This document shows positions 1 to 64,000 of a stretch of DNA of 64,000 bases, piece by piece. The DNA is taken from NCBI GenBank assembly GCA_028690665.1, contig JAQVAV010000002.1:1-64000 (forward strand), read 5' to 3'. The notes beneath the pieces are model-generated. The model did no database searches. It had not been told where the DNA came from and worked only from the letters and a program-made list of their open reading frames with translations. Every line of letters starts with the position of its first letter. Position 1 is the first letter of the stretch. Origin of the DNA: Paludibacter sp. Lineage in GTDB: Bacteria > Bacteroidota > Bacteroidia > Bacteroidales > Paludibacteraceae. A program made the translations under genes and the position numbers.

Positions 1-68
1 AACAGAGAAGTTAAGCCCAATTACGTCGATGGTACTGCCCAAAAGGTGGGAGAGTAGATAGCTGCCGT
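1..68 (+). rRNA. rrf: 5S rRNA, 3' part
   Basis: The first 68 bases match the 3' half of a bacterial 5S rRNA: the GAAGTTAAGCCC segment, the GATGGTACTG segment and the closing GGGAGAGTAG are all recognisable. The 5' part lies outside the window. The window therefore begins at the end of an rRNA operon, and a terminator hairpin follows within ten bases. Confidence 0.9.
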
Positions 69-75
69 TTTAATG

Positions 76-116
76 AAAAGTCCTGCTTACTAAAAATGTA
101 TGCAGGACTTTTTTTT
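76..116 (+). terminator. Rho-independent terminator of the rRNA operon
   Basis: An 11-bp perfect stem (AAAAGTCCTGC at 76-86, GCAGGACTTTT at 102-112) is followed by an uninterrupted T run. It directly follows the 5S rRNA and ends that transcript. Confidence 0.85.
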
Positions 117-268
117 GCCTTTTATGCTTTTTTTTGCCACATTACCTTTTTGTGGCGTTTAGGATTGGTGCCCTATATTCTTTTGCTCGGAAAACAGACG
201 ACGGATTTTTCCCAAAATTATGATATAGGGCAAGTCTGCAGAATTCTAATTTTGATTATTACACCAAT

Positions 269-766
269 TCAGACTATTTCGGCAAACTCATTGATATGTT
301 CATCGACGTAGGCAGCAATTAAAGAAGTTTGCTGTTCTTCCATATCAAAATACTGTTCTTCCAGTTCGTCAAACACTTCAAAGTCTACATACATGGCCGT
401 GAATTCTTCGTCGGTTGTTTCGTGTTCCAATTCTTCTTTATTCGAATCATAAATTTCTTTGGCCTTGTAAATGAGTTTTCCCAGTTCAGTAGCTCCGAAT
501 TGTTTTATGGCTTTGGCAAAAGGATTTCCGAAAATGTAACCGCCGTACCCGTTCTGAATCAGCTGAACAAAGCCGCCTTCGCGCATTTCGGTACTGAAAA
601 AGTGCCATGCCAGTAAAGTGTGTTGCGTTCCGTTCAGTTTATTCATATTTTCGGAACTAAGCTGTCCGTCAATTTCTTTTAGATAAGCATCGATAAATAT
701 TTGAAGAAATTCGTCCATACCTTTTTCGGCTGCTGTTGCTAAATCTTTGTCTTTGACCTGAATCAT
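269..766 (-). CDS. DMP19-like (DUF4375) protein
   Basis: This 165-residue acidic protein has the pattern of the DMP19/DUF4375 family: an aromatic segment AWHFFSTEM near residue 53 followed by GGFVQLIQNGYGGY near 64-77. The family is named after a Neisseria DNA-mimic protein, but most members, including this one, have no known function. There is no signal peptide, so it should be cytoplasmic. It starts only 12 bases after the stop codon of the upstream GH13 gene on the same strand, so it is probably the last gene of that operon. The link to starch use is positional only. Confidence 0.7.
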   Translation of the reverse strand: MIQVKDKDLATAAEKGMDEFLQIFIDAYLKEIDGQLSSENMNKLNGTQHTLLAWHFFSTEMREGGFVQLIQNGYGGYIFGNPFAKAIKQFGATELGKLIYKAKEIYDSNKEELEHETTDEEFTAMYVDFEVFDELEEQYFDMEEQQTSLIAAYVDEHINEFAEIV

Positions 767-778
767 AAAATTGTGTTT

Positions 779-3142
779 TTAGTATAAAACTTCAGCGCTG
801 TAAGCTGGCAGACTTATTTTGATTTTATTGCCGTTGATAGAAAAGTCAGTTTTATTGAGCGGTTTGAAATTTTCTGTTGTTAACGGTGCTGATAATTTGG
901 TCTCAAAAGTACGCTTTTCGTCCGAATTATTGATAAACACAATGGCTTCTTTGTTGAAATATTTTCGTGCATAAACCCATGTGTTAGGAGTTGTTTGTAA
1001 GTTGATAAAATCACCATAAATTAAAACAGGATTGTTTTTTCGAAGGTTTCCAAGCCGGGCAACTCCGTTTAAAAGCTTTGTTTGCCGGTTGTTGAGATGA
1101 TCAAATTTCATCATACGCCGGCAATCAGGATCGTTTCCACCTGTCAGACCGATTTCGTCACCATAGTAAATGACCGGAATTCCTGGAATTGTCATGTTGA
1201 AAGTATGAAATAATAGCAACTTATCGTAGGCTGTAGAGTCGGTAATTCCGATATTCCGCATCCAGCCGGCTAATTTCGCATCTTCTCCAAATTTTATATC
1301 CCCCGAAGCATAAGCCATAAAGCGGGGTTTGTCGTGGTTTCCAGAAATATATCCCATCAGATTGTGATTTCCGTAAGTATAAAGTCCTGATTGTAGAACA
1401 CTTGCCACACGTTCGAAATTTCCTCCTCCGACACCGGCAAAAGTAATATTGGCAATGTCGTAAAGATTAAAATCGAATTGCCCGTCGAGCATGCCGGTAG
1501 TCAGGTAGCTTGAAATAAGTTTGGGGCTTCCGTAAGTTTCGCCGATTTGATACGGAAGTCGTCCATGATTGGCTTTCTTCATTTTTAGGGCAAGTTCGCG
1601 CCAGAATTCTTCGGTAATATGTTTGCAGGCATCGTGCCGGAAACCATCCAGATTAAATTCATTTAGCCAATACATAGCCGAATCGGTCATTATATCAATT
1701 ACTTTAGGATTGGATAGATCCAAAGTTGGCATAAAAGTATCAAACCACGTTGTAAGTCTGTGATCGTCCCAACGTTCGGTGTTGAGTGTGCCGTCCGGAA
1801 GGTAAAGAGGCGTAGTCCATTCGGGATGTTCTTTGTAAAACGGATGTTCTTTATGTACATGGTGTGCAACATAATCAAGAAGAACTGCGATGTTATGTTT
1901 GTGTGCATCTGCCACAAGGTTTTTAAATTCTTCGTTGGTACCAAAACGGAAATCGACTTTTGAAGACGAAATTGGCCAATAGCCATGATATCCGGAGAAT
2001 TTGGTTTTCATAGGTTCATACCAGCCATAGGCATCCAACGGATTTTGATTGACAGGGGAAATCCAAAGCGAATTTACGCCAAGTTTGTCAAAGTATCCAT
2101 CGTCTATTTTTTGTTGAATGCCGGCCAAATCTCCACCCCAAAAATCCACTTTATGGTTTACATCGGGTCTGTTTAAAGGAAAGTCGTTGGTCTTGTCGCC
2201 ATTTTTAAACCGGTCGACAAGCATGAAATACATAATTTGTGCATGCTTATCGGTATGGGTCAATTCCTTGGCATCATTAAGAACTTGCCCTTTTTCAAGC
2301 GGAACTAAAATATCGTTGCTAATGCCGAATTTATTGACTGCCCACATTCTGATAAACGAACGCGAAATTTGTCTGGCTTCTTCGGGAATGTCGATACTTA
2401 TTTCGTCTCCATTTTTGTGAATGAAATTTTCGGGCAACAAATAGTTTTGCCAGTATGCAAATATCTGATCGACCGATTTTTCAGAATTGATAATAATTTT
2501 TTTGTTTGTATACGAAGATGTGTAAAGTACCGGCAGTTTATCCTGAGACCCTGTAATCTGAAGTATAGAATTGAACTTTCCGAATCCGTTGTCTACCTTG
2601 TCCGGATTATTTTCATCGTGACTTTGATCGCCATTCAAAACCATTTGGTATAAATAGGTTCCGGGACTCAGGTTCATTGTCAACTCATATAATCCTTTGT
2701 CGTTTAGATGTAAATCCGGAGTTTGTGCCGGAGTCCAGTCATTCATTTGTCCGGCTATTTGTACTTTTTCATAAGTTTTTCCGTGAGGGTTGTAGGTGAA
2801 AGTATAGTCTGTTTTATCCGTTTTGCGGCAGGGTAGGGAATAGGTAATTCCTTTTATCCAGATTTTTATATTCACAAATTGTTCCATATCTTTTTGAGCA
2901 GTTAAGGTTGCAATTTGTTTGTCGTTACTCAATTGAATTTGTAATTTTCGGGAACTTGAAGTAATCGAATCTATTTCAGCAGGGTTGAGAATAAAATCCT
3001 GTAAATGAATTATGTTCTCGCCAATCTCAAGTGTGGTCAGCGTATTCAGATTGATATTGTCTTCGCTCTGAGCCGGAAAGTTAAGTTTTGCCTGACATGA
3101 GACGAGCGTAGCAATAATAAGTAGTTTTAAAAGATATTTCAT
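779..3142 (-). CDS. GH13 alpha-amylase-family lipoprotein
   Basis: A predicted outer-membrane or periplasmic glucan hydrolase of glycoside hydrolase family 13. I chose the ATG at 3142, giving 787 residues, because it opens directly on a lipoprotein signal (MKYLLKLLIIATLVSC). An in-frame TTG ten codons upstream adds only a polar tail. A CBM48-like beta-sandwich (about 110-195) precedes the catalytic barrel (about 300-690). The three catalytic acids are visible: Asp504 in GFRHDA, Glu535 in IGETYG and Asp604 in SGNHDKPR. The C-terminal beta domain is present. It lies 149 bases downstream of the SusA-type gene on the same strand. The likely role is endo-cleavage of starch-type chains at the cell surface. 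The exact specificity is not readable from sequence. Confidence 0.88.
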   Translation of the reverse strand: MKYLLKLLIIATLVSCQAKLNFPAQSEDNINLNTLTTLEIGENIIHLQDFILNPAEIDSITSSSRKLQIQLSNDKQIATLTAQKDMEQFVNIKIWIKGITYSLPCRKTDKTDYTFTYNPHGKTYEKVQIAGQMNDWTPAQTPDLHLNDKGLYELTMNLSPGTYLYQMVLNGDQSHDENNPDKVDNGFGKFNSILQITGSQDKLPVLYTSSYTNKKIIINSEKSVDQIFAYWQNYLLPENFIHKNGDEISIDIPEEARQISRSFIRMWAVNKFGISNDILVPLEKGQVLNDAKELTHTDKHAQIMYFMLVDRFKNGDKTNDFPLNRPDVNHKVDFWGGDLAGIQQKIDDGYFDKLGVNSLWISPVNQNPLDAYGWYEPMKTKFSGYHGYWPISSSKVDFRFGTNEEFKNLVADAHKHNIAVLLDYVAHHVHKEHPFYKEHPEWTTPLYLPDGTLNTERWDDHRLTTWFDTFMPTLDLSNPKVIDIMTDSAMYWLNEFNLDGFRHDACKHITEEFWRELALKMKKANHGRLPYQIGETYGSPKLISSYLTTGMLDGQFDFNLYDIANITFAGVGGGNFERVASVLQSGLYTYGNHNLMGYISGNHDKPRFMAYASGDIKFGEDAKLAGWMRNIGITDSTAYDKLLLFHTFNMTIPGIPVIYYGDEIGLTGGNDPDCRRMMKFDHLNNRQTKLLNGVARLGNLRKNNPVLIYGDFINLQTTPNTWVYARKYFNKEAIVFINNSDEKRTFETKLSAPLTTENFKPLNKTDFSINGNKIKISLPAYSAEVLY

Positions 3143-3160
3143 GGTTGTATATTTTTTTGT

Positions 3161-3197
3161 TTTAAGAATCAAAAGCCAAGAATCAAGATTTTAGACG
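3161..3197. repeat. Intergenic phrase repeat, family A, copy 1
   Basis: The spacer between the two GH13 genes contains AAGAATCAAGATTTTAGAC. Its core resembles AGAACCAAGATATTAGAC at 6341 and AGAACCATGGATTATTAGAC at 25045. All three copies lie between genes, and no coding or hairpin structure explains them. Confidence 0.45.
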
Positions 3198-3291
3198 AGT
3201 TTATTGATAGCTATCAGAATCAAGAAACTAATGGGCTTAATAAATTCGATGAACCTTTATGAACAGATAAACTATAGAAACAGCGAATGCT

Positions 3292-5145
3292 TCATTTTAT
3301 TTCAAATATCGTTACTGTTTTGGGTTTAAGCTGAATCGGAGCGGAAAGCTTGTATGTTTTATGACTGATAATATCTGTTCCTGTTGATTTGTTTTTTAGC
3401 ATTTCGGCAAACCTGTCCGTCTTTAAATCGTAGTTGTTTTCGTTGTTATTAGTGATAACCATAATAGTTTTTTTGTTGTTATATCTGAAAAAAACATATA
3501 TTCCATTTTCAGAAATGAATTGTTTCATTTTTCCGTTTTGAAGTACCGGATTATTTTTTCTGTAATTCAACAATGCTTTAGTGTAGTTGAATATGGCATT
3601 TTCTTCAACAGTACGGCCAGCTTTTGTAAAAGCGTTTCGTTTGTCATCGGACCAACCTCCCGGAAAATCGAAACGATGTCCCTGATAATCGCCCTGAATG
3701 CCATCGAGCATGATTTCCGTGCCGTAATAAATTTGAGGATAACCACGAACGGTAGTAAGCAGTGCCAGACCCATTTTGAATTTAGCCGTATCGCGTTTTA
3801 CTTCTGTTGAATAGCGATTCATGTCATGATTGTCTAAAAAATTCATGATCATATTGGGATTATGGTACACAAAGTCCTGGGCGAAAAGGTTATAGAAACG
3901 GGCAATTCCGTTGTCCCAACCGTTTTTTTCGTTGAAAGCATTGTCAAAAGCATCACATAAACAGAAATCCATAACACTTTGTAGTTTAGAATCGAAGCCG
4001 TCTTTGTTCGGGTTGCCGCTTTGATAATATGCTATTTCTGCCGGAGTTTTTATCCAACATTCGCCTACGATATTCATATTCGGATATTCGTTTCTGATGG
4101 ATTTCAAAAATCGGGCTACCACGTGAATATCGTTGTAGGGATAAGTGTCTACCCGCAGTCCGTCTATTCCGGCATATTCAATCCAGTAAATATAGTCCTG
4201 TTTCAAATAGTCGAAAACTAATGGATTATTCAGGTTGAAATCGGGCATGTTGGGAGCAAACCAACCGTGTGTCATTTTGTATAAATCCGATTCAGAGGCG
4301 TATGGATCAGTCCAAACATTCATGCGATAGTTTGAAGAAGTATATTCGGGCCATTCGTTGAACCAGTCTTTTGCTGGTTTATCTTTTGTCCACCAGTGAG
4401 CGCCGCTGCAATGATTTGGGACGACATCGAGAATTAGTTTTAACCCGTGAACATGACAACTGTCCGACAGTCGGCGATAATCTTCATTGCTTCCGAAGCG
4501 GGGATCCACTTTATAGTAATCGGAACACCCATAATGATGATAAGAATAAGCGGTATCGTTGTTTTCAAGAACCGGAGTTGTCCAAAGTGCTGTAATCCCG
4601 AGATCAGCCATATATGGAATTTTAGAGATAATTCCTGCAATATCGCCACCATGCCGGCAACTTGGTATATTACGATGAACTCCTTGAAAATATTCTTTGA
4701 CCGAATCGTTTTTTGTGTCCCCGTTTGCAAAACGATCTGGCATGAGCAGATATATTGCGTCGGCTTCAGTGAAACTTTTTCTTTCGGCTGAACCTGTATG
4801 CCTTTGTTGCAATTCATAATAGTAAGTTTGCGATTTGTGGGCTCTGAAAGCCTCTATTTTGAATTTTCCGGGTGCGGTTTCCGGTGCGATATTTAAATAT
4901 AAAAAAACGAAATTCGGATTATCAGTTAATTGCTTTTTGATAATGGAAACTCCCGGATAATTGATTTTGAAATCAGCATCACTTATATTATTTCCGTGTA
5001 TCATTAATTGTAATTCCGGATTGTGCATGCTTGTCCACCAAGATGTTGGTTCAAGTCTGTCAATCCAACGTTGTTGTTTTTTGGCATATCCACTGACTGA
5101 TATGAATGCTAATAGCATAAATATCAATAATCGGTATTGTTTCAT
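3292..5145 (-). CDS. susA: SusA-type GH13 neopullulanase/cyclomaltodextrinase
   Basis: A 617-residue GH13 enzyme with an N-terminal signal peptide (residues 1-21), so it is probably periplasmic. A cyclomaltodextrinase-type beta-sandwich N domain (about 25-115) precedes the catalytic barrel (about 125-530). The catalytic acids are Asp333 in GLRVDTYPY, Glu362 in VGECW and Asp441 in FLDNHDMNR. This architecture matches SusA, which cuts imported maltooligosaccharides, pullulan and cyclodextrins into maltose and glucose. It is flanked on the same strand by the truncated GH65 gene and the lipoprotein GH13. A locus-wide LacI regulator is likely but its operator here was not found. Confidence 0.9.
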   Translation of the reverse strand: MKQYRLLIFMLLAFISVSGYAKKQQRWIDRLEPTSWWTSMHNPELQLMIHGNNISDADFKINYPGVSIIKKQLTDNPNFVFLYLNIAPETAPGKFKIEAFRAHKSQTYYYELQQRHTGSAERKSFTEADAIYLLMPDRFANGDTKNDSVKEYFQGVHRNIPSCRHGGDIAGIISKIPYMADLGITALWTTPVLENNDTAYSYHHYGCSDYYKVDPRFGSNEDYRRLSDSCHVHGLKLILDVVPNHCSGAHWWTKDKPAKDWFNEWPEYTSSNYRMNVWTDPYASESDLYKMTHGWFAPNMPDFNLNNPLVFDYLKQDYIYWIEYAGIDGLRVDTYPYNDIHVVARFLKSIRNEYPNMNIVGECWIKTPAEIAYYQSGNPNKDGFDSKLQSVMDFCLCDAFDNAFNEKNGWDNGIARFYNLFAQDFVYHNPNMIMNFLDNHDMNRYSTEVKRDTAKFKMGLALLTTVRGYPQIYYGTEIMLDGIQGDYQGHRFDFPGGWSDDKRNAFTKAGRTVEENAIFNYTKALLNYRKNNPVLQNGKMKQFISENGIYVFFRYNNKKTIMVITNNNENNYDLKTDRFAEMLKNKSTGTDIISHKTYKLSAPIQLKPKTVTIFEIK

Positions 5146-5162
5146 TAGAAAAGTTTTTTATT

Positions 5163-5235
5163 TGTTAGAGAGTTCATGAAATTTATCAGTTTATAGAGTT
5201 AATTGGTTCATCGGTTTATCCGTTTACCGAAAAGA
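5163..5235. repeat. Intergenic phrase repeat, family B
   Basis: This spacer is a chain of loosely repeated 8-10-base words (GTTCATGAA, ATTTATCAG, TTTATAGAG, GTTCATCG, GTTTATCC, GTTTACC). Similar word chains occur at 21528-21575, 46108-46170 and 53142-53230. No gene or stable hairpin is seen. Confidence 0.4.
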
Positions 5236-5326
5236 TAACGAATGGCAGACAACGGAAAGAAGTACATTGGTTCTTGATAAACTATCCGCTTCTCGCTACC
5301 CGTTACTCACTATTATAATGAAAAGT

Positions 5327-6325
5327 CTATTTTGTGAAAATATCTCTGAAATATTTATATTTTTTTAGATGGCTTTTTTCAGAATAATCCCCATCCTGAA
5401 AATCAGTATAAAACCATTTTTGTTCCCAGGTTGTGCGATGTTCGTCATAAAGTCTATTCCAGCCTTTTGCTTTTGCTTCAGATGCTTTAGAACAAGCCTT
5501 TTCCGTAATTTCCAAACTTGGGTATTGAGCAGAAGTTACTACGGCAATAAATTTATTGAGGCAAAGTGTATCGCCTGTTCTCACATCTGTTCCTATACTG
5601 AATCCCGCTGTTTTTTCTTTCTCTATTTTTGTGGGGATGAGGTTTAATTGTTCGTTGTTTTTATAAAAATTATAGGCTATGGCTGTTGCCGTCTGAAATT
5701 TGATATGTTTTATTTGTATCCACAAATGCGCTGTTTCTTGTAGAGTCCTTGTCTGTAATACATTCCACTGCAACTCGTTGGCAAGCCCTGGTTCATTTTG
5801 TAAATTGCCCTGAACTAACGGCATAAATGAAATTCTTCCCTCAAAATTGAGCGATTTAACGCAATAACTGATAGCTGCAATTTCAGGCTCAGCGAGGCAT
5901 AATATTCTTTTAATAGTGACGGAAATATGATGAGCTTTGGGTGAAATGGCTTCAAAAGTACGTTCGATACAGGCTTCGTGCATATTAAAAGTACGTTTGT
6001 AGTTGATAATTTCCCATGTTTTTAAATCAAGCACTTCATCATTTAGCCGAACAATAACAGGAGTCCAGTCCGGTGAATTAATAATTTGTTTTAAATCCGG
6101 ATTAAAGGGCTCTTTCCATGCTTTCTGAAGATTGGGATCTTCATAATCGATACCTTCAACGAAACTCCCACGGACGGTTTTGCCTGAGTAAAATTCTTCG
6201 AAATTAGCCTGTTGTTTTAAGTGACCGTTTCCTGTCTCAAAAAACGCTTCCGATTCGAAAAGTAAATCGTCATCCGTTTTTTCTTCGATAAAACACCAGA
6301 GATCTGTTATGGAATAGCTTTTCAT
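5327..6325 (-). CDS. Truncated GH65 maltose phosphorylase (N domain only)
   Basis: The 332-residue product covers only the N-terminal beta-sandwich and linker of a GH65 maltose/trehalose phosphorylase: IIEEKTDDD-like opening, QANFEEFYSGKTVRGSFVEG near 39-58, then the THVTI/RIL-type strands. Full-length family members have about 750-780 residues. The whole (alpha/alpha)6 catalytic barrel, including the general-acid Glu, is missing, and the reading frame ends just where that barrel should begin. There is no further GH65-like sequence before the next gene. The start is intact. The gene sits between an MFS transporter and susA, the usual place for an active phosphorylase. It is probably a relic without phosphorolytic activity. 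Confidence 0.75.
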   Translation of the reverse strand: MKSYSITDLWCFIEEKTDDDLLFESEAFFETGNGHLKQQANFEEFYSGKTVRGSFVEGIDYEDPNLQKAWKEPFNPDLKQIINSPDWTPVIVRLNDEVLDLKTWEIINYKRTFNMHEACIERTFEAISPKAHHISVTIKRILCLAEPEIAAISYCVKSLNFEGRISFMPLVQGNLQNEPGLANELQWNVLQTRTLQETAHLWIQIKHIKFQTATAIAYNFYKNNEQLNLIPTKIEKEKTAGFSIGTDVRTGDTLCLNKFIAVVTSAQYPSLEITEKACSKASEAKAKGWNRLYDEHRTTWEQKWFYTDFQDGDYSEKSHLKKYKYFRDIFTK

Positions 6326-6337
6326 TATGTTTATAAT

Positions 6338-6370
6338 TTTAGAACCAAGATATTAGACAAAAGAACGAAT
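6338..6370. repeat. Intergenic phrase repeat, family A, copy 2
   Basis: The 91-base spacer between the GH65 remnant and the MFS gene carries AGAACCAAGATATTAGAC followed by AAAAGAA. It is close to the copies at 3161 and 25041. Confidence 0.45.
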
Positions 6371-6416
6371 GATGTCTTGTGGACATTCCGTAGAATGGGA
6401 GAACAAAAACAATGTG

Positions 6417-7943
6417 TCAATTGTCAATATGTACCGGGTCATCTTTGTCTTGTATGAATATCGTAAATATAGCTGCTATAATCATGGAAACTCCTCCGAA
6501 TATAAGTGTATAAATAGCTTCTCCGTGGAATAAATGTTTCGTTATACTTCCCAAAATGGTTGCAGCAAGTATCTGTGGCAACACAATGAAGAAATTGAAT
6601 ATCCCCATGTAGACTCCCATTTTATTTGGAGGTAATGCACTTGTGAGCATGGCATAAGGCATAGAAAGAATACTGGCCCATGCAATGCCAATACCCGCCA
6701 TGCTTATAAGTAGAAAATCCGGATTTTTGATAAAAAATGTGGAAATCAGTCCAAGTCCCCCTAAAATAAGGCAGATAAGATGGGTATATTTTCGTGAAAT
6801 TTTTCCGGCTATAACCGGAAGTAAAAATGCAGTCAGGGCACCAAATAAATTATACGCTCCAAACAGAATTCCCACCCAGTCGGCTCCGGTGTTGTATGCG
6901 GCAGAACGGGTATCTGTTGTGCCATAATGGAAAGCTGTAATTGCCGGTGTTGTATAAATCCACATTGAAAATAAAGCAATCCATGTGAAAAATTGCACAA
7001 TAGCTATCTGAAGCATTGTTTTAGGCATGTTCATTATATCCGACGTGATTTCTACTAAACTGTTTTTTCTATTGTTTTTTCGTAGAATGCTGACAATCAG
7101 AAATAAAATAGCAATAAGTAACAGAATCCCTGCCAGAATATAAAGTTGTTTATCTCCCTGAAAATAATAAGTTAAGCCGCCAATAATCATACTTATCGCT
7201 AATAATGACAATCCGAATTCTATGAATTTGGAATGATGTACTAATGTTTCCGTATTAGTACCTGTTGTCTGCTGTTTGGTTTCTTGATCAAATTGAGCTA
7301 ACTGTTCGGGAGAATATTCCTTTGTGGTAAATATGGTTACTAAAATAGTTGATATAAATATGGTTCCTCCTATGAAAAAGGACCATTTTACAGTATCCGG
7401 AATCAGTTGATTTTCTACGGGAATATTAGATATATGTAACCAGTTTGTAAGTACCCATGGCAGTGCTGAGCCGGCGACAGCTCCCAATCCGATAAAGAAA
7501 CTTTGCATGGAGAAACCAAGCGTTCGTTGTTCCGAAGGCAGCATGTCACCTACAAATGCACGAAAAGGTTCCATAGAAATATTGATCGAGGCATCCATAA
7601 TCCAAAGTGTACCGGCCGCCATCCAAAGCATAGAAGAGTTTGGCATTATAAATAAAGCCAAACTTGCCAGAATAGCTCCCGAAAGAAAAAATGGTTTCCT
7701 CCGTCCGAGTCTGTTCCATGTTTTATCACTCCAATACCCGATAATGGGTTGAATGATTAACCCGGTAACAGGAGCGGCTATCCAAAGTATGGGAATGTCA
7801 TCGATATTAGCTCCCAAAGATTCGAATATTCTGCTGACATTAGCATTTTGAAGTGCAAATCCAAACTGAATTCCGAGAAATCCGAAACTCATGTTCCATA
7901 TTTGCCAAAAGCTGAGACGGGGTTTACCTTGTTTTTTGTTCAT
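6417..7943 (-). CDS. MFS (GPH/SLC45-type) maltose transporter
   Basis: A 508-residue inner-membrane carrier with about twelve hydrophobic segments and a central cytoplasmic loop near 225-255. The early motif FGFLGIQFGFALQNANVSRIFESLGA and the RxGRRKPF loop near 79-85 are typical of the sucrose/maltose proton-symport branch of the MFS. In Bacteroidetes this type sits in maltose loci and takes disaccharide from periplasm to cytoplasm. Its neighbours (LacI regulator, GH65 remnant, SusA) support maltose as substrate. With the phosphorylase broken, imported maltose would have to be split by another enzyme encoded elsewhere. Confidence 0.82.
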   Translation of the reverse strand: MNKKQGKPRLSFWQIWNMSFGFLGIQFGFALQNANVSRIFESLGANIDDIPILWIAAPVTGLIIQPIIGYWSDKTWNRLGRRKPFFLSGAILASLALFIMPNSSMLWMAAGTLWIMDASINISMEPFRAFVGDMLPSEQRTLGFSMQSFFIGLGAVAGSALPWVLTNWLHISNIPVENQLIPDTVKWSFFIGGTIFISTILVTIFTTKEYSPEQLAQFDQETKQQTTGTNTETLVHHSKFIEFGLSLLAISMIIGGLTYYFQGDKQLYILAGILLLIAILFLIVSILRKNNRKNSLVEITSDIMNMPKTMLQIAIVQFFTWIALFSMWIYTTPAITAFHYGTTDTRSAAYNTGADWVGILFGAYNLFGALTAFLLPVIAGKISRKYTHLICLILGGLGLISTFFIKNPDFLLISMAGIGIAWASILSMPYAMLTSALPPNKMGVYMGIFNFFIVLPQILAATILGSITKHLFHGEAIYTLIFGGVSMIIAAIFTIFIQDKDDPVHIDN

Positions 7944-8059
7944 TAGTTTCTAAAGTTCCGTTTGTCTGTTTATTGTTCTTAAAGTTTGTCATTTTACAGA
8001 ATTTATAAATACTTATCACTTATTTCTATAAACTATCGACTACTCACTATAAATTACTT

Positions 8060-9070
8060 TTATCTCGTTGATCCTCTGATAATCAGATTTGTTCTGACAA
8101 TTTTGTTTGTATATTGGCCATGTGTTATTCCATTAATTTTATCGAGGAGAAGGGCTGCTGCATATTTTCCCATTTCGTATCCATGTTGTTCCACTGTGCT
8201 TAACATAGGGTCGCATGCTTTAGCTGATTCTCCATCTGAAAATCCGAATATTGAAATATCATCCGGAATACGTAAGCCGGCTAATTTTACAGCATACATG
8301 ATTCCTGCAGCACAAGAGTCATTTATGGCAAAAAATCCATCAGGTCTGTCTACCCTGTCTAATATTTCCGGTGTAATTATAATAGCCTCTTCGCGTGTGT
8401 CGCAGACTTTAATTAAAGAATCATCTACAGGAATACCGTATTTTCGTAGTGCGTCCAAATAACCGTTGCGACGGTTTTTGGAAATTTCGAGGTGAAGAGG
8501 GGAACTATAAAATGCAATACGTTTACACCCGCTCTGAATCATATATTCCACGGCGGCAAAGGCTCCTGTATAATCATCTACTACAACACGGTCGGTCAGT
8601 ATCCCGATACAAATCCGGTCGAAAAAAACTAACGGAATGTCGCTGTCGATAATTTCCTGAAAATGATCATAGTTTGTTGTATGTTTCGACAAACTGGCTA
8701 ATACTCCGGCAACTCGTGTTGCAATAAGAGCCTGCGTGTTTTTTACTTCTTTCTCATATTTTTCTTCGGATTGACAAATAATTACATTATATCCCTGCTC
8801 ATTGGCTACTTGTTCTATACCTGATAAAATTGAAGAAAAAAAGTAATGGATAATTTCTGGTAGTATGACACCGATGGTGTTGTTCTTACTCATTCGTAAA
8901 CTTAAAGCAAGACTGTTGGGTTTATAGTGGTTTGCTTTGGCGTAGGCATTTACAGCATCTTTGGTTTCCTGACTAATATCCGGATGATTTTTCAAAGCAC
9001 GCGATACTGTTGATGGAGAAATATTAAGTGCTTTGGCGATGTCTTTTATCGTGATTTGTGTCTTTTTCAT
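8060..9070 (-). CDS. LacI-family transcriptional regulator
   Basis: A 336-residue regulator with the LacI helix-turn-helix at residues 6-28 (TIKDIAKALNISPSTVSRAL), a hinge near 50-60 and a periplasmic-binding-protein-like sensor domain (about 62-336). It diverges from the susC operon, with 374 bases between the two starts. A CG-centred palindrome at 9244-9255 is its best candidate operator. It most likely controls both arms of the locus in response to maltose or a related sugar. Note that classical Bacteroides sus loci use SusR instead; a LacI regulator is common in other Bacteroidetes maltose loci. Confidence 0.9.
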   Translation of the reverse strand: MKKTQITIKDIAKALNISPSTVSRALKNHPDISQETKDAVNAYAKANHYKPNSLALSLRMSKNNTIGVILPEIIHYFFSSILSGIEQVANEQGYNVIICQSEEKYEKEVKNTQALIATRVAGVLASLSKHTTNYDHFQEIIDSDIPLVFFDRICIGILTDRVVVDDYTGAFAAVEYMIQSGCKRIAFYSSPLHLEISKNRRNGYLDALRKYGIPVDDSLIKVCDTREEAIIITPEILDRVDRPDGFFAINDSCAAGIMYAVKLAGLRIPDDISIFGFSDGESAKACDPMLSTVEQHGYEMGKYAAALLLDKINGITHGQYTNKIVRTNLIIRGSTR

Positions 9071-9181
9071 AAAGTGTCGAAATGCAATTTAAGGTGTCAT
9101 TTATTATTTCAACAAAGCTTATTTTTATACCATAAATATTTGTGTAGCAATTATTCTGATATACATATATTCTTATAACAA

Positions 9182-9189
9182 CAAAGGTA
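9182..9189 (-). promoter_or_regulatory. -7 box of the lacI promoter
   Basis: On the minus strand the sequence reads TACCTTTG, an exact match to the Bacteroidetes -7 consensus TAnnTTTG, about 112 bases before the lacI start. No convincing -33 TTTG is seen at the usual distance. Confidence 0.45.
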
Positions 9190-9243
9190 TAACAGAATGT
9201 TTTATTTACATGAGGATTCTATTAAAAAAAAACGAATGTAACC

Positions 9244-9255
9244 GCAAACGATTGC
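9244..9255. promoter_or_regulatory. Candidate LacI-family operator
   Basis: GCAAACGATTGC is a 12-bp near-palindrome with the central CG expected for LacI-family operators; 10 of 12 positions are symmetric. It lies in the divergent lacI-susC intergenic region, upstream of the best susC -7 box. Confidence 0.5.
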
Positions 9256-9310
9256 ATTAAAATTTGAGGCCATAATCGGAGACAATAGATACAAATAATT
9301 TTGATTACTC

Positions 9311-9318
9311 TAAATTTG
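9311..9318 (+). promoter_or_regulatory. Candidate -7 box for the susC operon
   Basis: TAAATTTG matches TAnnTTTG exactly and lies 127 bases before the susC ATG. This leaves a leader of roughly 120 bases. A -33 box was not recognised. Confidence 0.35.
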
Positions 9319-9444
9319 CTCACAGAATTTCAATATTCGAAATGTTAGCTACCTAAAAAATGGATAAACTAATCTATCTATCGAATGTTTAAATATTTAA
9401 GTGAATTTAATAACGCAATGTTTAATTGTCTAAAAATCTAATAC

Positions 9445-12400
9445 ATGAAGTACACAAACTTTAAATTTAAATTACGGATTTTATCAGCATTTTTAATGTT
9501 TGTCGTTTCCGGTGTTTTTGTTTATGGACAAAATATTTCAATTTCTGGCGTTGTGAAGGATGTTACAACGGGGGAACCAATTATTGGTGCTAATATTTTG
9601 GAAAAAGGAACAACGAATGGAACGATAACAAATTTTGATGGTGAATTTTCTTTTTCGGTAACCCCAAAAGCAACACTCGTTGTGAAATATGTAGGGTATC
9701 AGTCTGTTGAAATTGTGGTGACTGGACAGAAAAGCATCGATGTAGAATTAAAAGAAGATGCTATTGCACTTGGTGAAGTCGTAGCAATTGGATATGGATC
9801 TCAAAAAAAGAAAGAAGTTACGGGATCTGTTGCATCTATGAAGTCGGAAGACTTTAGTTCCGGAGTTAAAACAAGTCCAATTGGATTGGTGCAGGGTAAA
9901 GTTGCAGGATTAAACATAATAAAAACCAGCAGTGATCCAACTAATACAGGATACAATATTCAAATTCGTGGGTTTTCTACATTGGACAAAGGAGCCGGAA
10001 CTTCACCCCTTTATATAGTAGACGGAATTCCGGTAAACAATATAGACAATATCTCTCCGGATGAGATAGCATCGATGGATATATTAAAAGACGGCTCTGC
10101 TGCTGCGATATACGGTACCCGCGGAACGAACGGGGTAATTATTATAACTACAAAAAGGGGAAACAATATTAATGGTGAGGCGAGAACGATTGTAGAATAT
10201 TCAACATATCTATCTAGTTCTATTCGTAATGGAGACATGGGAATGGCAACAGCATCTGAATTTAGAAATTTAGCCACTATATCAGGAGGTAAAGTAATTC
10301 CAACTATCTATTCAGATGGGTCTGGTGTCGACTACAATACAGATTGGGTATCTGAACTAACCAGAACCGCTGCATTTACTCACAACCACAATATTGCAAT
10401 TTCCGGTTCAGCTAAAAACTTTAATTACAGAGCATCATTAAATTACAAAAATGCTGAAGGTATTGCAAAGAACTCAAACAGAGAAGAACTTATATCGAAA
10501 TTAGCGGCCTCACAAAAAGCGTTGGATGGTTGGCTTGAATTACAATACGATTTTTCATTCATGCATTATCGTAATGATTATTTTACCGGAGATTTCAAAC
10601 AAGCTGCCATTGTAAATCCAACTTACCCTATTTACGATGCCAATACTGCATCCGGATATTTTTACATACAAGGGACAGGGCAAGCCAACCCCGTCGAAGG
10701 TCTTCAACAAAAAGAATCGTATCAGGATGGAAATTATTTCAGAGGCTCAGTCAAAGCCATAATTAACATTAAATCAGTTGAAGGATTGAGAATAAATGCC
10801 TTCGGGGCCATGGAAAAAGGTGACAATTATAAATATTGGTACAACGATATTATCAATTCAGATACTGATGGTTCCGGCAAAGCTGGCAGAACAACAGATC
10901 AAAACATCAACAAGCTATTTGAAACAACTGTAGACTATTCAACTCAATGGGGCAATCACAATTTAACTTCAGTTGCTGGTATCTCTTATCAAAACTTCCT
11001 GTATGATGGGTCAGACATCTCAAATAAAGGGTTCCCAACAAGCAGCTCCAAATATTACCAAATTGGCAATGGAGACGCGAGTAAAGACTATTTGAATGCC
11101 AGTTCTTACAGAAACTCAAACACTCTGGCTGCAGTTTTTACCCGTTTAAATTATAATTATAATAATAAATATTTACTGTCGGCTTCAATTCGACGCGAGG
11201 GATCTTCCCGATTCGGAGCTAACAACAAATGGGGCTGGTTTCCGGCAGCAAGTGCTGGTTGGAGAATAAGTAGTGAAGAATTTATGCAAAACACAAAATG
11301 GTGTGATGATTTAAAAGTTAGATTTGGATTTGGTATCACCGGAAATAATCTGGCCTCTGATTTGAATTCTGTAGCTATGTTAAAAAACGGAGGATCTTTT
11401 TGGTACAACAAGAAGTATGTTTACACATATGGTGTAAGTCAAAATCAAAACGAAGATTTGAAATGGGAAAAGAAATACGAATACAACCTTGGAGTTGATT
11501 ACTCACTATTTAAAAACAGAGTATTTGGTAGTTTAGAGTTTTATTATCGCCAAACAAGAGATTTATTGTGGGAATATGAAGTTCCAACTCCTCCATATCA
11601 GTTTGAGACTCTTTTGGCTAATGCCGGACAAATGGATAGTTACGGTGTAGAATTAGCGGTAAGCCTAGTTCCCGTAAAAAACAAAGATTGGAACTGGACA
11701 ACTACACCTACAATCTCATTTAACAAAAACACTATCACAAAGCTATCCGACCCAAGTAAAGGTTTTAATTATAAACAAACAACTTCCGGAAGTGTCGGAG
11801 AAAATGGGATTATGAATACTAAAACACAACTTTTAATGGAAGGTAGTCCTGTTGGTGAATTTTACGGATATAAATTTGCAGGTTGGATGACTGATGGAGG
11901 AACACTTACTAACGACTATAATCAAAGTAATGGAACATGGATGTTCAAAACTCCGGCAGGTGGTTACACATCTGACCCTACTGAGAGCCAGAGAATGTCA
12001 CTAGGAAGTGCACAACCGTGGTTAACATATGGCTGGAATAATATGATAAGATATAAAAATATTGACTTAACATTATTCTTCCGTGGAGTTTTAGGCAACA
12101 AGGTACTCAATGTAACTCGGTGGGCATATGGGCCATCTGCATCTCAATCAATGAATGTATTTTTGAAAGATGCCAGAGAAGGAGTCTTAATAAACAAAAC
12201 ATACTTTTCTGATTATTACTTAGAAGATGGCTCATATATTAAATTAGACAATGTATCTTTAGGATATTCTGTACCCTTAAAGAATAATAAATATATACAA
12301 TCGTTACGTTTATATACAACAGCTCAAAACATATTGACATTAACCAACTACAGTGGACAAGATCCTGAAGTAAACACAACAAGTGTATGGGATTCCGGAA

Positions 12401-12468
12401 TAGACTACCCTGATTTTTATCCCACAGTTGCTACATTTTTGATTGGCTGTAATATTACTATAAATTAA
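9445..12468 (+). CDS. susC: SusC/RagA TonB-linked outer-membrane porin (starch locus)
   Basis: A 1007-residue TonB-dependent transporter. It has a signal peptide (1-28), a carboxypeptidase-D-like beta-sandwich (about 31-105, VVKDVTTGEPIIGANI), a plug domain with the IRGFSTL and DGSAAAIYGTRGTNGVI signatures (about 120-240), and a 22-strand barrel to the C terminus. It imports oligosaccharides through the outer membrane with the SusD lid encoded 16 bases downstream. The divergent LacI regulator and the GH13 enzymes point to maltooligosaccharides as cargo. Confidence 0.95.
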   Translation: MKYTNFKFKLRILSAFLMFVVSGVFVYGQNISISGVVKDVTTGEPIIGANILEKGTTNGTITNFDGEFSFSVTPKATLVVKYVGYQSVEIVVTGQKSIDVELKEDAIALGEVVAIGYGSQKKKEVTGSVASMKSEDFSSGVKTSPIGLVQGKVAGLNIIKTSSDPTNTGYNIQIRGFSTLDKGAGTSPLYIVDGIPVNNIDNISPDEIASMDILKDGSAAAIYGTRGTNGVIIITTKRGNNINGEARTIVEYSTYLSSSIRNGDMGMATASEFRNLATISGGKVIPTIYSDGSGVDYNTDWVSELTRTAAFTHNHNIAISGSAKNFNYRASLNYKNAEGIAKNSNREELISKLAASQKALDGWLELQYDFSFMHYRNDYFTGDFKQAAIVNPTYPIYDANTASGYFYIQGTGQANPVEGLQQKESYQDGNYFRGSVKAIINIKSVEGLRINAFGAMEKGDNYKYWYNDIINSDTDGSGKAGRTTDQNINKLFETTVDYSTQWGNHNLTSVAGISYQNFLYDGSDISNKGFPTSSSKYYQIGNGDASKDYLNASSYRNSNTLAAVFTRLNYNYNNKYLLSASIRREGSSRFGANNKWGWFPAASAGWRISSEEFMQNTKWCDDLKVRFGFGITGNNLASDLNSVAMLKNGGSFWYNKKYVYTYGVSQNQNEDLKWEKKYEYNLGVDYSLFKNRVFGSLEFYYRQTRDLLWEYEVPTPPYQFETLLANAGQMDSYGVELAVSLVPVKNKDWNWTTTPTISFNKNTITKLSDPSKGFNYKQTTSGSVGENGIMNTKTQLLMEGSPVGEFYGYKFAGWMTDGGTLTNDYNQSNGTWMFKTPAGGYTSDPTESQRMSLGSAQPWLTYGWNNMIRYKNIDLTLFFRGVLGNKVLNVTRWAYGPSASQSMNVFLKDAREGVLINKTYFSDYYLEDGSYIKLDNVSLGYSVPLKNNKYIQSLRLYTTAQNILTLTNYSGQDPEVNTTSVWDSGIDYPDFYPTVATFLIGCNITIN

Positions 12469-12484
12469 TTAAAACGCTAATAAC

Positions 12485-14176
12485 ATGAAAAGAATACTTT
12501 ATATACTATTCATTATAGTGCTTTCATTTTCTTTTAACTCCTGCGATAGTTGGCTTGAAGAAAAGAATTATGGAAATCCAACGGTGGAAGATATGGTTCA
12601 AAGTGAAGATAATATTGTTTTGCTGGTTGGACAAGCTTATGCAGACATAAAATGGGTACACGACCACTGGGGATATTGGGGTGTTAGCTCCTTAACATCA
12701 GATGAATGTGTTTGCCCCGTTCGTATGCCGGGAGAACATTGGTCAGATGGTGGATATTGGAAAAACCTGAATACTCATAAATGGAATTCTTTTGCAGATG
12801 CCTTCAAAAACATATGGAATACGACTATTTCAGGAGCTATATTATGCAACAAAGTAATTTCGACTTTAAACGACAACAAATCAGCTATGTCTGAAAGCAA
12901 CTACAACCAATATGTTGCGGAATTAGAAGTACTTCGGAGTTACTATTATTACATGCTCTTTGATTGTTTTGGACGAGTTCCATATACAGAAGAGTTTAAA
13001 GAAGAAACACAACCTCTAATGGAACCCAATCTCGTTTGGTCCAATTTAGTTAGTTGTCTTGAACGTAATGCCCCAAATCTTCCTGTTGTAACCGATGCAA
13101 ACAGAGATGTAAATTATGGTAGAGTTACGCAAGGAATGGCTTATGCCTTGCTTGCTCGTCTATATCTGAATGCCACATCATTTGGATGCACACCTCAAAA
13201 TGTATCTGTAGACGGCATGACATTTAATTCGGAAGCAGATTTTTACACTAAAGCCATTCAAAGTTGCGACAAAATTATTGATGCTAGTTCATATACAATT
13301 GAAGAAAACTTTTTTGATAATTTTAAAATTAATAACGAAAATAGTAAAGAAAATATTTTTGTTATAGTTGAAAATGGTAATTCTTCATTTGATTCCAGAA
13401 CAAATGGAAGCATGTCAAATAAGTTACGCTTAACCATGTTGACCTTACATTACTCTCAACAGACAACCTGGAATATGATAACAAAACCGTGGAATGGATT
13501 TTGTGCCAGACCGAAATTCATTGAACGTTATGAATCAACAGATGTACGTGGCCCAGGCAATGAGGGATTAGGTACAAAAAATACAAAACAATGGGGTTGG
13601 TTTGTTGGGCCAATTTACGATGCAGCAGGAGCAAATATCCTAAAAGATGAAAATCAAGATCAAGCTATTATCAGATCAGATATAGAATCGTTAGATGCCG
13701 CCAAATGGGGTGATGGAGCACGAATGTTTAAATACGAAGTTGACAAAGAAGGCAAATACGCTTATTGTGAAAATGACTTTGTATTATTCAGGTATGCCGA
13801 TGTTCTGTATATGAAAGAAGAAGCAATATTACGTGGAGGAACAGGAACCTCCGGCATATCAACTGAAGATTTTCAGCGAATTCGCAAACGTGCATTTGCT
13901 TATGATACGGATGGAGGAGCATCCAAAGTTTACACACCTGCAACACTTACTCTTGAAGAATTACTCAATGAACGCGGCAGAGAATTTGCATGGGAAAACA
14001 TACGACGTAGAGATCTAATTAGATTTAATAAATTCTCAGACAGCAATTATGTTCAATATGTTGAAGGAAAAGAAGATTTCAGGAAATGGTTTCCAATTCC
14101 ATATTCTGTCATTGAAAAGTCAGTCAGAGATGATCAAGGAAATCCAATTTGGACACAAAATCCAGGATACAATTAA
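12485..14176 (+). CDS. susD: SusD/RagB glycan-binding lipoprotein (starch locus)
   Basis: A 563-residue surface lipoprotein. The signal ends in a lipobox with Cys20 (FSFNSC). TPR-like helices of the SusD fold follow (EVLRSYYYYMLFDCFGRVPY near 149-168; MAYALLARLYLNAT near 220-233). The C terminus has the family pattern LLNERGREFAWENIRRRDLIRF. It caps the SusC barrel and selects the oligosaccharide. The gene is 16 bases after susC and clearly in the same operon. Confidence 0.95.
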   Translation: MKRILYILFIIVLSFSFNSCDSWLEEKNYGNPTVEDMVQSEDNIVLLVGQAYADIKWVHDHWGYWGVSSLTSDECVCPVRMPGEHWSDGGYWKNLNTHKWNSFADAFKNIWNTTISGAILCNKVISTLNDNKSAMSESNYNQYVAELEVLRSYYYYMLFDCFGRVPYTEEFKEETQPLMEPNLVWSNLVSCLERNAPNLPVVTDANRDVNYGRVTQGMAYALLARLYLNATSFGCTPQNVSVDGMTFNSEADFYTKAIQSCDKIIDASSYTIEENFFDNFKINNENSKENIFVIVENGNSSFDSRTNGSMSNKLRLTMLTLHYSQQTTWNMITKPWNGFCARPKFIERYESTDVRGPGNEGLGTKNTKQWGWFVGPIYDAAGANILKDENQDQAIIRSDIESLDAAKWGDGARMFKYEVDKEGKYAYCENDFVLFRYADVLYMKEEAILRGGTGTSGISTEDFQRIRKRAFAYDTDGGASKVYTPATLTLEELLNERGREFAWENIRRRDLIRFNKFSDSNYVQYVEGKEDFRKWFPIPYSVIEKSVRDDQGNPIWTQNPGYN

Positions 14177-14228
14177 AATAATTTATTCATCAATTAACAA
14201 AACAATAACCATTTAAATTTAATTAAAA

Positions 14229-15434
14229 ATGAGAACATTCAAAAAGTTTAGTTTATTCGCAGCTGCTCTTACACTAGTATTCTCTGCTTTTACATCGTGC
14301 AAAAGCGACGATGATCCAGAAGTTATAGTCGAAGATGGCTTTTATGTTACAGGAGACGCTACAGGAGGTAGTACCTTATCTGTAAATTATCGTATGGCTT
14401 CTGGGCTAAATGAAGTTACAAAAGAAAAAAGATCTGGAATGTATGAAAAGTATGTTGCCTTAGAATCAAATAAAGATTTTACGTTATTACTCAAAGAAGG
14501 CACCGTGGAAACTAAATACAGCGCAGTATTGGAAGAGTTTAATACAAACGGAGAAAATGATCAACCTACAGTTACTTTATTAAAAGGAACATTAATAAGT
14601 GGAACAGCAGCAGAAATCGCTCCAATGAAGGTGACAACCAGCGGATTATACCACATAGTTTTAGATCTGAATGTAGATGGTGATTTAGCTAATCCTCTTA
14701 TTGTTGTAGCTCCGGTAGAATGGGGAATTCGTGGGGTTAATGGAGATTGGGGTTGGAAAAAAATGAAAGCGAGTGATTTTAATCGCACTACAATGACATG
14801 GGATACCACTATCGCTACCACAAGTGCTAGCACATTTAAATTTGCTTATGGTGGAGGTTGGAAAATTCAGCTTGATGATGCCGGACTTGTAAAAGCAAAC
14901 ACTAACTTAGGAGTAGATATGATTCAAGGAGGTAGTGATATTGATATGCCTAAAGGTACTGATATCAAGCTAACTCTTACATGGACTTTAGCTGGAGGAG
15001 ACCTCTCCAAAAGTTACGCTATGAGTTTAACTGGTGATATCATTATTGAAGATCCTTCTACTTTCGTTGTAGGATTTAGTGGCAACGCATTTGGGTCAAA
15101 TACAACTCCTCCATCAGAATGGGGAGATCCATCAGGTGCCACACTGGCAGTATATGATGCAGCGAATAGTTCAATAACAAACGAAGCAACTAAAGCTGGA
15201 ACTTACGTTTACAACATCAGTAATCTTACAATGGATGCAAGCAAAGAATTCAAAGTAAGGTACAATGGTGCTTGGATAGGAGTTGGAGGTATAGCTACAA
15301 TGGATGGAGAAACATTTACAGGGACAGACAACTTTATTGTTGGAGAAACTACAACCTATTCTAATGTTAAATTTGAGGTAGCTTGGAATGGTTCTAAAGC
15401 AACTGCCATTAAAGTTATATTTACAAAAATTTAG
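14229..15434 (+). CDS. susE: SusE/SusF-type starch-binding lipoprotein
   Basis: A 401-residue lipoprotein with the signal ending at Cys24 (FTSC) and a charged KSDDDPE tail suited to surface export. Two or more beta-sandwich modules follow. The segment GIRGVNGDWGWKKMKASDFN near 171-190 matches the starch-binding modules of SusE/SusF, in which the Trp residues stack on glucan helices. It lies 52 bases after susD. Length is similar to Bacteroides SusE. No SusF follows; an insertion element lies 32 bases downstream. Confidence 0.82.
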   Translation: MRTFKKFSLFAAALTLVFSAFTSCKSDDDPEVIVEDGFYVTGDATGGSTLSVNYRMASGLNEVTKEKRSGMYEKYVALESNKDFTLLLKEGTVETKYSAVLEEFNTNGENDQPTVTLLKGTLISGTAAEIAPMKVTTSGLYHIVLDLNVDGDLANPLIVVAPVEWGIRGVNGDWGWKKMKASDFNRTTMTWDTTIATTSASTFKFAYGGGWKIQLDDAGLVKANTNLGVDMIQGGSDIDMPKGTDIKLTLTWTLAGGDLSKSYAMSLTGDIIIEDPSTFVVGFSGNAFGSNTTPPSEWGDPSGATLAVYDAANSSITNEATKAGTYVYNISNLTMDASKEFKVRYNGAWIGVGGIATMDGETFTGTDNFIVGETTTYSNVKFEVAWNGSKATAIKVIFTKI

Positions 15435-15475
15435 TTTTTTAACCTTCAAGAAAGAGGATGATCTTTTGAACTGCG

Positions 15476-15505
15476 CCCCAAAAGTTAGACAAAAAACTTT
15501 TGGGG
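15476..15505 (+). terminator. Hairpin at the left end of the IS
   Basis: CCCCAAAAGTT (15476-15486) and AACTTTTGGGG (15495-15505) form a perfect 11-bp stem that uses the terminal repeat itself, followed by TGTTTTTA. Such end hairpins in IS3 elements stop read-through transcription. Here it may replace the split sus terminator. Confidence 0.6.
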
Positions 15506-15512
15506 TGTTTTT

Positions 15513-16872
15513 ATGTCAACAACAAGAAAAAATCGAAAGCATAGCCTTTCAGAGAAATTAAAAGTAGTAGAATTATACCAAACAGGTTATGGTTGTACTA
15601 CTATAAGTAGAGAACTCAATATTAGTGAAACCATAGTTCAACGTTGGATAAATATCTATCGAGCATTAGGTCTCTCTGGGTTCAATAAGCAGAGTTCTAA
15701 ACATGTTCCAGTGTCATTTAAAATGCAGGTAGTTAGAGATGTTCTGGAAAAATCATTATCTTGCCAAGTCGGCTGGATTAAAATACAATGTAAGTGAAAC
15801 TGCTGTTAACACATGGGTTTCGAAAGTCAAAACAGGAGGATATTCCTCACTTGCACAGACAAAACAATTAGAGCGACCTTCAAAAGATATGGGAAGACCC
15901 AAGAAAAAACAACCGGAAACAGAATTAGAGAAGCTTCAGCAGGAGCTATGTTATCTTAGAGCAGAGAATGTTTACCTAAAAAAATTGAGAGCCTTAGTAC
16001 AGGAAAGGATAGCACGCGAAAGCGGGAAACAGTCCGGGTCATCGAAGAACTGAGGCTTGAATACGACCTTTCAGATTTATTGAAAGTCTCGTCGATGGCA
16101 CGTGCAACGTTTTATTATCATATAAAACAGTTACAATCCCCTGATAAATATGATTCTATGCGCAAGCAGATTAATGATATTTTTCACGCCAATAAAGGTA
16201 GATATGGCTACAGACGTATTACCCTGGAACTGCACAATAATTCTATGGTAATTAATCATAAAACCGTAGGCAGATTAATGCGGAAAAGTGGATTGAAATG
16301 TCATGTGAGACTCAAAAAGTACCGTTCTTACAGAGGAATTGCAGGTAAAATTGCTTCTAATATCCTTGAGCGGGATTTTAAAGCAGCATCTCCCAACAAG
16401 AAATGGGTGACAGATGTAACGGAGTTTGCATTGTTCGGACACAAAATATATCTATCTCCCATTTTGGACTTGTTTAATGGAGAAATAATAAGTTATAGTA
16501 TAGCCCTCATCCCAATTTACTAATGGTCACAAATATGCTCAGTAAAGCACCCAAAGGCATAAAGAAAGATACAGAGCTTGTTTTACATTCTGATCAGGGT
16601 TGGCATTATCTCAACATGCAACTTATCAAAGAATGCTTAAAAACAAAGGAATAGTGCAAAGTATGTCTCGTAAGGGAAATTGTTTAGATAATGCAGTTAT
16701 GGAAAACTTTTTTGGATTACTTAAATCAGAATTGTTATATTTAGAGAAATTTAGCTCCATCGAAAACTTTGAATATGAGCTTAAGAGCTATATTCATTAC
16801 TATAACAACTTTAGAATCAAAGAGAAACTAAAAGGACTAAGTCCGGTTATGTTTCGAACTCAGTCCAATTAA
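15513..16872 (+). pseudogene. IS150-type transposase (OrfA-OrfB), frameshifted
   Basis: The OrfA helix-turn-helix (KLKVVELYQTGYGCTTISRE) begins at 15513 but the frame is lost near 15755-15780 and resumes +1 with a second HTH and a coiled coil. An A7 run at 15978-15984 is a normal programmed -1 frameshift site and leads into OrfB. OrfB carries the DDE catalytic core: Asp in WVTDVTEF, Asp in HSDQGWHY and Glu in DNAVMENFFG. The frame breaks again near 16503 and near 16610. Three lesions besides the programmed shift make it non-functional. Confidence 0.88.
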
Positions 16873-17050
16873 ATTTTAATTATTAATCCGTCCAACTTTT
16901 GGGGGTAGATCAGCAAATTGATACCCTCTTTTTTGAAATATATCTATTTGTTAACTTGTGGGAAATTTTATTTGTTGAATATTAAGCTCCCTTTTTCTTT
17001 TTAGAGGAAACTACCCCCGCCATTTAATTAAGAAATTATTTGAAAAATAG

Positions 17051-17058
17051 TACCTTTG
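17051..17058 (+). promoter_or_regulatory. -7 box for the transglutaminase-RNase H pair
   Basis: TACCTTTG is an exact TAnnTTTG match about 23 bases before the ATG at 17081. A canonical -33 TTTG at 19 bases spacing is not present. Confidence 0.45.
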
Positions 17059-17080
17059 TCAGTGTTTAAAAATATTGGAT

Positions 17081-18271
17081 ATGATGATTATTCAGAGGGT
17101 TCGTCATGGTTGGCGACTGATAATGCTGGTGGCAATATTGTTAATTGGAGGTGGACTGTATTGGTTTAATTATTCTTCTTTTAGCCCCGGATTTGAAATT
17201 ACTGATGATTTGGGTGGGAATATTTTCCCTTCTGCTATTTTGTCGGTTGCAACAACCGACGAACAGGTAATTGTTCCTGATGATTCCATGTATGTTGGTA
17301 ATCCGAAATCTCTGATTGCTGTACATCTTCGTTCTGGAAAAGCTAACAGCCGGGTGAGGATAGAAGTGGCTGAGTCAAAATTTTTCTCTCGTTCGGTTTC
17401 TGAATTTGTATTGAATGATGCGCGTACCGGATATTATATTTATCCGGATATTATTTGGAACTATGATGCGCTGAAAAATAATGTGCAAGCCGAACCAGTA
17501 AGTGTTGTGGTGTCAGTGGAGATAAATGGTAAGGAGCTGGGTCAACAGGTACGCACATTCTCTGTTCGTAGTATCAACGAGTGTCTGTTAGGTTATGTCA
17601 GCCATGCTAAAAAATATCATGATACAGGTATTTTTTTTGCTGCATACGTTAACGAAGATCATCCCATGATTGATCAGGTGTTACGCGAAGCATTGAACAC
17701 CCGAATTGTCAATCGTTTCCCGGGATATCAGGTGGGTGGCCCTGCTGCTGTAGAAAAACAGGTGTATGCCCTTTGGAATGTCTTGCAAAAGAGAAAGTTC
17801 CGTTATAGTTCTGTTTCCAATACCAGTCTTTCAAGTAATGTTGTATTTTCACAAAGGGTACGAACGTTCGAAGATGCCCTGAACTCTTCCCAGATCAATT
17901 GTGTGGATGGTAGTGTCCTTTTTGCATCTCTTTTACGCGCTATCAATATAACGCCCGTACTCATTCGCACCCGTGGGCACATGTTTGTGGGATATTATAC
18001 CGATTCACATAAAAAGGGAATTAGTTATCTCGAAACAACCATGATTGGTGATGTGGATATGGATGATTTTTTCCCGGACGAACAACTGGATTCGACTATG
18101 GTTGGAAAATCACAAAACCAAATGTCGCTGATTACATTTGAGAAATCTAAAGAATATGCCCTGAAAAAATACCAGCAAAATGAAGAAAATATCCGTTCTG
18201 GTAAGCAGGGTTATATGTTTCTGGAAATATCCAAAGCTGTTCGGCGCAATATTCAGCCAATAGGAAAATAA
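17081..18271 (+). CDS. Membrane-anchored transglutaminase-like protein
   Basis: A 396-residue protein with one N-terminal membrane segment (about 12-29), a beta-rich middle part (about 40-165) and a transglutaminase/cysteine-protease fold. The triad is readable: Cys274 in INCVDGSVLFASLL, His300 in RTRGHMFVGYY and an acid near 318-324 (LETTMIGD). The bulk should lie in the periplasm. Its substrate is unknown. I prefer the ATG at 17081 over the in-frame TTG at 17075. The next gene follows after 27 bases, so they probably share a transcript. Confidence 0.7.
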   Translation: MMIIQRVRHGWRLIMLVAILLIGGGLYWFNYSSFSPGFEITDDLGGNIFPSAILSVATTDEQVIVPDDSMYVGNPKSLIAVHLRSGKANSRVRIEVAESKFFSRSVSEFVLNDARTGYYIYPDIIWNYDALKNNVQAEPVSVVVSVEINGKELGQQVRTFSVRSINECLLGYVSHAKKYHDTGIFFAAYVNEDHPMIDQVLREALNTRIVNRFPGYQVGGPAAVEKQVYALWNVLQKRKFRYSSVSNTSLSSNVVFSQRVRTFEDALNSSQINCVDGSVLFASLLRAINITPVLIRTRGHMFVGYYTDSHKKGISYLETTMIGDVDMDDFFPDEQLDSTMVGKSQNQMSLITFEKSKEYALKKYQQNEENIRSGKQGYMFLEISKAVRRNIQPIGK

Positions 18272-18298
18272 TAGACAGAATAAAGAAAACTAATACGT

Positions 18299-19093
18299 TT
18301 GAATCCTGTAAAACTTAACATACATATAGATCTGGTGGACGAAACTAAAATCGGTTGCCGGATTACGGATGCTAATACCAGTAATCAGCTGTTGTATTAT
18401 CCGGTTGAAAGGACTGTGGAGTTCTCGGAACAAAACGTGTTGGTTGGTACGATTAACAAAAATTACGATCAGTTTGAAAAAGTGATCCGTTCAGCTATTG
18501 ATGGAAAAATCAGAAAAGGTCAGAAGATCCGTTGTGTGTTTATTGAGAATTTTCCTTTTTTGAAAGAAGCTGATTTTGACAAGTATATTATCGTTGATCG
18601 TCGGAACAACAAGTTGGAAATTACGATGCAGAAAGTTCCGGTTGAGGAAGTCGCACAGATATATGCAGATGGCTCGTATGCTTCAGAAACGAAACAATCA
18701 GGGCTGGCTGTATCTGTTTACTGGCCTGATGGACAAAAAAATACTTTTTCAGCAACTTTTCATGGTGGAAGCAATAATCAGATGGAACTAAAGGCGGTAA
18801 TAGAAGGGCTGAAGTTATTGACAGATGAAGATACGATTCAAGTGAATACCGATAGCCGGTATGTTATTCGTGGATTGGCACAGTGGATCCATTTTTGGTG
18901 CTATAACGACTGGCAATCAGCTTACGGACAACCCGTGAAATTTGCCCGGGACTGGCAGGAAGCTGATGCATTGTGCCGGCAAAAAAGAATTATTTTCTAT
19001 TGGGTAAAAGGTCATTCGGGTAATGAGGAACACGGTATTTGCCACGATTTGGCAAAACATTCAGCGATAATTAAGATTGATAAGAATTTGTAA
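18299..19093 (+). CDS. RNase HI domain with a novel N-terminal domain
   Basis: The C-terminal half (about 117-257) is a ribonuclease HI fold that cuts RNA in RNA-DNA hybrids. The metal ligands are present: Asp124 in YADGSY, Glu163 in NNQMELKAV, Asp185 in NTDSRYV, and His239 with Asp250 in VKGHSGNEEHGICHDLA. The first 115 residues form a separate beta-rich domain that I do not recognise; it is not the usual hybrid-binding domain. The start is a TTG, because the next in-frame Met lies near residue 110, inside the protein. The gene is convergent with the MATE gene. Confidence 0.8.
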   Translation: MNPVKLNIHIDLVDETKIGCRITDANTSNQLLYYPVERTVEFSEQNVLVGTINKNYDQFEKVIRSAIDGKIRKGQKIRCVFIENFPFLKEADFDKYIIVDRRNNKLEITMQKVPVEEVAQIYADGSYASETKQSGLAVSVYWPDGQKNTFSATFHGGSNNQMELKAVIEGLKLLTDEDTIQVNTDSRYVIRGLAQWIHFWCYNDWQSAYGQPVKFARDWQEADALCRQKRIIFYWVKGHSGNEEHGICHDLAKHSAIIKIDKNL

Positions 19094-19135
19094 ACAGCTT
19101 ACTAACTATGATTGAATGAGTCCATTTTTTCTGAA

Positions 19136-20458
19136 TTATATTTCATTTTCTCTCCAATTTCCTTTTTTGAGGAAGAGATAACCCAACCCGCCATTTAATG
19201 TCCAGTAAACAAATTCCGACATCCATACAACCCATACTTCTTGCCGGTTGTAAATTGCAGTATAATAAACGTATGAAATGTAAAAAATCAATGTGATTAT
19301 TTCTATAAAAAAGGCTGTTTGTGTACTTCCTGTTCCTGATAGTCCGTTGATTATGACATTGCTTGCTGCAAAAAATGCTACCGCAAAACTTACAACTCTG
19401 ATAACAGGGACAGAGGCCAGTATCAAATCATGATTGTCTGTGTAAATGTGGGCAAATAACTCAGGGAAGATTAAGGTCAGAATCAGCAATGGGGAAACAA
19501 GGAGCAACGCTATTCGAATGATTTTGTTGATGGTTTTTACTACTTCCTCTTCCTGGCCGGCTCCAATCATGTTACTAACTAATGTACTGGCAGTTGTTGA
19601 AAGAGCTGATGCCGGGATCATAAGTAGTACATACATGCTGCGCCCTATATTTGTAACTGCGAGCGGACGTTCTCCCATTCTTTCGATAAAAATGAAAAAT
19701 AGAAACCATGTTGATATGGATATGAAAAATTGAAACATTATAAAAACAGAAAGATTGAGTATCAGACCAATTGTTTTAAAATCAATTTTTATCGTTGAAA
19801 ATAATCCGTATTTTTTGAGATTTCCATAAATCAGGGTATGAAAGAATAGGTAAAACAAAGTTACTGCTTCGGCAATGACTGATGCAATGGCAGCTCCTTC
19901 AATTCCAAGTTCCGGAAATCCGAATTTTCCGAAAATCAAAACATAATCAAACAGAATATTGGTCACCGCTGTAATAATAGCAGAGGTGGTTAATATTCTG
20001 GTTTGTGTGATACCTACATAAAAACCTCGAAAAATAACATTCAGAAATATAAATATATATCCGTAGATACGCCAGTTGAGATACCGGACAGCAGCATCGT
20101 AAATGTGCTCTGAACTAACCAGCCTATGCATAAGATGAGGTATCCCGTATACAGAGGCTCCGAAAAGTAAAACAGCCAATATGGCATTAAAGAGTAAACC
20201 ATTGTTGAAAATCGGGCCGATCTGTTGGTATTTCTCTTCACCATTTCGTCGACCAATTAAAATCTGCACTCCCTGACTAAATCCGAAGCCTATCATGTAA
20301 ATAGCAAAATAAAAGACTCCGGCTATGGCAGATGCTCCTAAGGCAACTTCACTCACTCGTCCCAAAAATGCCGTATCAGTAACGTTGATAATATTTTGTG
20401 CAATAAGCGTGAGAATAATTGGATAGGAGATTTTGAGTATATTTTTAGTCGAGTTCAC
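19136..20458 (-). CDS. MATE-family efflux transporter
   Basis: A 440-residue inner-membrane protein with twelve hydrophobic segments arranged as two repeats. Family signatures are TDTAFLGRVSEVALGASAIA near 27-46 and, in the second half, SALSTTASTLVSNMIGAGQEEEV near 279-301. MATE pumps exchange cations (Na+ or H+) for drugs or organic cations. The substrate is unknown. The start is GTG; no ATG is available nearby. It belongs to the NorM/DinF-like branch common in Bacteroidetes. Confidence 0.88.
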   Translation of the reverse strand: MNSTKNILKISYPIILTLIAQNIINVTDTAFLGRVSEVALGASAIAGVFYFAIYMIGFGFSQGVQILIGRRNGEEKYQQIGPIFNNGLLFNAILAVLLFGASVYGIPHLMHRLVSSEHIYDAAVRYLNWRIYGYIFIFLNVIFRGFYVGITQTRILTTSAIITAVTNILFDYVLIFGKFGFPELGIEGAAIASVIAEAVTLFYLFFHTLIYGNLKKYGLFSTIKIDFKTIGLILNLSVFIMFQFFISISTWFLFFIFIERMGERPLAVTNIGRSMYVLLMIPASALSTTASTLVSNMIGAGQEEEVVKTINKIIRIALLLVSPLLILTLIFPELFAHIYTDNHDLILASVPVIRVVSFAVAFFAASNVIINGLSGTGSTQTAFFIEIITLIFYISYVYYTAIYNRQEVWVVWMSEFVYWTLNGGLGYLFLKKGNWRENEI

Positions 20459-20625
20459 TATGAGTTTTTTTATTTTCTGATAATCCTAACGTAAATTTAG
20501 TAGCTGTTGTTTTACAAAGTTACACAAAACAGGCATTATAAAAACATTCTTGATTGTGTTGAATAAAATAGGAACTGTAATGTGTTGATTTCTAAAGAGA
20601 CATTTGTTTGGCGAATTTTTATGTT

Positions 20626-20655
20626 TTTGATGGAAGGTATATATTATTACCTTTG
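20626..20655 (+). promoter_or_regulatory. Promoter of the TSUP exporter gene
   Basis: TTTG (20626-20629), an 18-base spacer and TACCTTTG (20648-20655) agree with the Bacteroidetes sigma-ABfr promoter. It lies about 45 bases before the ATG at 20699. Confidence 0.7.
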
Positions 20656-20698
20656 CAACTCATAAAAAATGAATTAAACGGATAAGCATTTTATATAA

Positions 20699-21475
20699 AT
20701 GATATACGCAGGATTTTTACTACTGGGAATTGTTGCCGGAATATTATCCGGATTATTCGGTATTGGAGGAGGTATCGTTATGGTGCCATCTCTCATTGTT
20801 TTTTTCGGCCTTGATATTCTGGATGCAAATGCTACATCTTTGGCCGCTATGCTTTTACCGGTAGGTGTCCTGGGAGTGTGGGCTTATTATAAAGCAGGAA
20901 TGATCAATGTGAAAGAATCGTTGTGGATTTCCCTGGGATTGTTTTTAGGGTCTTTTGTCGGAGGTGAATTTGCCATTAATATCAGTGAAAGTTTATTGTC
21001 CAAGCTTTATGCAGGTATTCTGCTTTATATTGCATTGTCGTATTTTGATTTATTTAAATATTTTCGAAAAAAGCCAAAGAAAGAAGTATTGATACAGAGT
21101 AAACCAGCTATTCATAAAACTTGGGCATTCATTTTGGTCGGGATGGGAGCCGGAATTTTTGCTGGCCTTTTCGGTAAAGGTGGCGGAATTGTTATTGTTC
21201 CAATGTTAATAGGTTTGTTCCATTACGATTCAAAAGCTGCTGTTGCAACCTCACTTGCGGCCTTGCAACTCCCTGTTGGTTTGCCCAGTGTGATAATTTA
21301 TGCCGATGCCGGACATTTGAATATACCCAATGCAGCTTTTATTGCAGTGGGTATGGTGGCTGGAGCATTTTTCGGGTCTAAATTGGGAGTGAAGTTGCCT
21401 TCTTCTATGTTTAAAAAGATTTATGCTCTTTTCCTGATTGCTGTTGCTGTGTTTATGGTTTATAAATACATTTAA
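20699..21475 (+). CDS. TSUP-family (TauE/SafE) anion exporter
   Basis: A 258-residue membrane protein with about eight helices. The duplicated glycine-rich motif GIVAGILSGLFGIGGGIVMVP (about 9-29) and GAGIFAGLFGKGGGIVIVP in the second half defines the TSUP family. Members move sulfite, sulfoacetate, thiosulfate or other small organosulfur anions out of the cell. No specific substrate can be read. It lies about 3 kb from the DsrE/TusA/Qmo-like operon, which makes a sulfur compound plausible but unproven. Confidence 0.85.
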   Translation: MIYAGFLLLGIVAGILSGLFGIGGGIVMVPSLIVFFGLDILDANATSLAAMLLPVGVLGVWAYYKAGMINVKESLWISLGLFLGSFVGGEFAINISESLLSKLYAGILLYIALSYFDLFKYFRKKPKKEVLIQSKPAIHKTWAFILVGMGAGIFAGLFGKGGGIVIVPMLIGLFHYDSKAAVATSLAALQLPVGLPSVIIYADAGHLNIPNAAFIAVGMVAGAFFGSKLGVKLPSSMFKKIYALFLIAVAVFMVYKYI

Positions 21476-21527
21476 GGATAGTAATTTGCTTTCCAGGAAG
21501 TGTTGTTTGTTTCGTATTGGTCAGAAA

Positions 21528-21575
21528 GTTCATAAAGTTGATCAGTTTCATTGATTTATAAAAGACTAATCATTT
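21528..21575. repeat. Intergenic phrase repeat, family B
   Basis: AGTTCATAAAGTTGATCAG and the following TTTCATTGATTTATAAAAG repeat the GTTCAT-type words seen at 5163 and 46108. The convergent TSUP-tcdA spacer contains nothing else recognised. Confidence 0.35.
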
Positions 21576-21613
21576 ACCATACATCACTCATTTTGTGAAC
21601 CATCGATTTCTGA

Positions 21614-22408
21614 CTATAGGCTCATTTCTCTCGTTTCTTTCTCAATTGCCTGAATTACAAGCCCGGCCAGAGTCATACCAAACATAGCTGGCATGTAGGA
21701 AATCGTGCCGTTAATCCTTGCTTTTGTGCTACTCCAGTTGTCGTCCTTCAGATTATTATTGCCCGGAACATTATTCGTTTTTTCTATAGTTATAGCTTCA
21801 CCTTTGTTTTTCAGTAATTCGTCGCTGTAAACACAAAAAAATTTTTTACCGACACCTCCTGCTTTTTTTATCCGGCTACGTAGAGCTGCACCGAGAGGAC
21901 ACCCCTGAACTTTCCAGAACTCGGCAACTTTTATTTTCGTTGGGTCAAGTTTAAGTGCTGCGCCCATTGATGAAAAAAAGGTTGCTTTGGTTTTTGTGGC
22001 GCTTTGGATTAAGTGAACTTTGTTGGACAGACTGTCAATGGCATCGATGATAAAATCGTAATTGTCAAGCTGAAAAGAATCGGATGATTCCGGATCATAG
22101 ATTTTTTGCAGTGCAGTGACTTCTGCTTTCGGATTTATAGCCAATAAACGCTCCTTCAGCACCTCTGCTTTTACGGATCCAACAGTCTGTGTGGTTGCGA
22201 TAAGTTGTCGGTTGATGTTAGAAACACTTACCTTGTCGGAATCCACAATGGTTATATGCTTAATTCCGGCCCGGATTAAACTTTCGGCACACCAGCTTCC
22301 AACCCCTCCAAGACCGAATAATATAACTTTTTTCGCAGATATTTTTTCCATGAAAGCAGACCCAAGTAATAATTCAGTCCTTTGGAAAATATCTTTTTCA
22401 GAAAACAT
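21614..22408 (-). CDS. tcdA: tRNA threonylcarbamoyladenosine dehydratase TcdA
   Basis: A 264-residue E1/ThiF-like enzyme that uses ATP to cyclise t6A37 of ANN-decoding tRNAs to ct6A. The nucleotide motif GLGGVGSWCAESLIRAG (about 32-48) is followed by DSDKVSVSNINRQ. A Cys in the VQGCPLGAALRSRIKKAGG segment (about 168-186) and a C-terminal TM-like helix, both usual in TcdA/CsdL, are present. It overlaps no neighbour and shares strand with the GNAT-like gene 24 bases upstream. Confidence 0.88.
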   Translation of the reverse strand: MFSEKDIFQRTELLLGSAFMEKISAKKVILFGLGGVGSWCAESLIRAGIKHITIVDSDKVSVSNINRQLIATTQTVGSVKAEVLKERLLAINPKAEVTALQKIYDPESSDSFQLDNYDFIIDAIDSLSNKVHLIQSATKTKATFFSSMGAALKLDPTKIKVAEFWKVQGCPLGAALRSRIKKAGGVGKKFFCVYSDELLKNKGEAITIEKTNNVPGNNNLKDDNWSSTKARINGTISYMPAMFGMTLAGLVIQAIEKETREMSL

Positions 22409-22432
22409 TCGAAGCTAAATAAAATAAATTAA

Positions 22433-23548
22433 TTAATCTTTAATATAACAACGGGTTCTGAGGTAAGGCTCTTTTTCGTAATTATCCCAGATTCTTACAG
22501 CATTGATGTTGTTTTCTAATTGCCCGGTTGAGATGGCATACTTTACTCCCAGATTGATACAGGCCTCATTCATAGCTGTATAATAAAGCGAATGAATTCC
22601 TTTGTTCTGCCAGTCGGGATGTACTCCGTTGAAATAAAGATCGACTGTATCGTAGTTTTTAAGAGCTTTTAGTATATGAATGAATCCGAAGGGGAAAAGT
22701 CTGCCTTTAGCCTTTTTAAAAGCGTCTGATAAAGACGGAAATATAATTCCGAAACCCACTACATCTTCTTTTTCATCGAGTATAAAACATAGCAATTCGG
22801 GACGGGCAAATCCGAAATAAGCGTCAGTATAATACTTTATTTGTTTTTCACTTAGTTCTGTAAATCCGTAAAGATTTTTAAATGCAGCATTTAAGGTTTT
22901 GAAGAACTTAGGAACATAGGGCAAAACTTCTTTTTTCTTCGCTGGAATAACTGTTTTCAGATTATATTTCTGGCTGATAAGATTATTGATTCTGTATACT
23001 TTTTCAGGAACGGGTTGAGAAGCGTTAAATTTAAGTTGAATCCAGTCAACCGATTTTTTGAAACCATGCTTTTCCATGTGAACCGGGAAATATGGAAAGT
23101 TATACGCGCTTGTAATAGCCGGTTTGTTTTCAAAACCTTCAACAAGCATTCCTTCCGGATCAAGATCGGAGAACCCGAGCGGCCCATGGATACCTTTCAT
23201 TCCTTTTTTATCGCCCCAAGCCTGTGCTGCATCTAACAGTGCTTTGGATACTTCCTTGTCGTCGATGAAGGAAATCCATCCAAAGCGTGTTCTATTATCA
23301 CTCCAGCGTTCATTAGCTTTATGGTTTATGATTGCAGCAATACGTCCGGCAACTTTACCGTCTTTATAAGCTAGAAGATAAGCAGCTTCACAATGGGCAA
23401 ATGCAGGATTCTTTTTGCGACTGAAAGTATTCCATTCGTCAAAGATCAGAGGAGGAACCCAATTTTTGTCATTTTTATAAAGGTCAAAAGGAAACATGAT
23501 AAACTTTTTCATGTCCTTTTTGGTAATAGCCTCTCTTATTTCTACCAT
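22433..23548 (-). CDS. GNAT-like acetyltransferase family protein
   Basis: A 371-residue cytoplasmic protein of a family seen widely in Bacteroidetes and Proteobacteria, with two GNAT-fold halves. The N-terminal half has VAGRIAAIINHKANER near 66-81 and GPLGFSDLDPEGMLVEGF near 122-139. The C-terminal half has an acetyl-CoA-loop-like HPDWQNKGIHSLYYTAMNEA near 312-331. The acceptor substrate is not known. Confidence 0.65.
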   Translation of the reverse strand: MVEIREAITKKDMKKFIMFPFDLYKNDKNWVPPLIFDEWNTFSRKKNPAFAHCEAAYLLAYKDGKVAGRIAAIINHKANERWSDNRTRFGWISFIDDKEVSKALLDAAQAWGDKKGMKGIHGPLGFSDLDPEGMLVEGFENKPAITSAYNFPYFPVHMEKHGFKKSVDWIQLKFNASQPVPEKVYRINNLISQKYNLKTVIPAKKKEVLPYVPKFFKTLNAAFKNLYGFTELSEKQIKYYTDAYFGFARPELLCFILDEKEDVVGFGIIFPSLSDAFKKAKGRLFPFGFIHILKALKNYDTVDLYFNGVHPDWQNKGIHSLYYTAMNEACINLGVKYAISTGQLENNINAVRIWDNYEKEPYLRTRCYIKD

Positions 23549-23596
23549 TTTCTTACTAAAGATTGAAGTTTCGCGTGCAAAAGTACAAAAAAAACT

Positions 23597-24274
23597 TTAT
23601 CCGTTCTGACTTATCAGCTTCAATGACTTTTTATTTATGATTTCAATCTTTTTTCCGGTAATTTTTATTAATCCGTCTTTGTCGAATTCCGTCAGTACAC
23701 GACTGACACTCTCTCGACTTGTGTCGACCAGGTTGGCAAATTCCGATTGAGACAATGGTAATATAAATATATCCGATTTAAAAATATTGTCGGCAAATTC
23801 AATCAGAGCATCAGCCATATTACCACGTATAAGTTTTTGTGTCCTGTTTGCACAGCGGTGGAACGATTCTAATTCGTTTTGGCAAAGTTCCAGAATAATT
23901 TCGTGGGAAAAGGCCCTGTTTTCGTCTAAAATTTTTTCAAAAATATTGACATCAATAAAACATACTTCCACATTTGTTACTGCCGTTACGGAATATTGAT
24001 TGATTTTATCACCGAAGGTTGTAGGCAATCCGAGATAAGTTGGTGATTTTACCAAACGTACGATTTGTTCATGATAAGGTCCCTGTAAATGAATTTTTAC
24101 AATTCCGGTTCGCAGAAAAACAACGTTGGTAGAATACATTCCCTGCTTAATAATTGTGTCGTTTTTTTTGAATTCTAAAACTATGTGATTTTCAGATAGT
24201 TTGTCAAAACTGTTGTCGCTTAGCGTGGCAGCTGCTTTATAATTAAAGGGGCATTGTCTACAATCGTTTTGCAT
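23597..24274 (-). CDS. Crp/Fnr-family transcriptional regulator
   Basis: A 225-residue regulator with a cyclic-nucleotide-binding-like beta-barrel (about 22-125) and a C-terminal winged helix. The recognition helix lies in SEFANLVDTSRESVSRVLTEF (about 177-197). Two Cys near the N terminus (CRQCPF) and others could sense redox or bind a cluster, but a full Fnr cysteine set is not evident. It diverges from the DsrE-TusA-Qmo-like operon. The intergenic region holds a perfect CRP-type palindrome that lies inside this gene's own promoter, so it is probably an autoregulator and likely regulates the operon too. Confidence 0.88.
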   Translation of the reverse strand: MQNDCRQCPFNYKAAATLSDNSFDKLSENHIVLEFKKNDTIIKQGMYSTNVVFLRTGIVKIHLQGPYHEQIVRLVKSPTYLGLPTTFGDKINQYSVTAVTNVEVCFIDVNIFEKILDENRAFSHEIILELCQNELESFHRCANRTQKLIRGNMADALIEFADNIFKSDIFILPLSQSEFANLVDTSRESVSRVLTEFDKDGLIKITGKKIEIINKKSLKLISQNG

Positions 24275-24303
24275 GGTACTAGTTCAAATTTATAATGTTG
24301 CCA

Positions 24304-24334
24304 CAAATATATGGATTGTGATGTAAATCACAAA
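24304..24334 (-). promoter_or_regulatory. Consensus promoter of the Crp/Fnr gene
   Basis: On the minus strand TTTG (24334-24331), exactly 19 bases, then TATATTTG (24311-24304). This is a perfect Bacteroidetes promoter 30 bases before the ATG. Confidence 0.85.
24316..24333. promoter_or_regulatory. CRP/FNR-type operator TTGTGA-N6-TCACAA
   Basis: TTGTGATGTAAATCACAA has two perfect 6-bp arms. It fills the spacer and overlaps the -33 box of the divergent regulator promoter. It also lies about 75 bases upstream of the expected start of the plus-strand operon, where activators often bind. Rex-type regulators use a very similar motif, so the owner is inferred from position. Confidence 0.75.
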
Positions 24335-24387
24335 ATAATGTATTGACCTGCACGCATTTTTATTCAACTTTTATGATTTCTAACGGG

Positions 24388-24395
24388 TATATTTG
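24388..24395 (+). promoter_or_regulatory. -7 box of the DsrE-TusA-Qmo-like operon
   Basis: TATATTTG matches TAnnTTTG and lies 86 bases before the ATG at 24481. There is no good -33 TTTG, as expected for an activator-dependent promoter. Confidence 0.5.
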
Positions 24396-24480
24396 CAGAA
24401 AAATTTCTTTAATGCTTTTTGAAAGCAATGACTATTAAAACAATACCAAGAACAAGTACAATACATTAAAACCTCAAAAC

Positions 24481-25044
24481 ATGCAAGACTTAGAAGCACA
24501 AATTGCAGAATTACAAAGTCAGATTGAAACTTTACAGGAAAAAGTTTCAGACCTTGAAAACACGAACAGAGACCAGTTGTCCATAGCCATCGTTTCAGGT
24601 GACATGGATAAAATTTTGGCCGCAATGATCATTTCTTTAGCAGCTGCGGCAATGGATACCAAAGTAAAACTTTTCTTTTCTTTCTGGGCTTTATCGGCTC
24701 TGAGAGATCCTAAAAAAACAGCGCAGGGAAAAGATTTTATTTCTAAAATGTTTGGATTTATGCTTCCAAAAGGAAAAAACAAACTCGGACTTTCCAAAAT
24801 GAACATGGCCGGCATGGGCCCTCAAATGATGAAACATATCATGAAGAAAAAGAACGTTATGTCGCTTGACGAAATGTTTAAACAAGCAGCTGAACTCGAC
24901 ATCGACATTATTGTATGCGAAATGTCTATGGATTTAATGGGCTTCAAGAAAGAAGAAATCATTGACTATCCTCATTTATCGTATGGAGGAGCAGCAACGT
25001 TTGCTGTTGATGCCGGTCAGAGCGGAGCTCAGTGGTTTATTTAG
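24481..25044 (+). CDS. DsrE/DsrF-like sulfur-carrier family protein
   Basis: A 187-residue cytoplasmic protein. Residues 1-33 are a heptad-rich coiled coil. The DsrE/F/H-like domain follows: IAIVSGDMDKILAAMIISLA, the FFSFWALSALR strand, and the helical insert with KMNMAGMGPQMMKHIMKKKN. A single candidate persulfide-carrying residue, Cys146, sits in DIIVCEMSMDLMGF. Relatives carry or transfer sulfane sulfur, often with TusA and Hdr/Dsr-type complexes. It opens an operon with tusA and Qmo-like genes, which supports the same role. Confidence 0.85.
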   Translation: MQDLEAQIAELQSQIETLQEKVSDLENTNRDQLSIAIVSGDMDKILAAMIISLAAAAMDTKVKLFFSFWALSALRDPKKTAQGKDFISKMFGFMLPKGKNKLGLSKMNMAGMGPQMMKHIMKKKNVMSLDEMFKQAAELDIDIIVCEMSMDLMGFKKEEIIDYPHLSYGGAATFAVDAGQSGAQWFI

Positions 25045-25076
25045 AAGAACCATGGATTATTAGACAAAGAATAAAA
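25041..25076. repeat. Intergenic phrase repeat, family A, copy 3
   Basis: AGAACCATGGATTATTAGAC followed by AAAGAATAAAA, directly after the DsrE-like stop codon, repeats the phrase found at 6341 and 3171. Confidence 0.45.
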
Positions 25077-25106
25077 ATATAGTACTTAATTTAATAAATT
25101 ATTATC

Positions 25107-25358
25107 ATGACAGTAGACGAATTAAAAACAGTAAGTGTAGCAAAATCAGTAGATGCACGTGGTACCGCTTGCCCGGGGCCGCTTTTGGAAGCAAAAAAAG
25201 CCATCGGAGCAATTAAGGGTGGTGATGTAATGGAAGTTTTGTCTTCAGACGAAGGAACAAAACAGGATATCCCAAAATGGTGCAGCAAACAAGGTCACGA
25301 ATATCTTGGCTTTGTTGAAGAAAACGGTTACTTCAAGGTTTACATGAAGAAAAAATAA
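25107..25358 (+). CDS. tusA: TusA-family sulfurtransferase
   Basis: An 83-residue TusA/SirA-like protein. The defining CPxP motif is present as Cys22-Pro-Gly-Pro in the segment GTACPGPLLEAKKAI. The active-site Cys carries a persulfide passed on from a donor such as a Cys desulfurase or rhodanese. Here it is encoded between a DsrE-like protein and Hdr/Qmo-like subunits rather than alone, which suggests delivery of sulfur to an electron-transfer complex rather than tRNA thiolation. Confidence 0.9.
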   Translation: MTVDELKTVSVAKSVDARGTACPGPLLEAKKAIGAIKGGDVMEVLSSDEGTKQDIPKWCSKQGHEYLGFVEENGYFKVYMKKK

Positions 25359-25433
25359 TTTCTTCAGCTTTTTATTCAGAACGCAGACGATGCAGATTTG
25401 TGTCGTTTGCGTCTACAAACAAAATCAAAAAAC

Positions 25434-25841
25434 ATGGGAGACATAAATAAACAAACCGCTAAAATTTTGGTGTTTTCTACCGAAAAAATTTCAGACCCGG
25501 CTATCGATATGGCGGGATTATTGAAATTACATTACCCTCCTACAGTATACACTATTTCCGTTCCCTGTTCAAGTGGTATAAAGCCGAGCTGGATTATGCA
25601 TGCTTATGAAAAAGGCTTCGATGGAGTTTTTATTGCTGCTGATGGCAGCGATTGTGTTTACGGCGAAACATGTACCGAAAAAACAGGAAAATTGGTGGGA
25701 AAAACACACAATTTGATGAAAGAAAAAGAAATTGACCCTGCACGTTTGCGTATGGCTGCTATGTGCTCGGTTTGTAGCGAATCGTTTGTAAAACAAATGC
25801 GGAGTTTCAACGAGTATTTACTTAAAACATTACACGCCTGA
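25434..25841 (+). CDS. MvhD/FlpD-type [2Fe-2S] protein
   Basis: A 135-residue homologue of the methyl-viologen hydrogenase delta subunit (FlpD), which passes electrons to HdrA. The five expected Cys are present: Cys45 (VPCSSG), Cys74 and Cys80 (DCVYGETC), Cys111 and Cys114 (MCSVC). I use the ATG at 25434; an in-frame TTG lies 36 bases upstream. In sulfate reducers this domain is fused to the end of QmoB. Here it is a separate gene. Its stop codon overlaps the next ATG by one base, so translation is coupled. Confidence 0.82.
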   Translation: MGDINKQTAKILVFSTEKISDPAIDMAGLLKLHYPPTVYTISVPCSSGIKPSWIMHAYEKGFDGVFIAADGSDCVYGETCTEKTGKLVGKTHNLMKEKEIDPARLRMAAMCSVCSESFVKQMRSFNEYLLKTLHA

Positions 25842-27142
25842 TGAAAGAAGCAATAAAAAATATCACTTACGATGCATTGGTGATCGGAGCCGGAATTGCA
25901 GGTGGTGAGGCTGCTCTGAATCTTGCCAACAACGGATACAAAGTGCTTTTGGTTGATAAAGAATTATCCGTGGGCGGCAAAATGATTATGTTGAGTAAAG
26001 TGTTTCCAACCCTCGATTGTGCCGCTTGTATCACAACCCCGAAAGTGTCCGAAATATCCCGCCATCCGAATATCACTATTTTTACCGGGAGTGAAGTCAG
26101 CAATATAAGGAAAATAAGCGAAAACGAATTTACGGCCAAAGTAACAAAACATCCGCGCTATGTGCATGTTGAAGACTGTACGGCCTGCCAAATGTGCGAA
26201 AATGCATGTCCTGTAAACGTGCGCGACCAATATCAGTTCGGATTGATCGGACGTAAAGCTGCGTTCATTCCTTTCAGTATATGTAGTCCGAAAGCTGCGG
26301 CCATTGATATTGACAATTGTACGCTTTGCGGAGCCTGCGAAAAAGCCTGTCCGACCAACTGTATTGATTTTACGATGGAAGAAGAAATTCTGAATCTGCA
26401 TATTAAAACAGTAGTGGTTGCTACCGGATTTAAATTGTTCGATGCTGAAAATATGCCCCGTTACGGTTACGGAGTATATAAAAATGTGATTACCGCATTA
26501 CAAATGGAGCGCGAATTGGCTCCGACCCGTCCTTACAATACTATTCTCCGTCCGGGAGATGGAAAAGTTCCCGATAAAATTGCTTACGTGCTTTGCGTAG
26601 GCTCACGCGACGCTTCGGTCGGAAACCCGATTTGTTCGCAAATTTGCTGTATGTATTCCATCAAACAGGCTCAGCTGCTAATGGGAGCGTTGCCTATGGC
26701 CGATGTGACGATTTATTATATCAATATCCGTTCGTTTGGGAAAGGTTTCGAAGAATTTTATCAGCAGGCTAAAGGTATGGGTGTGAACTTTGTAAAAGGA
26801 AAAATTGGTAAAATTTCCGAAAAAGAAGATGGAAATCTCATTCTTCGTTACGAAGATATTAACGAAGGAAAACTTCAGGAAGCCGAGCACGATATGGTCA
26901 TTCTTTCGACCGGCGTATTACCAAATACAGGAATTGAGAAATTTTTCGAGAACCAGACATTGTCGCTTGATCCGTTCCATTTTGTAGGTCAGACCGACGC
27001 ACTTCTCAGCCCGGCTAAAACAAGTATCGATGGCGTTTTTGTTGCCGGTACGGCCATTGGTCCAATGGATATTCCGGATACTATTTTGTCGGCGGGAGCA
27101 GCATCCTCCGAAGCAATCAGTTATTTAGTTGAACACCCTTAA
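25841..27142 (+). CDS. HdrA/QmoA-like FAD and iron-sulfur oxidoreductase
   Basis: A 433-residue cytoplasmic flavoprotein of the HdrA/QmoA family. FAD-binding motif VIGAGIAGGEAAL is at about 15-27. The conserved DCAACITTPK loop lies near 64-73. Two [4Fe-4S] motifs follow: DCTACQMCENACPV (about 110-123) and NCTLCGACEKACPT (about 157-170). The length agrees with QmoA (about 400 residues) and not with the longer methanogen HdrA. QmoA relays electrons between a membrane quinone module and a soluble partner. It is the fourth gene of the operon, overlapping the MvhD-like gene by one base. Confidence 0.8.
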   Translation: MKEAIKNITYDALVIGAGIAGGEAALNLANNGYKVLLVDKELSVGGKMIMLSKVFPTLDCAACITTPKVSEISRHPNITIFTGSEVSNIRKISENEFTAKVTKHPRYVHVEDCTACQMCENACPVNVRDQYQFGLIGRKAAFIPFSICSPKAAAIDIDNCTLCGACEKACPTNCIDFTMEEEILNLHIKTVVVATGFKLFDAENMPRYGYGVYKNVITALQMERELAPTRPYNTILRPGDGKVPDKIAYVLCVGSRDASVGNPICSQICCMYSIKQAQLLMGALPMADVTIYYINIRSFGKGFEEFYQQAKGMGVNFVKGKIGKISEKEDGNLILRYEDINEGKLQEAEHDMVILSTGVLPNTGIEKFFENQTLSLDPFHFVGQTDALLSPAKTSIDGVFVAGTAIGPMDIPDTILSAGAASSEAISYLVEHP

Positions 27143-27156
27143 AAGGCAAATCTGTT

Positions 27157-29094
27157 ATGGAAAAGAAACCCAAAAAGATAGGAGTTTATATTTGCCATTG
27201 CGGTGGTAATATCTCCGATTATGTAGATGTAGAAAAAGTCCGTCAGTCGGTTGAGGGTGAGGATATTGTTTTTATTGCCAAAACAACGATGTTTGCCTGT
27301 TCCGATGCCAATCAGCGCGATATGGTGGAAGACATTAAAGCCAACGATCTCGATGGCGTGATTGTAGCTTCCTGTTCGCCGAAATTACATTTACTTACAT
27401 TTCGCAATGTATCGGTTCGTGCCGATTTGAATAAATACACTTATGTTCATGCCAATATTCGCGAACAGGCTTCGTGGGCGCATTCCGACAATAAAGCCGG
27501 AGCTACCGAAAAAGCTATTCACTTGGTAAAAGCGGCTATTGCCAAATCTCGTTATGCCGAAGCTCTGGAAACCAATAAAGTAAAGGCGATTAAAGCGGTA
27601 GCGGTAGTAGGAGCAGGTGTAGCAGGAATGAAAGCTGCTTTGTCGCTTTCCGAAAAGGACTGTGAAGTATTGCTTATTGAGAAAGAACCTTTCGTTGGTG
27701 GTCGTGTAGCGCAGTGGGATGCCATTGCAGGTACAAAAGAGTCGGGTAAAGAAATGGTAAAACGCCTTTATGACGAAGTGATAAAGAGAAGCAATATTAC
27801 CATCATGACCAACAGCGAGGTGATTGAAAATAAGGGTAGTGTAGGTAATATTGCACTAAAAATCAGAAAAATTCCCCGTTATATCAATACTTCCGACTTT
27901 AAACCGGAAGAATTAAAAAAAGCTGTTTCGGTTTGTCCTGTGGAAGTTTCGGACGAATTCAGCTTTGGTCTGACTAAACGTAAAGCTATTTACGAAAGCG
28001 AACCGGGAGAATACCCGCAAATTCCGGTGGTTGATATGAAAAACTGTACCCGTTGCGGAGCCTGCGAAAAGGTTTGCAAGGCGGTTGATTTTTCAGAAAA
28101 AGAGGAAATTGTAGAATTTGCGGTTGGCTCGGTGCTGATGGCTACCGGATTCGACCCGTATACTCCGGCTCAGGGAGAATATGGCTACGGAGAATCGTCG
28201 AAAGTAGTTACTTTGGGTCAGTTTAAACAAATGGTTGCTGACCAGAACGGAAAACTTATGCATAATGGAAAACAAGTGAAAAATATCGCTTACATCTATT
28301 GTGTGGGAAGTCGTCAGACTGAAGGTGAAAATACTTACTGCTCGCGTAATTGCTGTACAGCAACTATTTTCTCGGCCATTACTGCAAAACAAAAATTTAC
28401 GGATATAAATAATTATCATTTCAACCGTGGAATTCGCAGTTACGGAAAGCAGGAAATTATGTATGCCGATTCACTGCGTCAGGGAGACATTTATTTGCAG
28501 GGAAATGATGATAATCTGCCGGAAGTTATTGTAAACGGCAATAAAACTTCTGTTAAGGTGAATGATATTCTGACGGCCGGAAAAGAAGTAGAGGTTGATG
28601 CCGATTTGGTAGTACTTGTAACGGGAATGGTTCCGCGTGCCGATCATTCGGTAGGAACATTGTTCAAGCTACCCAAGGGGCGTGATAAGTTCTATACCGA
28701 AGTACACATGAAACTTCGTCCGGTTGAAACGGCTATCGACGGTGTTACCATTGCCGGTACCTGTCAGGGTCCGAAAAATATCGCTGAATCGGTTAATTCT
28801 GCATTGGCTGCAAGTACTAAGGCTTATTCCATATTGAGTAAAGGAGAACTGGAAACCGATCCGCAAATTGCACGTATTGATGCTGAAAAATGCACCTGGT
28901 GTGGCGCTTGTGAAGAGGCTTGTCCGTTCGATGCCATACTGAAAGTTGAAAAAGATGGAAAAACTGTTGCAGAAATAAACAATACAGTTTGTAAAGGTTG
29001 CGGTATGTGTGCTCCCGTTTGCGAGCCGGATGCGGTTAATCTGATTGCATATTCGAGCGAAATGATAACAAGCATGATTGATGCGTTGGCATAA
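27157..29094 (+). CDS. HdrA/QmoB-like flavoprotein, one ferredoxin site lost
   Basis: A 645-residue HdrA-type protein. The N-terminal HdrA domain shows VYICHCGGNISDYVDVEKV and ASCSPKLHLLTFRN. The FAD motif VAVVGAGVAGMKAAL is near 147-161. The first ferredoxin motif normally before the FAD-linked CPVEV is degenerate: only one Cys remains (KAVSVCPVEV near 258). Three other cluster motifs are intact: NCTRCGACEKVC near 293, KCTWCGACEEACP near 581, and CKGCGMCAPVC near 612. It resembles QmoB without the fused MvhD domain, which is encoded separately at 25434. It probably pairs with the preceding QmoA-like subunit. Confidence 0.78.
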   Translation: MEKKPKKIGVYICHCGGNISDYVDVEKVRQSVEGEDIVFIAKTTMFACSDANQRDMVEDIKANDLDGVIVASCSPKLHLLTFRNVSVRADLNKYTYVHANIREQASWAHSDNKAGATEKAIHLVKAAIAKSRYAEALETNKVKAIKAVAVVGAGVAGMKAALSLSEKDCEVLLIEKEPFVGGRVAQWDAIAGTKESGKEMVKRLYDEVIKRSNITIMTNSEVIENKGSVGNIALKIRKIPRYINTSDFKPEELKKAVSVCPVEVSDEFSFGLTKRKAIYESEPGEYPQIPVVDMKNCTRCGACEKVCKAVDFSEKEEIVEFAVGSVLMATGFDPYTPAQGEYGYGESSKVVTLGQFKQMVADQNGKLMHNGKQVKNIAYIYCVGSRQTEGENTYCSRNCCTATIFSAITAKQKFTDINNYHFNRGIRSYGKQEIMYADSLRQGDIYLQGNDDNLPEVIVNGNKTSVKVNDILTAGKEVEVDADLVVLVTGMVPRADHSVGTLFKLPKGRDKFYTEVHMKLRPVETAIDGVTIAGTCQGPKNIAESVNSALAASTKAYSILSKGELETDPQIARIDAEKCTWCGACEEACPFDAILKVEKDGKTVAEINNTVCKGCGMCAPVCEPDAVNLIAYSSEMITSMIDALA

Positions 29095-29126
29095 ATTCAG
29101 TTAATCAATAAATTATTTACTGACTT

Positions 29127-29408
29127 ATGGAAGTAGAAAAAGGAAAAACAGCAAAATACCTTCGTGAAAAATTGGGCGGAATACCCGAACAAGCCAAGGA
29201 AAATCTGAAAGAATTCAATGCTATCAAAAAGAAAATGCTTGATGCCTTGAAAGAAGAAGATCTCACAGTAAAACAAATGTCCGAGAAAATTGGAATGCCT
29301 ACACACGAAGTAGTTTATTATTTGATGTCATTGGTAAAATATGGTTTGGTCAAAACCGGTGAAATAGATGACATGGACGAGTATTATACCTATAAATTGA
29401 ATAAGTAA
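29127..29408 (+). CDS. Small winged-helix DNA-binding-like protein
   Basis: A 93-residue protein with a winged helix at about 48-90 (LTVKQMSEKIGMPTHEVVYYLMSLVKYGLVKTGE). A basic helical stretch precedes it. It resembles the single-domain wHTH proteins of the ArsR/MarR kind but has no sensor domain. It is placed between the QmoB-like and QmoC-like genes, and its stop overlaps the next ATG by one base. It could regulate the operon or act as a structural part of the complex. I cannot name a family. Confidence 0.7.
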   Translation: MEVEKGKTAKYLREKLGGIPEQAKENLKEFNAIKKKMLDALKEEDLTVKQMSEKIGMPTHEVVYYLMSLVKYGLVKTGEIDDMDEYYTYKLNK

Positions 29409-30454
29409 TGGCAAAGATAAATCCTGCTTTTGGAAAAGAATTAAAGAAATACGGTGCAGTCAATTTTAATGCCTGCTACAATTGCGGTAACTGTACCGCC
29501 GTATGTTCTTTATCAACAGAAGACGTTTCGTTTCCGCGCGAAATGGTTCGTCTGAGCGCTTTGGGACTCGAAGATGAAATTACTTCTTCTCTCAAACCAT
29601 GGGAATGTTATTATTGCGGTGAGTGTTCAACACATTGTCCGCAGGAAGCCAATCCGGGTGAACTGATGATGTCGCTCCGCCGGTGGCTGACAGCCAAATA
29701 CGACTGGACAGGACTTTCGGGTCTGATGTACAAATCGTTGCCGGCAACCATTGTGGCATTCATTCTGACATTTGCGGCTGTACTGGTGTTTGCATTTATG
29801 AATAACTTCAATCTGGATCATATCATGCATGTAGGGCACTTGTTCGAAGCTATCGCTATCGGAACTATCATGGTCGTGATTTTTATTCCGAACATTGCGC
29901 GCATGTGGTATTTTACAGTATTGCGTGGTGAGGATAAAGTTTCTGTGAAGAAGTATTTCAGCAGCCTGGGTGAGTTTTTTGTTACGATGTTTGTGCAGAA
30001 ACGTGCACTCGATTGTGACGATAATCGTTTTCGTTGGTTCGAACACTTTATTCTTGTGTTAGGCTATTTGTCTCTTTTGTTCACTACGGTATTTTTGGAT
30101 TGGTTCTCAACGCCGTATTTAGCAGTAAATATCTTCGGATATTTGGTAAGTGCCATTGTCTTTGTAGTAACCATTGACTTTGTAGGCAGCCGTATTAAAA
30201 AGAAAAAAGCCCTGAACAAACATTCCCAACCGTCCGACTGGTTTTTTGTGATTTGGTTGTTCCTTATGGGATTTACAGCATTTTTTGTACGCTTGTTTAT
30301 CGATCTGGATATTATAGAATCGAATAAGTGGTTATATATTATTCATTTTACAGTGTTGGTGCAATGGGCTTTGATTATTGTGCCTTTCGGTAAATGGACT
30401 CACTTTCTGTATCGTTCGTTTGCCATGTATTTTGCAAAGCTGAAAGAAAAATAA
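29408..30454 (+). CDS. QmoC-like (HdrC-HdrE fusion) membrane subunit
   Basis: A 348-residue fusion. Residues 1-95 hold an HdrC-type dicluster ferredoxin: CYNCGNCTAVCSL near 23-35 and CYYCGECSTHCP near 67-78. About six membrane helices follow (between 108 and 335) with helix His residues that could bind haem b (HVGHLFEAI, WFEHFILVL, IIHFTVLVQ, WTHFLYR). This is the QmoC layout: the membrane module that trades electrons with menaquinone. It ends the operon; two hairpins follow. The protein anchors the QmoA/B-like subunits at the cytoplasmic face. Confidence 0.82.
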   Translation: MAKINPAFGKELKKYGAVNFNACYNCGNCTAVCSLSTEDVSFPREMVRLSALGLEDEITSSLKPWECYYCGECSTHCPQEANPGELMMSLRRWLTAKYDWTGLSGLMYKSLPATIVAFILTFAAVLVFAFMNNFNLDHIMHVGHLFEAIAIGTIMVVIFIPNIARMWYFTVLRGEDKVSVKKYFSSLGEFFVTMFVQKRALDCDDNRFRWFEHFILVLGYLSLLFTTVFLDWFSTPYLAVNIFGYLVSAIVFVVTIDFVGSRIKKKKALNKHSQPSDWFFVIWLFLMGFTAFFVRLFIDLDIIESNKWLYIIHFTVLVQWALIIVPFGKWTHFLYRSFAMYFAKLKEK

Positions 30455-30465
30455 TGATTTTTATA

Positions 30466-30496
30466 ATGAGAATTCCAGATTAAATGGAACTCTCAT
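30466..30496 (+). terminator. Terminator-like hairpin after the Qmo-like operon
   Basis: ATGAGAATTCCA (30466-30477) pairs with TGGAACTCTCAT (30485-30496), 11 of 12 positions plus a G-T pair, and a T-rich stretch follows. Confidence 0.6.
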
Positions 30497-30525
30497 TTGT
30501 TTGTATTGTACAGTTTGTTGGGAAC

Positions 30526-30560
30526 AAAAGCTTCGTCATTGTTTTTATGGCGAAGTTTTT
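30526..30560 (+). terminator. Second terminator hairpin after the Qmo-like operon
   Basis: AAAAGCTTCGTCAT (30526-30539) pairs with ATGGCGAAGTTTTT (30547-30560) at 12 of 14 positions, ending in a T run. The remaining bases up to the glutathione peroxidase gene are AT-rich with no gene recognised. Confidence 0.6.
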
Positions 30561-30815
30561 TATGTTAGATAGTGGTTTGTTAAAAAATATATAATATTCC
30601 TGCTATACTTGGTGTTGTAATACATAATTTTTAAAATTTGTCATCCTGAATATGCTGGATTAAAGTTTACCAGGTGAACTAAACTTATGGATTTATGGTT
30701 TAATAAAAAGTTGTCATGTATGTTTAATGCATACGTATCTGAAATATTTTATTAAACTTAATGGTGCAATTGTTGAAAATGTTTATGAAAACAATTTTGC
30801 CCCAATAAATAAAAA

Positions 30816-31358
30816 ATGATTATGAAGACGAAAATTGTGTTTTTACTTGCTTTGATATCAGGGGTAGTTTCAGCGTTTGCACAAAATTCAGTTTATGATT
30901 TTACAGTAAATAATATTGAGGGAAAACCGGTAAATTTATCAGGATATAAAGGTAAAGTCCTTTTGATTGTAAATACGGCCAGTAAATGTGGACTTACTCC
31001 TCAGTACGAAGGGCTGGAAGCCTTATATCAGAAATATCAGGAAAAAGGTTTTGAAGTGCTGGGATTCCCGTGCAACCAGTTTTTAGGTCAGGAACCCGGT
31101 ACTGCAGAAGAAATTGTAGAATTCTGTACGAACAAGTATAATGTGACCTTTCAGTTGTTTGAAAAAACGGAAGTGAATGGAAAACATACAGCTTCTTTAT
31201 ATCAATATTTAAAAGCAGCATTGCCACTTGAAGGGAAAAATGATATTCGCTGGAACTTTGAAAAGTTTCTGATTGACAGGACTGGAAAGCCTGTAAAGAG
31301 ATTTTCTCCGAAAACAAAACCCGGAGAACTTGAGGGCGAAATAGAAAAATTACTTTGA
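30816..31358 (+). CDS. Glutathione peroxidase family protein, secreted
   Basis: A 180-residue thiol peroxidase of the GPx family with a signal peptide (1-22), so it is probably periplasmic. Active residues are Cys58 in NTASKCGLTPQY, Gln88 and Asn87 in FPCNQF with a possible resolving Cys86, and Trp in the IRWNFEKFLIDRTG motif. It is the Cys form, not selenocysteine. Bacterial members usually work with thioredoxin and reduce peroxides. A strong terminator follows, so it is a single-gene unit. Confidence 0.9.
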   Translation: MIMKTKIVFLLALISGVVSAFAQNSVYDFTVNNIEGKPVNLSGYKGKVLLIVNTASKCGLTPQYEGLEALYQKYQEKGFEVLGFPCNQFLGQEPGTAEEIVEFCTNKYNVTFQLFEKTEVNGKHTASLYQYLKAALPLEGKNDIRWNFEKFLIDRTGKPVKRFSPKTKPGELEGEIEKLL

Positions 31359-31383
31359 GCGTTTGCTTGGAAGGTTTATTTAG

Positions 31384-31412
31384 AAAGGAGTTTTGTATAA
31401 AAACTCCTTTTT
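31384..31412 (+). terminator. Rho-independent terminator after the GPx gene
   Basis: AAAGGAGTTTT (31384-31394), loop GTAT, AAAACTCCTTT and a T run form a perfect terminator. Confidence 0.85.
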
Positions 31413-31501
31413 ATTTGGAATTAACTATATAATAATCGTATTTTTACAATTTCTAAAAGCAATAGTTTTATTTGTTAATCTTAATCAAAAAGTACAATGT
31501 T

Positions 31502-31897
31502 ATGAAAAAAATTAAATTTTTATTTTTGTTCTTTCCTGTGCTTATATTAGCGGCTTGTTCTGGAAATAATCCTGAGGCTGTTGCTGAAAAATTCAATGAA
31601 GCTCTTTATATGGGTGATTTTGAAACAGCTAAATCTTTCTGTACAGACGACAGTAAGCAGGCTGTCGATTTTGTAGCAGCATTTGCCTCAAAAAGTGTTG
31701 AGCAAATGAAAAAATGCGATGTGCAATATGAAGTTAAAAATGTTACAATGGCAGAGGATGGTAATTCTGCTGTAGTGGAAGGTGTTGTAAATGGTAGTCT
31801 CGATTTGCAAAAAAATGAAGTGCAGGATTCTGTTGTTTCAAAACTCAATTTGGTAAAAAATGGGAATAAGTGGCTCGTAGAATACAAGTTGAAATAA
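31502..31897 (+). CDS. DUF4878-type small lipoprotein
   Basis: A 131-residue lipoprotein with signal peptide and lipobox LAAC (Cys19). The mature part has an NTF2-like alpha-beta pattern typical of DUF4878: PEAVAEKFNEALYMGDFETAKSF, then VKNVTMAEDGNSAVVEG and a final LVKNGNKWLVEYK. Function is unknown. I chose the ATG at 31502, which gives a clean signal peptide, over an upstream start at 31472. It overlaps the next gene by 28 bases. Confidence 0.75.
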   Translation: MKKIKFLFLFFPVLILAACSGNNPEAVAEKFNEALYMGDFETAKSFCTDDSKQAVDFVAAFASKSVEQMKKCDVQYEVKNVTMAEDGNSAVVEGVVNGSLDLQKNEVQDSVVSKLNLVKNGNKWLVEYKLK

Positions 31898-32490
31898 ACT
31901 TTATAATATTAGTTATAAGTCTGTTGTGTTTGATGGTTGCGTGTAAAGCCCCTGAAAATGCAGCAGATTTGTATTTTTATGACTCCGATTCTCTTCGAAG
32001 TGGAGATATAATTCTCCGTAAAAGTTATGGTTTGCTGAGCGATATTATTGTAGCTCGGTTACATGATACTGTTGATATTTCGCATTGTGGTATTTTGGTG
32101 AAAGAAGCGGACAGCTCTTTTTGTGTGATACATGCTTTGGCAAAATCTGTTTCGGAAGCGGATGGTGTTCAGAAATGTTCTTTGAAGAAATTCATGGCCG
32201 ACAGCAGGCCTGAGACTGTAAAGGTAGTTCGTTTTAAAAATGACTCTGATAAGCGAATTGCCGGAAAAGCGCTCTACTATCTTGCTAAAAAAGTAAAATT
32301 TGATAATAACTTCAATCTGAAAGATACAACGGCATTTTACTGCTCGGAGTTACCTTATCATATTTTGAAACAAGAATTTGATTTTTCAGTTTCGGATGAG
32401 AGCCATTTACTCAAGTTTTCGGTGTTTTTTAATCCTCAGTTTTTCAGTATTGTTCCTTTTGTGAAACAAAAAAATGTGATGGAATTATAG
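31870..32490 (+). CDS. YiiX-like permuted NlpC/P60 lipoprotein
   Basis: A 206-residue lipoprotein (lipobox MVAC, Cys25) with the fold of YiiX/YebB-like circularly permuted papain-type amidases. His72 in DISHCGIL and Cys158 in AFYCSELPYH form the likely catalytic pair. Substrates of the family are cell-wall peptides or lipids, undefined here. The start is a GTG inside the preceding DUF4878 gene; without it the signal peptide would be lost. The 28-base overlap suggests coupled translation. Confidence 0.75.
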   Translation: MARRIQVEINFIILVISLLCLMVACKAPENAADLYFYDSDSLRSGDIILRKSYGLLSDIIVARLHDTVDISHCGILVKEADSSFCVIHALAKSVSEADGVQKCSLKKFMADSRPETVKVVRFKNDSDKRIAGKALYYLAKKVKFDNNFNLKDTTAFYCSELPYHILKQEFDFSVSDESHLLKFSVFFNPQFFSIVPFVKQKNVMEL

Positions 32491-32540
32491 GGCACATTTC
32501 ACAATCGAAACCGTATTTTTGTTGTCATAATTTAATTCAA

Positions 32541-32582
32541 TAAAACAATAATGCCGGTAGTTTGTCAAAAACTATCGGCATT
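32541..32582 (-). terminator. Terminator of the greA-hit unit
   Basis: AATGCCGGTAGTTT (32550-32563) pairs with AAACTATCGGCATT (32569-32582), 13 of 14 positions. On the minus strand the stem is followed by ATTGTTTTA. It can also stop the converging yiiX-like transcript, though the plus side lacks a T run. Confidence 0.65.
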
Positions 32583-32604
32583 GTTGAAATTGGTATTTGC
32601 CAAA

Positions 32605-32994
32605 TTATATTGCGGCGCTTATTTTTGCGGCAATATCCTGCATCTCTTCAGCACTGAGTTTCAACTTCGGGTTTGCAAAGTTCATGTCCGATTCTTTGTT
32701 GAAAGGAATCAGGTGGATGTGTGCATGAGGTACTTCTAACCCTATAACTGCTACTCCGACACGAACGCAATCCATGGTTTGATCAAGTGCTTTAGCAATT
32801 TTTTTTGCAAAAATCATCATCTCTGCCAGCATATCATCTTCGAGATTGAAAATATAATTTTCTTCGAGTTTGGGAACAACTAATGTGTGCCCTTTTGTCA
32901 TTGGATTAATATCCAGAAAAGCAAAAAACTTATCATTTTCTGCAATTTTGTAACAGGGAATTTCTCCCGCAATAATTCTGCTGAAAATAGTCAT
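32605..32994 (-). CDS. HIT-family nucleotide hydrolase
   Basis: A 129-residue histidine-triad protein. The HIT motif HAHIHLIPF is near 91-99 and the substrate-side residues FFAFLDINPMTKGHTLVVPK near 23-42. This is the Hint/HinT group, which hydrolyses AMP-lysine-type and nucleoside phosphoramidates. It lies 37 bases downstream of greA on the same strand and shares its promoter and terminator. Confidence 0.9.
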   Translation of the reverse strand: MTIFSRIIAGEIPCYKIAENDKFFAFLDINPMTKGHTLVVPKLEENYIFNLEDDMLAEMMIFAKKIAKALDQTMDCVRVGVAVIGLEVPHAHIHLIPFNKESDMNFANPKLKLSAEEMQDIAAKISAAI

Positions 32995-33031
32995 GATATT
33001 TTTTATTGGTTGTTTTTTTGCTTACGGTTAA

Positions 33032-33502
33032 TTACAGACTAATTTCAACTATTTCAAATTCCATAATACCGGATGGGACGCTTACAGAAGCTTTTTCTCC
33101 CACTTTTTTGCCAAGTAGTCCTTTGGCAATAGGAGTTGTAACCGAAAGTTTACCTTCTTTTAAATTGGCTTCACTTTCAGAAACTATCATATATGACATG
33201 GTCTGACCTGATTTTATGTTTTTTATTTTTACCCGGGTCAGAATTTGTACCTCGTCGGTTTTGATTTTCGATTCGTCTATCATGCGTGCCGAAGCAATTG
33301 TGTCCTTTAATTGGGCAATACGCATTTCAAGCAGGCCCTGAGCCTCTTTCGCTGCATCATATTCTGCATTTTCCGAAAGATCCCCTTTATCTCTTGCTTC
33401 TGCTATCTGACGGGAAATGGCAGGACGTTGTACTCTTTCCAGTTCATTCAGTTCATCTACTAATTTTTTGTAACCATCAGCGGTCATATAAGTTACTGCC
33501 AT
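33032..33502 (-). CDS. greA: Transcription elongation factor GreA
   Basis: A 156-residue GreA. The N-terminal coiled coil (about 10-75) has the tip acids of the family in KGDLSENAEYDAAKEAQG near 39-56. The C-terminal FKBP-like domain ends in ANLKEGKLSVTTPIAKGLLGKKVG. GreA enters the RNA polymerase secondary channel and rescues backtracked complexes by transcript cleavage. A consensus promoter lies about 110 bases upstream, with a terminator hairpin in the leader between it and the gene. Confidence 0.95.
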   Translation of the reverse strand: MAVTYMTADGYKKLVDELNELERVQRPAISRQIAEARDKGDLSENAEYDAAKEAQGLLEMRIAQLKDTIASARMIDESKIKTDEVQILTRVKIKNIKSGQTMSYMIVSESEANLKEGKLSVTTPIAKGLLGKKVGEKASVSVPSGIMEFEIVEISL

Positions 33503-33557
33503 AGAGTTTATCTCCTAATTTAATTTATAATAAAACGAATTTTTAAATTACTGTAAA

Positions 33558-33589
33558 CAAAAAAGAATTCCGACAGTATGCCGGAACTC
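33558..33589 (-). terminator. Terminator hairpin in the greA leader
   Basis: On the minus strand GAGTTCCG (33589-33582) pairs with CGGAATTC (33572-33565) and is followed by TTTTTT. It is downstream of the greA promoter and upstream of the greA start, so it would cut short a fraction of greA transcripts at about 50 bases. Confidence 0.7.
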
Positions 33590-33613
33590 CTGATTTTGCG
33601 TTTAGATACGTTG

Positions 33614-33644
33614 CAAATATACGAGCTATTTTTTATTCAACAAA
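33614..33644 (-). promoter_or_regulatory. Consensus promoter of greA-hit
   Basis: On the minus strand TTTG (33644-33641), exactly 19 bases, then TATATTTG (33621-33614). This is a perfect Bacteroidetes promoter. Confidence 0.85.
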
Positions 33645-33690
33645 GAATTTAGTATGTGTTTAAAAACATTTTTTGCTATTTCTTTCAATG

Positions 33691-34158
33691 TCAGTATTTT
33701 CTGTTGAATATTTCGGAATATATAAATGCTTTTCTTGCTTCTTCTACATTAGTTAAATGTAAGCCTCCAATATCCTCGTCATCTGTTATTGCTATAGTTG
33801 AAGAATCCTTTTTGGGAGACGAGAAATGAGAATGATGTTTTTCTATATCATTTTTGTGAATTAAAAGATCTTTACGAGCTTTCAATTCTGAAAAATTAGT
33901 TGTATTTTCATACGTTTTGTATCTTGGTTCTGAAGTGTTTTTATTTGCTACAGTTTCAAATACAGGTTTTGTTTCAATTGTTGCCTGGGGGGCATTTTCT
34001 TCCGGAATCAGTTCGCGAAGAATTTCTTCAAATACAGGTTTCTTACCCGAATTCGTTTTTTGTGCCGCATCTTCTTTTTTCTTTTTCTGTTTAAGAATAC
34101 CGGAAATAGCTGCAATTATTATTATCACAAGATAAATATAGTCACCTGCGTCATGCAT
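33691..34158 (-). CDS. Hypothetical single-pass membrane protein
   Basis: A 155-residue protein with one N-terminal membrane helix (about 8-22), followed at once by a Lys-rich stretch (KQKKKKED), so the remainder should face the cytoplasm. The middle is polar and low in complexity. The last 20 residues (VEEARKAFIYSEIFNRKY) look like a conserved helix. I do not recognise a named family, though short proteins of this layout are frequent in Bacteroidales. It stands alone upstream of the greA promoter. Confidence 0.7.
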   Translation of the reverse strand: MHDAGDYIYLVIIIIAAISGILKQKKKKEDAAQKTNSGKKPVFEEILRELIPEENAPQATIETKPVFETVANKNTSEPRYKTYENTTNFSELKARKDLLIHKNDIEKHHSHFSSPKKDSSTIAITDDEDIGGLHLTNVEEARKAFIYSEIFNRKY

Positions 34159-34237
34159 AATATATTGTATTAAAATTGGCTAAGGCAAAAATAAAAAATC
34201 ATTTTGATATATAACAATTTTTTTTGTAATTATATAC

Positions 34238-34319
34238 AAAAACAAAGGGGGACTTCACAGCCACCCTTTGCACATTTTAACCTAAACCTTAACTATGAAA
34301 AATTTATCTGTTTGTTTAC
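34238..34319 (+). repeat. 82-bp direct repeat, copy 1
   Basis: Identical over 82 bases to 34555-34636. The unit has a CAAAGGG/CCCTTTG stem, the phrase AACCTAAACCTTAACT and a short frame opening ATGAAAAATTTATCTG (MKNLSVCL), which continues differently in each copy. Weaker similarity extends about 20 bases further. Confidence 0.85.
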
Positions 34320-34554
34320 CGCACAAAGGTGCATACATTTTTTATAATACGCAAGTCTTTCAAAAAAAAATGCTGGGAATTTGTCATGAAATAACATTTA
34401 TTATTGGAATTTATCTGTCTGGAAATGTATAAACAATGTGTTTTGTCGAGGTTCGTAATAATTATTACAGGGGAGATATTTTATTCCAAAAATGAATGAA
34501 AGTTGAACTGTTGGAAAGAATGAGGCTAATTAATCGGGGTTCGAAAATTATATA

Positions 34555-34636
34555 AAAAACAAAGGGGGACTTCACAGCCACCCTTTGCACATTTTAACCT
34601 AAACCTTAACTATGAAAAATTTATCTGTTTGTTTAC
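34555..34636 (+). repeat. 82-bp direct repeat, copy 2
   Basis: Second exact copy, 317 bases after the first and 231 bases upstream of miaB. The 709-base spacer 34159-34867 holds these two units and no other gene I could support. Confidence 0.85.
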
Positions 34637-34867
34637 TTTGCAAAGTTGCACATTCTTTTTTTATTAGCCAAATAATTCCTGCATTTTTTTTCAATATTTA
34701 TAATTTTCTTTTGGAAATATTTTCACGTATCATATAATGCTTTCATTTATAGTTACATCTGGAATATTGACTGATTTGTTTCATACTATTCAATATTGCT
34801 TTATTTTTATTTTTGACTAATTGGTTGTAATTTTGTATTTGAAATCATTGCAAAATTAATTGACATT

Positions 34868-36235
34868 ATGAAACAAGAAACTGTTGTTTCGACGGACTCT
34901 AAATCCGTTTTGAACGACAAAAAGCTCTTTATTGAGACTTATGGTTGCCAAATGAATGTGGCTGATAGCGAAGTTGTGGCTTCGATTATGGAGATGGATG
35001 GTTATGAACTGACGGATAATATCGGGGATGCCAATGCCATTTTCGTGAATACCTGTTCTGTTCGGGACAATGCAGAACAGAAAGTGGTGCAGCGCCTGAA
35101 ATATTTTCAGTCGCTAAAACGGAAGAACAAAAGTTTAATCGTAGGTGTGATTGGTTGCATGGCCGAGCGTGTAAAAGATGAACTGATTGCAGAGCATGGG
35201 GTGAACCTTGTTGTTGGCCCGGATGCTTATCTGGATATTCCTAATTTGATTAACTCGGTGGAGCATGGCGAAAAAGCTATTAATGTAGAGTTGTCGAAAA
35301 CCGAAACGTATAAAGATGTTATGCCATCGCGTATCGGCATTTCCATTTCAGGCTTCGTTTCGATTATGCGCGGATGTGATAAGTTTTGTACGTATTGCAT
35401 TGTTCCTTATACTCGCGGACGTGAGCGCAGTCGGGATGTGGAAAGTATTTTGAATGAAATCCTGGATTTGAAGGCTAAAAATTATAAGGAAGTAACTCTG
35501 CTTGGCCAGACGGTAAACTCTTACAAGTACACACGCGAAGATGGAACGGTGGTCGGATTTCCGGAGCTTTTGAGCCTTATTGCGGAATTGGTGCCCGATA
35601 TGCGTATTCGTTTTACGTCGCCTCATCCAAAAGATATGACTGACGAGACGTTGGAAGTTATGGCAAAATATCCGAATATATGCCGTTTTATTCATTTGCC
35701 GGTGCAGTCGGGAAGTAATAAAATTTTAGAACGTATGAACCGTAAATATACCAGGGAATGGTATCTGAATCGTGTTGAAGCTATGCGTCGTATTATTCCG
35801 GATGTGGCTATTGGAACTGATATTTTTTGTGGATTTTCCGGCGAAACAGAAGCAGATCATCAGTTGTCGTTAGACCTTATGCGGGAGGTCGGTTTTGATC
35901 AGGCATTTATGTTTAAATATTCAGAGCGTCCGGGGACGGTGGCTGCTAAGCGTATGTCAGACGATGTTCCGGAAGAGGTGAAAATTCGTCGTTTGAACGA
36001 AATTATCGCGGTGCAAAATGAAAATTCCAAAATCAGTAATCAGAGGGATGTAGGCAAAATTTATGAAGTACTCGTTGAAGGGTTTTCAAAACGGTCTAAA
36101 GAGCATTTTTTCGGACGTACTTCCCAGAATAAAGTTGTGGTGTTTCCGCGTGCCGGACGAAAAATTGGCGAGTTTATTCATGTGAAAGTACTTTCGGCTT
36201 CTTCAGCAACCCTGATTGGTGAAGTTGTTGAATGA
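34868..36235 (+). CDS. miaB: tRNA-2-methylthio-N6-isopentenyladenosine synthase MiaB
   Basis: A 455-residue radical-SAM methylthiotransferase that adds the 2-methylthio group to i6A37 in tRNAs reading UNN codons. The N-terminal UPF0004 domain has ETYGCQMNVADSEV (Cys27), NTCSVRDNAEQK and VIGCMAERV, ligands of the auxiliary cluster. The radical-SAM motif is CDKFCTYCIVPYTRG near 170-184. A C-terminal TRAM domain (about 390-455) completes it. A clean terminator follows. Confidence 0.95.
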   Translation: MKQETVVSTDSKSVLNDKKLFIETYGCQMNVADSEVVASIMEMDGYELTDNIGDANAIFVNTCSVRDNAEQKVVQRLKYFQSLKRKNKSLIVGVIGCMAERVKDELIAEHGVNLVVGPDAYLDIPNLINSVEHGEKAINVELSKTETYKDVMPSRIGISISGFVSIMRGCDKFCTYCIVPYTRGRERSRDVESILNEILDLKAKNYKEVTLLGQTVNSYKYTREDGTVVGFPELLSLIAELVPDMRIRFTSPHPKDMTDETLEVMAKYPNICRFIHLPVQSGSNKILERMNRKYTREWYLNRVEAMRRIIPDVAIGTDIFCGFSGETEADHQLSLDLMREVGFDQAFMFKYSERPGTVAAKRMSDDVPEEVKIRRLNEIIAVQNENSKISNQRDVGKIYEVLVEGFSKRSKEHFFGRTSQNKVVVFPRAGRKIGEFIHVKVLSASSATLIGEVVE

Positions 36236-36317
36236 CACGAAAATCAGTTTGTTGGTAATAAAATATATAGTCGGAGGGAAACTTAAGGTTGCACTCTGAT
36301 TTGGCGTAAATTGTATT

Positions 36318-36354
36318 ATGCGGATCAATACTTGGTGTTGATTCGCATTTTTTA
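36318..36354 (+). terminator. Rho-independent terminator after miaB
   Basis: ATGCGGATCAATAC (36318-36331) pairs with GTGTTGATTCGCAT (36335-36348), 12 of 14 plus G-T pairs, followed by TTTTTTATT. Confidence 0.8.
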
Positions 36355-36443
36355 TTAAGGTTTGAAATGGACTGGTTAATGTTTTTAGCTAAAGTAGTTG
36401 CTGTCTGAATCTCAGTATAATATTCGAAAATTAATTTATTGCT

Positions 36444-36467
36444 TATTAGAGAAATTTTTCTCTAATA
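36444..36467. promoter_or_regulatory. 24-bp palindrome upstream of hydBAC
   Basis: TATTAGAGAAA and TTTCTCTAATA are perfect 11-bp arms around TT. The palindrome ends 13 bases before a TACTTTTG -7 box and would cover the -33 region. It is a strong operator candidate for an unknown dimeric regulator. Confidence 0.6.
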
Positions 36468-36480
36468 GAAATAATTTTAC

Positions 36481-36488
36481 TACTTTTG
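36481..36488 (+). promoter_or_regulatory. Candidate distal -7 box for hydBAC
   Basis: TACTTTTG matches TAnnTTTG. It lies about 410 bases before hydB, so it would give a long leader. No -33 TTTG is seen, and the palindrome at 36444-36467 occupies that place. Confidence 0.35.
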
Positions 36489-36809
36489 TAACCCAATTCA
36501 GAAATGGATTTATGGATATGAAATGCAACTGAAATGGTAGGATAATATATTGAATATTATTTGTTTATATGTAGTTCCATTTTTATTGTTTTTGTATAAA
36601 TAATCAAGCCTTTAAATGTGAAATATAAGAGTTTCTAAAACAAGCTCAATTATAGTGTCATTTTTCCCATTTGGCTCCAATTCTTTAATTACTTTCAGAT
36701 CTGATAATCCGAACTTAGTTTTAATGTAAAGTAAGTTTTTAAAATACGCTCAATGTTTTTTGTTTACGATTGGGTGCAGGTATTTTTTATCAGTTCACGG
36801 GCATTGCTC

Positions 36810-36827
36810 CTGTAATGGCGTTTACAG
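36810..36827. promoter_or_regulatory. CRP/FNR-like palindrome upstream of hydB
   Basis: CTGTAATGGCGTTTACAG has perfect 6-bp arms and a 6-base spacer. Geometry and half-site (TGTAA against TGTGA) resemble the site at 24316-24333. It is centred about 81 bases before the hydB ATG. Confidence 0.45.
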
Positions 36828-36837
36828 TGCTATGTTT

Positions 36838-36854
36838 TAATACAAACTGTATTA
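36838..36854. promoter_or_regulatory. Second palindrome directly upstream of hydB
   Basis: TAATACA and TGTATTA form perfect 7-bp arms around AAC, ending 45 bases before the hydB ATG. It could be an operator or a small leader hairpin. Confidence 0.4.
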
Positions 36855-36899
36855 CACAATCAAACAATTATAAATCAAACAAAGAAAAAGCACTAATTT

Positions 36900-38780
36900 A
36901 TGACAAAAGTAAAAACTTTGCCAGAATTAATTAAAATGAAGGAGACGCTGGTTTCACAGCGGGCTTGTTACAGCAAGCAACTTCATGTCTGCGGAGGTAC
37001 AGGATGTCAGGCAGCTCAAAGTAAAACATTGGATGTGACTTTGAAAGAAATTGTTACCGACAAAGGTCTGGATAAAGATGTAAAAATAACTATGACTGGT
37101 TGTTTTGGGTTTTGCGAAAAAGGTCCGATTGTAAAGGTTTTGCCGGATCACACTTTTTATACCGAAGTGAAACCAACCGATGCTCGTGAAATTATCGATG
37201 AACATGTTGTAAAAGGTAATCAGGTAGAACGCCTTTTATATGTTGACCCAACGACAAGAGAACATGTCCCGAATTCCGACAAAATGGAATTTTATAAAAA
37301 ACAGCTGCGTATTGCTTTGCGCAATTGTGGCGAGATTAATCCTGAAGATATACATGACTACATAGAAAATGATGGCTATCAGGCTTTGGGAAAAGTACTC
37401 ACTCAGATGGATGCTCAGCAAACCATTGATATTATCAAGAAGTCTGGATTACGTGGCCGCGGGGGAGGAGGTTTCCCAACCGGTTTGAAATGGGAAATAA
37501 CCAGCAAATCGCAAGCCGATCAAAAATATGTGGTTTGTAATGCCGACGAAGGAGACCCGGGTGCATTTATGGATCGCGCTATCCTCGAAGGTGATCCGAA
37601 TTCGATAATTGAAGCCATGGCAATTTGTGGATATGCCATTGGAGCCAGTAAAGGACTCGTTTATATACGTGCCGAATATCCTCTTGCTATTTCGAGACTT
37701 AAAAAAGCCATTGCTCAGGCTCGTGAGTTAGGTTTGCTCGGAGATGATATTCTGGGAACAGGATTTAATTTCGATATACAACTACGCTATGGTGCTGGTG
37801 CTTTTGTTTGTGGAGAAGAGACAGCACTGATTCACTCCATGGAGGGCAAACGCGGGGAACCTTCATTTAAACCTCCTTTCCCTTCTGTTTCTGGTTATCA
37901 GGGAAAACCTACCAATGTAAATAATGTAGAAACATTTGCCAATATTCCCGTTATTATCAATAAAGGTGCTGAATGGTTTGCTTCCATAGGAACAGAAAAA
38001 TCGAAAGGAACCAAAGTGTTTGCTTTGGCAGGAAAAATCAACAATGTGGGTCTTATTGAAGTCCCAATGGGAATCACTTTACGTGAAATTATTTTCGAAA
38101 TTGGAGGTGGAATTAAAGATGGTAAAAAGTTCAAGGCTGTTCAAACCGGCGGCCCTTCCGGTGGATGTTTGACTGAGAAACATCTTGATACACCAATTGA
38201 TTATGATAACCTGACTGCCGTTGGATCGATGATGGGTTCAGGCGGCATGATTGTTCTTGATGAAGATGATTGTATGGTATCGGTCGCAAAATTTTATCTC
38301 GATTTTATAGTAGAAGAATCTTGTGGAAAATGTTCTCCCTGCCGTATCGGAAACAAGCGTCTTTATGAAATTCTCGAAAAAATTACTCAGGGAAAAGGAA
38401 CGCTTGAAGATCTTGAGAAACTAAAGAACCTGAGTAATGTAATTAAGGATACTTCACTTTGTGGATTGGGACAAACATCTCCGAATCCTGTGCTTTCTAC
38501 TTTGCAAAACTTTTACGATGAATACATCGAACATGTGGTGGATAAAAAATGTCGTGCCGGACAGTGTAAGGCATTATTATATTATGTGATTGATGAGAAT
38601 GTTTGTATTGGCTGTACGGCTTGTAAACGAAGCTGTCCGGTAAATGCAATTACAGGAGACAAAAAACAACCGCATGTTATTAACCAAGACATTTGTATTA
38701 AATGTGGAGCCTGCGAAGAAAAATGTGCATTCGATGCCATTAGTATTAAATTAGAACACAAAGTAAAAGTAGTAGAATAA
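36900..38780 (+). CDS. hydB: Bifurcating [FeFe]-hydrogenase subunit HydB (NuoF-like)
   Basis: A 626-residue NADH-binding flavoprotein subunit. An N-terminal thioredoxin-like [2Fe-2S] domain has Cys31, Cys36, Cys68 and Cys72. The NuoF core binds FMN and NADH (RGRGGGGFPTGLKWE near 184-198), then an SLBB domain and the NuoF cluster motif ESCGKCSPCRIGNKR near 478. Two extra [4Fe-4S] motifs end the protein (CIGCTACKRSCP and CIKCGACEEKC). This order is that of HydB of trimeric electron-bifurcating hydrogenases, which couple NADH and reduced ferredoxin to H2 formation. It overlaps hydA by one base. Confidence 0.93.
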   Translation: MTKVKTLPELIKMKETLVSQRACYSKQLHVCGGTGCQAAQSKTLDVTLKEIVTDKGLDKDVKITMTGCFGFCEKGPIVKVLPDHTFYTEVKPTDAREIIDEHVVKGNQVERLLYVDPTTREHVPNSDKMEFYKKQLRIALRNCGEINPEDIHDYIENDGYQALGKVLTQMDAQQTIDIIKKSGLRGRGGGGFPTGLKWEITSKSQADQKYVVCNADEGDPGAFMDRAILEGDPNSIIEAMAICGYAIGASKGLVYIRAEYPLAISRLKKAIAQARELGLLGDDILGTGFNFDIQLRYGAGAFVCGEETALIHSMEGKRGEPSFKPPFPSVSGYQGKPTNVNNVETFANIPVIINKGAEWFASIGTEKSKGTKVFALAGKINNVGLIEVPMGITLREIIFEIGGGIKDGKKFKAVQTGGPSGGCLTEKHLDTPIDYDNLTAVGSMMGSGGMIVLDEDDCMVSVAKFYLDFIVEESCGKCSPCRIGNKRLYEILEKITQGKGTLEDLEKLKNLSNVIKDTSLCGLGQTSPNPVLSTLQNFYDEYIEHVVDKKCRAGQCKALLYYVIDENVCIGCTACKRSCPVNAITGDKKQPHVINQDICIKCGACEEKCAFDAISIKLEHKVKVVE

Positions 38781-40549
38781 TGGAAACAATCAAGCTGACG
38801 ATAGATAATAAAATAGTAGAGGTTGAGAAAGGAACAACCGTATTGAATGCTGCCAAACAAATTGGAATAGATATTCCCACACTTTGCCATTTTGAACTTT
38901 GCGATATGGGAATTGAAAATAAACCGGGTGGCTGTCGCGTGTGCGTGGTAGAAATTGATGGCCGACGCAATCTGGCTCCTTCATGTGCAACCGAAGCAAC
39001 CGAAGGAATGGTGGTGCAAACACACAGTATTCGTGTGATGAATGCCCGGCGTACTATCACTAAACTGATTATTTCGGATCATCCGTTCGACTGTCTTGTT
39101 TGTGCCAAATCAGGCAGTTGTGAATTACAGGCTCTTGCTACCAAATTCGGAATTCGTGAAATTCCTTACCAGGGAGAGAAATCAACTTATCGTAAAGATA
39201 CTTCTCCTTCCATTATTCGTGATGTGGATAAATGTATCATGTGCCGTCGCTGCGAAATGATGTGTAACGAAGTGCAGACCGTAGGAGCACTTTCGGCGGT
39301 TAACCGTGGATTTAAAGCCGTAGTTGCACCGGCTTTTGAAATGGATTTGGAAAAATCGCCTTGTACTTATTGTGGTCAGTGTGTGTCGGTTTGCCCGACC
39401 GGAGCTTTAACTGAAGTAGATCATACTATCAGCGTTATTCGCGCATTATCAGATAAGACCAAAACAGTAGTAGTACAAACAGCTCCTGCCGTTCGTGCGG
39501 CATTAGGTGAAGAATTCGGTCTTGAACCGGGAACTTCGGTTACCGGAAAAATGGTGTCTGCACTTCGCCGACTTGGGTTTAAATACGTATTTGATACCGA
39601 TTTTGCAGCTGACCTTACTATTATGGAAGAAGGTACGGAACTCCTGCAACGTTTGAAGAAACATTTGAGCGGTGACAGCGATGTGAAATTGCCAATTCTG
39701 ACTTCGTGTTGTCCGGGTTGGGTAAATTTCTTTGAACATAATTTTCCGGATTTATTGGATGTCCCTTCTACAGCTAAATCTCCACAACAAATGTTCGGTG
39801 CGATTGCCAAATCGTATTTTGCAGAAAAAATTGGTGTAAAACGCGAAGATATGGTAGTGGTTTCGGTAATGCCCTGTCTGGCTAAAAAATACGAATGTCA
39901 GCGTGACGAATTTAAAGTAAATGGAAATCCGGATGTTGATTTTTCTTTATCTACCCGGGAATTGGCTGCATTTATCAAACAGGCCAATATCGACTTTATG
40001 GATTTGCCGGATGAAGACTTTGACAATCCGATGGGTGAATCGACCGGTGCCGGTGTGATTTTCGGAAATACAGGAGGAGTGATTGAAGCTGCATGTCGTA
40101 CCGCTTATGAGTTACATACCGGTAAAAAACTTGAAAAAGTAGAATTTGAGGTTTTGCGCGGTATGGATGGTATCCGTTCGGCAACGATTGATTTTGACGG
40201 ATTACCTCTTAATATAGGTATTGCCCACGGTTTAGCTAATGCCCGTAAGCTTCTGGATGATGTTCGTGCCGGAATATCAAAATATCATGCTATTGAAATT
40301 ATGGCTTGTCCAGGTGGATGTATCGGAGGCGGAGGTCAGCCTTTCCATCACGGTCATAGCGAAATTCTGAAAAAACGTGCGGAGGCTCTTTATGCCGAAG
40401 ATGCCGGAAAACCGATTCGTAAATCGCACGAAAATCCGTTTATTATTCAGCTTTACGACGAATATTTAGATCGTCCTTGCGGGCATCGCTCTCATGAATT
40501 ATTACATACTGCATATTTCGATAAAAGTCAGGAAGTAGTAATAGAATAA
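38780..40549 (+). CDS. hydA: [FeFe]-hydrogenase catalytic subunit HydA
   Basis: A 589-residue catalytic subunit. N-terminal [2Fe-2S] domain (Cys36, Cys41 region, Cys52, Cys55, Cys69), the His101/Cys105/Cys108/Cys114 cluster, two [4Fe-4S] motifs (Cys152-162 and Cys195-205), then the H-cluster domain. All three signatures are intact: TSCCPGW (Cys310), MPCLAKKYE (Cys366) and MACPGGCIGGGGQP (Cys510, Cys514). The C-terminal small-subunit-like tail (HENPFIIQLYDEYLDRPCGHRSH) is fused. The layout is the NAD-linked group A type. It should be cytoplasmic and reversible. Confidence 0.96.
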   Translation: METIKLTIDNKIVEVEKGTTVLNAAKQIGIDIPTLCHFELCDMGIENKPGGCRVCVVEIDGRRNLAPSCATEATEGMVVQTHSIRVMNARRTITKLIISDHPFDCLVCAKSGSCELQALATKFGIREIPYQGEKSTYRKDTSPSIIRDVDKCIMCRRCEMMCNEVQTVGALSAVNRGFKAVVAPAFEMDLEKSPCTYCGQCVSVCPTGALTEVDHTISVIRALSDKTKTVVVQTAPAVRAALGEEFGLEPGTSVTGKMVSALRRLGFKYVFDTDFAADLTIMEEGTELLQRLKKHLSGDSDVKLPILTSCCPGWVNFFEHNFPDLLDVPSTAKSPQQMFGAIAKSYFAEKIGVKREDMVVVSVMPCLAKKYECQRDEFKVNGNPDVDFSLSTRELAAFIKQANIDFMDLPDEDFDNPMGESTGAGVIFGNTGGVIEAACRTAYELHTGKKLEKVEFEVLRGMDGIRSATIDFDGLPLNIGIAHGLANARKLLDDVRAGISKYHAIEIMACPGGCIGGGGQPFHHGHSEILKKRAEALYAEDAGKPIRKSHENPFIIQLYDEYLDRPCGHRSHELLHTAYFDKSQEVVIE

Positions 40550-40606
40550 ATTTTGTCTCTTTTCGATTGTCTAAAGAGAAATATTAAATGTAAAATAAAG
40601 AATAAT

Positions 40607-41230
40607 ATGATAAGTAAGATATTAACAGACACGGCACAAACTCGTAGTGCTAAAAATCCGGAGACAAAAAAATCGGGAGATCCGGTTACACAGGAACTAA
40701 AACCTGCCGCTATAAATTCATTTAGTGCTGCCGAAAAAGATAAAACCAAAGTAAAGATAAAATTATCCGAAGATAAAGCTCATAAAATCTTAGAAATTTG
40801 TGCATCATACAATAATGATCCGGGAGAGCTGATTAATGTGTTGCATGAAACACAGGGAGAGTTCGGTTATCTGCCGGCGGAAGTACAGGAAGTGGTTGCT
40901 CAGGGATTGGGCGTTTCTACAGCTCAGGTGTATGGCGTAGTAACGTTCTACTCGTATTTTACCATGATACCGAAAGGGCGTTTTCCCATCTCAATATGTA
41001 CAGGTACGGCCTGCTATGTTCGTGGAGCCGAAAAAGTACTTGAGGAGTTTAAGCGGGAATTGAATATCGGTGTTGGTGAAACTACCGAAGATGGAAAGTT
41101 CTCGATCAATTGCTTGCGTTGCGTTGGAGCTTGTGGATTAGCACCTGTTGTGCTTGTAGGTGAAAAAGTTTATGGACGTGTTTCCCCAGAAAGTGTGAAA
41201 ACTATTTTGGCAAATTATGAAGAAAAATAA
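40607..41230 (+). CDS. hydC: Bifurcating hydrogenase subunit HydC (NuoE-like)
   Basis: A 207-residue NuoE-like [2Fe-2S] protein. The thioredoxin-like domain (about 60-205) has its four Cys in CTGTACYVRGAEKVLEEF and CLRCVGACGLAP. A polar 50-residue extension of low complexity precedes it. I chose the ATG at 40607; an upstream in-frame TTG at 40553 would begin four bases after the hydA stop. It completes the HydABC trimer, here in gene order B-A-C. Confidence 0.92.
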   Translation: MISKILTDTAQTRSAKNPETKKSGDPVTQELKPAAINSFSAAEKDKTKVKIKLSEDKAHKILEICASYNNDPGELINVLHETQGEFGYLPAEVQEVVAQGLGVSTAQVYGVVTFYSYFTMIPKGRFPISICTGTACYVRGAEKVLEEFKRELNIGVGETTEDGKFSINCLRCVGACGLAPVVLVGEKVYGRVSPESVKTILANYEEK

Positions 41231-41264
41231 ACAATAAAACTATCATTGTTTTGCTTTTCAAAAT

Positions 41265-41294
41265 AAAAGGCTTCGGACTATCCGAAGCCTTTTT
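41265..41294 (+). terminator. Rho-independent terminator after hydBAC
   Basis: AAAAGGCTTCGGA, loop CTA, TCCGAAGCCTTTT: a perfect 13-bp stem with T run. Confidence 0.92.
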
Positions 41295-41431
41295 CAATAA
41301 TATTGTATTAAACTTTTTTAAACGATCGTACATTAGATTTTGAAAATATAGTTAACTTTGACGGTGTGAAAATAGAAGATTATACATACGTGAAAAATAT
41401 TCACGATGAATGTATGAGATGAAAAAATAAA

Positions 41432-42226
41432 ATGATGATGAATATAAACCGAATATTTTTTAGTCCGACCGGGACTACCGATAAAATTACAGAGCAGATT
41501 GCAATGAGTTTAGGAGAATCGGTTAAAGATTATGATTTAACCCTCCTGAAAAACAGGATTAAGTATGAAAAATTAAATTTTACAGGCGATGATCTGGTTA
41601 TTGTAGGTGTTCCTGTTTATGGTGGGAGAATTCCTGAATTTCTGGAAAATTATTTTTCAGTATTTAAAGGAAATAATACTCCGACCATTTTTACGGTTGT
41701 TTATGGAAATCGTGATTACGATGATGCTTTACTGGACTTGAAAGATTTGTTTGAGAAAAGAGGTTTTCGTGGAATTGCAGCGGGTGCGTTTATTGGAGAA
41801 CATTCATATACGGAGAAAGTTGCAACCGCTCGTCCGGATGCCGTTGATCTTTCTTTAGCCGCTGAATTTGGTGAAAAATGTAAAGCTGTATTAACTGATT
41901 TTGAAACCGGCGGAAAAAATTACGTATTGAATGTAAAGGGTAACTATCCTTACAAAGAGCGCAAGCCGGGTGCTTCGATGGTACCACAGACGAATAGTGA
42001 GAAATGTATTGACTGTGGCGTTTGTGCTCAGGTTTGCCCCATGGAGGCGATTGATTTCAATGATTATAAAAATGTAGATGCAACAAAATGTATCCATTGT
42101 TGTAGTTGTGTGAAAAAGTGCCCCGAGCATGCAAAAAGTTTTAATCACGAAGTTTTTCTGGCTATTCAGCAAAGGCTGATTGATACCTGTGTGCTGGAAA
42201 GAAAAGAACCGGAAATGTTTTTCTAA
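41432..42226 (+). CDS. EFR1-type flavodoxin-ferredoxin fusion
   Basis: A 264-residue soluble electron carrier. A flavodoxin-like domain comes first (about 1-170; FMN phosphate loop FSPTGTTDKI near 9-18, VGVPVYGGRIP near 59-69), then a dicluster ferredoxin (CIDCGVCAQVCP near 191-202 and CIHCCSCVKKCP near 218-229). It is preceded by a possible -7 box (TAACTTTG at 41353-41360). Its place between hydBAC and the maturases hints at ferredoxin-level electron transfer with the hydrogenase, but no partner is proven. Confidence 0.85.
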   Translation: MMMNINRIFFSPTGTTDKITEQIAMSLGESVKDYDLTLLKNRIKYEKLNFTGDDLVIVGVPVYGGRIPEFLENYFSVFKGNNTPTIFTVVYGNRDYDDALLDLKDLFEKRGFRGIAAGAFIGEHSYTEKVATARPDAVDLSLAAEFGEKCKAVLTDFETGGKNYVLNVKGNYPYKERKPGASMVPQTNSEKCIDCGVCAQVCPMEAIDFNDYKNVDATKCIHCCSCVKKCPEHAKSFNHEVFLAIQQRLIDTCVLERKEPEMFF

Positions 42227-42253
42227 GATAAAATGCAATGATGAAAATAAAGT

Positions 42254-42781
42254 ATGTCTGGAAATGTAAAAGAAAATAAACCGTTCGCTTTTGATGTGGT
42301 TGTAAAAAACTGTAAAGATTTCGAGGAGCTGAAGGCCGAAGCGGTTGCCAGTGGACGAAAGAGAACTTTACAAATGCTTCATTCTTCGCATGAAGCGGAG
42401 TTACATTCTATGATTAACGTATTTACACGAGGAAGTTATGCAGTTCCGCATAATCATTGGATTGAAAAGGAGGATGGAAATGTAATTAAAAAAGGAGAAT
42501 CTTTTCTCGCTCTTGAGGGTGCTGGGCGTATTATTTTGTTTACAGAAGATGGAATAATCGAAAGAGTCGTAGAAATGAAAGCCGCGGAACAAACTATGGT
42601 TTGGATTCCGGCAGGAGTATGGCATACAGTGATTGCACTAACTGATTTTTTTATCATTTTTGAAAATAAAACCGGACCCTGGAAAGCCGGCGAGGATAAA
42701 GTGTTTCACAAAGCATTTCCGGTTGAGGGAGATTCCATGGGTGCAAAATATGTGAGAGCCTGGGAAATCTGTGAACTATAA
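42254..42781 (+). CDS. WbuC-like cupin protein
   Basis: A 175-residue cupin of the WbuC family. Metal-binding residues are in VPHNHWIEKE near 64-73, with a later IPAGVWHTVIAL near 117-128. Relatives occur in polysaccharide loci and as single genes; the reaction is unknown. It follows the flavodoxin-ferredoxin gene by 27 bases on the same strand. Confidence 0.75.
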   Translation: MSGNVKENKPFAFDVVVKNCKDFEELKAEAVASGRKRTLQMLHSSHEAELHSMINVFTRGSYAVPHNHWIEKEDGNVIKKGESFLALEGAGRIILFTEDGIIERVVEMKAAEQTMVWIPAGVWHTVIALTDFFIIFENKTGPWKAGEDKVFHKAFPVEGDSMGAKYVRAWEICEL

Positions 42782-42809
42782 AATAATTCATTTTTAAATA
42801 TTGATACTT

Positions 42810-43733
42810 ATGAAACAAATTCCTTATTTGCTATTAAGCTTGTTATTGTTTTTTTCCTGTAAGCAGGAAAAACAACTTATTGTGTTGAATCTTGAAAAAG
42901 GGCACACTTATACTTACGAAACTAATGCCGATATGACTACTACTCAGACTATGAATGGTATGCCTCTGTCTGTGAGAATGGGCATAACAGGAATAATGAA
43001 ATTTACAGTCGTCGATGTAAAAGATACGGTTTACGACATGAATGTCATGTATGATAAAATGGAAATGAAAATGTACCTGCCTACAGGTTCAATGGAGTTT
43101 TCTTCAGAAAAGAAAGATGCAGATGAGCTTGTGTCCCAAATGTTGTCGCAGCTTACTCAAAAATCATTTCAGGTAAAGATGAGTAATACGGGTAAAATTC
43201 TGGATGTGTCTAATTTAGATAAACTGTATGAAGATATGCTGAATGCAATGTCACCGGTAGATCCTCAAAAAATGGCTCAAGCTAAAGCTCAATTAGAGCA
43301 GACTTTCGGTGCTGAATCTTTTAAAAGCAATATGGAAATGGGACTGAATCTGTTCACCAATAAACCTGTCACAGAAGGAGATAAATGGAAAATAGAATCA
43401 AAAATATCGACTATGTTCGGAGCTGTCATAACCAATGAATATGAATTGGAGTCGATAGATAAAAAATCATGCAAGATAAAAGGCGTTTCGGAAATTCATA
43501 CGACATCAACCGATTTCCCCCTGAATCCCAATGGAATTGATATGAAATATAACCTGGAGGGAACTGCCAGTTCTGCATATAATATTGATTGTCAGACAGG
43601 TTGGATTGTTAGTGCTACTATTGAAGAAAAAATGGATGGCGAAATTTCAGTTGGGGCGACACCTCAGTTGCCAGATGGCATGAAAGTGCCAATGACTATT
43701 ACTATTGATATGAAGATTAATGGGAAAGATTAA
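42810..43733 (+). CDS. DUF6263-like lipoprotein
   Basis: A 307-residue lipoprotein (signal ending in LLFFSC) with a beta-rich body. The pattern KGHTYTYETNADMTTTQTMNG at the start of the mature part and NLFTNKPVTEGDKWKIES in the middle fits DUF6263, a family of Bacteroidetes surface or periplasmic proteins without known role. I use the ATG at 42810. Its end overlaps the end of the convergent hydE by 17 bases. Confidence 0.65.
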   Translation: MKQIPYLLLSLLLFFSCKQEKQLIVLNLEKGHTYTYETNADMTTTQTMNGMPLSVRMGITGIMKFTVVDVKDTVYDMNVMYDKMEMKMYLPTGSMEFSSEKKDADELVSQMLSQLTQKSFQVKMSNTGKILDVSNLDKLYEDMLNAMSPVDPQKMAQAKAQLEQTFGAESFKSNMEMGLNLFTNKPVTEGDKWKIESKISTMFGAVITNEYELESIDKKSCKIKGVSEIHTTSTDFPLNPNGIDMKYNLEGTASSAYNIDCQTGWIVSATIEEKMDGEISVGATPQLPDGMKVPMTITIDMKINGKD

Positions 43734-44805
43734 ACTTTCTTTTTTCAAAACGTTTTGAATCACCCCAACCGGCGTAGCCCACTTCGTGATTGACCATTTG
43801 AACGCGGATATTAATGCAACTTTTGCAGTCGTCCGCGTTTTCGTTTGTACAAGGCTTGTTTTCGTAAAGTGAATAGTTGTCCCGGTATTTCCCCGGAGTA
43901 ATATTGGGCATCAGTACATTGGCTCCAACTTGAATGGCTTTTTCCCGTCCTAATTTGTCAATGGCCTGCAAAGCTGTGGTGGCAGCAATATTAATGTCCG
44001 GCATCATGATACGGAGAATGGCGATCATGTGTAAGGTCAGTCGGAAACGTTCCTGAATAGAAAGCAACTCCTCCCGGGATTCGTAAAGCGGTGTTTCCTT
44101 ATGTTCGATGTAAGGACCCATGCCACACATGTCAATGTCGAGTGTACGCATAAATATCAGGTCATCTGCCAAATGTTCCACTGTTTGAAACGGGAGGCCG
44201 ATCATAACACCTGTCCCGACCTGATAACCGATTTTGCGAAGTGTTTTTAAGGCTTCTACGCGAATATCATAGCTGTGATTCCGGTCTCTCGGATGAATGC
44301 GGTAGTAAAGCAATTCGTCCGACGATTCGATACGGAGCAAATATCGATGTGCACCACTATTAAACCACCGGCGGTATGTTTCTTCGGTTTGTTCGCCGCA
44401 CGAAAGAGTGATTCCGATTTCATTGTGTGTGATTTCTTTAGCCTGACGAAGCATGTTGTCAACTTTATGAATAAAAGCAGGGCTGTTTAATTCTCCTGAC
44501 TGAATGGCTACTGAACCGTAGCGATTTTCGTGTGCAAAACGGATTGCCGACAGAATTTCGTTTTCGTCAAGTGTGTAGCGGTTAGTGTTCGGATTTGATT
44601 TTCGTATACCGCAATAGAGACAATCTTTTGCACATACGTTCGACATTTCAATTAAACCACGAAGATAAACCGTGTTGCCAACAGTTTTTTCTTTTATCTG
44701 AGCAGCATGACGAAAAAGTGTCTTTTCATCTTCGCCTGTTACACTCAGCAGATAAATAATATCCTCGCGGTTGAGTTTTTGTTTTTTTAAAATGTCCTGA
44801 ATCAT
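43717..44805 (-). CDS. hydE: [FeFe]-hydrogenase maturase HydE
   Basis: A 362-residue radical-SAM enzyme of the BioB-like fold. The SAM cluster Cys are Cys58, Cys62 and Cys65 in CAKDCLYCGIR. Family segments GSVAIQSGEL, GITLSCGEQ and MCGMGPYIEHKETP are present. HydE processes the iron-cyanide-carbonyl precursor made by HydG during H-cluster assembly. It is the last gene of the hydG-hydF-hydE unit. Confidence 0.94.
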   Translation of the reverse strand: MIQDILKKQKLNREDIIYLLSVTGEDEKTLFRHAAQIKEKTVGNTVYLRGLIEMSNVCAKDCLYCGIRKSNPNTNRYTLDENEILSAIRFAHENRYGSVAIQSGELNSPAFIHKVDNMLRQAKEITHNEIGITLSCGEQTEETYRRWFNSGAHRYLLRIESSDELLYYRIHPRDRNHSYDIRVEALKTLRKIGYQVGTGVMIGLPFQTVEHLADDLIFMRTLDIDMCGMGPYIEHKETPLYESREELLSIQERFRLTLHMIAILRIMMPDINIAATTALQAIDKLGREKAIQVGANVLMPNITPGKYRDNYSLYENKPCTNENADDCKSCINIRVQMVNHEVGYAGWGDSKRFEKRKFNLSH

Positions 44806-44883
44806 CCGTTTTTTTGCTGACTGTTAAATGTAAGAATAAATAACCGGAATTTTAGAGTTGGGTTTTAAATTCTGGATTTGTCA

Positions 44884-46086
44884 TTATTTGTTCATCTTTC
44901 TGAACGGAGCTGTAGCCCGGTCGAAAATTCCGTGCAAATATGCAATTGACAAACCGTAGTTAGAAACTGGGATACCGGCATCAATAGCCGATTTTAGTCT
45001 GCTGTGCAACTGCTTCCGGGTTACCATGCAGCCACCGCACTGAATAATCATGGCAAAGTTGGTCAACGGTTCATTAATTTCGGCTAATCCGGGAACTACT
45101 TCAAATTCTATTTGTTTGCCGGTATGTTTTTTTATCCAGTTAGGAATTTTAAAGCGTCCTATGTCATCGCAACTGACCTGATGTGTACAGGATTCTAAAA
45201 TCAGAATTTTGTCGCCATCTTGTAATTTGTCGATATGCGGGGTTCCCTCAAGATATTTTTCGAAATTGCCTTTTACCCGCGCAAAAATGATGCTGAATCC
45301 GGTCAGCGGAATGTCTTCGGGAATTAGTTTGGAAACTAATCCGAATGCCTGACTGTCGGTAACGGCTAAAGCCGGTTTAACACCTAATTTCAGAAAATCT
45401 TCTATTTCAGTTTCTTTCACTGTAATACAGATGCAGTCATTGTCCAAAACATCGCGTATAGCCATGTTTTGAGGCAAAATCATGCGTCCGTCCGGGGCTT
45501 CGCTGTCGACGGGAGTTATCAGCAAAACCACATCTTTGGGCCTCACTAAATCTCCGAATAACGATGGTTTTTGATAAGCTGTTTGCGGTATTGTATTTTT
45601 AATCAACGTAATCAGATCATCATAATTATTGGGGTTCTTTGTGCTGAAATCAATAATTTCTGAGCCGGAGAGATGCTTTACAATACCGGCGGTTGATGCT
45701 TCAAGCGGAACAAGGTCAGACTTGTTGTGAACGACAAGAAACGGAACTTCGAAATCGTTGAATCGTCGTGCTAAATCCAGTTCAAAGGAACCAAACTCAT
45801 TATTGGCAATTAATAAAATAGCACAATCAATTTTTTTTATGGTGTCGATAGTTTTTTTGATTCGTTTTTCGCCCAAATCACCTACATCATCAATTCCGGC
45901 TGTGTCAATCAAAATCGCAGGCCCGATACCAAATATTTCTACCGACTTTTTTACTGGGTCGGTTGTGGTACCTGCATGTTCCGAAACGATGGACATTTCC
46001 TGTCCGACCAACAAGTTGATAAACGAACTTTTACCATTATTTCTTCGTCCGAAAATGCCGATGTGCGGTTTTAAATCTTTGCCCAT
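44884..46086 (-). CDS. hydF: [FeFe]-hydrogenase maturase HydF
   Basis: A 400-residue GTPase scaffold. The G domain (about 1-170) has the P-loop GRRNNGKSS, switch TTTDP, DTAG and NKSD motifs. The C-terminal cluster domain has a CTH motif followed, 46 residues later, by QCGGC. Many described HydF proteins have HCxxC at that site, so one His ligand is replaced by Gln here. HydF carries the binuclear iron unit and delivers it to HydA. Confidence 0.94.
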   Translation of the reverse strand: MGKDLKPHIGIFGRRNNGKSSFINLLVGQEMSIVSEHAGTTTDPVKKSVEIFGIGPAILIDTAGIDDVGDLGEKRIKKTIDTIKKIDCAILLIANNEFGSFELDLARRFNDFEVPFLVVHNKSDLVPLEASTAGIVKHLSGSEIIDFSTKNPNNYDDLITLIKNTIPQTAYQKPSLFGDLVRPKDVVLLITPVDSEAPDGRMILPQNMAIRDVLDNDCICITVKETEIEDFLKLGVKPALAVTDSQAFGLVSKLIPEDIPLTGFSIIFARVKGNFEKYLEGTPHIDKLQDGDKILILESCTHQVSCDDIGRFKIPNWIKKHTGKQIEFEVVPGLAEINEPLTNFAMIIQCGGCMVTRKQLHSRLKSAIDAGIPVSNYGLSIAYLHGIFDRATAPFRKMNK

Positions 46087-46107
46087 TTTTAGTTCCTTTT
46101 TTTTTGT

Positions 46108-46170
46108 TCATGGAGTTTATAAAGTTTCTGGAGTTCATAACGTGCGAAACCAATTAATTTTATGAACTAA
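46108..46170. repeat. Intergenic phrase repeat, family B
   Basis: GTTCATGGAGTTTATAAAG, TTTCTGGAGTTCATAACG and TTTTATGAACTAATTC: the same word chain as at 5163 and 21528, in the hydG-hydF spacer. Confidence 0.4.
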
Positions 46171-46185
46171 TTCTCTGATAATGAA

Positions 46186-47607
46186 TTAATAATACAAATC
46201 TCTTACGCCGGATTTGATTTTTTCAATTTTTCCTTTTACGGAATGCTGCATTTCTTCGTCGAGTGTAGCTATATTTTTATCAATAGCCAGCCAGCCTTTT
46301 TCAGCTGTTTCTTTATTGGCATAATCTTCAATATATTCAGCCAATGTAAGTATTGCATTGGGGGTGCAGAACCGTTTGATAAATCCCGGCACCGAAAATT
46401 CCATAAAATGTTCGCCTGTACGCCCCAGTCGGTAACATGCTGTACAAAAAGAAGGAAGCATTTCCTGTTCGAGCAATTCATCAATGATTTGACTTAAAGA
46501 ACGATCATCGTTAATTTTAAATTGTCCTTTATCTAAATCAACGTTTTTTTCCTGTTTAGCATAAGTTCCTAATTCTATTTTTGTTCCTCCGTCAATTTGA
46601 GAAACGCCATATTGAATAATTTCGTCCCGAAGGTGCTCCGGTTCACGAGCCGTAAGTATCAGCCCTGTGTATGGAACAGCCAGACGTAAAATGGCTATCA
46701 GTCGGGCAAAATCATGATCATTTACAAAATATTTATCTCCGAAATTCAATCCGGAAGCGTCTTTAATGCGTGGAAATGAAATAGTATGTGGCCCGACATT
46801 GTAACATGCTTCCAGATGATTCGTATGACGCACCAAAGCCATCAGCTCGAACCGCCAGTCATAAAGTCCGAATAATGCTCCGATTCCGACATCATCCAAC
46901 CCGGCTTCCTGTGCACGGTCGAGCGATGTAAGGCGATATTCGTAATCAGTTTTCTTCCCGCTTAAGTGATAAGTTTTGTAGATTTCAGGATGATAAGTTT
47001 CCTGAAATACCTGAAAAGTTCCGATTCCGGCTTTTTTCATGGTGCGAAATTCTTCTATTTCCATAGGTGCCGCATTGATGTTTATGCGCCGGATTTCACC
47101 ATTTCCTTTTTTTACATTGTATGCTGTGCGTACATTGTCTGCAATATATTCCGGACTGTAGTCGGAATGTTCGCCATAAACTAAAATTAGACGTTTTTGT
47201 CCGTTTTCTTCAAGCGCGGTTATTTCGTCAATCAGTTCCTGCTCACTCAACGTTTTTCTGACAGCATGAGTGTTTGATGAACGGAATCCGCAATAAACAC
47301 AATTATTGGCACATTTGCTACCGACATAAAGCGGTGCAAAAAGAACAATCCGATTACCGTATACTTTCTTTTTCAGCGTGCGTGCACCTTCTTTAATGAG
47401 CTGAATCAGTTCAGTAGTATCGGCATTGATAAGTACTGCTACTTCTTCCAGGTTCAGTCGTTTTTTCGAAAGAGATTTTTCTATGATTTCATGTACTCGT
47501 TCAGCAGTTGGTGTTTTTGTGTTAAGGTAATCCCATATTTCATCCGCATCGATGAATGGTTCCATGGGCTTATCGGCAATTCTGTAAGTTTGCGGAGAAA
47601 ATATCAT
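46186..47607 (-). CDS. hydG: [FeFe]-hydrogenase maturase HydG
   Basis: A 473-residue radical-SAM tyrosine lyase that makes the CO and CN ligands of the H-cluster. The SAM cluster Cys are Cys99, Cys103 and Cys106 (CANNCVYCGF). The auxiliary cluster motif CX2CX22C is complete near 378-404 (CTACYRLGRTG to RFCTPNA). It is first in the minus-strand maturase unit. A near-match -7 box (TATCTTTA) lies near 47700 on that strand. Confidence 0.95.
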   Translation of the reverse strand: MIFSPQTYRIADKPMEPFIDADEIWDYLNTKTPTAERVHEIIEKSLSKKRLNLEEVAVLINADTTELIQLIKEGARTLKKKVYGNRIVLFAPLYVGSKCANNCVYCGFRSSNTHAVRKTLSEQELIDEITALEENGQKRLILVYGEHSDYSPEYIADNVRTAYNVKKGNGEIRRININAAPMEIEEFRTMKKAGIGTFQVFQETYHPEIYKTYHLSGKKTDYEYRLTSLDRAQEAGLDDVGIGALFGLYDWRFELMALVRHTNHLEACYNVGPHTISFPRIKDASGLNFGDKYFVNDHDFARLIAILRLAVPYTGLILTAREPEHLRDEIIQYGVSQIDGGTKIELGTYAKQEKNVDLDKGQFKINDDRSLSQIIDELLEQEMLPSFCTACYRLGRTGEHFMEFSVPGFIKRFCTPNAILTLAEYIEDYANKETAEKGWLAIDKNIATLDEEMQHSVKGKIEKIKSGVRDLYY

Positions 47608-47809
47608 GCGTTTCTAATGAGTTTTCGTAGTTGATAATCAATTGGTCTTTGTGATTTTTCCGAGGGTATTGATTGTCTGTCTGAAAACGGTGTAAAGATA
47701 TTGATTTTTGCCCGTTTGCACAATATCTCACCTTGCCATCCTATAAAACAAATAGTATTCGTCCTGTTTAAATATCAGATAGTTGAGAAGAGTCCGTTTG
47801 TATTTTATT

Positions 47810-47817
47810 ATCTTTGA
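47810..47817 (+). promoter_or_regulatory. -7 box of the lysR gene
   Basis: TATCTTTG matches TAnnTTTG, 47 bases before the ATG at 47864. Confidence 0.4.
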
Positions 47818-47863
47818 ATTTTGATTTTAAAATGTTTTTTTTATAGTAAAAATATCTCGGAAT

Positions 47864-48757
47864 ATGTTTGATTTTCGATTAAAAGTTTTTTATACGGTAG
47901 CTAAGCGGCTTAATTTTACCAAGGCCGCAGAGGAACTTTATATTACCCAGCCGGCTGTTTCGAAACACATACAGGAATTAGAAACTTATTTTAAAATAAA
48001 GTTGTTTAACCGGAATGGGAATAAGATAAATTTGACTCCGGCAGGAGAAATCCTGCTGCAATATACGGGACAGATTTTTAATCTGTATAACAGCCTTGAA
48101 TTTGAATTGAGTACTCTGAAGCACGAGCATAGCGGAAATCTGAGAATTGGAGCCAGCACCACTATTGCCCAATACGTTTTGCCTCCTTTGCTGGCTTCTT
48201 TTCATAAAAAGTTTGATAATATCAAAGTATCACTCGCTATAAATAATACCGAACAAATCGAACAGGCTCTGCAAAATAACGACATCGATTTGGGACTTAT
48301 TGAAGGGCAATCGAAAAATGCTCTGTTTAAATATACCGAGTTTATAAAAGACGAAATTGTTTTGGTTGCGGTAGCTAACCATGCTTTGGCAAAAAAACAG
48401 TCCATAAGTTTAAAAGAACTGCCGGAAATCCCTTTGCTGCTCAGAGAACCGGGTTCTGGAACACTCGAAGTAATTGTTCATGCGTTAAAAACTGCCGACA
48501 TTAAACTATCTGATTTACGCATGGACATGCAGCTTGGCAGTACCGAAAGTATAAAATCATACATTATGAATTCTAATTGTATGGCTTTTGTATCAATTTA
48601 TTCGGTTTTAAAAGAGTTGAAAAATAATGAGTTGACCGTTGTCGATGTGAGAGGTTTGAATATCGAACGCAAGTTCCACTTTATTCAACCTCATGGTGAC
48701 GCTGAGACTTTATCCGGGTTTTTTATGGAATTTGCCCGTCATTATAACTTCAGGTAA
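47864..48757 (+). CDS. LysR-family transcriptional regulator
   Basis: A 297-residue LysR protein: N-terminal helix-turn-helix (about 4-62, FTKAAEELYITQPAVSKHIQELE) and a PBP-like effector domain (about 88-290). It lies just upstream of a YeiH exporter gene in the same direction, a pairing common in bacteria, and probably controls it. Its effector is unknown; CysL/YeiE-like relatives of this pair respond to sulfur compounds. Confidence 0.9.
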   Translation: MFDFRLKVFYTVAKRLNFTKAAEELYITQPAVSKHIQELETYFKIKLFNRNGNKINLTPAGEILLQYTGQIFNLYNSLEFELSTLKHEHSGNLRIGASTTIAQYVLPPLLASFHKKFDNIKVSLAINNTEQIEQALQNNDIDLGLIEGQSKNALFKYTEFIKDEIVLVAVANHALAKKQSISLKELPEIPLLLREPGSGTLEVIVHALKTADIKLSDLRMDMQLGSTESIKSYIMNSNCMAFVSIYSVLKELKNNELTVVDVRGLNIERKFHFIQPHGDAETLSGFFMEFARHYNFR

Positions 48758-48770
48758 TGAACTATAAGAA

Positions 48771-48789
48771 ATAACTATATTTAAGTTAT
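48771..48789. promoter_or_regulatory. Candidate LysR operator upstream of yeiH
   Basis: ATAACTATATTTAAGTTAT has perfect 6-bp arms 7 bases apart, compatible with the LysR T-N11-A pattern. It ends 12 bases before the -7 box TAACTTTG (48802-48809). Confidence 0.55.
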
Positions 48790-48801
48790 TGTGATTCGTC
48801 T

Positions 48802-48809
48802 TAACTTTG
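48802..48809 (+). promoter_or_regulatory. -7 box of the yeiH gene
   Basis: TAACTTTG, an exact TAnnTTTG match, 41 bases before the ATG at 48850. A -33 box is not clear, as expected for an activated promoter. Confidence 0.45.
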
Positions 48810-48849
48810 CCGCCGAAAAAGTAAAAACGAATGATAATTTAATTTGAAT

Positions 48850-49830
48850 ATGAAACAAAAAAAATCAGCTAAAGGCGAAACAAAAAAAAGTATCTTTCCA
48901 CTGAATATTGGTTCTGCTAACGGCATTGTTTATATTATCCTGGCTATTTTGTGTTTAACGCCGTATATTTCGGCACCTATAGCACTTTTTCTCGGAATTA
49001 TTTTTGCATTAACCTTTGGAACTCCTTTTGCAAAGTTTAATAAATTCTCGTCAAAATACTTATTGCAGGTTTCGGTGGTCGGACTTGGATTTGGTATGAA
49101 TCTTTTTGAATCATTGAAGTCCGGTTCCGATGGAATGATATTTACCTTGTTCTCTGTGGCAAGTGTTATGTTCCTGGGCATCGTGATGGGAAAATGGTTG
49201 CGCGTAGGTAAAGTCCCTGCTTATCTGATTGCTTCCGGAACAGCTATCTGTGGCGGAAGTGCGATTGCTGCCGTGGGGCCGTTGGCCAAAGCCAAAAGTC
49301 ATGAAATGTCAGTAGCGTTGGCAACTATTTTTGTGCTGAATGCGGTGGCATTGTTTCTGTTTCCCGTTTTAGGACATTGGTTGGGGCTTACTCAGCACCA
49401 GTTTGGGGTTTGGGCAGCCATAGCTATTCACGATACCAGTTCGGTGGTAGGAGCCGGAGCAACTTATGGTGAAGAAGCATTGAAAGTGGCAACAACTGTA
49501 AAACTTACAAGGGCTTTGTGGATCATTCCACTATCGCTTTTTACAGCTTTTTATTTCAGGACAAAAGAAGATAAATTATACATTCCTTGGTTTATATTTT
49601 TCTTTATTTTGGCTATGGTGGCCAATACTTATTTTCATATTCCGGCGGCAATATCAGCCGGTATTGTCGGGATAGCCCGCAAAGCTTTGGTTTTGACACT
49701 TTTCTTTATTGGTGCAGGTTTGTCGAGAGAAACTGTGAAAGAGGTTGGCGTAAAACCATTTATTCTCGGAATTAGTTTGTGGTTTTTTATAGCTGTAATA
49801 AGTTTAGGTTTTATATATTTCTTTTATTAA
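48850..49830 (+). CDS. YeiH/UPF0324-family putative exporter
   Basis: A 326-residue membrane protein with about ten helices. Family segments are VVGLGFGMNLFES near 75-87, ASGTAICGGSAIAAVGPL near 128-145 and AIAIHDTSSVVGAGATYGEEA near 193-213. The family is annotated as putative sulfate exporters; direct transport data are scarce. The ATG at 48850 is preferred over a TTG two codons upstream. A perfect terminator follows. Confidence 0.85.
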   Translation: MKQKKSAKGETKKSIFPLNIGSANGIVYIILAILCLTPYISAPIALFLGIIFALTFGTPFAKFNKFSSKYLLQVSVVGLGFGMNLFESLKSGSDGMIFTLFSVASVMFLGIVMGKWLRVGKVPAYLIASGTAICGGSAIAAVGPLAKAKSHEMSVALATIFVLNAVALFLFPVLGHWLGLTQHQFGVWAAIAIHDTSSVVGAGATYGEEALKVATTVKLTRALWIIPLSLFTAFYFRTKEDKLYIPWFIFFFILAMVANTYFHIPAAISAGIVGIARKALVLTLFFIGAGLSRETVKEVGVKPFILGISLWFFIAVISLGFIYFFY

Positions 49831-49856
49831 GAACAATAGGTGTTAGTAGTTTTTTT

Positions 49857-49890
49857 AGACACAAAGAAGTTAATCTTTGTGTCTTTTTTT
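49857..49890 (+). terminator. Rho-independent terminator after yeiH
   Basis: GACACAAAGA (49858-49867), loop AGTTAA, TCTTTGTGTC (49874-49883) and a T run: perfect 10-bp stem. Confidence 0.9.
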
Positions 49891-49932
49891 GTTATTTTGT
49901 GTTCAGAAAAAATGGATGTGGAGAGTTAGATT

Positions 49933-50427
49933 ATGAGATTTAAATATTGTCCTGATTGCGGGCACAAGTTAATTGATAGAGAAATAGGAGATGAGGGACT
50001 GATTCCCTATTGCGAGCATTGTGAGAAACCTCTTTTTGATATGTTTTCAACCTGTGTGATTGCCCTGGTGGTGAATGAATTTGAGGAGGCTCTTTTGTTG
50101 AGGCAGAATTATATTTCTACGGTTTATCGAAATCTTATTTCTGGTTATATGAAGCCGGGCGAACGGGCAGAAGATGCCGCCATGAGGGAAATTGAAGAGG
50201 AAACGGGAATTACACCTGATTCTTTGCAGTTTTTAGGAACCTACTGGTTTGCAAAAAAGGATATGCTTATGATAGGTTTTATGGCAAAAGCTCAAAAATC
50301 GGCATTTAATATTTCTAAAGAAGTTGACGAAGCTCAGTGGATTCCGGTGGAGCAGGCGATTAAAATGGTACATCCTAAAGGAAGTGTTTCGTATGCGCTT
50401 TTGGAGAAGTATATGTCAAATAGTTAG
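49933..50427 (+). CDS. Nudix hydrolase with zinc ribbon
   Basis: A 164-residue protein: a zinc ribbon (Cys6, Cys9, Cys27, Cys30) followed by a Nudix fold. The Nudix box runs from Gly71 to Ile93 (MKPGERAEDAAMREIEEETG). The pairing resembles the C-terminal half of NudC-like NADH pyrophosphatases, which cleave NAD(H) or NAD caps. The substrate here is open. It appears to be a single-gene unit. Confidence 0.85.
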   Translation: MRFKYCPDCGHKLIDREIGDEGLIPYCEHCEKPLFDMFSTCVIALVVNEFEEALLLRQNYISTVYRNLISGYMKPGERAEDAAMREIEEETGITPDSLQFLGTYWFAKKDMLMIGFMAKAQKSAFNISKEVDEAQWIPVEQAIKMVHPKGSVSYALLEKYMSNS

Positions 50428-50783
50428 TGATGTAAAAAATCCTGAGTCTATCCGGTCGTTTTTTGTTGAAACATTAGATGTGTTAAAGTGAAAATTATTC
50501 ATTTTTGATTCTGTAAAATTTAAATGTGTTTTCGTATCAATAAAATGTCGAATACGTTTTTACCTTTTTACAATAACCCTTTGTCTGGATAAAGTTTAGC
50601 AAATATAAGCCTCCCGAAAAAACATAATATTTTCAATTCTGCTAAATTTAAAAATCAATGCGAGTTCAGTGGTTGGTTAAAGTGATCAAAAATAATTTCA
50701 AATCAAGTATTAAAGAAACATTATGTTTTAAACCAAATTTGAAATGTGGAAAATTAATGGATAAATAAAAACAGCATTATATT
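50428..50783. other. 356-base spacer without a recognised gene
   Basis: AT-rich. The only signal is TATATTTG on the minus strand (50607-50600), which would fire leftwards into the Nudix gene and has no -33 partner. No RNA structure or coding frame is supported. Confidence 0.4.
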
Positions 50784-51494
50784 ATGAAAAAAGTAATATT
50801 GACAATAGTTGCAGCCGTATATATAATTACTTGCTCTGCACAAAAAATAAGTTATGGAGTAACGGCCGGAATAGGCTTAGCTTCTATGTTTATGGCGGAT
50901 GTTCCTAAGGAAATTTTTTATACATGGATGTATGCACCTGTGCCTAGCTATAATTTAAATGCTTTTGTTTCCTGGCGGGTATCCGGACTTTTGGGCATAA
51001 ATATAGAACCCGGCTATATTAAAAAAGGAGGTGTTCAGTTGTTCGATTATAAAGATAATCATTTCAGAACAATAAGTTACAGGTCTAACATAGACTTTGA
51101 TTATTTGGAAGTTCCTGTGCTTCTTAATTTTTACTTTCTGAAAAACTTTTACGCATCTATCGGGTTGGAATTTGGATACCGTTTTGATGAAAGAGCAAAA
51201 CTGACAGATATTGTAACTTGGAATGATCAATCGTTTTATGTCGCGAAAAGCGCTGGATTTTCCGAGTATTCTGAAAATATTCTTCCGGATGAGGATGATC
51301 GTTTGAATTATTCAGGAATTTTAGGGATAAATTACAGCCTGAACAATAAATTGGACATTGGGTTGAGGTATGGGGTCGGACTAAACAAAATTATGAATGT
51401 GGATTGGGTGGATGAATATGGATTTTCTTCACTCCACGAGTCTGAAATATATACGGAATATTTACAAGCTATTTTAAGAGTTAAACTTAAATAA
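50784..51494 (+). CDS. Outer-membrane beta-barrel protein (PorT-like)
   Basis: A 236-residue protein with a signal peptide (1-19, ending CSAQ) and alternating polar/aromatic strands that suggest an 8-10-strand barrel of the OmpA/PorT-like porin family. The last strand ends in a hydrophobic pattern (LQAILRVKLK). Such small barrels are common in Bacteroidetes and mostly without known function. Confidence 0.75.
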   Translation: MKKVILTIVAAVYIITCSAQKISYGVTAGIGLASMFMADVPKEIFYTWMYAPVPSYNLNAFVSWRVSGLLGINIEPGYIKKGGVQLFDYKDNHFRTISYRSNIDFDYLEVPVLLNFYFLKNFYASIGLEFGYRFDERAKLTDIVTWNDQSFYVAKSAGFSEYSENILPDEDDRLNYSGILGINYSLNNKLDIGLRYGVGLNKIMNVDWVDEYGFSSLHESEIYTEYLQAILRVKLK

Positions 51495-51675
51495 AGGAAT
51501 GAAAAAGATAGAATATCTGGCTGTAATTTTTAAGAAAGCTGAATGGAGCGTTCCATGAGAAAGACGAACTGTTGTGGTGAAATTTGCAGGGGGTGAAAAA
51601 TTGGTCATGGATATGCTGAATTGACCAGAAAACAGGCTGGTTTATTAATTTATCATGGAATATAATTCGTATTTC

Positions 51676-51689
51676 TGTATTGCAATACA
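51676..51689. promoter_or_regulatory. 14-bp perfect palindrome upstream of GH105
   Basis: TGTATTGCAATACA is a full palindrome 116 bases before the GH105 ATG. A second palindrome, CTGAGT-AAA-ACTCAG, lies at 51739-51753. Both are operator candidates; the spacer 51495-51804 has no other feature. Confidence 0.4.
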
Positions 51690-51804
51690 ATTGTTTCATG
51701 ACAATATATTTAATATTTATTTTTGAGTTACGTATTCTCTGAGTAAAACTCAGTAGAATAATAAAATTAAAATTTTAATATTAAATTAAGTTAGACTTAT
51801 ATCC

Positions 51805-53112
51805 ATGAAATACATGATCCGAAAAATGCTTGTTGTAGCGGTAGCCTTGGCTTTTATTGCTTTGACGAGTGCCCAAAATAAGGCAGAACAGACTGCAGAA
51901 AAAATTGCGGACAGAATTGTCGCTTCAACCACTTATAAATTTGTTGATAAGAAGACAGGCGAAACTTATACAACCGTAAAAGATCTCCCGCTTAACCCAG
52001 ATATAACTGTTGATTCAAAATACAATAAATGGCATTATACTAACGGAGTTACTAACATTGCTATGCTGGAACTTGCTGATAAAGCAGGTGACAAAAAATA
52101 TGAAGATTTCGTACTGAAAAACATGAATTTTGTTTTTAATGAAGGAAATCTTGAGTACTTCCACAAATTATATGATCAGGCCTTTGAAAAAGAAGGTTGG
52201 CCGGCTGTGAGGAATGTTACATGGCACATGATTTTCCGTGGTAAACGGTTAGATGATAACGGACCAATGGGAGCCAGTCTGATTGAACTCCAGAAACGTC
52301 ATCCTGAAAAAGCTTTTTTAGATTATATTCATCAAACGGCTGATCATTTAAATTATGCCGAACCAAGACTGAAAGATGGAACAATTGCCCGGCTTTGGCC
52401 TCATGTAAACACCATTTGGGCAGATGATGCTTTTATGGCTATTTCTTTTCTGGCACGTATGGGTGAGTTTACGCACGATAAAAAGTATTTTACCGATGCA
52501 GCAAAACAGGTTCTGAATTATACAAAATATCTCTGGTGTTCGGAGAAACAGATTTACTATCATTGTTATCATACAGACACGAAAGAAAACGGAGTTGCAC
52601 ATTGGAGCCGGGCTAATGGATGGGTGTTTATGGCTCAGGCGGATTTGCTTGCACGTATGCCTGATGATCATCCCCTGAAAAAGAAAGTGATAGAGAATTT
52701 TAGAATGCAGGCTCGCGGAGTGGCACGATATCAGGGTAAGAATGGTCTGTGGCATCAGTTACTTGATAAAGAGGATTCGTATGAAGAAATTACAGGATCG
52801 GCTATGTTCGTTTACGGAATTGCCTGCGGTGTAAAAAATGGTTGGCTGCATCCTGATATGATATATGTTGCAGAACAGGGACTGAAAGGCATTTTGTCAA
52901 AAATCACTCCGGAAGGAGATGTCACGGATATCTGTGTCGGAACCGGTATTATGCCTTCGATACAGTATTATTACAACCGTCCGACTCAGATAAATGATCC
53001 AATGGGAGAAGGTCCTGTACTGAGAGCTTTAGTTGCTATGATTGATGCTCCGCGCTATACCGAGATTAAAGCAGAGGATCAGTATGATGAAATTGGCGCA
53101 AAGGAAAAATAG
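51805..53112 (+). CDS. GH105/GH88-type unsaturated uronyl hydrolase
   Basis: A 435-residue (alpha/alpha)6-barrel enzyme with a signal peptide (1-23, ALTSAQ). The segment HVNTIWADDAFMAISFLARMG (about 200-220) contains the candidate catalytic Asp207; HWSRANGWVFMAQADLL and EITGSAMFVYGIA are typical of the YteR/RhiN group. These enzymes remove unsaturated galacturonyl or glucuronyl residues left by polysaccharide lyases. This points to a pectin or other uronate glycan as target of the locus. A family GH88 alternative cannot be excluded. Confidence 0.87.
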   Translation: MKYMIRKMLVVAVALAFIALTSAQNKAEQTAEKIADRIVASTTYKFVDKKTGETYTTVKDLPLNPDITVDSKYNKWHYTNGVTNIAMLELADKAGDKKYEDFVLKNMNFVFNEGNLEYFHKLYDQAFEKEGWPAVRNVTWHMIFRGKRLDDNGPMGASLIELQKRHPEKAFLDYIHQTADHLNYAEPRLKDGTIARLWPHVNTIWADDAFMAISFLARMGEFTHDKKYFTDAAKQVLNYTKYLWCSEKQIYYHCYHTDTKENGVAHWSRANGWVFMAQADLLARMPDDHPLKKKVIENFRMQARGVARYQGKNGLWHQLLDKEDSYEEITGSAMFVYGIACGVKNGWLHPDMIYVAEQGLKGILSKITPEGDVTDICVGTGIMPSIQYYYNRPTQINDPMGEGPVLRALVAMIDAPRYTEIKAEDQYDEIGAKEK

Positions 53113-53653
53113 ACGGAAGACTTGCTGCTTGTTTGACGTTTATTCGTTTCCGAATTTATCTGTTTGTAGAATTTTTGCACATCGGTTCATTAACCTCGTT
53201 GAGTTTATTAGTTCATAGGGGTTACATAATTTATCAAAACGAGAGTGTCCAACAAGTAACCTATCCTCGGATTACACAGATTTATACAAATGTTTGGTAC
53301 ATATTGTTTTCTGATTTTTGCCTATAAATTTTTGACTTGTTTTTCTTTATAATGTCCTTTCACAAACTAATATCCTCGCTTTTTTAGAACAGGTCAGAGT
53401 GTGTTTTTAAGTAACACTATTGATAACCTACCTGAAAAATATCATTCCATTCTTTCTGCTGCCTTTCTCGTAGCTTTATGAGTTTTCTAACGAATTAATC
53501 GGCTTCCCGATTACTTTATTCTGAGAGTCAAGGGGCAATCATGGGGTGAATTGTTCATTTTGAGGGTCAATTTGTTCTTTCGTGCAAGAGGGCTTGGCGA
53601 CAATATCTAAAAAATATAGTTTTGCGGAAGATTACCTTAAAATAGAGTACTGT
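53113..53653. other. Spacer between GH105 and the AraC gene
   Basis: It holds a family B phrase chain (about 53142-53230) and otherwise AT-rich sequence. A 64-codon frame at 53133 overlaps the chain and has no protein-like features. No convincing promoter pair was found. Confidence 0.4.
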
Positions 53654-54565
53654 ATGAATTACAATGATTTAGGCGTAGAATTTAGATATCTTATCGTAAA
53701 TGATAAAGATAGAAGGTTTGGTTTGGCGGTAAACACTGTAGGATTCCAGTCAATTCATCCTTATTCCCAATATCCGTTAACCAATCATCCTTCAGGTTAT
53801 TATTTTAATGCACAAAAAGGTCGCGTGCTGAATGAATATCAGTTTGTGTATATTACGAAGGGCAAGGGAGTTATTTCTTTTGATAAACAAAATGAAATTC
53901 CAATTTCAAAAGGGCGTTTGTTTATTTTACTTCCCGGACAATGGCATTCTTACCACCCGTGTTCAGATAGCGGATGGAATGAATATTATATCGGGTTTGA
54001 AGGCCCGATTGCTGATAATGCGGTTTCTACAGGTTTCCTTTCCAGGGAAAATCAGATTTTGGAAGTCGGTTTCAACGAAGAGTTAGTAAGCCTTTTTAAC
54101 AGGGCGATAGAGGTTGCCGAGGATGGTAAAATCGCAACACAACAATACTTATCAGGTATTGTAATGAACATAATGGGATTGGCTTTGTCTGTTTCTCAGA
54201 ATAAAATCTTTGAAGTTGGGGATGTTATTCAGAAAATAGAGCAGGCAAAAATTATTATGAACGAGAATGTTTATAAAAATGTAGATCCTGAAGAACTGGC
54301 AGAAAAACTGAACATAAGTTATTCCTGGTTTCGAAAAGTATTTAAAGACTACACAGGATACGCTCCGGCAAAATATTTCCAGGAACTGAAACTCAGGAAG
54401 GCCAAGCAAATGTTGGTAGGAACTTCTCATTCCGTGAAAGAGATTGCTTACATGCTTGATTATAACTCCACAGAACATTTTTTCTCACTCTTTAAAAAGA
54501 TAACCGGTTACACTCCCATGGAATACAGATCGTATGGACGTGAAACACAGGCCATAGCAGTTTAG
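53654..54565 (+). CDS. AraC-family transcriptional regulator
   Basis: A 303-residue regulator. The N-terminal cupin-like sensor (about 1-150) shows HPSGYYFNAQKGRVLNEYQFVYI. The C-terminal double helix-turn-helix (about 205-300) has PEELAEKLNISYSWFRKVFKDYTGYAP and VKEIAYMLDYNSTEHFFSLFKKITGYTP. I prefer the ATG at 53654; a GTG at 53582 would add 24 residues. It probably senses a glycan-derived sugar and regulates the second SusC/D locus around it. Confidence 0.88.
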   Translation: MNYNDLGVEFRYLIVNDKDRRFGLAVNTVGFQSIHPYSQYPLTNHPSGYYFNAQKGRVLNEYQFVYITKGKGVISFDKQNEIPISKGRLFILLPGQWHSYHPCSDSGWNEYYIGFEGPIADNAVSTGFLSRENQILEVGFNEELVSLFNRAIEVAEDGKIATQQYLSGIVMNIMGLALSVSQNKIFEVGDVIQKIEQAKIIMNENVYKNVDPEELAEKLNISYSWFRKVFKDYTGYAPAKYFQELKLRKAKQMLVGTSHSVKEIAYMLDYNSTEHFFSLFKKITGYTPMEYRSYGRETQAIAV

Positions 54566-54600
54566 TCTATCTAAGTGTATAAGATTGGTGACGTTGTTTA

Positions 54601-54631
54601 AATAAGGATGGTGCAAGCCATTCTTATTTTT
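54601..54631 (+). terminator. Rho-independent terminator after the AraC gene
   Basis: AATAAGGATGG (54601-54611) pairs with CCATTCTTATT (54618-54628), followed by a T run. Confidence 0.8.
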
Positions 54632-54766
54632 ATATATACAGGAACCATTCCGATCATCATTGGATGGATAAAACTTAACATTTATGTGGGCGTTGTTAAA
54701 TAGATTACAGTCAAAATAACGATTCTTTCAATCAAAACAAATAAAATTCAGTGGCTTCAATCGCTT

Positions 54767-54774
54767 TACTTTTG
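54767..54774 (+). promoter_or_regulatory. Candidate -7 box, distal, GH65-like operon
   Basis: TACTTTTG matches TAnnTTTG. It lies in the phrase TTTACTTTTGTTATGA, nearly repeated at 54860 (TTTACTTTTGTGATGA). No -33 TTTG is present. Confidence 0.35.
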
Positions 54775-54859
54775 TTATGAAAATTTACATAATAAAGAAT
54801 CAATCAAAATGAATAGCATTACTATCATTACGGCTACCAAAGCGCGTTTTACATAGTTT

Positions 54860-54867
54860 TACTTTTG
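54860..54867 (+). promoter_or_regulatory. Candidate -7 box, proximal, GH65-like operon
   Basis: TACTTTTG again, 31 bases before the ATG at 54898 and 93 bases after the distal copy. Two tandem start sites are possible. Confidence 0.35.
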
Positions 54868-54897
54868 TGATGATTAAGATTCCAATTAAAAGTTGCC

Positions 54898-57003
54898 ATG
54901 AAGAAATTTCGTTACATTGTTTTTTTTATACTATTTTTAATGCTGTGTGCATTTAAACCAGCACATATCAATCGGAAATTACTTGTTGAAAGAAACAATC
55001 CGGAAGTAACTTCATTGGATAGTTTGGCTGCTTTTACGGTCGGAAACGGAGAATTTGCTTATACGGTAGATGTAACGGGACTTCAGACATTTCCGAAACA
55101 ATATGAGAACGGAATTCCTTTGGGAACTCAGAGTCAGTGGGGCTGGCACAGTTTTCCGAATACTGAGCATTACACCCCGGAAGAAACTCTGAAAGATTAT
55201 TATTTCCGTGGAAGAAAAGAATTATATGCTGTTCAGTTTAATGAGGACGGACGACAAAAGGATGCATCAAACTGGTATCGGGTTAATCTTCACAGACTGC
55301 ATCTCGGCATTATAGGATTTGAAATGACTAAGGCCGATCTATCTGCTATTTCTGATATAGATCAAAAGTTAGATATGTGGAATGGTGCTATTCTGAGCAA
55401 ATTTAAATATCATGGTGCTCCGATGCAGGTTAAAACTGTTTGTCACCCTGTTTCAGATGCCATTTCAGTGAGTGTTTCTTCCGAGTTGCATCCTGCTATT
55501 AAACTTCATTTTCCGTACCCTACAGGAGGTCATGTAGATGATGCCTGCGATTGGAATAAAAATGATTTACATCAGACATTATTGGTTGAACAATCGGATA
55601 GTTCAGCCTTGCTGAAAAGAATAATTGACGATACTCAGTATTTTGTAAAGATAAACTGGTCAGGTAAGGCCCGGTTATATGAAAAGTCTAAAAATTATTT
55701 TTTGTTGCAGCCCGCTTCAAAAGACTTTACTTTTACGGCTCATTTTGTTCAGTCAAAAGATTTGAATGAAACCAGACCAATCAGTTTTTCTGCTACAGAA
55801 AAGGCCGCTGCTGATTATTGGGAAAATTACTGGAACAAAGGAGCTGCTGTTGATTTTTCGAAATGTAAAGATAAAAGAGCCAAAGAACTTGAAAGACGGG
55901 TTGTGCTTTCCCAATATTTACTGGGAGTACAGTGTGTAGGATCAACTCCTCCACAAGAAACCGGACTGACATATAATTCGTGGTACGGAAAATTTCATTT
56001 AGAAATGATTTGGTGGCACGAAGCTCAGTTTGCATTATGGAATCGACCGGAATTACTTGAACGTACCCTTGAATGGTATTTTAAAGCTCTGCCGGAAGCA
56101 CAGAAAATTGCAAGCCGTCAGGGATTTAAAGGTGCTCGATGGATGAAGATGACTGATACTACTGCAATTGAAGCCCCCTCAAAAGTTGGATCTTTCCTGA
56201 TTTGGCAGGAGCCACATATAATATATCTGGCTGAACTGATCTACAGATCAAATCTATCGGAGGCTTTTTTAAAAAAATATGCGACTCTTATTGATGAGAC
56301 AGCTAAGTTTATGTACTCGTTTGCCGATTATGATATGCTGGATGGGCGCTATGTGCTTCAATATATTATACCGGCTCAGGAAACTTTAAAAGTGACAGAA
56401 ACTGTTAATCCTCCATTAGAGCTTTCTTACTGGTATTTTGCGCTGAATATTGCTCAAAAGTGGCGCGAACGTTTAGGTCAAAAACGTAATTTGCAATGGG
56501 ATGAAATGCTCGACAAACTTTCGCCTCTTGCTTCGAAGGATGGCCTTTATCTGGCGGCAGAATCTGTTCCTGAAACTTATAGCGATATTCGTTTTACTTC
56601 TGACCACATGGCGGTACTGGGAGCTTACGGAATGCTTCCTAAAAGCCCGCTTGTGCGTAAAGATATTATGCAAAATACATTGAACTGGATTTGGGATAAC
56701 TGGAACTGGGGAAAAACCTGGGGGTGGGATTATCCTTTGACTGCAATGAATGCTGCTCGTCTGGGGGATGCTGAAAAAGCCATTGGAGCCTTACTGATGG
56801 ATAAACGGACTAATACCTATCTTGTGGATGGTCACAATTATCAAGACTCCCGACTGAGAATTTATCTTCCCGGCAACGGAGGTTTACTTACAGCTGTGGC
56901 TATGATGTGTGCCGGCTGGGATGGCTGTAAAACCAAGAATCCGGGCTTTCCTAAAAATGGAAAATGGAATGTACGATGGGAGGGACTGCACCCGATGCCT
57001 TAA
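54898..57003 (+). CDS. GH65-like (alpha/alpha)6-barrel protein, secreted
   Basis: A 701-residue protein with a signal peptide (1-20). A beta-sandwich (about 25-310) leads into an alpha-helical barrel with KFHLEMIWWHEAQFALWNRP, QGFKGARWMKM and FLIWQEPHIIYLAELIYR. The arrangement resembles GH65-type enzymes, but the usual GH65 catalytic signature was not found, so its reaction is unknown. It opens the operon that continues with the fasciclin lipoprotein, SusC and SusD. It may attack a side chain or linkage of the same glycan as GH105. Confidence 0.65.
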   Translation: MKKFRYIVFFILFLMLCAFKPAHINRKLLVERNNPEVTSLDSLAAFTVGNGEFAYTVDVTGLQTFPKQYENGIPLGTQSQWGWHSFPNTEHYTPEETLKDYYFRGRKELYAVQFNEDGRQKDASNWYRVNLHRLHLGIIGFEMTKADLSAISDIDQKLDMWNGAILSKFKYHGAPMQVKTVCHPVSDAISVSVSSELHPAIKLHFPYPTGGHVDDACDWNKNDLHQTLLVEQSDSSALLKRIIDDTQYFVKINWSGKARLYEKSKNYFLLQPASKDFTFTAHFVQSKDLNETRPISFSATEKAAADYWENYWNKGAAVDFSKCKDKRAKELERRVVLSQYLLGVQCVGSTPPQETGLTYNSWYGKFHLEMIWWHEAQFALWNRPELLERTLEWYFKALPEAQKIASRQGFKGARWMKMTDTTAIEAPSKVGSFLIWQEPHIIYLAELIYRSNLSEAFLKKYATLIDETAKFMYSFADYDMLDGRYVLQYIIPAQETLKVTETVNPPLELSYWYFALNIAQKWRERLGQKRNLQWDEMLDKLSPLASKDGLYLAAESVPETYSDIRFTSDHMAVLGAYGMLPKSPLVRKDIMQNTLNWIWDNWNWGKTWGWDYPLTAMNAARLGDAEKAIGALLMDKRTNTYLVDGHNYQDSRLRIYLPGNGGLLTAVAMMCAGWDGCKTKNPGFPKNGKWNVRWEGLHPMP

Positions 57004-57056
57004 ATCGTTTTATAAGATGTTATTGAATAATTATTGATTGAAATACTTAAATATTT

Positions 57057-59273
57057 ATGAGAAGAATCACTTACAAATGGTCTGCATTTCTGATAGGCTT
57101 TTTGGTAGCTTTTTCTTCGTGTCAGAGCGAACTTGAAAAGTATTATCAGCTTCCCGGTTGGCTAAAAGGAAATGCCTGGGAAGTTCTGGAGAAAAAAGGA
57201 AACTATACGCTTTTTCTCCAAGCTGTTGAGCGTACTTCTTACGTCGATCTGATACAAGGTAAAGGTATTATTACCGTTATGGCCCCGACAGACGACGCTT
57301 TTCAGACTTACCTTTCGGAGCACAATTATGCTTCGGTAGCCGACGTTCCGCAGGATGAAGTCAATAAATTAGTGGGATACCATTTAGTTTATTATTCTTT
57401 TGCAAAAGGCGATTTTGAAGATTATAAACCGAATGGTATTGAGTCGGAAAATACTTATCCTGGAATTTATTATAAGTTCCGCACAAAGAGCAAGGATGTT
57501 ATTTCTACGATGACGGATCCTGCTTACAACAATGCAATACGCCAAGTAATGCATAAAGAACGTTTTCTTCCGGTGTTTTCCCATAATCTGTTTAATAGTT
57601 TGGAAGTAAATGCTAAAGAAAATTATGAATATTTCTATCAGAATTCCACTTGGAGCGGAGCCGATGGTTTTAATGTGTCGAATGCAAGTGTAATCGATTA
57701 TGCCATTGTAACTGATAATGGTTATGTTTATACCCTTGATCAGGTTCTGGAACCTCTTGAAACGGTTTATACTGAATTAAGCCAATCCTCCGATTTTAGT
57801 CTTTTTCAAAAAGCATACGACCGTTTTCAGACTTTTGAGTATGATGAAGATGCCTCTACAGAATTCGGAAATGGAGATTCGTTGTATATTCAATATCATG
57901 GCGATTTACCTCCAATTGGCTCAGAATGGACTAATTATATTTACACCGGAGCTCCTGCTGATTACACTCAGCTTTCATATTTGTCCCGTCGTGCTTTCAA
58001 TGTGTTTGCACCGGATAACGCTGCTATGCAATCTTTCTTTGATAAATACTGGTCTCAGTATTATAGTAGCATCGATAGTGTGAATTTTATTCCGTTATTG
58101 TATTTTTTGTATAACCACGCTGTTACCGGTGATATACTTTTACCTGAAACCATTGAGAATGGAAATGTCGAATCTACGTTTGGTACCCAGATTCAATTTA
58201 ATCGGGATGAAGCAAAAGTAAAAAAAATGTGTGTGAACGGTGTTCTGTATGGCCTCGACCATGTATTGATTCCGCCTATGTTTGAGAAGGTTACAGCGCC
58301 AATGTTCTGTGATCCGGAGTATAACATTATATTAGATATGATGATGTATTCAAGTTATATGAATACACTTATGACTGATCAGATGCAGTTTAAGGTTTTC
58401 TATCCGAATGATTATATGATAGAAAAAAATACTACGCTCGAAGGTAAGATGATCCAATACATTAATACTAATTCTAAACTTTATGGAGCACAAGAACTGC
58501 AAATAGAAGGTGACGATGGTATGGAGACCATGAAAACCGCTCAGAAAAAAACATTTGCCGGAAGTCATATTGCAACAGAATTAATTTCCTCGAGAGATAA
58601 CGGGAATGAATCTGTTTACCGGACAATAAATTCATTTAATTATTTATATGTCAAGGGAAATAAAGTGTATTCATCTGCATTGTATAATGCCAATGATGAT
58701 AACAAAACACCGACATTTACAAAAATTGGTTCATGGTCTAACGGTGAAGCTTACGCTTTGTCCGGTGATGTGGCATCTGCTTTGGTACCAGAATCAAACC
58801 AGTTTAAAAACGTACTTACTTCCGTAGCCTGTCCGGCTGATTTTAATTATTTCAAAGAAGCTGTTGCTTCATCGGCAATGGACAAAACATCTCCTCCATA
58901 CAGTTTTTTGCAGGGAGAACGCTTTATTGTTCTGATTCCGAAAAATGATGCCATATATGCAGGCTGGATGGACGGGACAATCCCTTTTAGCCCGGCAGAG
59001 TCTGTGGTGAGCTACTTGAAACGCTATTTTGTAAATGTCAACGGAAGCAATTTGGTAGATTATCCGTTTGCCGGAGCAGGAGTTCAGGGCACATTAGTGA
59101 CATTCGCCAAAAAGACAAACGGCGAAACGGTAACCTATACTTTGATTGATGAGGGTACTGACCTGTATATTCAGGATGGAAAAGGAAATAAGGTGAAAAT
59201 ATTGAGTTATTTCCCGAATATTTATGCCGATGGAGCTGCATATCTTATTGATGGACTTTTAGATGTTGAATAA
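57057..59273 (+). CDS. Fasciclin (FAS1) repeat lipoprotein
   Basis: A 738-residue lipoprotein with lipobox FSSC (Cys22). At least three FAS1-like modules can be seen: near 45-215 (GIITVMAPTDDAFQTYL, ..LDQVLEPL), near 245-410 (FNVFAPDNAAMQSFF, VLYGLDHVLIPP) and near 595-735 (FIVLIPKNDAIYAGWM, AYLIDGLLD); a fourth, degenerate one may lie between. FAS1 domains mediate adhesion or binding. Genes of this kind often precede SusC/SusD pairs. It is 16 bases upstream of susC, so it may serve as an extra surface glycan-binding protein. Confidence 0.82.
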   Translation: MRRITYKWSAFLIGFLVAFSSCQSELEKYYQLPGWLKGNAWEVLEKKGNYTLFLQAVERTSYVDLIQGKGIITVMAPTDDAFQTYLSEHNYASVADVPQDEVNKLVGYHLVYYSFAKGDFEDYKPNGIESENTYPGIYYKFRTKSKDVISTMTDPAYNNAIRQVMHKERFLPVFSHNLFNSLEVNAKENYEYFYQNSTWSGADGFNVSNASVIDYAIVTDNGYVYTLDQVLEPLETVYTELSQSSDFSLFQKAYDRFQTFEYDEDASTEFGNGDSLYIQYHGDLPPIGSEWTNYIYTGAPADYTQLSYLSRRAFNVFAPDNAAMQSFFDKYWSQYYSSIDSVNFIPLLYFLYNHAVTGDILLPETIENGNVESTFGTQIQFNRDEAKVKKMCVNGVLYGLDHVLIPPMFEKVTAPMFCDPEYNIILDMMMYSSYMNTLMTDQMQFKVFYPNDYMIEKNTTLEGKMIQYINTNSKLYGAQELQIEGDDGMETMKTAQKKTFAGSHIATELISSRDNGNESVYRTINSFNYLYVKGNKVYSSALYNANDDNKTPTFTKIGSWSNGEAYALSGDVASALVPESNQFKNVLTSVACPADFNYFKEAVASSAMDKTSPPYSFLQGERFIVLIPKNDAIYAGWMDGTIPFSPAESVVSYLKRYFVNVNGSNLVDYPFAGAGVQGTLVTFAKKTNGETVTYTLIDEGTDLYIQDGKGNKVKILSYFPNIYADGAAYLIDGLLDVE

Positions 59274-59289
59274 AATCTGATAAATTGAT

Positions 59290-62200
59290 ATGAAAATATT
59301 GCACAAGATATTGCTTTTGAGTTTAGCAGTTTTTGCTGTTCAACATGTTGTTGCTCAAACTGTATTGACCGGTGTTGTTAAGGACGCTACTTACGGCGAT
59401 CCCTTGACTGGGGCCAATGTTTATGTAATGAATTCTGAAAATCGTTCGTTGAATGGTTGTATTGTCGATCTGAATGGTAATTATCGTTTACAGATTCCTG
59501 ATCAAAAGAATTTAACTATTGTATTTTCTTTTGTAGGATTTAAATCCAAATCGGTAAAATATACCGGACAAAAATCTATCAATGAAACTCTTGAAGAAGA
59601 AAGACTTACCCTCAATGCTGTTGATGTGACAGCGAAAAAGGTAGAAAAAAATGCTTTGGGGCAAACCCAGCGGGAGCTTGTTTCTGCAACGCAGAAAATT
59701 ACCATGGAGAAGTTGGAAACCGGTTTGGTTACCAATGTTACCGAAGCATTGCAGGGGGCGCTTGCCAACGTGGATATTCTTACAGGTGCAGATCCAGGTT
59801 CGGGGAGTACAATACGTATCCGTGGAACGGCTTCGCTGAACGCCAATGCCGATCCGTTATTCGTGCTCGATGGAGTGCCTCTGCCCGTGACAATCTCTTC
59901 CGATTTTAGTTTTGCCACTGCTAATTCCGAAGATTACGGTCAGCTTTTGAATATATCGCCAAGTGATATAGAAAGTATTGAGGTGCTGAAAGATGCAGCT
60001 GCAACAGCTGTTTGGGGATCGAAGGGAGCTAACGGAGTTTTGCTTATTACTACTAAGAAAGGTAAAAAGGGACGTTTGTCATTTTCGTATTCTACCAAAT
60101 TTGAGTATAAAAAGGAAGGTAGCTCTATTCCTATGTTGAATTCAAAACAGTATGTATCTATGATTCAGGATGCAATCTGGAATTCGGTTAATGACATAGG
60201 GCAGGGCGATAGTGAAGCTAATAATCTGTTGGCTTTACTCTACGATACCAAAGAAATCGGTGTTTTCCCGGATTGGGTATATTACGATGAATACAATCAG
60301 GATGTAAACTGGCAAAATTTAGTAACTCAACCTGGTTATTCGTTAGACAATAACTTCTCACTTTCGGGTGGTGGAGATAAAGCTAATTATCGTTTGTCTC
60401 TCGGATATCTCGAAGAAGATGGTACAACTATCGGAACAGCTTATCGCCGTTTCAGTACTACCTTTAATATGAATTATAAGTTTTCTGACAAATTAGATAT
60501 TTTTACTAATTACAATTTTACGAGGGGTGTAAAAGATGCTAATTATTCTTCGGATGATATGGATGGAAATGCACGTAGTCAGGCTCTTAGCAAAATGCCG
60601 AATATGAGCCCGTATACGATTGGTGAAGATGGGAAAATGACCAATGAGTATTTTACACCGTATTCTTATTTTCAGGGTACGTATGCCGACGATGGTGTTT
60701 ATAATCCGGTAGCCTTGGTTTACGAAAGTAAGAACCAAACAAAAGCGGTTTCCAGCCGTATGGTTTTTAACGTACACTACAAGTTCTTTCGAGGCTTGGA
60801 TTATTTTGGAATTGTGGGCTTCGATGCAAGAACCAACAAAACCAACCAGTATTTGCCTCAAAGTGTTACCGGAGAGTCCTATATTAGTAAGTATGTAAAT
60901 GTCAGTACAGATGCTGGTTCGGATAACCTGTACCTTACAACAGAAAACCGACTGATATATTCTAAAAATTTTGGTGAAATTCATAAACTGTTGTTTAGCG
61001 GTATATGGCAGACTTCGGATCAGACAAATTCTTCTTATTCGAGTACTACTACCGGAAATGCCAGCATTGAAATTACAGATCCAGTAGTAGGTAGTAACAC
61101 AAAGAATAGTGCAGGTTCGTCTGGAAGAGTTGTTTCACGAAATATGGGTGGTGTTTTCAATTCGCAATACACTCTGATGGAAAAATATATGTTCAATGCC
61201 AGCTATCGCATGGAAGCGAGTTCCAGCCTTTCAAATAAAAGTCGTTGGAGAGGATTTCCTACAGTAGGTTTTGCATGGCAGTTTGGTGACGAAAATTTTA
61301 TCAAAAATCTGAATGTGATTTCAATGGGTAAAATTCGCGTCAACTGGGGACAAAGTGGCAATGCTCCTTCAGGTTCAGCACCTTATATCGGAACATTTTC
61401 CGCAATCTCGAACGGATACGGAGAAATGGCAGCTATTCAGCCGACTAAAATTCAATTGGATAATCTTGATTACGAAATTATCAATCAATCTAATATCGGT
61501 CTTGATATGGCATTTTTTGACAATCGTTTAAATATAACGGTAGATTTATACGATAAGTTGACTACAAACATGTTGCAAAAGGATGTCAAATTGCCTACTT
61601 CAACCGGATTCACCGAAGTAAAATATTATAACTCAGGATCGATGTCGAACAAAGGTTGGGAATTCCGTGCCGATTATGATTTTGTGAGAAATAAAATATG
61701 GAAAGTCTCGGCTAATTTCAATATTTCTAAAAATATTAATAAAATTCTTGATTTGCCCGATAATAAGAAAGATGTGTATTATACTTTCGGAAATAAGAAT
61801 TATGCTTATAAGTTTGTGGAAGGCGATCCACTTGGATCGTTCTACGGATACCGTTATCAGGGCGTTTATCAGAATGTGGAAGATACTTATGCACAAGATC
61901 TCAAAGGAAATATTATTTATGATATAGATGGAGAGCCGGTAGTAATGAAGAACGGTTCCAGTAAAGTTTATCCGGGCGATGCGAAATATCAGGATATGAA
62001 TGGCGATGGAGTTATTGATAAATATGACATTGTTTATATCGGAAACTCAAATCCGTTACTGATTGGTGGTTTTGGTTTTAATATCTCTTATAAAAACTGG
62101 GGTCTTGTGGCTAACTTTCATGGTCGTATAGGTCAGAAGGTTATCAATCAGGTACGTATGAATAACGAATATATGTATGGGAAAGATAATCAGAGTGTGG

Positions 62201-62553
62201 CTGTTTTAAGACGTTGGCGTCAGGAAGGAGATGACACCGATATTCCACGTGCACTTTACAACCGAGGATACAACAATCTTGGATCTGATCGCTATGTGGA
62301 AGATGCTTCATTCCTGAGAATGAAAACACTCACGCTTAAATATGATTTTCCAAAATCACTTATCAATAAATTTAAGATACAAAGATTGCAGGTGTATCTG
62401 ACAGGTTACGATATGCTCACATTTACGAAATATACCGGGCAAGATCCTGAAATTAATTTATCGTGGGTGAACAGCATTTATCCTGTTTATGTGGATAAAG
62501 CTTCAACCCCAAAACCCCTTAGGATGGCATTTGGTTTAAACTTAGGTTTGTAA
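59290..62553 (+). CDS. SusC/RagA TonB-linked outer-membrane porin (second locus)
   Basis: A 1087-residue TonB-dependent transporter: signal peptide (1-22), carboxypeptidase-D-like domain (about 26-105), plug domain (IRIRGTASLNANADPLFVLD near 176-195; VLKDAAATAVWGSKGANGVL near 231-250) and barrel. It follows the fasciclin gene by 16 bases and is followed by a susD 13 bases later. The cargo is probably the oligosaccharide handled by GH105 and the GH65-like protein. Confidence 0.95.
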   Translation: MKILHKILLLSLAVFAVQHVVAQTVLTGVVKDATYGDPLTGANVYVMNSENRSLNGCIVDLNGNYRLQIPDQKNLTIVFSFVGFKSKSVKYTGQKSINETLEEERLTLNAVDVTAKKVEKNALGQTQRELVSATQKITMEKLETGLVTNVTEALQGALANVDILTGADPGSGSTIRIRGTASLNANADPLFVLDGVPLPVTISSDFSFATANSEDYGQLLNISPSDIESIEVLKDAAATAVWGSKGANGVLLITTKKGKKGRLSFSYSTKFEYKKEGSSIPMLNSKQYVSMIQDAIWNSVNDIGQGDSEANNLLALLYDTKEIGVFPDWVYYDEYNQDVNWQNLVTQPGYSLDNNFSLSGGGDKANYRLSLGYLEEDGTTIGTAYRRFSTTFNMNYKFSDKLDIFTNYNFTRGVKDANYSSDDMDGNARSQALSKMPNMSPYTIGEDGKMTNEYFTPYSYFQGTYADDGVYNPVALVYESKNQTKAVSSRMVFNVHYKFFRGLDYFGIVGFDARTNKTNQYLPQSVTGESYISKYVNVSTDAGSDNLYLTTENRLIYSKNFGEIHKLLFSGIWQTSDQTNSSYSSTTTGNASIEITDPVVGSNTKNSAGSSGRVVSRNMGGVFNSQYTLMEKYMFNASYRMEASSSLSNKSRWRGFPTVGFAWQFGDENFIKNLNVISMGKIRVNWGQSGNAPSGSAPYIGTFSAISNGYGEMAAIQPTKIQLDNLDYEIINQSNIGLDMAFFDNRLNITVDLYDKLTTNMLQKDVKLPTSTGFTEVKYYNSGSMSNKGWEFRADYDFVRNKIWKVSANFNISKNINKILDLPDNKKDVYYTFGNKNYAYKFVEGDPLGSFYGYRYQGVYQNVEDTYAQDLKGNIIYDIDGEPVVMKNGSSKVYPGDAKYQDMNGDGVIDKYDIVYIGNSNPLLIGGFGFNISYKNWGLVANFHGRIGQKVINQVRMNNEYMYGKDNQSVAVLRRWRQEGDDTDIPRALYNRGYNNLGSDRYVEDASFLRMKTLTLKYDFPKSLINKFKIQRLQVYLTGYDMLTFTKYTGQDPEINLSWVNSIYPVYVDKASTPKPLRMAFGLNLGL

Positions 62554-62566
62554 AGAAGTTAATATT

Positions 62567-64000
62567 ATGAAGATTAGTAAAATATTTATATCGTTTATAA
62601 TGCTCGCCACTTCTTTTGTTTCGTGTGACGATTATTTGACTGTTTTACCCGAAAACAATCAAAGTATGTACGATTACTGGAAGACCAAAGAAGAGGTAGA
62701 GGCTGTCCTGGGTGCAGGATATGTAAAACTACGCGATGCGCAGGAGTACCTTTTTTTATGGGGCGAAGCGCGCGGTAATGGAGTCTTGTTCTATAATGAT
62801 GGTAGTGATGGCGAAAAAGCAGCCAAAAAACTTCGCCAAATGGAAATTTTGGAAACAAATGCCCTTGCTAAATGGGATAAGTTATACGCCGTTATCAATA
62901 TGGCTAATTCGGTAATTAAGTATGGTCCGGATGTGGTTGATAGAGACGAATCGTTTAATGTGAATGTTATGCATTCTTATCTTTCAGAAGCTTATTTTCA
63001 ACGGGCTCTGGCTTATTTTTACTTAGTTCGTTTGTGGAAAGATGTGCCTTTTGTAAAAGAACCTTATGTCGATGACTCGGCTCCCTATATGTTGGCTGCA
63101 ACAGATGGAAATACTATTCTGGAAAGTTGCCTGACCGATTTGTATTCGGCACTTGATGCGGCCAAAGAAGTTTTTCCCGAAACAGACAATGAAAATCCGA
63201 TTAATACCAAAGGACGTGCAACAAAATGGGCGATTTATTCGCTGATTGCAGATATTCAGCTATGGTTGGGCGATTATGATAATTGTATTTCGGCCTGTGA
63301 GTCGGTGATGAACTCAAATCGGGTTGGTCTCTTAAACGGAACATTATGGTTTTCAAATTTTTATCCGGGTAATAGTAACGAAAGTATTTTTGAAATCCAG
63401 TATAGTTATTCTTTAAGTCAGACAAATTCATTTTTATCTTGGTTCTATACCAATATTAATTATACAATTTCTCCTTATATGCAGGAATTATATGAACAGA
63501 ATCAAGGTGATATTCGAGGCTTGGATGCTTCATATACCGAAGATTTATTGATTTGGAAATATATCGGAATTTCGGCATCAACAGCAAGAAATTCTAGTCA
63601 GCAGAATGATCAGAACTGGATTATTTACCGAATGGCGGATATTTACCTGATGGAAGCCGAAGCTTATATAATGAAAGGCGGGGAGGAGAATATGTCGAAG
63701 GCAATTGATCTGATAAATGATATTCGGAACAGGGCTGGTCTTGTAGATGAAAATGCCGGTACCAATCAGTTGGATATGATTAAAATTTTATTGGCAGAAC
63801 GCCAGCGGGAATTTTTTGCAGAAGGTAAAAACTGGTTCGACCTGATGCGTATTGGCAAACGTGATGTGGATGGATTTAAAAATCTATTTATCGACGAAGT
63901 GCTACAGGTTGCTTCGGCCAGTAATAAAGGAATGATACGTGCCAAACTTGAGGATGAGAACTCACGGTATTTGCCAATACATGCAGATGAACTTTTGGTA
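62567..64000 (+). CDS. SusD/RagB lipoprotein (second locus), 3' end outside window
   Basis: An open frame of 478 codons without stop runs to the window end. It starts with a lipoprotein signal ending in Cys20 (SFVSC). SusD-type helices follow (YFQRALAYFYLVRLWKDVPF near 143-162), then the family patterns IYRMADIYLMEAEAYIMKGG and LAERQREFFAEGKNWFDLMRIG. Only the last part, probably 30-60 residues, is missing. It forms the lid of the preceding SusC. Confidence 0.93.
   Translation, partial: MKISKIFISFIMLATSFVSCDDYLTVLPENNQSMYDYWKTKEEVEAVLGAGYVKLRDAQEYLFLWGEARGNGVLFYNDGSDGEKAAKKLRQMEILETNALAKWDKLYAVINMANSVIKYGPDVVDRDESFNVNVMHSYLSEAYFQRALAYFYLVRLWKDVPFVKEPYVDDSAPYMLAATDGNTILESCLTDLYSALDAAKEVFPETDNENPINTKGRATKWAIYSLIADIQLWLGDYDNCISACESVMNSNRVGLLNGTLWFSNFYPGNSNESIFEIQYSYSLSQTNSFLSWFYTNINYTISPYMQELYEQNQGDIRGLDASYTEDLLIWKYIGISASTARNSSQQNDQNWIIYRMADIYLMEAEAYIMKGGEENMSKAIDLINDIRNRAGLVDENAGTNQLDMIKILLAERQREFFAEGKNWFDLMRIGKRDVDGFKNLFIDEVLQVASASNKGMIRAKLEDENSRYLPIHADELLV

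What the first reader, a model, noticed from the sequence alone, without database searches (positions are those of the whole stretch)
24481..30454. Split Qmo-like membrane complex coupled to DsrE and TusA in a Bacteroidetes genome
The operon order is DsrE-like, TusA, MvhD-type protein, QmoA-like, QmoB-like, small wHTH, QmoC-like. Qmo complexes are known to link menaquinone to sulfite/APS reduction or oxidation, yet no aprAB, dsrAB or sat is seen. HdrB-type CCG subunits are also absent. The sulfur carriers DsrE and TusA suggest that a protein persulfide, rather than APS, is the soluble partner. Several 1-base stop/start overlaps show tight coupling. A persulfide-dependent menaquinone oxidoreductase would be a new arrangement.
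Basis: partly seen in the sequence, partly recalled or inferred. Interest (0 to 1): 0.8.

Follow-up and report, generated by a model that had tools for sequence, protein, structure and literature searches.

The report
Sulfur-carrier-linked Qmo-like membrane redox complex
Many fermenting Bacteroidales bacteria carry a conserved gene set that seems to pass electrons between the cell membrane and sulfur atoms held on small carrier proteins, which may help explain how some of them use elemental sulfur.

Summary
The seven-gene operon is real and at the stated place. It is not strain-specific. Of 80 named relatives kept by the scan, 56 carry all seven genes in order, 20 start at a contig end, and 4 show only a shorter DsrE2-like gene before TusA. 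A divergent Crp/Fnr gene and a conserved palindrome mark one regulated unit. The window genome has no aprA, PF01747 sat, DsrAB-type or molybdopterin (Psr/Phs-type) gene.

(2) TusA-MvhD-QmoA-QmoB-wHTH segregate together by type, whereas Crp, DsrE2 and QmoC do not, so TusA looks like the core's cognate partner. (3) The 'wHTH' is probably a subunit: fused to QmoB in 17 of 17 type II loci.

Best reading: a TusA-persulfide oxidoreductase linked to menaquinone (plus NAD(P)H in type II), probably reducing sulfane sulfur. Direction is inferred, not shown. QmoC fails the family cut-off that all five Apr-linked controls pass. New variant of the Hdr/Qmo kind.

The parts
23597..24274 (-). Crp/Fnr-family regulator, divergent from the operon
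   Evidence: cNMP_binding + HTH_Crp_2; found upstream on the other strand in 48 of the 56 loci that hold all seven genes
24316..24333 (.). Palindrome TTGTGA-N6-TCACAA, probable site of the Crp/Fnr regulator
   Evidence: read off the window; at most 2 mismatches in 47 of 50 Crp-operon intergenic regions, the window being one of the 50, against 0.54 of 50 in base shuffles; 4 exact sites in the whole genome
24481..25044 (+). DsrE2-type sulfur carrier (187 aa), conserved Cys in CEMSM
   Evidence: PF13686 157.7 bits, cut-off 25; Cys in 56 of 56 scored relatives
25107..25358 (+). TusA sulfur carrier (83 aa) with CPGP motif
   Evidence: PF01206 86.5 bits; CPGP in 61 of 62 relatives, 1 not scored
25434..25841 (+). 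MvhD/FlpD-type iron-sulfur subunit (135 aa), a domain that is fused to QmoB in an Apr-linked Qmo
   Evidence: PF02662 96.9 bits; five Cys conserved in 64 of 64; in the Apr-linked control QmoB (L181) the domain is at residues 618-743
25841..27142 (+). QmoA-like HdrA-type flavoprotein (433 aa), type I: no NAD(P)H insert
   Evidence: HdrA2 model 475 bits; tblastn pieces about 49-61% to type II QmoA, 32-35% to Apr-linked QmoA of four loci
27157..29094 (+). QmoB-like HdrA-type flavoprotein (645 aa) with C-terminal 2x[4Fe-4S] ferredoxin domain
   Evidence: HdrA2 model 560 bits, Fer4 domains
29127..29408 (+). winged-helix protein (93 aa), probable subunit; fused to the QmoB C-terminus in type II
   Evidence: fused in 17 of 17 type II loci; AlphaFold mean pLDDT 86.7, ArsR/SmtB-like fold
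29408..30454 (+). QmoC-like membrane subunit (348 aa): N-terminal 2x[4Fe-4S] HdrC-like domain plus helical membrane part with conserved His
   Evidence: NF038018 154.7 bits, cut-off 300; His144, 213, 313, 332 invariant in 26 Bacteroidales sequences

Best explanation
The operon encodes a membrane-bound TusA-persulfide oxidoreductase. DsrE2 (with a further DsrE-family protein in some relatives) hands sulfane sulfur to TusA. Loaded TusA docks on the MvhD-QmoA-QmoB-wHTH core. Flavins and iron-sulfur clusters of the core exchange electrons with that sulfur and, through QmoC, with menaquinone. In the type II core an inserted NfnB/GltD-like domain adds NAD(P)H as a partner. The complex most likely runs in the reducing direction, releasing sulfide and serving as an electron sink for fermenting cells, in place of Psr/Phs or Dsr. 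Shown here: gene order, conservation, core exchange, co-segregation of TusA with the core, absence of the alternatives that were searched. Inferred: electron path, direction, sulfide as product, menaquinone contact.
For: Order conserved. TusA, MvhD and QmoB trees need 1 change of core type (100% support), QmoC 4, DsrE2 5, Crp 8; identities agree. Extra DsrE-family genes in 24 of 80 loci, including a lipoprotein-like one. No aprA over cut-off, PF01747 sat, DsrAB-type or Psr/Phs-type gene in G000. MenA present in G000 and G454. Petrimonas sp. IBARAKI (L103 = G454, complete genome) has a type II operon and no PF00384, PF01077 or PF01747; its 16S is 99% identical to P. sulfuriphila, which reduces S0 to H2S (whole text of PMC5940944). 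The type II QmoA insert scores 486 bits against an NAD(P)-binding family (cut-off 516) and matches glutamate synthase small subunits.
Against: The S0 link rests on one genome, by 16S kinship, and that genome is type II while the window is type I. G000 also has a 761-aa CoA-disulfide-reductase-like protein with three rhodanese stretches and a 563-aa relative, which could reduce persulfides without this operon. Five operon-lacking genus genomes also lack PF00384, PF01747 and AprA over cut-off, so absence of those genes does not track the operon. In 4 of 19 operon-bearing genomes no MenA match was found and in 3 more it was under cut-off, so menaquinone as partner is not secured everywhere (incomplete MAGs or the other synthesis route are possible; not tested). 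Known tusA-dsrE2-hdr clusters belong to sulfur oxidizers (PMC4175335), and there TusA reacted with tetrathionate, not polysulfide. Menaquinol is a weak donor for sulfur (potentials recalled), so type I needs a low-potential donor or the membrane potential. Ten of 36 genus genomes show no full-length or fragmentary QmoC of this kind, one of them a single contig. The QmoC model is poor and its PDB matches are not significant.
Confidence: 0.48

Rival explanations
1. It runs oxidatively, like sHdr: sulfane sulfur on TusA is oxidized (to sulfite or a thiosulfonate product) and electrons go to menaquinone.
For: tusA-dsrE2 clusters with Hdr-like genes in sulfur oxidizers (PMC4175335, passages); Apr-Qmo is used oxidatively in a sulfur disproportionator (PMC12142623, passages).
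Against: No CCG/HdrB subunit in the operon; no PF01077 protein found in G454; the nearest known phenotype is S0 reduction.
Confidence: 0.16
2. Menaquinone/NAD(P)H (or ferredoxin) electron-bifurcating complex in which TusA and DsrE2 only regulate or mature the enzyme.
For: HdrA-type cores are bifurcating modules (recalled) and ANME-1 HdrA carry the same kind of NfnB insert (PMC9012536, passages); the core holds several Fe-S sites.
Against: One or two DsrE-family genes plus TusA recur in the operons, and TusA is as strictly tied to core type as MvhD.
Confidence: 0.15
3. Sulfide/persulfide detoxification or sulfur supply for biosynthesis rather than energy metabolism.
For: TusA serves tRNA modification and molybdenum cofactor synthesis in E. 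coli (PMC4175335 abstract); Crp-type control could sense redox stress (inference).
Against: A membrane complex of two HdrA-type flavoproteins and a QmoC-like anchor seems costly for this (inference); G454 keeps the operon but has no PF01077 sulfite reductase.
Confidence: 0.1
4. Ordinary Qmo complex serving APS reductase encoded elsewhere.
For: QmoABC-like subunit make-up.
Against: No AprA over cut-off and no PF01747 in G000. G042 has an aprBA-qmoABC locus and, on another contig, this operon with a short DsrE2-like gene. The Apr-linked QmoC clade is far away.
Confidence: 0.02

Closest known systems
QmoABC, Apr-linked (sulfate reducers, Chlorobi)
   Same: Two HdrA-like flavoproteins plus HdrC-type ferredoxin/membrane subunit and an MvhD domain
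   Different: MvhD is a separate gene; no aprA/sat; TusA and DsrE2 present; wHTH subunit; QmoC below the NF038018 cut-off and outside the Apr-linked clade
sHdr (Hdr-like sulfur-oxidizing complex) with tusA-dsrE2
   Same: TusA and DsrE2 genes next to Hdr-like genes (PMC4175335)
   Different: No HdrB/CCG subunits in the operon, QmoC-type membrane anchor instead, hosts related to fermenters
HdrA-NfnB fusions of ANME-1 archaea (HdrA 9-11)
   Different: Here in a QmoC-anchored, TusA-linked operon of Bacteroidota; the window itself lacks the insert
Hydrogenase-linked Qmo-like clusters (L049, L165; L163 and L166 group with them)
   Same: QmoC-like and HdrA-like subunits
   Different: Neighbours are hydrogenase- or HydABC-like ORFs instead of TusA/DsrE2 (labels by eye; L166 ends at its contig end and was put in the group by likeness); QmoC forms its own clade

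Membership tests
QmoABC | QmoC equivalog score (NF038018, cut-off 300 bits) | tested here: not met
   window 154.7, L103 146.1, L167 223.1; five of five Apr-linked controls 358-510
QmoABC | QmoA and QmoB are HdrA-type Fe-S flavoproteins | tested here: met
   HdrA2 model 475 and 560 bits, both under that model's own cut-off of 1100
QmoABC | MvhD domain fused at the C-terminus of QmoB | tested here: not met
   separate gene 25434-25841 here; fused in L181 QmoB
QmoABC | aprA and sat in operon or genome | tested here: not met
QmoABC | menaquinol oxidation/reduction and two hemes b | not testable with these tools
   four His invariant; MenA in genome; model too weak
sHdr | HdrB subunits with CCG domains in the cluster | tested here: not met
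   no CCG hit in the seven proteins; CCG matches only in one 243-aa ORF elsewhere
sHdr | lipoate-binding protein LbpA | not tested
   not searched in the genome
DsrE2 / TusA sulfur carriers | Pfam gathering score and active-site Cys | tested here: met
   PF13686 157.7/25; PF01206 86.5/28.6; Cys motifs conserved; but NCBIfam DsrE2 equivalog NF047629 64 bits, cut-off 210, and NCBIfam TusA 46 bits, cut-off 78
HdrA-NfnB fusion | NfnB/GltD-like insert in the ferredoxin region of HdrA | tested here: not met
   absent in the window (type I); present in type II relatives, residues ~182-684 of L033 QmoA, 486 bits to NF009410 (cut-off 516)

The most novel reading that the evidence does not exclude
A molybdenum-free route of elemental-sulfur respiration, widespread in fermentative Bacteroidales. 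TusA-bound persulfide is the true substrate of an HdrA-type membrane complex, whose soluble half (TusA-MvhD-QmoA-QmoB-wHTH) is a swappable cassette. That cassette decides whether electrons come only from menaquinol or ferredoxin (type I) or also from NAD(P)H (type II), while DsrE2, QmoC and the regulator stay in place.
Probability: 0.35. Interest if true: 0.85.

Novelty: new variant of a known kind. Interest (0 to 1): 0.68.

Why it matters
How Petrimonas-type fermenters reduce elemental sulfur is a testable gap: a complete Petrimonas genome has no PF00384 (Psr/Phs-type), PF01077 (Dsr-type) or PF01747 (sat) match yet carries this operon. [quoted passage not shown] this operon offers a concrete substrate hypothesis, TusA-persulfide (whether these are the same type II was not tested). 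The cassette exchange is a natural experiment showing which subunits go with each other.

Tried and rejected
Ideas rejected. (a) wHTH as the operon's regulator: it is fused to QmoB in type II, and a separate Crp/Fnr gene with a conserved palindrome is present. Its fold is ArsR/SmtB-like, so a DNA-binding role is not formally excluded. (b) wHTH as a DsrC-like carrier: no Cys in the window copy. (c) A wide Crp regulon: 4 exact sites in G000 and 0-3 in each of ten relatives. The G000 sites near aconitase-like and sucCD-like ORFs (labels by eye) were not checked in relatives and may be chance. (d) DsrAB hidden in the NIR_SIR hit: it is a 577-aa CysI-like ORF beside CysJ/CysH/CysG-like ORFs (labels by eye). 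(e) CoA-disulfide-reductase-type enzymes as the whole answer: G454's best match is 117 bits, in a lipoyl-dehydrogenase-like ORF. However, no genome, Thermotoga maritima control included, passes that curated cut-off, so this class is not excluded, and such proteins occur in operon-lacking genomes too.

Led nowhere: QmoC structure (mean pLDDT 62.9; best PDB match E 0.27). The phylum draw of 395 held few members of the order. Ten paper searches (some searches listed only part of their hits) showed no title or abstract start that names this operon. Ten papers were opened: PMC5940944 whole; PMC10504309 passages and section 9; the others (PMC7887784, PMC12998232, PMC9012536, PMC10553843, PMC4175335, PMC12142623, PMC13293266, PMC9695182) passages only. 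Subscription papers are not held.
Full report
OBSERVATION. The seven ORFs are at the stated place and order, 24481-30454 on the + strand. Pfam and NCBIfam support DsrE2 (PF13686, 157.7 bits), TusA (PF01206, 86.5), MvhD/FlpD (PF02662, 96.9), two HdrA-type flavoproteins (HdrA2 model 475 and 560 bits), a winged-helix protein with weak matches only, and a QmoC-like protein (NF038018, 154.7 bits). Two start/stop pairs overlap by one base (25841, 29408). A Crp/Fnr-family gene lies divergently upstream (23597-24274).

DISTRIBUTION. QmoC was sought in 60 genomes, the window's and 59 relatives. Of 36 genomes of the window's genus, 24 have a full-length match (E below 1e-170), 2 more have fragments (37 aa at a contig end; 20 aa), and 10 have none or only weak ferredoxin-like matches. 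Of 24 other genomes of the order, 4 have E below 1e-150, and a fifth (G047) has the operon with a diverged QmoC. In these 80, 56 have all seven genes in order and 48 of those 56 have the divergent Crp gene. Of the other 24, four (L104, L105, L128, L134) show only a shorter DsrE2-like gene before TusA (L104 and L134 lie near a contig end), and 20 begin at a contig end. Beyond the order, G318 and G098 carry TusA, MvhD, QmoA, QmoB, wHTH and QmoC in that order. In an even draw of 395 Bacteroidota, 18, the window's genome included, have a QmoC-like match at E 1e-20 or better; the three low-scoring ones fetched (G074, G111, G416) are Apr-linked.

ALTERNATIVES SOUGHT. In the 99.9% complete genome G000, AprA has no match over cut-off (1 of 34 genomes given has one, G042; 34 of 60 handles were given). 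ATP sulfurylase PF01747: 0 of 17. Molybdopterin oxidoreductase PF00384: no match in 13 of 16, G000 and G454 among them. PF01077: one protein in G000, a 577-aa ORF beside CysJ-, CysH- and CysG-like ORFs. Operon-lacking genus genomes lack these too, so this is no profile contrast. MenA is over cut-off in 12 of 19 operon-bearing genomes given, G000 and G454 included; 3 are under it and 4 have no match, which speaks against menaquinone in all hosts unless explained by incomplete MAGs or the other pathway. Petrimonas sp. IBARAKI (L103 = G454, complete genome) carries a type II operon and has no PF00384, PF01747 or PF01077 match. Its 16S is 99% identical to P. sulfuriphila, which reduces S0 to H2S, and it came from black, sulfide-containing colonies (whole text of PMC5940944). 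PMC9695182 (passages) also treats Petrimonas as S0-reducing.

TWO CORES. Type I (window) has QmoA of ~433 aa, QmoB of ~645 aa and a separate wHTH. Type II has QmoA of 921-952 aa in the two read in full, with an NfnB/GltD-like domain inserted at the first ferredoxin region (486 bits to NF009410, cut-off 516; Pyr_redox_2 152 bits), and QmoB of 732 aa with the wHTH at its C-terminus. The fusion holds in 17 of 17 type II loci. Of the other 63, the wHTH ORF is separate in 61; L067 and L133 are cut by the contig end, and L067 scores as type II. The same kind of insert was described for ANME-1 HdrA 9-11 (PMC9012536, passages).

CASSETTE EXCHANGE. In 21 loci of the genus (10 type I, 11 type II; the other 3 of the 24 are cut or were not fetched), between-type identity is 61.5% for TusA (54.9-68.4), 59.8% MvhD, 59.9/65.7% QmoA N/C parts, 51.5% QmoB and 28.7% wHTH, each below every within-type pair. 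For Crp (71.6%), DsrE2 (77.0%) and QmoC (76.8%) the ranges overlap. On quick trees of 34-36 rows (the window, 20 type I and all 15 complete type II loci of the 80), the type label needs 1 change for TusA, MvhD and QmoB (100% support), but 4 for QmoC, 5 for DsrE2 and 8 for Crp (at least 3, 3 and 4 forced by supported branches). The window's QmoC is nearest to a type II QmoC (84%). So the contiguous block TusA-MvhD-QmoA-QmoB-wHTH has most likely been exchanged as a unit between fixed ends, and TusA belongs with the HdrA core rather than with DsrE2. This is the best evidence that TusA is the soluble partner.

SULFUR RELAY. Extra DsrE-family genes occur in 24 of 80 loci; six examples all score as DsrE or DrsE_2 in Pfam. 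One class looks like a secreted lipoprotein (judged by eye). Active-site Cys of TusA and DsrE2 and five MvhD Cys are conserved.

REGULATION. TTGTGA-N6-TCACAA, read off the window, occurs with at most 2 mismatches in 47 of 50 Crp-operon intergenic regions; base shuffles give 0.54 of 50. In G033 and G027, where the Crp gene lies kilobases from the operon's start, both keep a site of their own. G454 has no exact site; its L103 site has 2 mismatches.

RELATION TO QMO. In a tree of 53 QmoC rows the five Apr-linked proteins form one clade (100/100) on a long branch, the five of the hydrogenase-linked group another (99/93), and 40 TusA-linked Bacteroidales rows a third (100/99). L050, L164 and L167 sit apart, so TusA linkage needs two changes (the bootstrap had not settled and long branches are warned of). 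QmoC fails the NF038018 cut-off that all five Apr-linked controls pass. G042 holds aprBA-qmoABC and, on another contig, a short DsrE2-like gene-TusA-MvhD-QmoA-QmoB-wHTH-QmoC, so the two coexist.

MECHANISM. Shown: composition, order, exchange, co-segregation, missing alternatives among those searched. From established knowledge (recalled): HdrA-type cores carry FAD and Fe-S relays, MvhD is an electron relay, QmoC-type proteins exchange electrons with menaquinone. Inferred: DsrE2 loads TusA; TusA-persulfide meets the core; sulfide leaves; direction is reductive in fermenters. Menaquinol alone is a weak donor for sulfur (recalled potentials), so type I probably needs a low-potential donor or the membrane potential, while NAD(P)H could supply it in type II. 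Confidence 0.48.

NOVELTY. tusA-dsrE2 beside Hdr-like genes is known in sulfur oxidizers (PMC4175335, passages), and Qmo-type proteins without Apr/Dsr were noted with role unclear (PMC10504309, section 9). The combination with a QmoC-type anchor, no HdrB, swappable cores and a wHTH subunit did not appear in the listings of my ten paper searches. I rate it a new variant of a known kind.

Noticed in passing
window 36900-41230: Three ORFs that look like an electron-bifurcating [FeFe] hydrogenase HydABC set (label by eye), in keeping with a fermenter.
   Followed up: no
L052 (G042) and L051 (G049): Genomes of the same order with aprBA-qmoABC; G042 has no PF01747 ATP sulfurylase match.
   Followed up: partly
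L049, 4181-19974: Two clusters in a row of HdrA/QmoC-like genes with MvhD and [NiFe]-hydrogenase-like ORFs (labels by eye) in a genome of the same order.
   Followed up: no
L178 (G000 C24), 1512-8921: CoA-disulfide-reductase-like protein with three rhodanese stretches (761 aa) beside thioredoxin-like and SQR-like ORFs: a possible second persulfide route in the window's genome.
   Followed up: partly
L038:8752-9249, L135:10157-10624: Lipoprotein-like DsrE-family protein with a CPTC motif inside or just after the operon.
   Followed up: partly
L135:7008-8714: Shorter QmoB (568 aa) that seems to lack the inserted ferredoxin region; the record is titled Bacteroides fragilis, which looks like a mislabelled MAG.
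   Followed up: no
window 20699-21475: ORF resembling a TauE/SafE-type exporter (label recalled), upstream of the operon.
   Followed up: no
G460, G462, G464, G465 (operon-bearing genomes): No menA match; either incomplete, or another menaquinone route, or no menaquinone.
   Followed up: no
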